A program made the position numbers and the translations under genes. Below are positions 1 to 35,937 of a stretch of DNA of 35,937 bases, piece after piece. The notes below the pieces were generated by a model. The model had not been told where the DNA came from, did not search any database, and was given only the letters and a program-made list of their open reading frames with translations. Source of the DNA: Pseudonocardiales bacterium (GTDB lineage Bacteria; Actinomycetota; Actinomycetes; Mycobacteriales; Pseudonocardiaceae); NCBI GenBank assembly GCA_019240665.1, contig JAFAXZ010000205.1:1-35937 (forward strand), read 5' to 3'. Positions within the stretch are counted from its first letter, which is position 1. Every line of letters starts with the position of its first letter.

Positions 1-1614
1 CACCACCTGCCCGTCGGTGAACTCCGCACAGCGGGCCCGGACCTCACCCAGCGCCGTGGGCAGCTTGTCGAACAGCGCCTGCGGTCCGGCCATAAAATCC
101 CGGATCGCCATCTCCTGCAGCGCCAGCGTGGAATACTCCATCGCCAATGCATGCTTCAGGGCGTGTTTGAGGCTGTCAGCGAGCAGCGCCGTGGGCCGGG
201 CCTCGGTGCCGTGCAGCGCCGCGCCGACCAACCGGTTGCGCAGGTGGAAGTAGGCCTGCCAGTCGGTGGCATCGTCCTTGTCAGCGAAGGACATGTGCCA
301 GATCGCCACGCCGGGGACAGTCGCGGTGGGGTAGCCCGCCTCGCGGGCGCGCAGCCCGTACTCGACGTCGTCCCACTTGATGAACAGCGGCAGCGGCAGC
401 CCGATGTCCGCCGCGACGGTGCGCGGGATCAGGCACATCCACCAGGCGTTGTAGTCGACGTCGGTGCGCCGGTGCAGCCATGCGGTCTGGCGCAGCGGGT
501 GCTGGGCGAAGTCGTGGTCGTACTCGGTGCCCGGCGCCTTGTCCCACCGCATCCGTTGCCGGTCGACGATCTCGCCCCAGGCGTGCAGCCGGGAGCGGGC
601 CTGGGCCTGCAGCATCTGCCCGCCAACCAGCATCGGGTGGCGCGCGAAGCGGGAGAACGCCACGGCACGCAGAATCGAGTCGGGTTCCAGGACGATGTCG
701 TCGTCCATGTAGAGGATCTGCTCGCAGTCGCCTGTCTCCAGCGCTTCGTACATGACGCGCGCATACCCGCCGGAGCCGCCGATGTTGGGCTGGTCGATGA
801 TCCGCAGGCGATCGCCCAGCGCGGCCTGCGCCTGGGCGAAACCGTCCTGCTCGCGGACCTTGTTGACGCCCTGGTCGGGAATCACCACCGCGGTCACGAT
901 CGAGCGGACCAGTTCGTCTTCCCCGATCGCGCGCAGGGTGGCCACACAGTCGGTGGGGCGGTTGAACGTCGGCATCCCAATGGTCACCGCGGCGCGCCCG
1001 GGCGCGGTGACCGGCGCGTGCCAGCCACCGGAGTGCACGATCAGCTCCGAGTCCTCGGTGCTGAGGTCGAACCAGTACCACCCACCGTCCTCGAACGGTG
1101 TCAGGTCCAGCTCAATATCAAGCTGGCAGCGCTCGGCGGTACCGGCTATCGGGCGTTCGATGAGCTCGCCGTGCACGTGGATCTGGGTAGCGTCCGCCTT
1201 GGAGCGGTAGACGTCGACCCGACCAGCGCCCTCGACATCCAGGCGCAGATGCAGGGTGCGCAGCGCGGTCCAACGCCGCCAATAACTGGCCGGGAAGGCA
1301 TTGAAATACGCCGCGAAGGACACCTCGGTCTGCTCGGGCACCTGCACGCTGGTCCGGGACAGCGCGCGCACCCGCCGGGCGTTGGGGTTGGCGAGAGTGA
1401 CCTCGATATCGACGTCACGGAGGTTGGGTGCCGCGCCGCCGACCGGAGGCCACACCCGCCGGGCGATGGCCGGCTGTTCGTCGACGTAGAGCGCACGCAC
1501 GGCGACCGGATCGGCCCGGCGGGGCAGGATCAGGCGCTGCAGCAGCGTCGAGGACGGCTCGGCAGGCGCGCTCACGCCCGATCTGCCCGGACCACAGACA
1601 GTGCTGCTCGACAT
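1..1614 (-). CDS. glfT2: Galactofuranosyltransferase GlfT2, partial (3' end outside window)
   Basis: GlfT2 polymerises the galactan of arabinogalactan by adding Galf from UDP-Galf, alternating beta-1,5 and beta-1,6 links, at the inner face of the membrane. The 538 codons visible start at ATG 1614 (MSSSTVCGPG) after a GAGGGG stretch close to the start, and run off the left edge. The N-terminal beta-sandwich carries FAAYFNAFPASYWRRWT. The GT-A domain shows PTFNRPTDC, NIGGSGG, the metal-binding YMDDDIVLEPDS, FIKWDDVEYGLR and AIWHMSFADKDDATDWQAYF, all hallmark GlfT2 blocks. The M. tuberculosis enzyme is 637 aa, so about 100 C-terminal residues are missing only because of the window edge. It is divergent from the GT-C-like gene at 1857, and a paralogue lies at 3430-5511. 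Family assignment is firm; being the true orthologue rather than the paralogue is inferred from slightly closer motif wording. Confidence 0.93.
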   Translation of the reverse strand, partial: MSSSTVCGPGRSGVSAPAEPSSTLLQRLILPRRADPVAVRALYVDEQPAIARRVWPPVGGAAPNLRDVDIEVTLANPNARRVRALSRTSVQVPEQTEVSFAAYFNAFPASYWRRWTALRTLHLRLDVEGAGRVDVYRSKADATQIHVHGELIERPIAGTAERCQLDIELDLTPFEDGGWYWFDLSTEDSELIVHSGGWHAPVTAPGRAAVTIGMPTFNRPTDCVATLRAIGEDELVRSIVTAVVIPDQGVNKVREQDGFAQAQAALGDRLRIIDQPNIGGSGGYARVMYEALETGDCEQILYMDDDIVLEPDSILRAVAFSRFARHPMLVGGQMLQAQARSRLHAWGEIVDRQRMRWDKAPGTEYDHDFAQHPLRQTAWLHRRTDVDYNAWWMCLIPRTVAADIGLPLPLFIKWDDVEYGLRAREAGYPTATVPGVAIWHMSFADKDDATDWQAYFHLRNRLVGAALHGTEARPTALLADSLKHALKHALAMEYSTLALQEMAIRDFMAGPQALFDKLPTALGEVRARCAEFTDGQVV

Positions 1615-1856
1615 GAACCCCTCATGTTCTCCGCCGGCGGCGGGTTAGGCGTCAGCGACGCCAGAGGGTAGCCCTCGCCAGCGATCAAGGTACTGGCCGG
1701 CCACCCTGCTCATCCCCTCGGCCGGTGGTGCTCGCCGTCCGGGGCGTCGAGACCATATCCCGTGACGTCGGGAGCGCCGCTGACGGGGTTCCCCACAGCG
1801 AAGCACGCGCAAGGGGCAACCGCGCGGGTGGGTATCTCCTCTGGCACCATGCCGCG

Positions 1857-3374
1857 ATGGCCGTGGCTGAGGGTCTGGTGTCGGTTCGGAGGATCCCTGG
1901 GATCTCCCGCGGGGTGAGGCCGGCGGCTGTCTGTGGCGTTGCCGGTGCCGTGGCCGGGGGCCTGCTGTTCCTGGTCGCTCATCGCGGCTTCAGTGACGAC
2001 GCTTACATCACGCTGGACTACGCGCGGAACCTTGCGTTCCACGGGCATTGGGGGGTTGTTCCCTCGCTGACGGCGAACACCGCTACGTCGCCGCTGAATG
2101 TGGGTCTGCTGGCGGCGATCACAGCGGTGGTGCGTGAACCGGTGCTGGCGGTGGGTCTGCTGTTGATGGCCACGACGGCCGCGTCCGCGGTGTGGCTGCT
2201 GCGCATCGCGGAGATTACCGGGCTGTCCCGGCGGCTGCTGCCGACGCTCGGGGTCGGACTGCTGCTGTCCAGTCCGCTGCTTGCGTCCACGGTTGGCCTG
2301 GAAACCTACCTTTGTGCCGCGTTGTTTATTGGCCTGGTGCGCTATGCGCTAGCGGGTCGGTGGCTTGCCACGGGAATTGTTGGTGGGCTGCTGATCCTGG
2401 GCCGGCCCGACCTCGCCGTGGTCGATGTCGTCGTCGTGCTCACCGGAGCCGCGGCCCGGCGCCGAGCGCTGCGCAGCGGCCTGGTCGCGGTGGTGGTCGC
2501 AGCGCCCTGGTATCTCCTCAGCTGGTCAGTGTTGGGCTCTGTGTTGCCCGACACGTTTTTCCTGAAAACCCACGACGTCCACGGGTGGGTGGGCTTCCAC
2601 TTCGCCAGCGGACCACTGTGGTATCTCAGGGTTCTTCCGCTGGCGAGCGCCCTGACTCTGCTGGCCGCGGGATGTGGCCTCGTGTCGATGGTCAGCTGGG
2701 CAGTGCTTGCCGTTCGGCACCGAGGCGTGGTATCGACCGATGCGGGGCAGGCCGCTGTCGCGTTCGGGCTCGGCGGAATTGGCCATGCGGTGGTTTTCGC
2801 CTCGTTGGGCACTCCGCCGTCCCACTGGTATTACGGACCCGTCCTCACGGGTCTTAGCCTGTGCTCGGTGCTGACAGCGCTGATCGTGGTTCGCACTGAC
2901 CGGGCGATCAGCCCTCGGGGTGTGGTCGCGCTCGGGTCGGTGTCCCTGGTGATACTGGCCGCAGCGGGTTACGATATAGCGCGTGGCGTGCCGTGGGAAT
3001 CGGCACCGATTTACACCAACTGGGCCACTCGCGCTGAGTATCAACGCATCGCCGAGGACATTTCAAGGATGACTCCCGGTGCAACGGTGGTGAGTCCCAG
3101 CGAGGTCGGCACGTTGGCCTATTTCTGCAACTGTGAGTTAGTCGACTTCATATCCGACCCAGGACGCACTGAGCAGGACATCGCCCACCACATGCAACAG
3201 TCCGGACCCTTGATGCGCCAGCTACTCAAGCTGAACTACATTCATCACGTCCCGGCGTCGCCGAAGCCAGCGGAGTTCGCCTTTGTGTGGGAGAAGACGT
3301 GCGTGAACGCGATCGGCGAGTGGCGAACCCCCCACTGGTCTAATAACCTCTGCCTCAAGAACGTAGCGTCGTGA
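1857..3374 (+). CDS. Polytopic membrane glycosyltransferase, GT-C / AftB-like
   Basis: This is a 505-residue integral membrane protein with about nine to eleven hydrophobic segments. After the first membrane helix it has FSDDAYITLDYARNLAFHG, the DDxYIxxxYARNLAxG pattern of GT-C enzymes that use polyprenyl-phosphate sugars, including the AftB-type arabinofuranosyltransferases. The C-terminal 130 residues after the last helix are soluble and contain several cysteines (YFCNCE, KTC, NLC), probably an extracytoplasmic domain. ATG 1857 was chosen because residues upstream of it in the open frame look non-coding; no clear Shine-Dalgarno is visible, so the start is uncertain. Its place between two glfT2-like genes suggests a role in arabinogalactan or a related wall glycan. 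The exact donor and acceptor cannot be read from the sequence. Confidence 0.8.
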   Translation: MAVAEGLVSVRRIPGISRGVRPAAVCGVAGAVAGGLLFLVAHRGFSDDAYITLDYARNLAFHGHWGVVPSLTANTATSPLNVGLLAAITAVVREPVLAVGLLLMATTAASAVWLLRIAEITGLSRRLLPTLGVGLLLSSPLLASTVGLETYLCAALFIGLVRYALAGRWLATGIVGGLLILGRPDLAVVDVVVVLTGAAARRRALRSGLVAVVVAAPWYLLSWSVLGSVLPDTFFLKTHDVHGWVGFHFASGPLWYLRVLPLASALTLLAAGCGLVSMVSWAVLAVRHRGVVSTDAGQAAVAFGLGGIGHAVVFASLGTPPSHWYYGPVLTGLSLCSVLTALIVVRTDRAISPRGVVALGSVSLVILAAAGYDIARGVPWESAPIYTNWATRAEYQRIAEDISRMTPGATVVSPSEVGTLAYFCNCELVDFISDPGRTEQDIAHHMQQSGPLMRQLLKLNYIHHVPASPKPAEFAFVWEKTCVNAIGEWRTPHWSNNLCLKNVAS

Positions 3375-3429
3375 AACTCTTGGCCGGGAGCACAGTGGCG
3401 GTGAGCTGGAGGCTACTCACACCTGGGTA

Positions 3430-5511
3430 TCACACCTGGGTGAACGCGTGCTCCCAGGACTCGACAGAGGTGAGTTCTGGCACCGCCGCACGGTAGCGCT
3501 CCGCGGTGACGTGCCACTCGTTGACCAGACGTCGGTAGAGCGCGATCGTGCGGGCCAGCAAGGCTCGGAACTGCTGCGGATCCCGTTTGCGGAAGGCGAC
3601 ACCACTGCCATCTGCGTTGGAGACCGTGGCCGAATCCATCATGCCGAGCAGGAACCACCGAGCGTGACGAGCCGGTACGTTAATCTGAGGGCGCTCACGG
3701 GTCTGCGGTTGCGGTGAACGCAGGTGACGGGAGACCGTGCACAGCGCACGCTTGGCGATGGCGATGGGGTGCACCGGCGGGTCGAGCAGGGCCTCGATGC
3801 GCACCGGATCGAACAACGGCATGGGGAGTTGCTGAGCGGAGGAAAAAATCCGGGCGTCGTCGTACCCCTCGCGCAGTTTTCGGACGGCGGGCAGCGCGTC
3901 GCGCAGCGAAGCGAACAAGAGCTCCGGTCCGTCAAGGAAGTCTTCGATTGATTTGTGATGCAGCGCCACGGTCGAGTATTCCATCGCCATCAGATGCTTG
4001 AAAGCGTTACGAAGACCATCTTGCACAATCACCCGGCGGACGTCATAGGGGCTGTGCAACGCCAGGGTGATCAGCCGGTTCCGCAGGTGGAAATAGGCTG
4101 TCCAGTCGGTCGCGTCGTCCTTGTCTGTCCAGGGCATATGCCAGATCGCCGAGCCGGGCAGGGTGACGGTCGGAAAACCGCATTCGCCGGCCCGCAATGC
4201 GTATTCCGCATCGTCCCATTTGATGAACAACGGCAACGGTAGGCCGGTGCGTTCGAGCACCTCGCGGGGGAACAGGCACATCCACCAGCCATTGTAGGTG
4301 GAGTGGATGCGAGCGTGCAGCAATCTCTGCTCGCGCAACGACAGCTTGGCGAAATCGTGCTGGTAGACCGACCCGGGTGCCGGACGCCAGAAACTCGTCC
4401 GCAGATCCACGATCTCCCCCATGGCGTGCAGCTGGCTGCGAACCTGGAGATTCAGCATCTGTGCGCCGACGATGACCGGCGATGACGACGCGCTGGCGAA
4501 GGCGTGTGCGCGCAGCACGCTGTCCGGCTCCAGCCGGACGTCATCGTCCATCAGCATCACGTGCTCAACGCCGTTCGTGCGCAGTGCCTCCAGCATGCCC
4601 CGGGAGAATCCGCCTGAGCCGCCGAGGTTCTCCTGGTTGATCATCACCAGCCGGTCCCCGAGACGGGCGGCGACGTCGGCGAACCGCTGGTGATCGCGCA
4701 CCGTGACGCTGCCCTGATCGACCACGAAGACCTTCGCGACGACGTCGAGCACCGCCTGGTCCTCGGCCAGTGCGGCCAGTGCGGTGACGCAGTCCGCCGG
4801 GCGATTGAAGGTCGTGATCGCCACCGCCAGTGTGCGGACCGGCAGCGGCTCATCGACGATCCATGCGGCCTCGGTGATGGTCAGCGACTTCCGTTCGGTG
4901 GCGACGTCGAACCACACCCATCCACCGTCCTCGAACGGCGCGAGCGACTCCCGGAATTCCAGCTGCACCGGGTCGCCCCCGGTGTCGAGTTGCTTACCCT
5001 CCAGGTGCACGACGTCGCCGGTGGACTTGGAGCGGTAGAGGTCTACCCGCCCGGAGCCCCGCACGGTAAGCCGCAGCGCCACCTCCTCCACCCGGGTCCA
5101 GCGCTTCCAGTAACTGGCCGGGAAAGCGTTGAAGTAGGTGGCGAAGGAGAGCTGACAGGTGGGGGGCAGGGTCACCGTCGACCGGGACACGACTTCGGCG
5201 GTGCGCCCGTGCATGGTCTCTGGTTCGTCTAGGTACAGCGGACGCACCTCGGGGGGGTCGTCCGCCCGGGGCATGATCACGCGGTGCAGGACACGTCGCG
5301 GCACGACCACGCCGGCGGTCGGGCCGATCTGCAGCGAACTGACGTCCGACAGCTTGCTGTCCGCTGCATTACTGCGCGCCGCTTCTCTGCGGGCAGCCCG
5401 CTCGATTGCCGTTGGGGCTTCGGCCTTGTCAAGGGCCTGACCGTTGAGGGTCGGGCCGGCACTCTCACCCGCCACCCGGACCTCCGGACCGGCCGCTTCT
5501 TTCCCTGCCAC
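3430..5511 (-). CDS. GlfT2-like galactofuranosyltransferase (paralogue)
   Basis: This is a second GlfT2-family enzyme, 693 aa from the preferred GTG at 5511. That start follows GGAAGG with 7 nt spacing; a GTG at 5544 is possible but lacks a ribosome site. It shares the full domain plan of its neighbour: FATYFNAFPASYWKRWT, TTFNRPADC, NLGGSGG, MLMDDDVRLEPDS, FIKWDDAEYALR, AIWHMPWTDKDDATDW, plus the C-terminal block NVPARHARWFLLGMMDSATV typical of complete GlfT2. The N-terminus carries about 65 extra polar, Ala-rich residues before the conserved RRVLHRVIMPR start, absent in the gene at 1-1614. It follows hspR by 76 bp on the same strand, so read-through from the heat-shock operon is possible. 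Two copies may divide the work of galactan priming or linkage, or this copy may act on another acceptor (inference). Confidence 0.88.
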   Translation of the reverse strand: MAGKEAAGPEVRVAGESAGPTLNGQALDKAEAPTAIERAARREAARSNAADSKLSDVSSLQIGPTAGVVVPRRVLHRVIMPRADDPPEVRPLYLDEPETMHGRTAEVVSRSTVTLPPTCQLSFATYFNAFPASYWKRWTRVEEVALRLTVRGSGRVDLYRSKSTGDVVHLEGKQLDTGGDPVQLEFRESLAPFEDGGWVWFDVATERKSLTITEAAWIVDEPLPVRTLAVAITTFNRPADCVTALAALAEDQAVLDVVAKVFVVDQGSVTVRDHQRFADVAARLGDRLVMINQENLGGSGGFSRGMLEALRTNGVEHVMLMDDDVRLEPDSVLRAHAFASASSSPVIVGAQMLNLQVRSQLHAMGEIVDLRTSFWRPAPGSVYQHDFAKLSLREQRLLHARIHSTYNGWWMCLFPREVLERTGLPLPLFIKWDDAEYALRAGECGFPTVTLPGSAIWHMPWTDKDDATDWTAYFHLRNRLITLALHSPYDVRRVIVQDGLRNAFKHLMAMEYSTVALHHKSIEDFLDGPELLFASLRDALPAVRKLREGYDDARIFSSAQQLPMPLFDPVRIEALLDPPVHPIAIAKRALCTVSRHLRSPQPQTRERPQINVPARHARWFLLGMMDSATVSNADGSGVAFRKRDPQQFRALLARTIALYRRLVNEWHVTAERYRAAVPELTSVESWEHAFTQV

Positions 5512-5587
5512 GTGATCCCTTCCCTGCGTCGGCCCACCTCGCACAGATCCTCGCAGATCGGGACACGTGCCGCTTTCCTCACCGGAG

Positions 5588-6037
5588 CTACCTGCTGGGG
5601 CGCCAGATGACCAGGGCGGCTGCGGCGCCGGGGCGCACCGGGACCAGGTCGCGACGGTAAGAGGCGTGCACGGCTGCGGCGGTGTGCTCGGCGACGGCCT
5701 GCGCCGCCGCCAGCTCAGTGCGGGCCTTCTCCAGCTCAGCCGCCAGCTCGGTCAGCCGGGAACGAAGCGCCCGCACCTGGTTCTCCAGATCGATGATCCG
5801 CTTGATCCCGGCCAGGTTGACGCCCTGGTCCTGGGACAGCCGCTGCACCTCATGCAGCAGCGCGATGTCGCGGGCCGAGTAGCGGCGCCCGCCACCCGAA
5901 CTACGGCCCGGCGAGACCAGCCCCATCCGGTCGTAACTGCGCAGGGTCTGCGCGTGCAGCCCGGCCAACTCGGCGGCCACGGAGATCACGAAGACCGGGG
6001 TGTCCTGGTCCGCACCCGGCGGAGTCGGGGGAATCAT
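5588..6037 (-). CDS. hspR: Heat-shock repressor HspR (MerR family)
   Basis: HspR represses the dnaK operon by binding HAIR inverted repeats, with DnaK as co-repressor. The 149-residue protein has a MerR-type winged helix at its N-terminus (FVISVAAELAGLHAQTLRSY, then RMGLVSPGRS and GGRRYSARDI) and a coiled coil (roughly residues 85-125) for dimerisation. The VNLAGIKRII segment is characteristic of HspR. Its ATG overlaps the dnaJ stop in an ATGA arrangement, so translation is coupled, and it is the last gene of the dnaK-grpE-dnaJ-hspR unit. Matching operators are seen upstream of dnaK, so the operon is autoregulated. Confidence 0.95.
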   Translation of the reverse strand: MIPPTPPGADQDTPVFVISVAAELAGLHAQTLRSYDRMGLVSPGRSSGGGRRYSARDIALLHEVQRLSQDQGVNLAGIKRIIDLENQVRALRSRLTELAAELEKARTELAAAQAVAEHTAAAVHASYRRDLVPVRPGAAAALVIWRPSR

Positions 6038-7221
6038 CGCGCCGCCCTCGGACGCTGCATGCGGGCGAACAATCCCGCCCGCGGGTCCTCCCCAGCCGTG
6101 GCCTGCGCGTAGGCCGCCAGCGCCTCCTTCGCCCCCCGCTCCAGCTTGGCGGGGACCACAACCTGCAGGGTCACCAGGAGATCGCCGGTCCGCCCGTGCC
6201 GCCCGGCGATGCCTTTGCCACGTACCCGCAGGGTGCGACCGTTGGCGGTGCCCGCAGGGACCTTGAGCTTCACCGTGCCATCCATCGTGGGCCCATCCAT
6301 GGTGGGTACGGTCAGCGTCGTACCCATGACCAGCTCGGGGAACGACACCGGCACCGTCAGAGTGAGATCATCACCGGAGCGCCCGAACACCGGATGCGGG
6401 GTGACATGCACCAGCACGTAGAGGTCACCGGCCGGCGCGCCACGCATGCCCGGCTCACCCTGCCCGGCCAGCCGGATCCGCTGACCGTCGGCGACCCCGG
6501 CGGGGATCCGCATGGTCAGCGTGCGGGTCCGGCTGGACACCCCGCGACCGCCGCACTCGGTGCACGGATCGTCGATGATCCAGCCCGTGCCGCGGCAATC
6601 CCGGCACGGCTCCGACAAGGCGAACGCACCCTGGCTGCGGGTGACCAGTCCGGTGCCACCACAGACCGGGCAGACCCGCGGAACAGTGCCCGCGCGGGCC
6701 CCGGAGCCGCCACAACTGCCGCAGCTGGCCGGGCTGGCCAACCGCAGCGGCACGGTGGCACCGCGGACCGCCTCGGTGAAGTCGATCCGGACCTCAGTCT
6801 CGACGTCGGTGCCGCGCCGCGGGCGACTCGCGCCAGTGGCACCGGCGCGGTTGGCGAACAACCCGCCGAGCAGGTCACCGAGACCACCCGCCTCACCGGT
6901 CCGGGGCGCCGCAGTCCCGAACAGGTCACCGAGGTCGAAGCCACCCGGACCGCCGAAGCCGCCCCCGCCGGGGCGGAAACCGCCACTGAACAGGCTGCGT
7001 GCCTCGTCGTACTGCTTGCGTTTGTCCGGGTCCGACAGCACGCCGTAGGCCTCGGACACCGACTTGAACCGCGCCTCGGCCCGCGTGTCGCCGGGGTTGG
7101 CGTCCGGATGCAACTCCCGAGCCAGCTTGCGGTATGCTCGTTTGATCTCCTCGGCGGACGCGGTGGAGGAGACACCCAGCTCTGCGTAGAAATCCTTTTC
7201 GATCCACTCTCGGGCGCTCAC
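6034..7221 (-). CDS. dnaJ: Chaperone DnaJ (type I Hsp40)
   Basis: DnaJ is the J-domain co-chaperone that delivers substrate to DnaK and stimulates its ATPase. The 395-aa protein starts at GTG 7221, preceded by GGAGGAGG at good spacing; the open frame upstream of it only reads through the grpE tail repeats. The J domain holds HPD at residues 38-40. A Gly/Phe-rich linker (FSGGFRPGGGGFGG) follows. Then come four zinc-binding CxxCxGxG repeats (CGSCGGSG, CPVCGGTG, CRDCRGTG, CTECGGRG) and the C-terminal substrate domain. It begins 19 bp after the grpE stop, and its own stop overlaps the hspR start. Confidence 0.97.
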   Translation of the reverse strand: MSAREWIEKDFYAELGVSSTASAEEIKRAYRKLARELHPDANPGDTRAEARFKSVSEAYGVLSDPDKRKQYDEARSLFSGGFRPGGGGFGGPGGFDLGDLFGTAAPRTGEAGGLGDLLGGLFANRAGATGASRPRRGTDVETEVRIDFTEAVRGATVPLRLASPASCGSCGGSGARAGTVPRVCPVCGGTGLVTRSQGAFALSEPCRDCRGTGWIIDDPCTECGGRGVSSRTRTLTMRIPAGVADGQRIRLAGQGEPGMRGAPAGDLYVLVHVTPHPVFGRSGDDLTLTVPVSFPELVMGTTLTVPTMDGPTMDGTVKLKVPAGTANGRTLRVRGKGIAGRHGRTGDLLVTLQVVVPAKLERGAKEALAAYAQATAGEDPRAGLFARMQRPRAAR

Positions 7222-7240
7222 CAGACACCTCCTCCCCGCA

Positions 7241-7983
7241 TCAATTGTCCTGTAGTTGTTCCGCGCTACCAAACGGTTCAGCATCACCAACAGGCTCAGC
7301 ATCACCAGATGGCCCAGCATCACCAGATGGCCCAGCATCACCAGATGGCACGGTGTCGCTGCTGGCGTCGGTCACCGCCACCATCGCTGGGCGCAGCACC
7401 CGGTCGCCGAAGCGGTAGCCGCAGCGCAACACGGCGGTGACGGTCGGCGTGTGAACCTCCGGGGAGGTGCTGTGGTGCACGGCCTCGTGCACGGCCGGGT
7501 CGAAACCGTCACCGATCGCCCCGAATGGCTCCAGACCCTGGGCCCGCAGTGTGGACACCAGTTTGTCCGCGACGGCCTTGAACACCCCGGACAGGTCACC
7601 GTGCTCCTCGGCTCGCTCAATGTCGTCGACCACTGCGAGTAGCTGACTGACCACCTGTGCCTTGGCTATGGCGATGACGAGCTGGCGGTCGCGCTCCACC
7701 CGGCGGCGGTAGTTGCTGTACTCGGCAGAGATGCGCTGCACGTCACCGGTCCGCTCGTCCAGTTGGGCCCGCAGCGCGTCAAGCTCTGCTGAGCTCGCCT
7801 GAGTATCAGCGGCATGCCTCCCGGTGGCCTCATCGACGTGCACGCCACCCCCGGCGGACTGCTCACTCGCCGGTGGAACTCGAACCTGACCCGTCACCGG
7901 ATCGATCCTCCGCTTGTCTCGCACCACGACTCTGGGCTGTTCTTCACCTGCGGCGCCATCACCGAAGGCGCCATCGCTGTGCC

Positions 7984-7987
<4 letters not shown>
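7241..7987 (-). CDS. grpE: Nucleotide exchange factor GrpE
   Basis: GrpE releases ADP from DnaK. It is 248 aa, starting at GTG 7987, which overlaps the dnaK stop (GTGA), so the two are coupled. A basic N-terminus is followed by a long coiled coil ([19 protein letters not shown]), the conserved [14 protein letters not shown], and the C-terminal beta domain with the [10 protein letters not shown] signature. The last 45 residues are a low-complexity acidic tail of imperfect six-residue repeats ([24 protein letters not shown]) encoded by an 18-bp tandem repeat. This tail is not part of the GrpE fold and may vary between strains. Confidence 0.96.
7279..7350. repeat. 18-bp tandem repeat, four copies, in the 3' end of grpE
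   Basis: Four head-to-tail 18-bp units occur at 7279, 7297, 7315 and 7333. Units two and three are identical, unit four differs at its last base, and unit one is more diverged. The unit is a multiple of three and encodes the GrpE tail hexapeptide, so copy-number change would keep the frame. Confidence 0.9.
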
Positions 7988-9855
<1,868 letters not shown>

Positions 9856-9873
9856 GTGAGCAACCCTTTCGAA

Positions 9874-9894
9874 CTTGACTGGAACTGACTCAAA
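9874..9894 (-). promoter_or_regulatory. HAIR operator 1 (HspR site)
   Basis: CTTGACT, 7 nt, ACTCAAA: matches the HspR-associated inverted repeat CTTGAGT-N7-ACTCAAG with one change in each arm. It lies 19 bp before the dnaK ATG. The call rests on the established HspR consensus and on hspR being in the same operon. Confidence 0.85.
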
Positions 9895-9929
9895 TCTGCC
9901 GCCGCCGACTACCGGTCGCGACGCCTCAA

Positions 9930-9950
9930 CTTGAGTGGCTTCCGCTCAAT
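9930..9950 (-). promoter_or_regulatory. HAIR operator 2 (HspR site)
   Basis: CTTGAGT, 7 nt, GCTCAAT: the left arm is a perfect HAIR half-site and the right arm differs at two positions. It is centred 56 bp upstream of HAIR 1. A possible -10 (TACATT, minus strand) lies just upstream of it, which would put the dnaK transcription start within or next to this operator. Confidence 0.82.
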
Positions 9951-9973
9951 GTATCTGATGGCTCTAACGCTTT

Positions 9974-9999
9974 GGGCCGCGGGAGTGTTCCCGCGGCCC
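9974..9999. promoter_or_regulatory. GC-rich hairpin in the dnaK / EtfD-like intergenic region
   Basis: A perfect 11-bp stem (GGGCCGCGGGA paired with TCCCGCGGCCC) with a 4-nt loop GTGT. It shares its last three bases with the larger palindrome at 9997-10042, so both cannot be fully paired at once. There is no T-run, and it sits between divergent genes, so a simple terminator role is doubtful. Confidence 0.7.
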
Positions 10000-10042
10000 G
10001 TGAGTGGCGATGCGACTCATAGCTCGCATCGCCACTCACGGG
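9997..10042. promoter_or_regulatory. 19-bp perfect inverted repeat upstream of the EtfD-like gene
   Basis: CCCGTGAGTGGCGATGCGA pairs perfectly with its complement at 10024-10042 around an 8-nt loop. It ends two bases before the proposed -10 hexamer (10044-10049) of the EtfD-like gene and so covers the place where a -35 element would lie. It is an operator or a dispersed intergenic palindrome; the sequence alone does not decide. Confidence 0.7.
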
Positions 10043-10043
10043 C

Positions 10044-10049
10044 TAGCCT
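10044..10049 (+). promoter_or_regulatory. -10 hexamer of a probable leaderless promoter
   Basis: TAGCCT, 7 nt before ATG 10057, fits the actinobacterial TANNNT -10 with transcription starting at the start codon. No Shine-Dalgarno is present. Confidence 0.6.
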
Positions 10050-10056
10050 GACTCTC

Positions 10057-12291
10057 ATGGAGCGGCTGGTGATCGGCCTGGGATTGACCGTCCTGACGCT
10101 CATCCTCGCTGGCCGGCGGGTGTGGTGGCTGTACACGTTGATCCGTTGCGGGCAGCCGACCCACGGCCGCGCCGCGGACCTGGGCGAGCGGCTGCGGACT
10201 CAGCTGACCGAGGTGTTCGGGCAGCGGCGGTTGTTGCAGTGGACGATCCCCGGCCTTGCCCATTTCTTCACCTTCTGGGGCTTCGTCATCCTGCTCACCG
10301 TCTACATCGAGGCCTACGGGTCGCTGTTCACCCCGAACTTTGCCATCCCGCTGATCGGGCACTCGGCCGTGCTGGGCTTCCTGCAGGACTTCATCGCGCT
10401 CGCGGTGCTCGTGTCGATCATCGCATTCGCCATCATGCGGGTGCGGCAGGCCCCGCAGCGCCAGCACCGGGCGTCGCGCTTCTACGGCTCGCACTCCGGC
10501 GGCGCCTGGCTAATCCTGCTGATGATCTTCAACGTGATCTGGACGTTGTTCCTGTTCCGGGGAACTGAGGTGAACACCGGCACCTTCCCCTACCCGGAAG
10601 GAGCGTTCGCCTCTCAGGCGGCCGGTGCGCTGCTCGCACCGCTGGGCGCCGGTGTCAACCAGGTGCTGGAGACGGTCGGGCTGCTGGCGCACATCAGCGT
10701 CATGCTGGCCTTCCTGATGATCGTGCTGTACTCCAAGCACCTACACATCTTCCTCGCGCCGATCAACGTCGCGGCCAAGCGGATGCCCACGGCACTCGGC
10801 CCGCTGCTGCCGATGGAGTCCGGTGGTCAACAGATCGACTTCACCGACCCCAGCGAGGACGACGTCTTCGGTCGCGGCAAGATCGAGGACTTCACCTGGA
10901 AGGGCATGCTGGACTTCGCGACCTGCACCGAGTGCGGTCGCTGCCAGAGCCAGTGCCCGGCGTGGAACACCGGCAAGCCGCTGTCCCCCAAATTGGTGAT
11001 CATGGATCTGCGCGATCACCTGTTCGCCAAGGCGCCCTACCTCATCGGCGAGAAGCCCTTGCCCGCTGGCCCCGGTCCGGACCACAGCGACGTCGACGTG
11101 CTGGCGCTGGCTGGCGGTGACCATCAGCAGCGGAACGGGCACGTGCCCGAGTCCGGCTTCGGCCGGGTACCCGGATCGGGTCCAGCGCAGGCCGCCCGGC
11201 CACTGGTGGGCACCGCCGAGGTGGGTGGTGTGATCGACCCCGACGTGCTCTGGTCGTGCACCACCTGCGGGGCCTGCGTTGAGCAGTGCCCGGTGGACAT
11301 CGAGCACGTCGACCATATCGTGGACATGCGGCGCTATCAGGTACTGATCGAGGCGGAGTTCCCCGCCGAGCTGGGCACGCTGTTCCGCAACCTGGAGAAC
11401 AAGGGCAACCCGTGGGGGCAGAGCCCGTCCACCCGGATGGACTGGGCGAAGGGTCTGGACTTCGAGGTCCCCCAGCTGACGGGACAGACGCTGCCCGAGG
11501 ACGTGGAGTACCTGTTCTGGATCGGCTGCGCCGGCGCCTATGACGACAATGCGAAGCGAACGGTGCGGGCCACCGCCGAACTGCTCCGCCGTGCCGGCGT
11601 CAACTACACGGTGCTGGGAGACGGCGAGACCTGCACGGGTGATCCGGCCCGCCGATCCGGTAACGAGTTCGTCTTCCAGATGCTCGCGCAGCAGAACGTG
11701 GAAGTACTCAACACCGTCTTCGAAGGCCGCGAGCCGGGCCGTCGCAAGATCGTGACCACCTGCCCGCACTGCTTCAACACCCTGGGACGGGAGTATCCAC
11801 AGCTGGATGGGCACTACGAGGTGGTGCACCATACCCAGCTGCTCAACCAACTGGTGCGGGAGGGCAAGCTGGTGCCGATCCCTCCGTCAGGCGGTGTTGG
11901 CGGGCCGGCGGTCACCTACCACGACCCTTGCTACCTGGGCCGGCACAACGAGGTGTACGCGCCGCCGCGCGAGCTTGTTGGCGCCTCCGGCGCGCAGCTG
12001 ACCGAGATGCCGCGACACGCCGAACGTTCGATGTGCTGCGGCGCGGGGGGCGCTCGGATGTGGATGGAAGAGCGGATCGGTAAGCGGGTCAACCTGGACC
12101 GGGTCGACGAGGCGATCGCCACCGGAACCTCCGCGATCGCCACCGGGTGCCCGTTCTGCCGGGTGATGCTCACCGACGGCCTCACCACCCGGCAGTCCGA
12201 GGACTCCGCCGGAATGACGGCCGAGGTGCTGGACGTCGCCCAACTCCTGCTCGCCAGCGTCAAACGGGGCGAGCCGCCTCGGCACGCTTGA
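10057..12291 (+). CDS. EtfD-like membrane Fe-S oxidoreductase (HdrCD / Rv0338c type)
   Basis: This 744-aa protein joins an N-terminal membrane domain of about five to six helices (NarI/HdrE-like, residues 1-230) to a cytoplasmic Fe-S region. Two 4Fe-4S motifs are seen: CTECGRCQSQCP from residue 290 and CTTCGACVEQCP from 401. Two CCG domains follow (TTCPHCFNTLGREYP with an upstream GCAGAYDD, then YHDPCYLGRHN with MCCGAGGARMWMEE). This is the architecture of mycobacterial EtfD, which passes electrons from fatty-acid beta-oxidation via ETF to menaquinone. M. tuberculosis Rv0338c also lies in the dnaK neighbourhood, supporting the match. ATG 10057 was chosen because a TANNNT hexamer lies 7 nt upstream and the palindrome precedes it; longer frames would run through the palindromes. 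The EtfD function is inferred from family and context. Confidence 0.88.
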   Translation: MERLVIGLGLTVLTLILAGRRVWWLYTLIRCGQPTHGRAADLGERLRTQLTEVFGQRRLLQWTIPGLAHFFTFWGFVILLTVYIEAYGSLFTPNFAIPLIGHSAVLGFLQDFIALAVLVSIIAFAIMRVRQAPQRQHRASRFYGSHSGGAWLILLMIFNVIWTLFLFRGTEVNTGTFPYPEGAFASQAAGALLAPLGAGVNQVLETVGLLAHISVMLAFLMIVLYSKHLHIFLAPINVAAKRMPTALGPLLPMESGGQQIDFTDPSEDDVFGRGKIEDFTWKGMLDFATCTECGRCQSQCPAWNTGKPLSPKLVIMDLRDHLFAKAPYLIGEKPLPAGPGPDHSDVDVLALAGGDHQQRNGHVPESGFGRVPGSGPAQAARPLVGTAEVGGVIDPDVLWSCTTCGACVEQCPVDIEHVDHIVDMRRYQVLIEAEFPAELGTLFRNLENKGNPWGQSPSTRMDWAKGLDFEVPQLTGQTLPEDVEYLFWIGCAGAYDDNAKRTVRATAELLRRAGVNYTVLGDGETCTGDPARRSGNEFVFQMLAQQNVEVLNTVFEGREPGRRKIVTTCPHCFNTLGREYPQLDGHYEVVHHTQLLNQLVREGKLVPIPPSGGVGGPAVTYHDPCYLGRHNEVYAPPRELVGASGAQLTEMPRHAERSMCCGAGGARMWMEERIGKRVNLDRVDEAIATGTSAIATGCPFCRVMLTDGLTTRQSEDSAGMTAEVLDVAQLLLASVKRGEPPRHA

Positions 12292-12336
12292 CCGGGATCT
12301 GAACCTTCCTCGTTGCGCAGTCCCAGCAGCAGGGGC

Positions 12337-12918
12337 TCAGCGGCGGGTGTCGATGCGCTGGAAGTTGAGGTAGGCCCGAGACGGTGTGGGACCGCGCTGG
12401 CCCTGGTAGCGGGAGCCCACGCCGGCGCTGCCGTACGGGTGCTCGGCGGGGCTGGAAAGCCGGAACAGGCACAACTGCCCGATCTTCATACCCGGCCACA
12501 GCGTGATCGGCAGGTTGGCCACATTGGACAACTCCAGAGTGATGTGGCCAGTGAAACCGGGGTCGATGAAACCTGCCGTGGAGTGCGTCAGCAACCCGAG
12601 ACGCCCCAAGCTGGATTTTCCTTCGAGCCGCCCGGCCAGATCATCGGGCAAGGTGATCTGCTCAAACGTCGAGCCGAGCACGAACTCGCCGGGGTGAAGC
12701 ACAAAGGGCTCATCACCCTCCGGCTCCACCAGCGACGTCAGCTCGTCCTGCTGGAGCGAGGGGTCGATGTGGGTGTACCTGGTGTTGACGAAGACCCGGA
12801 AGACGCGGTCCAGCCGCACGTCGATGCTGGAAGGCTGGAGCAGCTTCTCGTTGAACGGCTCGATACCCAGTCGCCCGACGTCGAGCTCGGCCCGCAGGTC
12901 CCGATCGGACAGCAGCAC
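12337..12918 (-). CDS. dcd: dCTP deaminase (Dcd; likely dCTP deaminase/dUTPase)
   Basis: This 193-aa trimeric nucleotide enzyme converts dCTP to dUTP for dTMP synthesis; actinobacterial members often also hydrolyse dUTP directly to dUMP. Visible family motifs are [11 protein letters not shown] near the N-terminus, the substrate-binding [10 protein letters not shown] (100-109), [20 protein letters not shown] with the catalytic Glu, and a C-terminal [12 protein letters not shown] loop that closes over the triphosphate. It starts at GTG 12918 without a Shine-Dalgarno; TAGGGT sits 6 nt upstream, so the mRNA is probably leaderless. It is convergent with the EtfD-like gene; the 45-bp gap shows no clear terminator. 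Confidence 0.96.
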
Positions 12919-12924
12919 CCCGAC

Positions 12925-12930
12925 ACCCTA
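12925..12930 (-). promoter_or_regulatory. -10 hexamer of dcd (leaderless promoter)
   Basis: On the minus strand TAGGGT lies exactly 6 nt before GTG 12918, consistent with transcription beginning at the start codon. Confidence 0.6.
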
Positions 12931-13007
12931 GTCGGCGGTGTTGCTCGCCGCGGGGGCTCCTCGCTGCAGGCCGCGCTGCTGACGCCGGGTAGCGTGCCCC
13001 GTAGTCA

Positions 13008-13049
13008 CAGGGGCCCCACCAACCCCCGCGGAAAGTGCATGGGCCCCTG
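13008..13049. repeat. Inverted repeat in the dcd - tRNA-Gly gap
   Basis: CAGGGGCCC (13008-13016) pairs with GGGCCCCTG (13041-13049) across 24 nt. The gap between dcd and the tRNA (12919-13153) contains no convincing gene. Downstream of this repeat TTCCCGCGGGC occurs twice in a row, and TAGGCT at 13138 could be the tRNA -10. Confidence 0.4.
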
Positions 13050-13153
13050 CGTCCCCACACTCCTTCCCGCGGGCCTTCCCGCGGGCTCACCGACCGTCAC
13101 GTCGCGCGGTCGGACAGCTGCCCGGGTCTTGCCGTGCTAGGCTTTGCTGCGCT

Positions 13154-13227
13154 GCGGGTGTAGTTCAATGGTAGAATGAGAGCTTCCCAAGCTCTAGACG
13201 CGGGTTCGATTCCCGTCACCCGCTCCA
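13154..13227 (+). tRNA. tRNA-Gly (anticodon CCC), CCA encoded
   Basis: The acceptor arm GCGGGTG pairs with CACCCGC. The D-arm is GTTCAATGGTAGAAT. The anticodon stem AGAGC/GCTCT encloses the loop TTCCCAA with anticodon CCC. The T-arm is GCGGG-TTCGATT-CCCGT. The discriminator is T at 13224, followed by a genome-encoded CCA (13225-13227). All arms fold canonically. Confidence 0.97.
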
Positions 13228-13229
13228 CA

Positions 13230-13276
13230 ACAAAAGCCCAGATCAGAGAACGTTCTCTGGAGATCTGAGCCTTTGT
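13230..13276 (+). terminator. Hairpin downstream of tRNA-Gly
   Basis: ACAAAAGCCCAGATC pairs with GATCTGAGCCTTTGT with two mismatches, and the loop is itself a 14-bp palindrome (AGAGAACGTTCTCT). It begins 3 bp after the tRNA CCA, so it is the likely tRNA terminator or processing hairpin. From 13277 to 13460 nothing else is recognisable. Confidence 0.65.
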
Positions 13277-13460
13277 GATTAGTGGTTAGCATGTCCCGCC
13301 GTGCTGTCTACGTGCTGTTAGCCAGCAGACGCCACGACGTCAGCGGCACCGTTATCCTCGTCACCATCTCGATCTTTCGCCGTGAGGGTCTGAGGATTAC
13401 GGGCCGAGACAACTTCAGGGCTGACCACTGGGCTCTGACTGTTGACATCCGGAAAGACAC

Positions 13461-13790
13461 TCACTCCACAGACTGGTTGAGAGCGTCTAACTCGACACCA
13501 CCAACGGTGTAGCATTGTCCTGATATCGTGGCGAACTCAAACGCCGACACCTTCGGCTGATTGCCGATGTGGTGCGCCGTGTCGGCCACCTTGGCCGGTA
13601 GCTTACTCGCCAGGTCCTTGGCCTTGTCGGAGACTCCAGAAATCTTACCGAAATTGTCGATGTCGGTGAAAATTTCCGTGACCCCTCCGGTCCCCGTTGA
13701 ATTCGTGCAGCCACCCGCGGAGATGTAGCTTCCCGCACAACTGCGCTCCTCGCGCGGTTGCAGGGCATCTCCCGAGATCGAAGTAGTCAC
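13461..13790 (-). CDS. Small protein of unknown function, coupled to cydB
   Basis: This is a 109-aa ORF whose GTG start (13790) overlaps the cydB TGA in a GTGA arrangement, which argues that it is a real cistron of the cyd unit. It is soluble, has no signal peptide or membrane helix, and contains three cysteines (RSCAG, GGCTN, GQCYT). The middle (IFTDIDNFGKISGVSDKAKD) is charged and probably helical. I do not recognise a family. It could be a cyd accessory protein or a fragment of a longer gene that became fused to the cydB stop. Confidence 0.5.
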   Translation of the reverse strand: MTTSISGDALQPREERSCAGSYISAGGCTNSTGTGGVTEIFTDIDNFGKISGVSDKAKDLASKLPAKVADTAHHIGNQPKVSAFEFATISGQCYTVGGVELDALNQSVE

Positions 13791-14821
13791 CTCGAATACC
13801 AGGGCCGGGATTGGGGCGCCTTCCCGGGATTGGTGGCGCGTTGGAACTGCAGGAATAGCCAGGCCAGCGATGGTAGGAGTAGCGCCAGGCCTACTGCCAT
13901 GCAGATGGCGGTGGCCAGCAGCGTGCCGGGCGGGGCTGCGGCCTGGCTGATGGTCAGTCCGGGGAGCAGCACGTCGGGGTACTGTGCCAGCCCCCATCCC
14001 CACAGCACCGCGGCGACGGCCAGCGCGGCGGTGACGCGGACCAGGACGAAGCGCCGGATGAGCAGCAGCCCGAGGGATAACGCGCCGGCCACGATCGAGA
14101 GTACGACTAGGGGTAGCGCTACCGGCCCCGTGAGCCGAGCGTAGAGAAGTGGCGCATCGATGTGTACCACCAGGAGACCAGTGATGGCCAGCCCGCCGAG
14201 GACGATCCCGGTGATGAGGCTGCGGCGGCGGAACTGCTCGGCGAGATCCGCTTGCCCGTCGCGGCGGGCGTCTGCGGTGAGGTAGACCGCCGCGAGGTAG
14301 GCGCAGGCGCCTACGGTGAACGCTCCGGCCATGACCGAGGTGGGGTTCCACCAGCTCGTCAGGATGTCACCGGCGGCGATGCCCGGCGGTACCCGTCCGG
14401 AGGCGATCGCTCCCCCGGCCGCGCCGAGGAAGAAGGGGGTGACCACGGAGGAGAACGCGAAGGCCGCTCCGAACAACCGCCGCTGCCATAGCTCGGTGAC
14501 GGCCTTGCGGAACGCGAAGGCCGACCCGCGCGCGATCACTCCGAGTGCCACCAGGGTCAGCGGGATGTAGAGCGTCGAGGAGACCGCGGCGAACAGCGGC
14601 GGGAACGCTGTCCAGACCAGCACCAAGACGAAGATCAGCCAGACGTGGTTGGCCTCCCACACCGGCCCGACGGAGTGCTCGATCAGCGCCCGCTGCCGTT
14701 CGCCGCGCCGGCTCCCGCCCGCCAGTAGGTCCCACAGGCCGCCACCGAAGTCGGCTCCGGCGAGCAGCACGTAGGCGCTGATCCCCGCCCAGGCTAGGGC
14801 CAGCAGCCCGGTTGCGAGCAC
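13787..14821 (-). CDS. cydB: Cytochrome bd oxidase subunit II, CydB
   Basis: Subunit II of the bd-type quinol oxidase, 344 aa, with about eight to nine membrane helices. The N-terminus has the family pattern LLAGADFGGGLWDLLAGG, then HSVGPVWEANHVWLIFVLVLVW and FRKAV. It starts one base after the cydA stop (ATG/GTG region at 14821), so the two are co-translated. CydB pairs with CydA and has no haem ligands itself. A 109-aa gene overlaps its stop codon. No cydC or cydD maturation genes are present in the window. Confidence 0.95.
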   Translation of the reverse strand: MLATGLLALAWAGISAYVLLAGADFGGGLWDLLAGGSRRGERQRALIEHSVGPVWEANHVWLIFVLVLVWTAFPPLFAAVSSTLYIPLTLVALGVIARGSAFAFRKAVTELWQRRLFGAAFAFSSVVTPFFLGAAGGAIASGRVPPGIAAGDILTSWWNPTSVMAGAFTVGACAYLAAVYLTADARRDGQADLAEQFRRRSLITGIVLGGLAITGLLVVHIDAPLLYARLTGPVALPLVVLSIVAGALSLGLLLIRRFVLVRVTAALAVAAVLWGWGLAQYPDVLLPGLTISQAAAPPGTLLATAICMAVGLALLLPSLAWLFLQFQRATNPGKAPQSRPWYSR

Positions 14822-14822
14822 G

Positions 14823-16187
14823 TCACACCACCTGGTACCGGGCGACGTCGTACTCCTGCGGCGCTACCGGCAGCGGGGTGCGGGCCAGCCGGCGCAGGAC
14901 ATAGACCGTCGCCACGGTGAGCACGAGGTAGACGGCGAGTACCGCGGCCAGGCCCCAGCTGAGACCTGGTGCGGGATTGACCGCGTCATCCACCCGCAGC
15001 ACCTGGTAAACGATCCACGGCTGGCGGCCTACCTCGGTGGTGATCCAGCCGGCCTCCATTGCCGCGACCGCGGCCACCCCCGAGACGGCCACCGCCCGCA
15101 GGAACCACCGGGAACGAGGCAGCTCCCGACGCCGCCACCAGCAGTAACCGAACCAGATACCGAGGGCCAGCAGCGCGAAGCCGATGCCGACCATGGTGTC
15201 GAAGGCCAGGTGGACGATCGTCACCGGTGGACGCACGTCGAGGGGGATCCGATCCAGACCGACCACGTAGCCGTCCGGGTTCAGGTGCACCAGCAGCGAC
15301 AGGCCGTCCGGGATATGCAGCGCGCCGTGCAGCTCATCACCGGAGTAGTAGCCGCCGACGCTCAGTGGAACGTGCGTGCCGCTGCGGAACAGGCCCTCCA
15401 TCGCGGCCAGCTTGGTCGGTTGGTTCGACGCGACGTAGCGCGTCGCCCAGTCCCCGACGAGGATCTGCACCGGCGCGGCCACCACGCCCAGCACGAGCGG
15501 GATGAGCAGCCCGAGACGGTGGTAGCGGTCCCGGCGCCCTCGCAACATCGCGACCGCATACACGCTGGCCATGAGGAACCCCGTGACCATGAACGCGGCG
15601 AGGATCATGTGGGTGGTCTCTGGCCACGTGGCGGGATTGAACATCGCCGCCCACGGGTCGACCCCGACCAGCCGGCCGCCGATGACCGTGAACCCCTGCG
15701 GACTGTTCATCCAGGCGTTGGCCGAGACCACGAAGAACGCCGAGGCCACCCCGGCCACCACAATCGGCAGCCCGGAGAGCAGGTGAGTGCGCGGCGGCAG
15801 CCGTTCCCAGCCATACAGATAGATCCCGAGAAAGATCGCCTCGATGAAGAACGCGAAACCCTCGATGGCGAACGGCAGGCCGATCACGGCCCCGTAGTTG
15901 TCCATCAATCCGGACCACAACACGCCCATCTCGAACGACAGGATCGTGCCGGAGACCGCGCCGACCGCGAACAGCACACCCAGGGCCTTCGCCCACCTGC
16001 GAGCCAGCAGCCGGTAACTCGGGTCCGCGGTGCGCTGCCCACGCCATTCGACAAACAGCACCAGGCCGGGCATCCCCACCCCGAGACATGCCACGATGAT
16101 GTGCCAACCCAGCGAGAAACCCATCTGCGAGCGCGCCGCCACCGGGGAAGCCGCGCCCCCCGCCAGCAGGAGAGCCGAAGACAGCAT
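14823..16187 (-). CDS. cydA: Cytochrome bd oxidase subunit I, CydA
   Basis: Subunit I of the high-affinity menaquinol oxidase, 454 aa, carrying haems b558, b595 and d. Visible landmarks are GFSLGWHIIVACLG with the haem-ligand His near residue 29, ILSFEMGVLWSGLM, GFAFFIEAIFLGIYLYGWERL, ETTHMILAAFMVTGF, and the diagnostic GWITTEVGRQPWIVYQVLR near the C-terminus. The quinol-binding Q loop is short, as in most non-proteobacterial enzymes. ATG 16187 was chosen because AAGGAG sits 5 nt upstream; a GTG at 16193 would overlap that site. A Rex operator immediately upstream indicates induction when NADH/NAD+ rises under low oxygen. Confidence 0.96.
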   Translation of the reverse strand: MLSSALLLAGGAASPVAARSQMGFSLGWHIIVACLGVGMPGLVLFVEWRGQRTADPSYRLLARRWAKALGVLFAVGAVSGTILSFEMGVLWSGLMDNYGAVIGLPFAIEGFAFFIEAIFLGIYLYGWERLPPRTHLLSGLPIVVAGVASAFFVVSANAWMNSPQGFTVIGGRLVGVDPWAAMFNPATWPETTHMILAAFMVTGFLMASVYAVAMLRGRRDRYHRLGLLIPLVLGVVAAPVQILVGDWATRYVASNQPTKLAAMEGLFRSGTHVPLSVGGYYSGDELHGALHIPDGLSLLVHLNPDGYVVGLDRIPLDVRPPVTIVHLAFDTMVGIGFALLALGIWFGYCWWRRRELPRSRWFLRAVAVSGVAAVAAMEAGWITTEVGRQPWIVYQVLRVDDAVNPAPGLSWGLAAVLAVYLVLTVATVYVLRRLARTPLPVAPQEYDVARYQVV

Positions 16188-16196
16188 GAGCACTCC

Positions 16197-16214
16197 TTGT
16201 GAAAGCTTTCACAA
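16197..16214 (-). promoter_or_regulatory. Rex operator (ROP) of cydAB
   Basis: TTGTGAAAGCTTTCACAA matches the Rex consensus TTGTGAA-N4-TTCACAA perfectly and extends to a 20-bp perfect palindrome (16196-16215). It overlaps the DNA of the cydA Shine-Dalgarno and ends 9 bp before ATG 16187. In Streptomyces, Rex represses cyd genes through such sites. Confidence 0.92.
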
Positions 16215-16222
16215 GCATGGCG

Positions 16223-16251
16223 AGGGTACCTCGGCCGTTCGGACTGGTCGA
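16223..16251 (-). promoter_or_regulatory. Probable cydA promoter
   Basis: On the minus strand TCGACC (-35, 16251-16246), a 17-bp spacer and TACCCT (-10, 16228-16223) are read. The expected start near 16216 places the Rex palindrome directly downstream of the transcription start. Confidence 0.55.
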
Positions 16252-16348
16252 GGAGAGCATGGTGAAGCCTGACCTGGTGGGCCGGATTCGAGCGGCACAC
16301 CGGGGGGAACGTCGCTATGCTGATCATCCGCGTAGCCTGTCCCAGTAC

Positions 16349-16406
16349 CCCTCGCCGAGGTACGCGCCCCGGGGGTGGCTCCTCGGGGCGCGTACCTCGG
16401 CGGGGG
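16349..16406. promoter_or_regulatory. Long inverted repeat upstream of the XRE/TPR regulator
   Basis: A perfect 17-bp stem (CCGAGGTACGCGCCCCG at 16355-16371 with its complement at 16384-16400) is extended by about six further pairs outward, with a 12-nt loop. A partial extra copy of the arm (CTACCTCGGCG) follows and runs into the regulator start at 16423. It could be an autoregulatory operator or a transcription barrier between the divergent cydA and the regulator. Confidence 0.65.
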
Positions 16407-16422
16407 GCTTCCTACCTCGGCG

Positions 16423-17688
16423 ATGGAGTGGTGCTTGGTGGATGGTGGGGAAGCGTCGGCGATTAGTGCGCGTGCCCGGATGATCCGGCGTCGCCGCGGG
16501 CTGAGCCTGGAAGTGGTGGCCGGCCTGGCGGGGATCACTAAGCAGTATTTGTCCGCGTTGGAACTGGGCCAGCGCGGGTTTAACCGGCGCGGTCTGATCG
16601 AGGATCTGGCCGAAGCGCTGGGCTGCTCGGTGGCCGACCTCACCGGGCAGCCGTACCTGCCAGCCGATCGAGCCGCCGCCGATGCCGCCGCCCTACCGGG
16701 TATCGCGCTCGCGGTCTACGAATACCAGCTGGATGACCCACCGGACCTGCCGGCTCGGCCCGTTGCCCAGCTCGCCGCAGCGGTCGCGCACGCCAACGCC
16801 GCTCTCGATGAGGCCAAATTCTCCCTGGCCGTGCGTCATCTGGGCGCCCTGATCGGTGAGCTGACTGTCGCCGCCGTCAGCGGCAGCACCGACAGTCGAA
16901 GGACAGCGCTCGCCGCGCTCGCGGAAGCCTGCATGGTGGGAACAGCCACTGCGCGCCACCTCGGTCGTCCCGAGTTGGCCATACAGGCGGCCCGACGCGG
17001 TTACGACGCCGCGAGTATGCTCGGGGACCCCGCGCTGACCGCTCAGCTGGCGGTGCAGCGCAGCTTGGGATTGACCTGGATCGGCGCCCGCCGACGGGTC
17101 ACCGACGTCCTCGACAAGGCGCTGGCCGCCATCACGCCAGTGGCCGACCCTAGCGCAGCCGACACCAGCCCCGCCGAAGCCGCTGGCATGCTGCACCTGA
17201 CTGCCGCTTGGCACCACGCACTGCAAAAACACGCCAGCGACGCTGATGCCCATCTCCGCGAGACCGCCGACCTTGCCGCCGCCACCGGGGAGCGCAACGC
17301 ACTCCACTTGCACTTTGGGCCAGCCCACGTCACGGCGTGGGGACTGGAAGTCGCCGTCGAGTTGGGCCGTGGCACGGCGGCTGCGGAGAGAATCAGCGGC
17401 GACGTGCCCCGGCTGCTCGACACGCTCGAATCGCCGAACCGGCGTTGCGTGTTGCACTTCAATCTGGCTCGCAGCTACGCGCAGGCCGAAGGTGCTCGCG
17501 ACGGCCAGGCGCTGCTAAACCTGGACCTGGCTGACCGGATTGCTCCCCAGGGCGTCCGCAATGTCCCAGTCGCTCGCGAGGTCCTCCTCGACTTGGACCG
17601 GCGTGCGCGGTTCCGGGTGTGGGAGCTGGTCAGCCTGCGTAACCGCTTTGGTATCAGTGGCCAAGGTCAACGGACTGCTGACAACTAG
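16423..17688 (+). CDS. XRE-family regulator with TPR-like C-terminal region
   Basis: This 421-aa protein has an N-terminal helix-turn-helix (about residues 13-68: ARMIRRRRGLSLEVVAGLAG, ITKQYLSALELGQRGFNRRG) followed by about 340 residues of Ala-rich helical repeats resembling TPRs. Such proteins are common actinomycete regulators whose repeats sense a peptide or partner. ATG 16423 is preferred; a GTG at 16438 is an alternative and neither has a strong Shine-Dalgarno. It is divergent from cydA, and a long inverted repeat lies just upstream. Its target is unknown. Confidence 0.78.
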   Translation: MEWCLVDGGEASAISARARMIRRRRGLSLEVVAGLAGITKQYLSALELGQRGFNRRGLIEDLAEALGCSVADLTGQPYLPADRAAADAAALPGIALAVYEYQLDDPPDLPARPVAQLAAAVAHANAALDEAKFSLAVRHLGALIGELTVAAVSGSTDSRRTALAALAEACMVGTATARHLGRPELAIQAARRGYDAASMLGDPALTAQLAVQRSLGLTWIGARRRVTDVLDKALAAITPVADPSAADTSPAEAAGMLHLTAAWHHALQKHASDADAHLRETADLAAATGERNALHLHFGPAHVTAWGLEVAVELGRGTAAAERISGDVPRLLDTLESPNRRCVLHFNLARSYAQAEGARDGQALLNLDLADRIAPQGVRNVPVAREVLLDLDRRARFRVWELVSLRNRFGISGQGQRTADN

Positions 17689-17862
17689 CGTGATCTAGAC
17701 CGCAAATTTGCCGGGTGAACACAGCAGAGCAGTCATCCGAGAGAGACCCGGCCCGCCCGAGGCCGATCTGGTACCTGCGGTCGCTGGGCGATCACGACAC
17801 TCCCGGACAGCTGCGTGGGGACGGCGTTGACCGCCGCCATCATGACCGTCAGTGCCGCGACA

Positions 17863-17868
17863 TAGGGT
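17863..17868 (+). promoter_or_regulatory. -10 hexamer of the nucleotidyltransferase (leaderless)
   Basis: The motif read across 17863-17868 is TAGGGT, and ATG 17876 follows 7 nt later with no Shine-Dalgarno. The rest of the 17689-17875 gap holds nothing recognisable. Confidence 0.55.
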
Positions 17869-17875
17869 CGCGCGC

Positions 17876-18607
17876 ATGACGAGCCACGCGAGGGTGCGGC
17901 AGGCGGTGGTCCTGGCCGGTGGTCAGGGCTCGCGGCTCAAGCCGTACACCGATACCCGTCCCAAGCCGATGATTGAGATCGCCGGGCGGTGCATCATTGA
18001 TCATCAGTTGGAGTGGCTGGCCGAGGCCGGGGTCACCGACGTGGTGGTCTCCGCCGGTCACCTGCATGAGGTTCTGATCGAGCATCTGAACGCGACGACG
18101 CAGCCGCTGCGGGTCGCCACGGTGGTCGAGAACCAGCCTTTGGGGCGGGGCGGCGGGCTGAAGTACGCCGGCAAGCACCTTCCCGCCCCGGGAGAGGCCT
18201 GGTATGGGCTCAACGGCGACATCTGGACCCGGTTTGATCTCGGCGCGATGGCGGCCTATCACGCGGAGCGCGAGGCGGTGGCCACGATCGGGCTGGCCCG
18301 GCCGCGGATCCCCTGGGGCGTGGTCGAGCTCGACGAGCGGGGGCGGGTGACCGACTTCATCGAAGCCCCACTCTCGCCGTATCCGATCAACGGCGGCATT
18401 TACGTGTTCTCGCGAGACGTTCTGGATCTGCTGCCCGACACGGGCGATCACGAACGCTCGACGTTCCCGCTATTGGCCAAGCAGCGCCGGCTGGCTGGCT
18501 TCCCAATCGAGGGCTACTGGCGGGCCATCGACACCGCCAAAGACATCCGGGAAGCCGCCAGGGAACTCGGCGCAGTGACCGCGCCACCGCGGGTGCATAG
18601 CGTTTAA
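17876..18607 (+). CDS. Sugar-1-phosphate nucleotidyltransferase (RmlA/ManC-like fold)
   Basis: This 243-aa enzyme of the NTP_transferase family forms NDP-sugars from NTP and sugar-1-phosphate. The nucleotide-binding signature VVLAGGQGSRLKPYTDTRPK at the N-terminus is followed by PMIEIAGRCIIDHQLEWL. NGDIWTRFD supplies a metal-binding Asp, and PINGGIYVFSRDVLD and the closing YWRAIDTAKDIREA are typical of mannose-1-phosphate guanylyltransferase-like enzymes. It is shorter than full ManC and lacks the left-handed beta-helix domain. Substrate is not certain: GDP-mannose or a related sugar is most likely. It starts without a Shine-Dalgarno behind TAGGGT. Confidence 0.85.
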   Translation: MTSHARVRQAVVLAGGQGSRLKPYTDTRPKPMIEIAGRCIIDHQLEWLAEAGVTDVVVSAGHLHEVLIEHLNATTQPLRVATVVENQPLGRGGGLKYAGKHLPAPGEAWYGLNGDIWTRFDLGAMAAYHAEREAVATIGLARPRIPWGVVELDERGRVTDFIEAPLSPYPINGGIYVFSRDVLDLLPDTGDHERSTFPLLAKQRRLAGFPIEGYWRAIDTAKDIREAARELGAVTAPPRVHSV

Positions 18608-18628
18608 GTGATCATTTGGTGGCGGGAA

Positions 18629-18682
18629 GGTGGTGCCGGCTGAGGACCGTATCGTCGGCTGGGCGTGGAAGCCGGCGCCACC
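18629..18682. terminator. Inverted repeat between convergent genes
   Basis: GGTGGTGCCGGCT pairs with AGCCGGCGCCACC (one G-T wobble) across a 28-nt loop in the 210-bp gap between the nucleotidyltransferase and the convergent membrane gene. A second 9-bp stem (GCGGCGGCC with GGCCGCCGC, 18737-18773) lies nearer the latter. Both are candidate bidirectional terminators without T-runs. Confidence 0.45.
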
Positions 18683-18817
18683 ATCCGCGCCGTCTCGCTA
18701 GCCGGACGATCCCTCGGATGCACTCTCTTCGGTAGTGCGGCGGCCCCTCCCGGATCACGAGAAAGGCCGCCGCCGTCCCGGCTTCAATCGGTACTCGACT
18801 GCAGCGCCGGACACCCT

Positions 18818-19132
18818 TTACGAGCGTTGCTCCACTACTCTGGCCGCGTCCTGCCGCGCCATCCACTCGGCGACGAAGCTGCCGGCGCCCACGACCAGCG
18901 CAACCGGCCACTCGATAATCTCGACCGCCGCCAACGCCGCCAGACCGCCCAGCCACAACACGCGCTTGGGATCCACGTCGAAACCCTGCGGCAGCGGAAG
19001 GCGGAACCCCGCCAACGCCCGCATGGTCTTCCCCTGCCCGTCGTCCTCTACGTCGGCCTTCGCCCCGCCGCGGGCTGCTGTCGTGGTAGCAGTACCCTTC
19101 GGGCCCTCGTCAGAACCCGGTCGATCAGCCAT
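18818..19132 (-). CDS. Small membrane protein of unknown function
   Basis: This 104-aa protein starts at ATG 19132 behind a strong GGAGGAG. It has a polar, Gly/Ala/Asp-rich N-terminus (1-50), a DPKRVLWLGGLAALAAVEII helix and a second hydrophobic stretch (ALVVGAGSFVAEWMA), consistent with a small two-helix membrane protein. Similar small proteins of unknown function are common in actinomycetes. Between it and jetA (19133-19598) the DNA is less GC-rich and holds no convincing gene; short frames there were not accepted. Confidence 0.7.
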   Translation of the reverse strand: MADRPGSDEGPKGTATTTAARGGAKADVEDDGQGKTMRALAGFRLPLPQGFDVDPKRVLWLGGLAALAAVEIIEWPVALVVGAGSFVAEWMARQDAARVVEQRS

Positions 19133-19586
19133 AACTTCTCCTCCACAGACTCCACTAGCTCCGACTCGGCCCCCTCGCGTCGTTGTCGAGCCGTTCCATC
19201 GGCACTGGTAGTAGGTATACCCAGCGACTTCTCTTTGTAACCCACCGGAAGTTGACCGTTCTTCCCTCGTTTACCGCGATCGCCATAGTCACCCTGGGTA
19301 CGTCGCGGGTCGCTACCGAGCGGCCACCCTCAGCAACCTGATCCGCCGTCACACCGTACGCCGAGCGAACCCCTCGTTGCACTGAGCTGACAGTGGGTGA
19401 GCACCGGCGTGCTCTGCGTCGGCACAGCTAGCTCATCAGCGGCTCGACCATCCACGCCAGCGCAGCAGTGCTGCACCCCACAGCGCCGCAACGAGCTCCT
19501 CCGGGGCGCTCACCGTCGCCAGGGCCACTCAGCGGAGCCGGCCTCGCCGGGTAGCGCACCGAATACTTCAGCCCCCTTGCGGCTAC

Positions 19587-19592
19587 TACCGT
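19587..19592 (+). promoter_or_regulatory. -10 hexamer of jetA (leaderless)
   Basis: TACCGT lies 6 nt before ATG 19599. The same string ACTACCGTGTGCGC recurs at 24064-24077 before the jetA'-'jetB scar, supporting its role as a conserved jet promoter element. Confidence 0.6.
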
Positions 19593-19598
19593 GTGCGC

Positions 19599-21161
19599 AT
19601 GGCGCGTTACCCGCGGTTACCCGTCGAGCTGTTCCGCTTCGCCACCACCGAGCGGGCGGAACTCAACACAGCGGTGCTCTACGCGTTCGGAGCGGCTAAC
19701 GAGCGGTTGGAGACCTGGCTGACCCTGGGCGATGTCGCCGCACGGCTCCAGACCGTCGGCTACTTCGCTCCGCTGACCGACGAGGACCTGATGCCGGTGC
19801 TCGACCAGCTGCGTGAATGGCAGCTCATCGACCGCACCCAGGACCACGCGGCGCACTACTCCACCGCCGAGGACTTCGAGCGCAACAATCTGCGTTATTC
19901 GCTGACCCGACGCGGTGAGGCCGCCCTGGAGGGCTGCTCCCGGGCAGCAGCCGTCCTGGAGGCCACCGGCGCGCTGCAGACAGCCGTGCTCGACGCCATC
20001 GCCGAACGCCTGACCGAGCTCGCCGCGATGCTGACCGACCACAGCGCCACCGACCGCCGGGTGTACAGCACACTGGCCGAACTCGAAGGTCACCTGGAAT
20101 CGCTGGTGGCCGGCGTCAAGCAGTTCAATGGCGAGCTGCAACGGCTGCTGCGCGACGACTCCGGCGCCCTGGACACCTTCCAGGAGGTCAAGCAGGCCAC
20201 CGTCGCATACCTGCAGGAGTTCGTCACCAACCTTGACCACCGGCAGCGCACCATCGCCGCCGCGGTCGCCAGCATCGAGCACCACGGCCTACCTGACCTG
20301 CAGGAACGGGCACTACGTGGCGCCGACCTGCCGGCCCTGCCGGGCACCGACCCGTCCAGGCCGTGGCTGGAGCAGCGGAGGGCGAAATGGGACGGGCTGC
20401 GCGCGTGGTTCCGGCCCGCCGACGGTAGCGCGCCGCGCGCTGCGGCTCTGCAAGACGTCGCCCGCCGCGCGATCGTGGCCCTGATGCGGGTGCTGGAGCG
20501 GCACACCGAGGCGCGTCGCCGGGCCTGCAGCGCGGCGGCCGACTTCCGCGCCTTGGCCCGCGCCTTCGCTGCCTGCCCCACCAGCACCGACGCGCATCAG
20601 CTGGCCGCGGCCGCGTTTGGGCTGTGGCCGGCCCGGCACACCCAGCTCGGCCTGGACGACGAGGATCTGGTGCCCGCCGCCACCGCCTGGGCCGACGCGC
20701 CGCGGGTGCCGGTCTCCCCGCACCTGCGCAGCCGCGGCCGGATCGAGCAGAACTCCCGCACCGCCACCGTCCGCGACGTCCACGAACTACGCCGCGCCCG
20801 CCAGCGCCGCGCCGCCCACGAGCGCGCCGAGCTGGAAGCCGCCTGGGGACGACTGTCCACCGCGGGTCCGGTGCGGCTGTCAAGTCTGTGCGCCCTGGAG
20901 CATCTGGGGATCCTGGAGCACGGGCGCTTCGAGCGGTTGCTCGAACTGCTCGGCCGAGCGCTGAGCGCGCCGCCCGATGTGACCGGCCACCGCCGGGGCA
21001 TGTCCACCGACGGCCGGGTGGAACTGGTGCTGCGAGCTCCCGCCGACGGATCTCGGGCCACTCTGCGCACCCGGAAAGGCGTCTTCAGCGGTCCGGACTA
21101 CATCGTCGACGTTCGGGTGCTGGGCTCGGAGTTGCCGACAGCCGCGGTAGGCGGGTCATGA
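19599..21161 (+). CDS. jetA: Wadjet type II JetA (TIGR02677 / DUF2397)
   Basis: This 520-aa protein belongs to the TIGR02677 family, the kleisin-like subunit of type II Wadjet, an SMC-related complex that recognises and cuts small circular DNA such as plasmids. The N-terminus ARYPRLPVELFRF followed by NTAVLYAFGAANERLETWLT and a winged-helix region is typical of the family. The centre is helical (VYSTLAELEGHLESLVAG) and the C-terminus has DGRVELVLRAPADG. ATG 19599 follows a leaderless-type promoter. Its stop overlaps the jetB start (ATGA), so the two are co-translated. Family call is by motif and by the flanking jetB, jetC and jetD. Confidence 0.92.
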   Translation: MARYPRLPVELFRFATTERAELNTAVLYAFGAANERLETWLTLGDVAARLQTVGYFAPLTDEDLMPVLDQLREWQLIDRTQDHAAHYSTAEDFERNNLRYSLTRRGEAALEGCSRAAAVLEATGALQTAVLDAIAERLTELAAMLTDHSATDRRVYSTLAELEGHLESLVAGVKQFNGELQRLLRDDSGALDTFQEVKQATVAYLQEFVTNLDHRQRTIAAAVASIEHHGLPDLQERALRGADLPALPGTDPSRPWLEQRRAKWDGLRAWFRPADGSAPRAAALQDVARRAIVALMRVLERHTEARRRACSAAADFRALARAFAACPTSTDAHQLAAAAFGLWPARHTQLGLDDEDLVPAATAWADAPRVPVSPHLRSRGRIEQNSRTATVRDVHELRRARQRRAAHERAELEAAWGRLSTAGPVRLSSLCALEHLGILEHGRFERLLELLGRALSAPPDVTGHRRGMSTDGRVELVLRAPADGSRATLRTRKGVFSGPDYIVDVRVLGSELPTAAVGGS

Positions 21162-22360
21162 GCGGCCTCGGGAGCCAGCTGGACCGGATCGAGGCCGAGG
21201 AGACCTCCCGAGCGATCCGGTTGCTGCTGGCCCACCCGCTGCTCACCGTTTCGGCTGACCCGAACGGGTTCGACCTGGTTCGCCGCCGCCGCGACGCGCT
21301 GGCCCGCTGGTTCGAAGAGCATTGCGGCTGGCGGCTGGTTGTCCAGGCCCGTGACGGTTACGCTCGGCTACTCAAGATCCGCCCCGAGATCGACGGCACC
21401 CGGCCGCTGCGCCGGGACCGCAGCACCCGCGCCCCCTTCGACCGTCGCCGCTACACGCTGCTGGCGATTGTCTGCGCTGAGCTGCTGGCCACCCCCGTCA
21501 CCACCATCGGCCTGCTCGCTGACCGGGTCGCGCACGCCACCGCGGCGGAACCGGGCATCGAGTCCTTCCAGACCGCCCGGCGCTCCGAGCGAGCCGCGTT
21601 CGTCGATGCCCTGAAGCTCCTGGAGCGGGCCGGCGCGCTGCGCGCCCTGGACGGCACCGCCGAGTCCTATCTGGACTCCGACACCGCGAAAGTGCTGTTC
21701 CAGGTGGACACGACTTTACTGCTGCGGTTGCTCGCCGCGCCCCAGGCACCGTCCACTGTCAACCTCGATGATCCGACTGTGCTGGCTCTGTTGACGAAGG
21801 AGCCGCGTTACGGGGCCGCACCGGCCGGAGGTGAGGTCTCCGACGCGCAGCGCAACCTGTGGCTGCGGCACAGCATCACCCGGGCGCTGCTCGACGACCC
21901 GGTGGTCTACCGCGACGAACTCACCGAGGCCCAGCTCGGTTACCTCGCCAGTCCCACGGGGCGGCGTCTGATCCGGCAGGCCGCCGAGCAGGCTGGGTTC
22001 GTCCTCGAGGAGCGGGCCGAGGGCTACCTGCTGGTCGATCCCGACGGGCTGGCGACCGACCAGCGTTTTCCCGACGACACGTCGCACCCGAAAATCGCGG
22101 CGCTGGTATTGCTCGATCATCTCGTGGCGGCAGGTACGCCAGTTGCCGACAATGAGCTGGTCCACCGCGCCGTCGCCCTGCTGGAACGATTCCCCAGCTG
22201 GGCGAAGACCTACCGCTCCGAGGAGGGGGCGACCCGGCTCGCCGCCGACGCGGTGGACGTGCTGTGCGCCTTCAAGCTCGCCGCCCGCGAGGAGGGCAGG
22301 GTGCGCGCTCGGCCTGCCGCCGCCCGGTTCGCCGTCGCTACCCCGGTGGTCCAGGAATGA
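21158..22360 (+). CDS. jetB: Wadjet type II JetB (TIGR02678 / DUF2398)
   Basis: This 400-aa TIGR02678 protein is the KITE-like (MukE-type) winged-helix partner of the JetC ATPase. Family features include RAIRLLLAHPLLT, DALARWFEEHCGWRLVVQ, RPFDRRRYTLLAIVCAELL-like spacing (RAPFDRRRYTLLAIVCAELL here) and PKIAALVLLDHLV. The end ARFAVATPVVQE overlaps an ATG (ATGA), the arrangement expected for direct coupling to jetC. Here the coupled frame is only a 16-codon remnant and jetC itself is 1.8 kb away. A near-identical copy of its last 13 codons sits immediately before jetC. Confidence 0.92.
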   Translation: MSGLGSQLDRIEAEETSRAIRLLLAHPLLTVSADPNGFDLVRRRRDALARWFEEHCGWRLVVQARDGYARLLKIRPEIDGTRPLRRDRSTRAPFDRRRYTLLAIVCAELLATPVTTIGLLADRVAHATAAEPGIESFQTARRSERAAFVDALKLLERAGALRALDGTAESYLDSDTAKVLFQVDTTLLLRLLAAPQAPSTVNLDDPTVLALLTKEPRYGAAPAGGEVSDAQRNLWLRHSITRALLDDPVVYRDELTEAQLGYLASPTGRRLIRQAAEQAGFVLEERAEGYLLVDPDGLATDQRFPDDTSHPKIAALVLLDHLVAAGTPVADNELVHRAVALLERFPSWAKTYRSEEGATRLAADAVDVLCAFKLAAREEGRVRARPAAARFAVATPVVQE

Positions 22361-22407
22361 CCGCCGACGTACCACGGCATTCACCCCAGCTCCTTTCTGG
22401 GAGATGA
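22357..22407 (+). pseudogene. Remnant resembling the start of jetC after jetB
   Basis: An ATG overlaps the jetB stop and opens a 16-codon frame, MTADVPRHSPQLLSGR, then stop. The real JetC begins MTITDLPQIHSGRW; start position, MT, the PQ and SGR line up. This suggests jetC once followed jetB here and was deleted. From 22408 to 22492 nothing further is recognisable. The match is short, so confidence is moderate. Confidence 0.5.
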
Positions 22408-22492
22408 ACCGTCAGGGCGCGTCACGACGACTGCCGCCGCGCGCCTTCTGCCGCCATCAGCTCCATTCGGCACCCTGCGCTGCTCACCCTTT

Positions 22493-23266
22493 TCAAGGCA
22501 CGTGATCAGGGCTATCCCTCGACGTCAGTGCGGTCAGTGTGCCGTGCTCGTGACGGCTCGCATCATTCTCGTCGTCCTCGATTCTGATACCCAGGGCGGC
22601 GGCGAGCGTGTACGACAGCGTCACGAGGTCGTGGCTGCGCACGATAGCGCCCTGCCAGCTCGTCACACCGCCGATATCAACGAGCACGCAATGAGAGAAT
22701 CGAGCACCCTCCATATTCGCCTGAGAGAACTGTGCACCGGTCAGATCACAGCCGATGAACTGGGCACCACTGAGGTCGGACTTGATGAAGTCAGTGCCGG
22801 TGAGGTTGCACCGTTCAAACAGCACCGCCACGAAGTCGGTGAAGCGGAAGGAAGAAAGATCCAGCCGCGACTCGGTAAACCGCGCATCGCGGAGCAATCC
22901 GTCAGTCCAGTGAAAACCGGTCATCCGCAGTACGGACAGCTCAGCCCGCACTAACGACGACTTCTCGGCTCGCAGGTTGGCGAGGTTGCTGTTCTCAAAA
23001 ACACAGTCGGTGAAGACTGCTCGGCCGAGCGTCGTGCCGCTGAGGTCTACGTCCTTGAACCGGCACTGCATGAATTCCACTGACTCGGCTGACCGTCCGG
23101 AAAGGTCGATGTCGGCGAAGCTGAGGCTCCGGTGCGTCGCGTCGCTTTCCACATCGTGAGCGGGCAGATCCGCAAAATCAAGAGACGTCGGCTGGAGAGG
23201 GTTCCTCGGCAGCCTGGCTGGAGCGCTTACACCACCGCCGCGACGTGCAGACGAACGACGAGACAT
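22493..23266 (-). CDS. Pentapeptide-repeat protein
   Basis: This 257-aa protein starts at ATG 23266 behind AAGGTGAG. A basic N-terminus (MSRRSSARRGG) is followed from about residue 50 to 215 by tandem pentapeptide repeats of the A(D/N)LXX type, such as FKDVDLSGTTLGRAVFTDC and FIKSDLSGAQFIGCDLTGAQ. These fold as a right-handed square beta-helix. An acidic C-terminus (GIRIEDDENDASRHE) closes the protein. Some family members (MfpA, Qnr) mimic DNA and bind gyrase; most have no known role. It lies antisense between jetB and jetC, so it is cargo within the Wadjet locus. Function here is unknown. Confidence 0.85.
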   Translation of the reverse strand: MSRRSSARRGGGVSAPARLPRNPLQPTSLDFADLPAHDVESDATHRSLSFADIDLSGRSAESVEFMQCRFKDVDLSGTTLGRAVFTDCVFENSNLANLRAEKSSLVRAELSVLRMTGFHWTDGLLRDARFTESRLDLSSFRFTDFVAVLFERCNLTGTDFIKSDLSGAQFIGCDLTGAQFSQANMEGARFSHCVLVDIGGVTSWQGAIVRSHDLVTLSYTLAAALGIRIEDDENDASRHEHGTLTALTSRDSPDHVP

Positions 23267-23276
23267 GATGCTCACC

Positions 23277-23834
23277 TTACGCCTTACAGCATACGCCGGC
23301 CGCGACGGCGTGGGCAATGCCGGTGCGCGGTTTTCTCTGCCAGGTCGCCAAATGGCTCATCCCGCACAACACGATCGCACCCAGTTCGATGTTCTCGGCT
23401 TCGTGTGCCAGCGTACGGGCATCCTCGTAGTAATATTCCGCGCTGGTGAAATCGTGCAGGTCAAACGAGAGCCACCCAGCTTGACGTGAGGCATCGCTCA
23501 GAACCGAGAGCAGCCGCTGCCGAAGATCCGCCGGGCATTCGGGCACCAGGGCACGAGCCAGATTGCGCTGGGCGAGCACGGTGTCGAGCACGCCTTGCGG
23601 GCCGAGCGTGTCGTCCTGCCGCTCGCAGCGCCACAGCACGGCTTTGATGTGTTCGATAGTCTGCGCGTCGACCCGGCCGGGGTTGCTGAGCACCGCAGCG
23701 ACGCGCGCGTGTTCGTCCGGATCCAGGGAGTGGCCGACCGACGCCGCCGTGGTCGCCCAGCTCAGGGTGCGGAGCGTGTCGTGACGCTTCACGGTGTGAG
23801 CCCACCTCGTGAGGAACTGAACGAGCCGAGGGTG
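23277..23834 (-). pseudogene. Truncated XRE-type regulator (HTH missing, C-terminus cut)
   Basis: About 185 codons encode the middle of a known actinomycete regulator family: LRTLSWATTAASVGHSLDPD, EHARVAAVLSNPGRVDAQTI, VLWRCERQDDTLGPQGVLDT, FDLHDFTSAEYYYEDARTLA. The N-terminal helix-turn-helix expected before this is absent; upstream the same frame is Pro-rich non-homologous sequence (a possible ATG at 23897). The C-terminus stops at RTGIAHAVAAGVCCKA, where relatives continue into further repeats. It is therefore truncated at both ends. It lies 10 bp upstream of the pentapeptide gene on the same strand and may once have controlled it. Confidence 0.7.
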
Positions 23835-24065
23835 AGCGAGGTCACGCCCGCGTGCCGTGGGCGGCAGGGGGTCAGGCGTCCCGGCGCTACTCACCATGGG
23901 TGGGTGGGTGGCCGGTGGTGAGCAAGCACCGGTCGGCGGGGGTGAGATGTTCCAGATCGTCGGCGTCGATGAGCTGGGCAGGGGTGCACCCACTGCGGAC
24001 ACCCACCGTGGCGCCGGATCGGGGTCGACCCGGCGGGGCCGCTCCGCATTGTCGGGGGTGGTCAC

Positions 24066-24071
24066 TACCGT
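24066..24071 (+). promoter_or_regulatory. Relict jetA-type -10 hexamer, now upstream of jetC
   Basis: TACCGT within ACTACCGTGTGCGC is identical in context to the jetA promoter at 19585-19598. Here it precedes the scar ORF's GTG (24080) by 8 nt and is the nearest candidate promoter for jetC. Confidence 0.5.
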
Positions 24072-24079
24072 GTGCGCCC

Positions 24080-24154
24080 GTGGCGCGCTATCCCCAGCTA
24101 CCCCTCGAGCTGTCCGCCCGGTTTGCCGTCGCTACCCCGGTGGTGCAGGAATGA
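24080..24154 (+). pseudogene. Chimeric jetA'-'jetB deletion scar
   Basis: A 24-codon frame reads ARYPQLPLELS then ARFAVATPVVQE after its GTG. The first part matches the JetA start (ARYPRLPVELF) and the second is identical to the JetB end (ARFAVATPVVQE). The join falls at an RFA shared by both, so a microhomology deletion of about 2.7 kb is likely. The 3' 40 bp differ from the jetB end at only two positions, while the 5' part is about 80% like jetA. The stop overlaps the jetC ATG (ATGA), so this mini-ORF may now start ribosomes for jetC. Confidence 0.85.
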
Positions 24155-27100
24155 CGATTACGGATTTACCCCAGATCCACAGCGGACGGTGGCGCCCGCA
24201 CCGCGCGGGCATCGTCAACGTCTGGCGCTACCTCGACGAGGTGTTCGGCTTCCATCATGGTCGGCTGCTGCTGCGCGGCGCGAACGGCACCGGCAAGTCC
24301 AAGGCGCTGGAGCTGCTGCTGCCTTACCTGCTCGACGCCAACCTGCGGGCACACCGGCTGTCCACCTTCGGCAGTGACCGGTCCATGCACTGGAACCTGA
24401 TGGGCGATGGCTACCCGGGCGCCACCCGGGTCGGCTACGTGTGGTTGGAGTTCGAACGCACCGATGCCGCGGGCACGCGGCAGTTCTTCACCTGTGGGGC
24501 GCGACTGCAGGCCAGCACCTCCACGACCAGCGTCTCAGCCACCTACTTCACCACCACCCTGCGGGTAGGGCAGCCGCAGGGGCTGCACCTGCTGCCCGGC
24601 GGGCACCCGCTGAGTCGGGCTGAGCTCACCGCCGCGATGGGTAGCCAGGGGCGGGTGTTCGATCAGGCCACGGAGGAGTACCGGACGACGCTGCGAACGA
24701 CGCTATTCAACGGCGTACCGCGGGAGAAGTACGAGGCGCTGATCGTCGCGCTGCTGCAGCTGCGCACGCCGAAACTGTCCGAGCATCTCGACCCCGAGGA
24801 GCTGTCCGGGCTGCTGTCCCGCTCCCTGCCACCAGTCGACGCCGACGACGTCGCCGAGATCGCAGAGGGCTTCGAGCGCCTCGATCGACACGTCGAGCAG
24901 CTGCACGCCTTGGAGGAAGAAGCGAGCGCCGCACGGCGGCTCGCCGACGTCGCCCGCCGCTACGCCCGCCGGGTGCTGCGCGCCGCCGCCGACCGGTTGA
25001 CCAGGTCCACCAGCGCGATGGACAGCGTCGCCCGCCGGGCCCGCGGCAGCGCCACCGCGCTGGCCGACACCGAGGACGAGCTCACCGCCGTGCGCACCGC
25101 CGACGGCGAACTGGCCGGCGAGCACCGCGACCTGACTGCCCGGGCCGAGGGCATCCAGCTCCTGGACGCCTACCAGGAGGGCAAGCAATTGCCCACATTG
25201 CGGACCGACGCAGGCGATGCACGCCGCCGAGCCGAGGGCGCCGCCCGCACCGCGGCGGATGCGGCGCGGATCGCCGGGCAGGACGCCGCAGCGGCCCGAA
25301 CGATGCAGGATGAAGCCGCGGCGGCTACCGAGACGGCCCGGCGGTCCGGGGATCTCGCCGCGGATGCCGCCGAGCTCGCTGGCCGTGCCGCGCTGGTCAC
25401 CCAGCTCGCCGGCACCGAGGATCTGCGCCGGGCCCGAGCGCTCCTCGAGGCGGGCCTGGCCGCCCGGCGCGGTGACATCGAGACGATGCAGCGGGCGCTG
25501 GCCGCGCATGCCGACGCGGTCCGCGACCACGCGGGTGCCGAGCAGCGCCTGGAGACCGCCCGGGAGGAGCACGCCGCCGCACAGCACACCTCCCGGGCAG
25601 CCGCGGCCGCCCACGCCGACGCGGTGACCGCGCTGGCCGAGGAGCTGACCAGCTGGGCCGCGCAGTGCCCGCTGCTGAACCCGAGCCCGCCGCTGAACCC
25701 GAGCCCGCCACCGAACCCGAGCCCGCCACCGAACCCGAGCCCGCCACCGAACCTGAGCCCGCTGCCGAACCTGCCGGCGCTGGCCGAGCTGGCCGCTGAC
25801 GAGCCCGCGGTCACCTCCGCGGTGAATGCCGCCGCCACCGCCGTCCGGGAGGATCTCACCGCACGCCGCACCCGGCTGCAGGCCGACCGGGACACGGTGC
25901 AGGCGCAGCGGGACGGGATCCAGGCCGATCGGGACGCGGTGGCCGCCCAGCGCGACGTGCCCCCACCAGCGCCCTATACCCGTGAGGCCTCCCGAGACGA
26001 CCGCGCCGGGGCGCCACTGTGGCGTGTGGTGGCCTTCACCGACGACCTACCCGAGCGGGACCGAGCCGGTATCGAGGCTGCCTTGGAGGCATCCGGGCTG
26101 CTCGACGCCTGGATACAGCCCGACGGGACGCTGGACGGCGAGCTGCGCGACACCTTCGCCGACGGCACGCTCGGCACCCCGGCGCCCGGCGGGTCACTGC
26201 GCGATGTGCTCGTCGCCGAACCCGATTCCCCCGTCGCCGCGGACCGGATCGAGCGGCTGCTCACCGCTGTCGCGCACGGCGGTGACGAGGCGTTCGACCA
26301 CCCGGCGGCGGTCGGTGCCGACGGCCGCTGGCGGCTGGGTGTCACGCACGGCCGGATGACCAAACCGGAACCCGCCTACATCGGCGCGGCCGCCCGGGAA
26401 CGCGCCCGCACCCGCCGGCTCGCTGAGCTTGACGAGCAGCTCCACGCGCTGGATACCCAGCTCAGTGGGCTGGACCAGGCGCTGGAGGAGGTCGAGCAGC
26501 GCCGGGCCCAGCTCGCCGCCGAGCTCGCCGCCCGTCCCAGCCACGAGCCGGTCCGCGCCGCGGGCCGCGCCTGGGATCAGGCGCAAGCCCGCGAAGCGGC
26601 CCGCGCTGACGCCGTCGCTGGGGCGGTGGCCGAGACCGAGCAGCTCGGGAAGCAGGTCCGGGTCCGCGACCGGGCGGTACGCCAGCGCGCCGCCGAGCTG
26701 TCCCTGCCGGCCACTCCCGAGGCGCTCCAGGACTATCGTGATGCGCTCGGCGCATTCGGCACCGCCGCCCGCGGCTGGTTGGACGACCGGGCGAGCGCCA
26801 CCGGGCTCACCGAGCGTGCGGCCCTGGTGACCGAACAGGCTGACCGCTCCGCCACCCAGGCGCAGGCAGCCGCGACCCAGGCCCACGAGCTGGCCGACAC
26901 CGCGGCTCGCCTGCGGTCCCGGTTGGACGCGGTCGAGGCCTCGGTCGGGGTCGCGTTCCAGCAGCTCGACGCCCAGCTGCGGCAGATCACCGACCGGATC
27001 GACGTGATCGAGGGCGAGCGATCCACGCTGCGGAACCGCGAGCTGGACCTGCGTGAGCGCATCGGTGGCCTGCGCGAGCAACGCGACGCCGACGCACGTG

Positions 27101-28284
27101 AGTCCGTGGCCACGGTGGCCGAGCGCGACGCCGCCGCGGAGACGTTCCGGCGGTTGGCCACCGGCACGCTCGGCGCCGACACCCAGCTCGACCTCGACGT
27201 CGGCGACGGCGTCACCGCCGCACTGGCCGCCGCCCGGGTGGTCGCTCAGCGGGTCAGCGAACCCTTCGAGCAGCGTCACTTGCGCGACGCCCAGGGCCGG
27301 CTGGATGAAGCCGTGCACGAGGTGCGGGAGCGTCTGGCCGGCCGCGCTGACTTGCAGACCGAGGCCGGTGACGACGCGATGGTGCTCACCGCCACCGTCA
27401 ACGGACGGCCGCTGGGCGCCGCGGCGCTGCACCGGCTGCTGGCCGACGAGCACGCCGCAGCCGCCGAGGCACTCACCGCCGAAGAGCGCGACCTGTTCGA
27501 TCGCACCCTGACCGGTGACACCCGCCGGCACGTCGCAGATCGGATCCGCACCGCTGACGAGCTGGTCCGCGGGATGAACCGGCGGCTGGGCAAGGTGCGC
27601 ACCGTGTCGAAGGTACGGGTACAGCTGGCCTGGCAGGTCGACCCCGAGCTGCCCCCGGGCACCCGCCAGGCTCGTGACCTGCTGCTGCGCGACCCCGCCA
27701 CGCTGAGCGCTGAGGAGCGCGACGCGCTGCACCGCTTCTTCCGGGAACGCATCGCCGAGGCCCGTGACGCCCACGCCGCGGCAAGCTGGCAGGCCCAGCT
27801 CACCCAGGTCTTCGACTACACCGCCTGGCACCGATTCGTCGTCACCGTCGACCTCGGCGAGGGCACCGGCCCCCGGCAGGTCACCCGCAAGCTGCACGGC
27901 ACCCTGTCCGGCGGGGAAAAGGCGATCGTGCTGCACTTACCGCTGTTCGCCGCGCTCGCAGCGCATTACGAGGCTGCCCCCACCGCGCCCCGGCTGGTGC
28001 TGCTCGACGAGGTGTTCGTCGGCATCGACCCCTCCAACCGCGGTCAGCTCCTTGATCTGCTCCGCGGCTTCGACCTCGACGCGGTGCTGACCTCTGATCA
28101 CGAATGGTGCACCTACGCCGAGCTGGACGGCATCGCGATCCACCAGCTGCTCACCGACGACGTGGACAAGGCCGTGACCACCGCCCGGTTCATCTGGACC
28201 GGCACCGCGCTGGAACAGGCTGATCTGCCCGAACCCCACCCCGAACCCGTCCCGGTCACTGCAGGGACCCTATTCGATCCGTGA
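24151..28284 (+). CDS. jetC: Wadjet type II JetC, SMC-like ATPase (TIGR02680)
   Basis: This 1377-aa MukB/SMC-like motor of the Wadjet complex extrudes DNA loops to sense small circles. Walker A is GANGTGKS (43-50) within RGANGTGKSKALELLLPYLL. Two long coiled-coil arms rich in Ala, Arg and Glu fill about residues 230-500 and 590-1150. The ABC signature is LSGGEK (1252-1257), and Walker B is LVLLDE (1282-1287), followed by VFVGIDPSNRGQLLD. A Pro-rich hexapeptide repeat (508-541) interrupts the first arm. ATG 24151 overlaps the stop of the scar ORF and has no own Shine-Dalgarno, so it depends on coupling. The open frame extends far upstream of this ATG but that part is not homologous. The frame is intact, so the ATPase is probably functional. 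Confidence 0.94.
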   Translation: MTITDLPQIHSGRWRPHRAGIVNVWRYLDEVFGFHHGRLLLRGANGTGKSKALELLLPYLLDANLRAHRLSTFGSDRSMHWNLMGDGYPGATRVGYVWLEFERTDAAGTRQFFTCGARLQASTSTTSVSATYFTTTLRVGQPQGLHLLPGGHPLSRAELTAAMGSQGRVFDQATEEYRTTLRTTLFNGVPREKYEALIVALLQLRTPKLSEHLDPEELSGLLSRSLPPVDADDVAEIAEGFERLDRHVEQLHALEEEASAARRLADVARRYARRVLRAAADRLTRSTSAMDSVARRARGSATALADTEDELTAVRTADGELAGEHRDLTARAEGIQLLDAYQEGKQLPTLRTDAGDARRRAEGAARTAADAARIAGQDAAAARTMQDEAAAATETARRSGDLAADAAELAGRAALVTQLAGTEDLRRARALLEAGLAARRGDIETMQRALAAHADAVRDHAGAEQRLETAREEHAAAQHTSRAAAAAHADAVTALAEELTSWAAQCPLLNPSPPLNPSPPPNPSPPPNPSPPPNLSPLPNLPALAELAADEPAVTSAVNAAATAVREDLTARRTRLQADRDTVQAQRDGIQADRDAVAAQRDVPPPAPYTREASRDDRAGAPLWRVVAFTDDLPERDRAGIEAALEASGLLDAWIQPDGTLDGELRDTFADGTLGTPAPGGSLRDVLVAEPDSPVAADRIERLLTAVAHGGDEAFDHPAAVGADGRWRLGVTHGRMTKPEPAYIGAAARERARTRRLAELDEQLHALDTQLSGLDQALEEVEQRRAQLAAELAARPSHEPVRAAGRAWDQAQAREAARADAVAGAVAETEQLGKQVRVRDRAVRQRAAELSLPATPEALQDYRDALGAFGTAARGWLDDRASATGLTERAALVTEQADRSATQAQAAATQAHELADTAARLRSRLDAVEASVGVAFQQLDAQLRQITDRIDVIEGERSTLRNRELDLRERIGGLREQRDADARESVATVAERDAAAETFRRLATGTLGADTQLDLDVGDGVTAALAAARVVAQRVSEPFEQRHLRDAQGRLDEAVHEVRERLAGRADLQTEAGDDAMVLTATVNGRPLGAAALHRLLADEHAAAAEALTAEERDLFDRTLTGDTRRHVADRIRTADELVRGMNRRLGKVRTVSKVRVQLAWQVDPELPPGTRQARDLLLRDPATLSAEERDALHRFFRERIAEARDAHAAASWQAQLTQVFDYTAWHRFVVTVDLGEGTGPRQVTRKLHGTLSGGEKAIVLHLPLFAALAAHYEAAPTAPRLVLLDEVFVGIDPSNRGQLLDLLRGFDLDAVLTSDHEWCTYAELDGIAIHQLLTDDVDKAVTTARFIWTGTALEQADLPEPHPEPVPVTAGTLFDP
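25675..25776 (+). repeat. 18-bp tandem repeat in jetC (NPSPPP/L)
   Basis: Five full 18-bp units plus a partial one encode NPSPPL, NPSPPP, NPSPPP, NPSPPP, NLSPLP-like hexapeptides. The two central units are identical. The frame is kept, and the repeat makes a flexible Pro-rich linker in the coiled-coil arm. Unit number may vary between strains. Confidence 0.9.
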
Positions 28285-28287
28285 GTG

Positions 28288-28304
28288 ACGATACGAACTA
28301 TCGT
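28288..28304. promoter_or_regulatory. Small inverted repeat after jetC
   Basis: ACGATA, 5 nt, TATCGT lies 4 bp after the jetC stop and 85 bp before the next gene. It is AT-richer than its surroundings and could be a regulator site or part of a promoter. Confidence 0.35.
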
Positions 28305-28388
28305 TGACCGCTCATGGAGGCACCGGGCAGCGACGGCGCGTGGCTCCCGGTTCCCGTCCCGACGCCGCTCGACAGGAGGATCACGCCC

Positions 28389-28781
28389 ATGCCGGATCCC
28401 GACGATGGCTTCGAAGCCCGCTTGGTCGTCCTGGAGCGCGAGATTGCTCGGCTGCGTGAGCAGACCATCCTCGCCAACTCAGATGCCGCTGCCGCCCGGG
28501 TAGATGCTGCCGCTGCCCGCGTGCTGGCGGCCGGTGCCGACCGGGACGTGTCGGAGGTTCGCGCTGAGCTGCGTGCCCACATTCAGGTCCTCAATGCCTT
28601 GCGGGAGACCCAGCTGGAGCAGGTGCGGAAGATGGCCGAGATGCACGCCGAGATCCACGCCGAGATGCACGAGGGCTTCACCGAGATGCGCGGGGGTTTC
28701 GCCACGCAGGCCACCGGTATGGCTCAGATCACCGAGCTACTGACGAAGATCGCAGAGCCGCCAGCGTCATCACTGAACTGA
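28389..28781 (+). CDS. Small coiled-coil protein of unknown function
   Basis: This 130-aa protein has ATG 28389 with AGGAGG 9 nt upstream. Nearly the whole length is helical: FEARLVVLEREIARLREQ begins a coiled coil, continued by DAAAARVDAAAARVLAAG and a His/Met/Glu repeat (MAEMHAEIHAEMHEGFTEM). No membrane segment or catalytic motif is seen. It is the first gene after jetC on the same strand and could be transcribed with it. I do not recognise a named family; an accessory scaffold for the neighbouring complex is possible but unsupported. Confidence 0.7.
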   Translation: MPDPDDGFEARLVVLEREIARLREQTILANSDAAAARVDAAAARVLAAGADRDVSEVRAELRAHIQVLNALRETQLEQVRKMAEMHAEIHAEMHEGFTEMRGGFATQATGMAQITELLTKIAEPPASSLN

Positions 28782-28952
28782 CCCCGCTGGATGCGCGCCA
28801 GTCTGCATGTTCCGCAGAACCGCGGTGGCTGGTCCGCAGGCGGGTGACCGTCGGTAGTGCCCAGGCCGGTAGGGTGCCATGGTCATCGATGACCCGCACG
28901 GCGTCGGAGATGACGACTCGCGGGAGAACGGCGACACCGGTGGGGGGAGTCG

Positions 28953-29342
28953 GTGGCCAGGGTCTTCATCAGCTATGCCAGCCAGGACCGGGAGTGTGCT
29001 GCCCGGCCACAGCGGAGGCGTCAACTCGGTGGCCTTCAGCCGGGACGGGCACACCCTGGCCACCGCCAGCCTCGATACCACGGTGCGGTTGTGGGATGTC
29101 CGCGACCTCCGCAGACCCAGGCTGTGGGGTATCCTCACCGGCCACGCCAGCGCCGTCTTCTCGGTGGCCTTCAGCCCGGACGGGCACACTCTGGCCACCG
29201 GCAGCGCCGACAACACCGCGCGATTGTGGGAAACCGACGTCGACCGTGTCGCCAAGCGGATCTGTCGCATCACGCCCACCATCCCCCCAGCGAGTGGGAC
29301 CACTATTTCCCCGGCTTGCCGTACCGGCCTCCCTGTGTATGA
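28953..29342 (+). pseudogene. Collapsed TIR-WD40 gene (internal deletion and frameshift)
   Basis: GTG 28953, after GGGGGGAG, opens with a TIR-domain start ([13 protein letters not shown]). At about 28995 the sequence jumps, in another frame, to two WD40 repeats: [20 protein letters not shown] with VRLWDVRD, and [20 protein letters not shown] with [16 protein letters not shown]. The family C-terminus [17 protein letters not shown] is back in the first frame after a missing C in a six-C run near 29283-29288. The TIR remainder, any central NTPase and most WD40 repeats are gone. Intact relatives are large TIR-WD40 defence or signalling proteins. Confidence 0.82.
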
Positions 29343-29423
29343 GCTACCCGGGGGGCGGGGTGGATACCTCACCCGGCGGCGGTCATGGGGGCGGCACCGC
29401 CGGGCGAGGCGGACTGGGGTGGG

Positions 29424-29840
29424 TTAGGGCGGGGGCTCGTCGTCGTCCCAGGGGGTCGTGCTGCTGGTGGCGTCACGGGTAGTTTTAGTGATCTTCACCG
29501 TGGCGGCTCTGAGTGAGACGCCGACCTCGGTGGCGTCGACTTCGTACACGTAGCGCTTCACACCACCGGTGGTGCCCCACTCGCGTTGCCGCAGCACGCC
29601 GGTGACCAGCACCCGAGCGCCTTGCATGAGGGATTCCGCGACGTTCTCGGCGGCCTGGCGCCGGATCGAGCATGGCAGCAACGTCGGAGCCTTGTCCACC
29701 CATTTCCCGGTGGCCGGGTCAACGCTGCGGTCGTTGGTCACCACGGTGAAGTTCGTGACCACGGCACCGGCGGGGGTCACGCACAGTTCGGGGTCGGCGA
29801 CCAGGACGCCAGCGAGAGTGATCTCGGGTAGCCCAGTCAT
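29424..29840 (-). CDS. ssb: Single-stranded DNA-binding protein (short, accessory type)
   Basis: This 138-aa OB-fold protein has the SSB N-terminus [20 protein letters not shown], the conserved [11 protein letters not shown] and the core [22 protein letters not shown]. The linker is very short and the acidic tip ends WDDDEPPP rather than the usual DDxxPF, so the partner-recruiting Phe is missing. Size and tail fit an accessory SSB, often carried by mobile elements, rather than the chromosomal replication protein. ATG 29840 has only a weak upstream GAGAGGA. Confidence 0.9.
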
Positions 29841-29890
29841 GACAGATCAGGTCCTCTCCGGTGGTGGATCGTGGCGACGGGGGTATGTGC

Positions 29891-30178
29891 TCAACCGGCG
29901 GCCGACCGGAGGTCTACCAGGCGGTATCGCCAGGCCAGGAACCAGGCAACGCAGCAGGGACACGAGCGGCGCTGGAGCGCGGTCGGGCTCGCCGGGAGTA
30001 CCTCACGACCGCACAGGGCCACATAGCGCCCTCCGGCCGCCATCGCCTCATGGGTCACCAGGTGAGTCGTGCCCAGGCGGGCATCGGTCACTCCGGTCAC
30101 GCCCGGCGGTACAGCCAGGGCACGGCCCGGCGCTCGCCGTCGGGCGCGCTTGGCCGTGCGGCCTGACAGTGCGTGCAT
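29891..30178 (-). CDS. Small basic protein with Cys cluster, unknown function
   Basis: This 95-aa protein has ATG 30178 behind GAGGAGA. A basic N-terminus (GRTAKRARRRAPGRA) is followed by TTHLVTHEAMAAGGRYVALC and a Cys cluster (ALCGREV, then RSCPCCVAW), suggesting a small zinc site. Similar small proteins occur beside XRE/DUF397 pairs in actinomycetes (from general knowledge, family name not certain). It is divergent from the regulator at 30341 and 50 bp upstream of ssb on the same strand. Confidence 0.62.
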   Translation of the reverse strand: MHALSGRTAKRARRRAPGRALAVPPGVTGVTDARLGTTHLVTHEAMAAGGRYVALCGREVLPASPTALQRRSCPCCVAWFLAWRYRLVDLRSAAG

Positions 30179-30281
30179 CGCGATCTCCTCGTGCTTCGTG
30201 CTCGGTGTGGTAGCGCACCAGGGCGGGATCCGGCTATCAACTGACCAGCTACATCGTGCCTTCCGGTATCGATAGTAATGT

Positions 30282-30291
30282 GTAGCGCTAC
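30282..30291. promoter_or_regulatory. Palindrome in the divergent promoter region
   Basis: GTAGCGCTAC is a perfect 10-bp palindrome about 40 bp before the proposed start of the XRE gene; TATCGATA lies 7 bp before it. The 160-bp divergent gap is a natural site for autoregulation by the XRE protein. Confidence 0.4.
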
Positions 30292-30328
30292 GAATCTCAA
30301 GACAAGAAAGGGTGATCTACTGTGCGGC

Positions 30329-30334
30329 TACGAT
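30329..30334 (+). promoter_or_regulatory. -10 hexamer of the XRE/DUF5753 gene (leaderless)
   Basis: TACGAT lies 6 nt before ATG 30341 and no Shine-Dalgarno is present. Confidence 0.55.
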
Positions 30335-30340
30335 CACGGC

Positions 30341-31192
30341 ATGCGACCGTTGGGCCCGACCATGCGTCGTAGACAACTCGGTGCCGAGCTCCGCGCGCTG
30401 CGCAACAGTGCGGGCATCTCGATGGAGCACGCCGCGGCCGTGCTGGACTGCGTTCGCTCCCGGATCGGGCACATCGAGAACGGGCGCAACTCCATCCGCA
30501 AGCCCGAGCTCAAGGTGCTTCTCGATCTCTACGGCGCCAGCGACGAGGACCACGAGGTCCTCGAAGAGCTGCGCCAGCAGGCCAGCAAGCGGGGCTGGAC
30601 CTCCACCTACCGGCTGCCGTCCTGGCTCAAGCGCTATGTCGAGTTGGAGACCGACGCCGCCACCATGCGCAGCTTCGAAAGCGAGGTGATCCCCGGCCTG
30701 CTGCAGACCGAGGCGTACGCGCGGCGGATCCACGAGGTGGCGGGGCCACTGGTCAAGCCCGCCGACATCGACAAGCTGGTGGCGGCCCGGATGCGCCGGG
30801 CCTCCCGGCTGACCGACGAGCAGGCACCGCTGGACTACGCCGCCGTGGTCTCCGAGGCCGCCTTCCGGCGGGCCCTGGGGGAGGCCGAGATCGGCCCGGC
30901 GCAACTGGCCCACGTCGTCGAGCTGGCCCGGCGGCCCAATGTCACGCTGCACGTGCTGCCCTTCGCCGCCGGGCTGCGCCCCGGCACCGGCAGCTCCTTC
31001 ATGCTGCTGACCTTCGATCCCGACGTGGCGCCGCCCTTCGGCTACGAGGAGCACACCATCAGCGGGGGAGTCCTGGACGACCCGCGGGAGATCCAGCGGC
31101 TGGCCGAGATGTGGGAGCTGTTGCGCGGCCAGTCCCTCACCGCCGAGCAGAGCCTGACCTGGTTGTCCGAGTTAGCGAGGACACAAGAATGA
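30341..31192 (+). CDS. XRE-family regulator with DUF5753 domain
   Basis: This 283-aa protein has an N-terminal helix-turn-helix (about 8-70: GAELRALRNSAGISMEHAAA, RSRIGHIENGRNSIRKPELK) and the C-terminal DUF5753 domain, recognised by SWLKRYVELETDAATMRSFE, VIPGLLQTEAYARRI and NVTLHVLPFAAGL. It forms a two-gene unit with the DUF397 gene 9 bp downstream. This pairing recurs in actinomycetes, is linked to developmental regulation (the WhiJ-type loci of Streptomyces), and sometimes behaves like a toxin-antitoxin pair. It lies inside the split Wadjet locus. Confidence 0.93.
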   Translation: MRPLGPTMRRRQLGAELRALRNSAGISMEHAAAVLDCVRSRIGHIENGRNSIRKPELKVLLDLYGASDEDHEVLEELRQQASKRGWTSTYRLPSWLKRYVELETDAATMRSFESEVIPGLLQTEAYARRIHEVAGPLVKPADIDKLVAARMRRASRLTDEQAPLDYAAVVSEAAFRRALGEAEIGPAQLAHVVELARRPNVTLHVLPFAAGLRPGTGSSFMLLTFDPDVAPPFGYEEHTISGGVLDDPREIQRLAEMWELLRGQSLTAEQSLTWLSELARTQE

Positions 31193-31201
31193 GAGGATCC
31201 G

Positions 31202-31399
31202 ATGCCTGATCTGAGAAATGCCCAGTGGCGCACGTCGAGCCGCAGTTGGGCCGCCAACGCCTGCGTCGAGGTCGCCGACCTGCCCGACGGGCACCGCGCC
31301 GTCCGGGACAGCAAAGACCGATCCGGCCCGGCGCTGACCTTCACTGCGGCCGAATGGGCCGCATTTACCGCCGGCGTCCGTGCTGGCGACTTCGACTGA
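31202..31399 (+). CDS. DUF397 protein
   Basis: This 65-aa protein shows the complete DUF397 pattern: WRTSSRS, CVEVADLPDGHRAVRDSKD and LTFTAAEWAAFTAGVRAGDFD. ATG 31202 follows GAGAGGA. It is a small partner of the XRE/DUF5753 protein, thought to modulate the regulator's DNA binding. Confidence 0.94.
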   Translation: MPDLRNAQWRTSSRSWAANACVEVADLPDGHRAVRDSKDRSGPALTFTAAEWAAFTAGVRAGDFD

Positions 31400-31469
31400 C
31401 CGCAGACCCCCGGCCGGGCGGTGCCCAACACACCCGGCCGGGCGATTGACGATGACCACCACAGCGGCT

Positions 31470-31496
31470 CGGCCCGGGGATCTCACCCCCGGGCCG
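31470..31496 (+). terminator. GC-rich hairpin after the DUF397 gene
   Basis: CGGCCCGGGG pairs with CCCCGGGCCG over a 7-nt loop, 70 bp after the DUF397 stop. CCCGGCCGGGCG occurs twice just before it. No T-run; a plausible actinobacterial terminator. No gene is seen in 31400-31606. Confidence 0.55.
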
Positions 31497-31606
31497 GGCC
31501 ACCAAGTCCGGCCAGCGCCGTCCGCTCCGGCCCGGAGCCACTTGCCCCCACTGTGCGCTTGAGCGCTGAATTCGACCTGCCCGAACCCTCCCGCTCGGTC
31601 GCAGCG

Positions 31607-32180
31607 GGAGTGCGGTGCGCAGCGCGTCCCAGTCGAGGGTCACCGTGACGTGCGGGGGTTCCCCCGCGGTGGTGGGGAACTCGTCAGTGGCGCGGGCGCG
31701 CTCACACAGCTCGATGAGTGCATCGGCCTGGCGTTCGGGGACAGTGCGGGTGTCGGGCACGCGTCAGTGGTGGGACGGTGGGTGCCGAGTTGCTCGATCA
31801 GGGCGCGGAGCAGGCTGCCGTGCTCGGGATCCAGCGGCGGCGGTGGCCGGCAGCCGTGGCGACAGGGTCTCTCCAGTGATCGTCCGGCGGGTGCCCACGA
31901 GGGCTGCGTGCTCCACTCGCGTGCGCGCCTCACCGGCGGACAGCTGAAACATTCCCGCCAGCAGCCGGGCGGTGGTGCTGAAACCTTCCCGGACGGCGAT
32001 CCCCCGCGAGTCGGCCTCAGCGACCAGCTGAAGCATCAGCGCCTGCGTCCGCCGGGAAAGCGTCTCGATGTCCCGTAACGTCTGGGTGATCCCCTGGTCA
32101 TCCAGGCCACCGAGCGTCCCGCGCACGCGGTCGAGACAATCCGACATCGCTGCGACGGGCTCGCCCAGGGCTACGGTCAC
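31607..32180 (-). pseudogene. Remnant of a DUF222 / 13E12-family HNH endonuclease gene
   Basis: The GTG at 32180 opens a DUF222 N-terminus: DIETLSRRTQALMLQLVAEA, EGFSTTARLLAGMFQLSAGE and RTRVEHAALVGTRRTITGET. At about 31835 the family frame is lost. A second frame has EHGSLLRALIEQLGTHRPTT and a third has TVPERQADALIELCERARAT with VTVTLDWDALRTAL. These are successive parts of the 13E12-repeat protein with the intervening DNA deleted and at least two frameshifts. The C-terminal HNH nuclease domain is gone. It ends 100 bp before jetD on the opposite strand and is a decayed selfish gene. Confidence 0.8.
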
Positions 32181-32280
32181 ACCCCGATTCTCGCGGGCAC
32201 CACCGACAAAAACCGAGACGGCTCAACGAGGCCCCACCATCGGCGTCAAGACAGCCTGAAAGAACGGAGGGAGCGCCTCG

Positions 32281-33498
32281 ATGGCTGACCCGGCGGCGTT
32301 CGACCGTCCCGAGCTCGCTGCCCTGTGGCGTGAACTGCGCCGCCGGTTCGAGGCCGCCGGGGACGGCGAGGTGCGCACCGTCCGGCTGTCCGGGCTGGAC
32401 CCGGCGCAGCGCGCCGCGCTGGCCGACCTGCTCGGGTGGGCTCGGCTGCCCGGCGAGCAGACAACGGTGACCGTTGCCCGGGTTGACGACATCCTCCGCC
32501 GCGGGTGCGGGCTCGGCGTGCGAGAGCTCCTGGTGCGCCTGCACGGCCCGCTGCGGGACCGACCCGCCGAACGCGTGGCGATCGCCACCCAACGCGCCGA
32601 GCTGTGGGCGGAACTGGAGAACCACCCGCTGGTGGTGGCGCTTCCCGCGCTGCGCGGTTGGGTGGACGGCTTGCGTCGCGGCGGGCTGATCGGGGGTTCC
32701 GTCACGGCCTGCCGCGAGCATCTTCGCGCCACACTGGCCGTCCTGGCGGAGCTGCCCGCGGCCGGCGAGCCGTTGCCGGTGCTGGCCGAGCGCGTGCTGG
32801 GGGATCCGCACGCGCTGGACGAGGGCACCCGGTGCGCAGGCAGCGTCCTGCGCGCGTTGGCGGCGCTGCGCGACGAACCGCCACCGGTCGACGCCGCCGG
32901 CCGCCGCGACCTCTGGGCGATGCACGGGGTCACCGGTGACGAGTTATCCACGACCGTACTGGTGGCGGGCTTCACGTCCGCGGATCCGGGTGCGCTGGCC
33001 AGCACGCTGGCCGCCTGGGCCAGCGCCGGGCAGGCGGCGGTCGTGACGCTCGCGCAGCTTCGCGCCGCACCCCCGTTGCGTGGCGTGACACCGGTGCACG
33101 TGGTGGAGAATCCGTCCATCCTCGCCATGGCGGTGCACCGCTTCGGGGCCGGGTGCCCACCGCTGGTGTGCACCGCGGGGTGGCCGAACACCGCCGCCGT
33201 GCTCCTGCTGCGTAGCCTGCGCACCGCCGGTGCCGTGCTGCACTACCACGGGGATCTCGACGGTGAAGGCCTGCGGATCGCCGCCTACCTCGTCTCTCGG
33301 ACCGGGGCGCTGCCCTGGCGGATGTCCACCACCGACTACCGCGCCGCCGTCACCGACCACGGACCCGCGCCCGGCCGGCTCACCGACGTCCCCTGGGATC
33401 CGCACCTCGCCGCGGCGCTGGCCGAGCGCGGCGTTGCCGTCCCCGAAGAGCGAGTCGCCCCGGTACTGCTTGATGACCTGGCCACGCATCTGCGCTGA
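32281..33498 (+). CDS. jetD: Wadjet type II JetD nuclease (TIGR02679 / DUF2399)
   Basis: This 405-aa TIGR02679 protein is the Toprim-type nuclease that cleaves the plasmid once JetABC has wrapped it. An N-terminal DUF3323-like region is followed by the DUF2399 Toprim fold. The conserved acidic motifs are visible: HVVENPSILA (catalytic Glu) and HYHGDLDGEGLRIAAYL (DxDxxG). ATG 32281 has GGAGGGAG at good spacing, so it has its own ribosome site. It is on the jetABC strand but 4 kb downstream of jetC, separated by unrelated genes, so it needs its own promoter. The frame is intact and the catalytic residues are present. Confidence 0.92.
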   Translation: MADPAAFDRPELAALWRELRRRFEAAGDGEVRTVRLSGLDPAQRAALADLLGWARLPGEQTTVTVARVDDILRRGCGLGVRELLVRLHGPLRDRPAERVAIATQRAELWAELENHPLVVALPALRGWVDGLRRGGLIGGSVTACREHLRATLAVLAELPAAGEPLPVLAERVLGDPHALDEGTRCAGSVLRALAALRDEPPPVDAAGRRDLWAMHGVTGDELSTTVLVAGFTSADPGALASTLAAWASAGQAAVVTLAQLRAAPPLRGVTPVHVVENPSILAMAVHRFGAGCPPLVCTAGWPNTAAVLLLRSLRTAGAVLHYHGDLDGEGLRIAAYLVSRTGALPWRMSTTDYRAAVTDHGPAPGRLTDVPWDPHLAAALAERGVAVPEERVAPVLLDDLATHLR

Positions 33499-33512
33499 GA
33501 CCGCCCCTGCTG

Positions 33513-33574
33513 CGCCGAGTTCGACCTGAGCGTGGTCGAAGGCGGCCCGAACAACTCTCCTGTCGAACTCGGCG
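33513..33574. terminator. Inverted repeat between jetD and the SDR remnant
   Basis: CGCCGAGTTCGAC and GTCGAACTCGGCG form a perfect 13-bp stem around 36 nt, between convergent genes. The long loop makes a classical terminator less certain; it could also be a repeat left by an insertion. Confidence 0.45.
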
Positions 33575-33607
33575 GAGCCGCGCGGCCGACGGCCAGCGCG
33601 GCCGACG

Positions 33608-34243
33608 CTAGCGTGCCACCAGGGAATCGGACAGCTGCCGGAGCCAGGCTCGCGCCGCCGGATCGTCGGCCTGTGGATCGGGTTGCGCGTCCTTGGTGCC
33701 GTCAAAATAGTGCCCGCTCACCCCGTCCAGGGCGGGATCGGTGAGCAGGCGCCACACCGCGTCGGCACCCTCCTCGACGGTGCTGGTGGGGGGCTGCCCG
33801 GCCGCGCGGACCATCGCGGTGTCCATCAACGTGGCGGGGTGTACCGCGTTGACGGACACGCCGGTACCCACCAGGTCGGCGGCCAGGTCAAAGCTGGCCA
33901 TCACCTGGGCGAGCTTGGAACGCCGGTAGGCGGTGACACCGTTGTAGTGGCGCTCAGTGAAGGGGTCAGCTCGATCAAGCGCGAGCTGGCCAACGGAGGC
34001 GACCTGCACGATCCGGGCCGGGGCGCACGCGACCAGGCGCTCGGCCAACCGCCGGGCCAGCAGGTAACTGGCCAGATGGTTGACCGCGAAGCGGAGTTCG
34101 ATGCCGTCCGCGCTGACCTCCCGCGCGCCGCCGGGCGGCCCGAACCCTACCCCGGCATTGTTGACCAGCGCGTGCAACCGCGGGTAGCGCTCCAGCACCT
34201 CGTCGGCCATCCGATGGACCTGCGCCAGGCTACGTGGTACCGG
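33608..34243 (-). pseudogene. 5'-truncated short-chain dehydrogenase (SDR)
   Basis: The frame encodes the C-terminal two thirds of an SDR: ALVNNAGVGFGPPGG, RFAVNHLASYLLARRL, RIVQVASVG (Ser), YRRSKLAQVMASF (Tyr-x-x-x-Lys) and SVNAVHPATLMDT. The family's N-terminal TGxxxGIG NAD(P)-binding segment and first three strands are absent. Upstream of SLAQVHRMADEVLERYP the frame is non-homologous and hits a TAG within about 40 bp. An ATG at 34210 could still give a 200-aa product, but it would lack the cofactor site. The break near 34235 marks a rearrangement point. Confidence 0.75.
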
Positions 34244-34380
34244 CGAAAGAGTTAGGTACTACTACTGATTGCCACGCCACGGTCACGCTAGGCACCTTAT
34301 GTCATGCCGAACCGGTACTGCCACCGGTGAGGTGTCCGCGCCATCCCGGCAACCGGGACAGCCTTTCCTAGGGGGATTCC

Positions 34381-34605
34381 ATGTCTGACGCAATGAGCTT
34401 TGCCGAACTGGCCGAACAATACGTGGAACTGCTGCCGGCCCGTACTGTCCTGTCGATGTGGCGCGCAGGCACCGGCGGACACGACGGCGCCCCCGGTACT
34501 CGCGGCGCCGACGGCGAGAGTGTTCCCGGCTCTACCTGGTGGTTCATCTTCGGCTACGACCGGTCCGGCGTCAGCCTAGGCGACGCCAGCAGCAAACACA
34601 GCTAA
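34381..34605 (+). CDS. Small peptide gene, possible RiPP precursor
   Basis: This 74-aa ORF starts at ATG 34381 behind AGGGGGA. The N-terminal third (FAELAEQYVELLPARTVLSM) is amphipathic and acidic, like the leader of ribosomally made, modified peptides. It is followed by a Gly-rich linker (GTGGHDGAPGTRGADGES) and an aromatic, Ser-rich tail (GSTWWFIFGYDRSGVSLG). No modification enzyme, protease or exporter is in the window, and the gene is not recognised with certainty. It could be an orphan precursor or an ordinary small protein. No gene is seen in 34244-34380 or in 34606-34880. Confidence 0.5.
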   Translation: MSDAMSFAELAEQYVELLPARTVLSMWRAGTGGHDGAPGTRGADGESVPGSTWWFIFGYDRSGVSLGDASSKHS

Positions 34606-34856
34606 CGGTGTGCCGCTTCTGCCGCTGCACCCCAGGCTGATTGCCCATACCCCACACCGGGTCCGCACCGCGTCAGCGAGGGTGCACCTCGCCGTGCGGG
34701 TGTCACCTCGGCTCCCACTAGCCTCCCGGAGGACCGCAGGGATTTCTTGCGCAGCCATGCGTTCAGTAGACGGTGGAGGACCGGCATCCGCGACACCCCG
34801 CCGACACCCCGGGACGCGCTCGCTTCACCTTCGGCGAGATTGTCGGGGTACTGGCC

Positions 34857-34862
34857 TAGGGT
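34857..34862 (+). promoter_or_regulatory. -10 hexamer of the methyltransferase gene
   Basis: TAGGGT lies 25 nt before GTG 34888, which has its own GGGGAGG, so this would be a leadered transcript starting near 34869. Confidence 0.45.
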
Positions 34863-34887
34863 TGAGCACCGACACGGGGAGGTGAAC

Positions 34888-35937
34888 GTGCACGGCGCGC
34901 TGTATCAGCTACACGCTGGCGACGCGTTGCAGGCGTACCCACACTGGCCGACGCCGACGACCATCGTGAGTGACGGCGCCTACGGAGTACGCGGCTTTCA
35001 CGGTGATACCGTCAGCCCGGAGGGCTTAGCTCAGTGGTACCGGCCACACATACAGGCGTGGAGCGCCGCGGCAAACCCATCGACAACTCTCTGGTTCTGG
35101 AATACCGAAGTCGGCTGGGCAAATGTCCATCCCGAGCTGAGTGAGCACGGCTGGGAGTACGTTCAATCAATTACCTGGGACAAGGGGATCGGACACGTTG
35201 CGGGTAACGTGAACAGCAAGACGATTCGTCGCTTTCCGGTCGTATCCGAAGTATGCGTCTTGTATTACCGGCGATTTTCAGTCGAAACCAAAAGTGGCAC
35301 ACTGTCAGCTCGAGATTGGTTGCGGCATGAATGGCAACGATCAGGCCTGCCGCTCTACAAAGCAAATGAGGCATGTGGCGTAAGAAATGCGGCAACCAGA
35401 AAGTACCTTACGAATGATTGGATGTGGTACTGGCCTCCGGGTGAGATGGTAGAGCGACTTTCCGTCTATGCAAATGACCGCGGCACTGAGACCGGATGGC
35501 CATATTTCAGCCTCGATGGCCAGTATCCGGTGACAGCCAAAGAATGGGACTCTCTCAGGCATAAGTGGACCCACCAGCACGGGCTAACCAACGTCTGGCG
35601 GCGCCCAGCCCTGCATGACAGTGAACGCCTCAAGGGAACACAACGGAGATCTGCCCCACGAGTTTACAAGCCGACGGCTGGCAGCTCGGCCCACCTCAAC
35701 CAGAAGCCACTCGAGTTTATGCAACGAATCGTGCGCGCGGTTACCGACCCTGAAGATGTGGTGTGGGAGCCTTTTGGCGGACTTGCGTCCGCATCGGTTG
35801 CAGCAATTTCACTCGGACGACGAGCCTACGTCGCGGAAATAGATCATGAGTTTGCGGTTCTTGCCGACTGGCGGCTGAAGCACGCCCAAACAGAAGCTGA
35901 TCCAGACAACGAGTTCTTAGCAACGGATAAACAGGAG
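34888..35937 (+). CDS. DNA methyltransferase, N4/N6 type, partial (runs off right edge)
   Basis: 350 codons are open to the window end from GTG 34888 (GGGGAGG 5 nt upstream; GTG 34882 is too close to it). The order is motif IV first (TIVSDGAYGVRGFHGD, a DPPY variant DGAY) and motif I near the C-terminus (VWEPFGGLASASVAAISLGR with AYVAEIDHEFA), preceded by HLNQKPLEFMQRIV. That order fits the beta class of amino-methyltransferases. The centre (VSEVCVLYYRRF, GLPLYKANEACGVRNAATRK) may be a target-recognition region. Base composition is clearly lower in GC than the neighbours, with codons such as ATA, AAA and TTA, a sign of transfer. Probably nearly complete; a restriction partner may lie to the right. 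Confidence 0.82.
   Translation, partial: MHGALYQLHAGDALQAYPHWPTPTTIVSDGAYGVRGFHGDTVSPEGLAQWYRPHIQAWSAAANPSTTLWFWNTEVGWANVHPELSEHGWEYVQSITWDKGIGHVAGNVNSKTIRRFPVVSEVCVLYYRRFSVETKSGTLSARDWLRHEWQRSGLPLYKANEACGVRNAATRKYLTNDWMWYWPPGEMVERLSVYANDRGTETGWPYFSLDGQYPVTAKEWDSLRHKWTHQHGLTNVWRRPALHDSERLKGTQRRSAPRVYKPTAGSSAHLNQKPLEFMQRIVRAVTDPEDVVWEPFGGLASASVAAISLGRRAYVAEIDHEFAVLADWRLKHAQTEADPDNEFLATDKQE

What the first reader, a model, noticed from the sequence alone, without database searches (positions are those of the whole stretch)
24064..24154. jetA'-'jetB deletion scar acting as a mini-cistron for jetC
Directly before jetC is a 24-codon ORF whose first part matches the JetA N-terminus (ARYPQLPLEL against ARYPRLPVEL), with the same upstream ACTACCGTGTGCGC, and whose last 12 codons equal the JetB C-terminus. 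The join is at an RFA present in both genes. The stop overlaps the jetC ATG. The deletion has therefore kept the jetA promoter, a start codon and the jetB-jetC coupling signal, a compact way to keep jetC expressed after losing the genes in front. The jetA-like half is more diverged than the jetB-like half, so the donor was probably a related, not identical, operon.
Basis: partly seen in the sequence, partly recalled or inferred. Interest (0 to 1): 0.85.

Follow-up and report, generated by a model that had tools for sequence, protein, structure and literature searches.

The report
Fused mini-gene leader before jetC
In an uncultured actinobacterium, a duplicated anti-plasmid (Wadjet) operon seems to have lost complementary parts of its two copies, leaving a 24-codon stub made of the start of jetA and the end of jetB that probably still supplies the promoter and ribosome entry for jetC.

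Summary
The ORF 24080-24154 joins a jetA start (24064-24117; 82% to 19585-19637) to a jetB end (24114-24155; 40 of 42 bases); its TGA overlaps the jetC ATG. The join lies at a shared CCGC, just before the RFA. A sister genome, G007, has jetA-jetB-jetC contiguous behind the same upstream sequence. Gene order A-B-C also holds in 20 of 20 other operons read, though a diverged one in G001 has jetD between jetB and jetC. A probable jetC 5' remnant follows the intact jetB, so two copies look complementary: left keeps jetA and jetB, right keeps jetC. The stub also carries TTGTCGGGG-8nt-TACCGT, close to the published PafBC-type DNA-damage promoter consensus, 8 nt before its GTG; jetA itself lacks the TTGTC half. 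A 4-base jetB/jetC overlap is possible in 14 of 20 relatives. G003 has another jetA'-'jetB fusion. Expression and coupling are inferred, not shown.

The parts
19599..21161 (+). jetA (Wadjet type II, TIGR02677/DUF2397), full length; left copy
   Evidence: (439 bits, cut-off 166), JetA2
19587..19592 (+). TACCGT, -10-like, 6 nt before the jetA ATG; the TTGTC half of the promoter-like motif is absent here
21158..22360 (+). jetB (TIGR02678/DUF2398), full length; ATGA overlap with jetA
22357..22393 (+). probable remnant of a jetC 5' end behind the intact jetB: ATGA overlap, then at 22374-22393 ACGGCATTCACCCCAGCTCC against ACGG-ATTTACCCCAGATCC of jetC
   Evidence: 3 of 5000 shuffles and 26 of about 5000 random window 50-mers score as high
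22493..23266 (-). pentapeptide-repeat protein, antisense, between the two operon parts
   Evidence: on the ORF 22493-23317
23277..23897 (-). NsdA-family TPR-like regulator, antisense; only profile positions 76-267 of 432 matched, so probably truncated
   Evidence: on the longer ORF 23277-24065
24049..24071 (+). promoter-like TTGTCGGGG-N8-TACCGT (RecA-NDp/PafBC-type consensus, 8 of 9 plus TAnnnT)
   Evidence: consensus from PMC5656591
24064..24117 (+). jetA-start-derived half: upstream sequence and first 12 or so codons
24080..24154 (+). fused mini-ORF jetA'-'jetB; GTG start 8 nt after the -10-like hexamer
24114..24155 (+). jetB-end-derived half, with the ATGA that overlaps the jetC start
24151..28284 (+). 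jetC (TIGR02680, SMC-like), full length; Walker A, LSGGE and Walker B present; right copy
32281..33498 (+). jetD (TIGR02679; DUF3323 and DUF2399), a separate unit about 4 kb downstream

Best explanation
A type II Wadjet operon (jetA-jetB-jetC contiguous in the nearest relative and in most read) had its head duplicated, and the copies lost complementary parts. The left copy kept jetA and jetB and only the first bases of jetC, and lost the upstream half of the promoter. The right copy kept the promoter and jetC, but its jetA-jetB was cut by an in-frame, microhomology-type deletion to a 24-codon stub. Two antisense genes now lie between the copies, so read-through from jetA to jetC is unlikely. 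The stub probably works as jetC's expression leader: transcription starts at or near its GTG (8 nt after the -10-like TACCGT, so a nearly leaderless mRNA), ribosomes translate 24 codons, stop at the TGA and re-initiate at the overlapping jetC ATG. Shown: the fusion, G007's contiguous order, full-length jetA-D, the promoter-like motif, the overlap. Inferred: order of events, leaderless start, coupling, a working system.
For: Fusion and homologies. G007 has promoter-jetA-jetB-jetC contiguous with the same upstream sequence. jetA, jetB, jetC in this order side by side in 20 of 20 other operons read (20 of the 32 other full-length JetC rows over cut-off). A jetC start candidate overlapping the jetB stop by NTGA in 14 of 20. 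Probable jetC remnant behind the left jetB. TACCGT lies 6-8 nt before the start codon in the four jetA heads compared: window jetA 6, stub 8, G007 7, G003 7. Motif at 24049-24071; G007 and G003 match 7 of 9. All four Jet proteins over cut-off and nearly full length. dN/dS 0.05-0.33 in seven segments against G007. Another jetA'-'jetB fusion in G003, at other jetA bases. Overlapping gene pairs were strictly coupled in 13 of 14 cases tested in Haloferax and E. coli (PMC6728339, abstract).
Against: No transcript or ribosome data for this MAG. The A-B-C order is not universal: a diverged Wadjet in the same genus (G001:C62) has its jetD match between jetB and jetC. The jetC-remnant match is short: 26 of about 5000 random 50-mers of the window do as well. 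The promoter scan of 22300-24200 found no sigma-70-type site, though that consensus does not cover this promoter type. The motif has G for T at one of nine positions; 38 of 44 other jetA upstreams lack it, and a loose pattern drawn from the site itself is not rare in the window (2 found at up to 3 mismatches, 22 of 100 shuffles reach 2). A GGTGGTG 5 nt before the jetC ATG (24139-24145) could serve as a weak ribosome site without any coupling. No terminator-like site lies between jetB and the antisense block; the two found are inside the pentapeptide gene. No pentapeptide or NsdA-like match was found in the 20 kb around G007's jetABC (L043), so a plain tandem duplication of one ancestral locus is not demonstrated. 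G007 is itself decaying, which inflates dN/dS.
Confidence: 0.58

Rival explanations
1. Neutral scar (a rival on function). The promoter upstream of the stub drives jetC, but translation of the stub is irrelevant: the jetB tail is kept only because it holds jetC's own ribosome-binding region, and jetC starts de novo.
For: The jetB half is better conserved (40 of 42) than the jetA half (82%). Several relatives carry a GGAGG-like sequence in the jetB tail before jetC, G007 has GGAGGA three bases before its jetC ATG, and the stub has GGTGGTG 5 nt before.
Against: The window has no well-spaced GGAGG-like site: AGGA (24147-24150) abuts the ATG. Both fusions seen (window, G003) are in frame with the jetA start, though chance alone gives 1 in 9.
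Confidence: 0.32
2. Single-crossover insertion (a rival on origin). A DNA carrying the antisense genes plus a jetA promoter-start stub recombined with the resident operon at the jetB end/jetC start, so the block from 22.36 to 24.11 kb is an insert flanked by a short direct repeat.
For: The block is flanked by 42-base direct repeats at 95%. G003 has a comparable arrangement: two copies of the jetA head flank an antisense ATPase that matches the candidate defence family PDC-S27.
Against: The two reading frames scanned in the block match no integrase or transposase; the homology is short; no free-standing donor was seen.
Confidence: 0.2
3. Assembly chimera of two strains' Wadjet loci.
For: The contig belongs to a draft genome in 372 contigs, 87% complete.
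Against: The longest exact stretch shared by the two jetB ends is 20 bases. G003 independently has a jetA'-'jetB join.
Confidence: 0.04
4. The 24-residue peptide is itself functional, for example by binding JetC or another Jet subunit.
For: It joins the two ends of JetC's partner proteins.
Against: The JetA part has diverged (R to Q, V to L, loss of LF), and most of it lies before the family domain, which starts at residue 10. The exact jetB-end pattern was found in only two genome contigs records, both of this genus; a wider search for such peptides was not made.
Confidence: 0.03

Closest known systems
Wadjet type II (JetABCD; EptABCD of Mycobacterium smegmatis)
   Same: All four proteins match the type II models over nearly full length.
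   Different: The genes are split into jetAB, jetC and jetD units by other genes, and jetC follows a fused jetA'-'jetB stub. That EptABCD is type II is recalled; the passages seen (PMC10586767) name it only as a Wadjet.
Translational coupling by termination-reinitiation at ATGA overlaps (PMC6728339, abstract and outline seen)
   Same: Stop and start overlap as ATGA in the co-directed pair stub-jetC.
   Different: The upstream cistron is a 24-codon fusion product, not a gene; coupling not measured; the paper's tests were in Haloferax and E. coli.
RecA-NDp/PafBC-dependent DNA-damage promoters of actinobacteria (PMC5656591 and PMC6789036, passages seen)
   Same: tTGTCRgtg-8nt-TannnT matched at 8 of 9 positions with the exact spacing and TAnnnT.
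   Different: Position 8 is G, not T; no binding or induction data; no link to Wadjet seen in the searches made.
Tandem Wadjet II operons in G016:C48
   Same: Two operons head to tail on one strand, jetABCD then jetABC.
   Different: The two are diverged (JetA 31% and 45% identical to the window's) and their genes are in order, not complementary remnants; no second jetD match in the 20 kb read.

Membership tests
Wadjet type II system | JetA2, JetB2, JetC2 and JetD2 homologues together | tested here: met
   439, 318, 1035 and 321 bits to TIGR02677, TIGR02678, TIGR02680 and TIGR02679, all over cut-off
Wadjet type II system | genes in one contiguous operon | tested here: not met
   1.8 kb between jetB and jetC, 4.0 kb between jetC and jetD; jetA-jetB-jetC side by side in 20 of 20 operons read, jetD between jetB and jetC in G001
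Wadjet type II system | anti-plasmid activity | not testable with these tools
   needs an experiment
RecA-NDp (PafBC-type) promoter | consensus tTGTCRgtg-8nt-TannnT | tested here: met
   24049-24071, 8 of 9 plus TAnnnT with exact spacing; consensus read in PMC5656591
RecA-NDp (PafBC-type) promoter | PafBC present; motif bound or damage-induced | tested here: inconclusive
   pafA-type matches in 11 of 11 genus genomes, 9 over cut-off; pafB and pafC were not searched as families, and the three frames read behind pafA settle nothing; binding not testable
Termination-reinitiation coupled gene pair | overlapping stop and start on one strand | tested here: met
   ATGA at 24151-24154; NTGA possible in 14 of 20 relatives
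Termination-reinitiation coupled gene pair | downstream translation depends on upstream translation | not testable with these tools
   needs a reporter

The most novel reading that the evidence does not exclude
Type II Wadjet in this clade was ancestrally a DNA-damage-induced operon with a leaderless jetA start. After operon-head duplication and complementary loss, only the jetC (SMC motor) unit kept the damage promoter, through a deletion-born mini-cistron, so motor and partner subunits are now controlled separately.
Probability: 0.2. Interest if true: 0.7.

Novelty: new variant of a known kind. Interest (0 to 1): 0.45.

Why it matters
If true it shows, in one contig beside a sister genome with the genes still in order, how a multi-subunit defence operon can be broken apart without losing a gene: duplication, complementary loss and a deletion-born cistron that keeps promoter, start and coupling. 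It also points to a testable link between type II Wadjet and the actinobacterial DNA-damage promoter, since similar motifs precede jetA in 6 of 44 other operons. I found no report of that link: in the library searched one paper holds both 'Wadjet' and 'PafBC', and the passages shown from it do not connect them.

Tried and rejected
A dispersed repeat or attachment site: the jetB-end pattern GGTTYGCCGTYGCTACCCCGGTG with up to 3 mismatches gives 6 places in 4 of 11 genus genomes; the four exact ones are all in Wadjet loci. In genome contigs the exact pattern was found only in the G003 and G007 contigs (the tool may leave out the window's own genome), and a shorter form not at all in viral contigs. 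So it does not look like a mobile repeat.

A common promoter repeat: TGTCRGGGNNGGNCACTACCGTG with up to 2 mismatches gives 6 places in 4 of 11 genomes; the four exact ones are jetA heads or their copies, the other two have 2 mismatches; the reversed control gives 1.

A foreign donor operon: similar dS over the parts of jetA, jetB and jetC compared with G007 gives no support.

A jetD 5' remnant behind jetC, as a parallel to the jetC remnant behind jetB: alignment of 28200-28400 with the region around the jetD start gave only a 19-base match of score 18.

Papers: the listings gave nothing on a split or duplicated Wadjet II operon; only titles and abstract openings were seen there. Motif counting: one search used a wrong slice for L106 and counted one locus twice (L083 and L116); one search corrected L106 (no match), leaving 44 distinct upstreams. 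Dropped before that count: the window's own L109 and four partial JetA rows (L111-L114).

Full report
What was checked. The window is the whole of contig C196 in a draft genome (3.4 Mb, 372 contigs, 87% complete). The contigs G003:C45 and G007:C32 of the same genus have the lengths of, and were matched at the same pattern as, two named records, Pseudonocardiales MAGs (JAFAPC010000102 and JAFAUB010000036). All four Wadjet type II genes are present and nearly full length against their models: jetA 19599-21161, jetB 21158-22360, jetC 24151-28284, jetD 32281-33498. JetC has Walker A, the LSGGE signature and Walker B.

The finding itself. The frame from GTG 24080 reads MARYPQLPLELSARFAVATPVVQE*, and the TGA overlaps the jetC ATG. 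The two matches overlap by CCGC (24114-24117), which is where the join lies; the RFA that follows is jetB's. That the frame is open is no evidence, since it is open from 23852; the evidence is the homology.

The ancestral order. In the sister genome G007, jetA, jetB and jetC are contiguous, and the sequence before its jetA matches 24050-24117 at 83% over 69 columns. G007's operon is itself decaying: the aligned pieces are separated by deletions and frame changes, and a stop lies early in jetC. Of the 32 other full-length JetC rows over the cut-off I read 20 (the best-scoring 21 less G045; 16 genomes) with 5 kb around the jetC start: jetA, jetB and jetC lie side by side in 20 of 20. A jetC start candidate overlapping the jetB stop by NTGA exists in 14 of 20; the others have a candidate at 0, +12, +15, +71 and +58/+70, and one has none. 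Against this, a diverged Wadjet in the same genus, G001:C62 (JetA 30%, JetB 33%), has its jetD match between jetB and jetC. So the joined order is very common and is that of the nearest relative, but it is not universal.

Two worn copies. Behind the intact jetB the ATGA overlap is present (22357-22360), and at 22374-22393 a stretch resembles the start of jetC (ACGGCATTCACCCCAGCTCC against ACGG-ATTTACCCCAGATCC). Of 5000 shuffles 3 score as high; of about 5000 random 50-mers of the window 26 do. The match is modest on its own, but it lies in the place and orientation where jetC is expected. If accepted, the left copy is jetA-jetB-(jetC start) and the right copy (jetA start)-(jetB end)-jetC: complementary loss. 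Between them lie a pentapeptide-repeat gene and an apparently truncated NsdA-type gene, both antisense. Homology to G007 upstream of jetA stops at 19580 for the left copy and at 24050 for the right one, so the right copy has kept more of the old promoter region.

Was there a foreign donor? dS between window and G007 is 0.16-0.25 in each of seven ungapped segments of jetA, jetB and jetC, and dN/dS is 0.05-0.33 (G007's decay inflates the latter; the first 140 or so codons and one middle part of jetC and some gene ends were not in the segments). The two parts therefore have a similar depth of divergence. The jetB half of the stub shares VVQE and the absence of an extra codon with the window's own jetB against G007. 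The jetA half has more changes than the jetB half; relaxed constraint on the jetA codons, and retained constraint on the jetC start region, would explain that.

The promoter. The sequence 24049-24071, TTGTCGGGG-8nt-TACCGT, matches tTGTCRgtg-8nt-TannnT, the LexA-independent DNA-damage promoter consensus, at 8 of 9 positions plus the hexamer (consensus in passages of PMC5656591; PafBC acts through it, passages of PMC6789036). G007 and G003 match at 7 of 9; the window's jetA lacks the TTGTC half. Of 44 distinct jetA upstream regions from other genomes, 6 hold a match of at least 7 of 9 with TAnnnT and 38 do not; two of the six are in one genome (G031), and one of the six is 9 of 9 (L077). Controls: first-order shuffles 0.13% per region and the reverse strand 0 of 45; background in other fetched DNA, mostly coding, 3 in 516,926 strand-bases. 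A harsher yardstick: G000 has 22 sites at one mismatch or fewer, the stub's among them, against 7 for the reversed control. Taking each as the promoter of one of a supposed 3400 genes, five of 44 at about that stringency has a chance of 1e-5. Within the window alone the site is not rare if the pattern is loose. TACCGT lies 6-8 nt before the start codon at the four jetA heads compared, which suggests a nearly leaderless mRNA (inference). The general promoter scan found nothing here, but its consensus is of another type. pafA-type matches occur in 11 of 11 genus genomes, 9 over the cut-off; pafB and pafC were not searched as families.

Another fusion. G003 has, from C45:40931 on the minus strand, a jetA start of 25 or so codons joined in frame to the jetB end (VAHYSRLPVELLRFATTERAELHTAAWFAVATPVIRE) and running on in one open frame of 531 codons that has no Pfam or PADLOC match. 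A second copy of the same jetA promoter and start lies at 42584 on the same strand, and between the two copies is an antisense ATPase that matches the candidate defence family PDC-S27 (E=9e-22) and falls short of Pfam's cut-off for ATPase_2. The jetB side of the join lies at the same GCCGCC stretch as in the window; the jetA side differs. This may be a second event, or one shared fusion followed by a further deletion in the window's lineage; two sequences cannot decide.

How it most likely works. The antisense block makes it unlikely that jetC is read from the jetA promoter. The stub retains promoter, start codon and the ATGA overlap. Before jetC the window has no well-spaced GGAGG-like site: AGGA abuts the ATG, and GGTGGTG lies 5 nt before it. 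I therefore favour translation of the stub and re-initiation at jetC. Overlapping pairs were strictly coupled in 13 of 14 cases tested in Haloferax and E. coli (PMC6728339, abstract). A stub that is merely the untranslated home of jetC's ribosome site is the main rival. None of this is measured.

Verdict. A real and well-supported fusion; a plausible, testable expression role; ordinary evolutionary steps (duplication, deletion) acting on a known defence system. The possible link between type II Wadjet and a DNA-damage promoter is the part most worth an experiment.

Noticed in passing
L077, L081, L089, L090, L091, L093 (upstream of jetA): RecA-NDp/PafBC-like motif upstream of jetA in 6 of 44 other Wadjet II operons, 9 of 9 in L077: a possible DNA-damage control of Wadjet II.
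   Followed up: partly
L047 (G003:C45), contig positions 39336-42584: Two copies of the jetA promoter-start flank an antisense PDC-S27-like ATPase; the second copy is a jetA'-'jetB fusion running into another frame.
   Followed up: partly
L048 (G016:C48:30001-50000): Two diverged Wadjet II operons head to tail on one strand, jetABCD then jetABC.
   Followed up: partly
L044 (G001:C62, 8014 bases): A diverged Wadjet with jetD between jetB and jetC; the contig begins in the C-terminal part of jetC and ends inside jetC, as a tandem or circular unit would give, but its ends share no overlap.
   Followed up: partly
window 25676-25770: A proline-rich short repeat (NPSPP units) in JetC; 25694-25770 has no counterpart in the G007 alignment.
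   Followed up: no
window 28879-29427 against L046 5833-11204: A WD40-like frame with two similar repeat units in the window, against many matches of the same units in G003.
   Followed up: no
window 22455-22536 against L046 349-431: An 83-column stretch at the 3' end of the pentapeptide gene is 85.5% identical to G003 sequence that lies upstream of its jetC fragment.
   Followed up: no
window 205-1098 and 4048-4938: A diverged direct repeat of about 0.9 kb (67% identical); the genes there were not examined.
   Followed up: no
window 16348-16407 and 9996-10043: Near-palindromic stretches of 60 and 48 bases (83% and 88% in the self-comparison).
   Followed up: no
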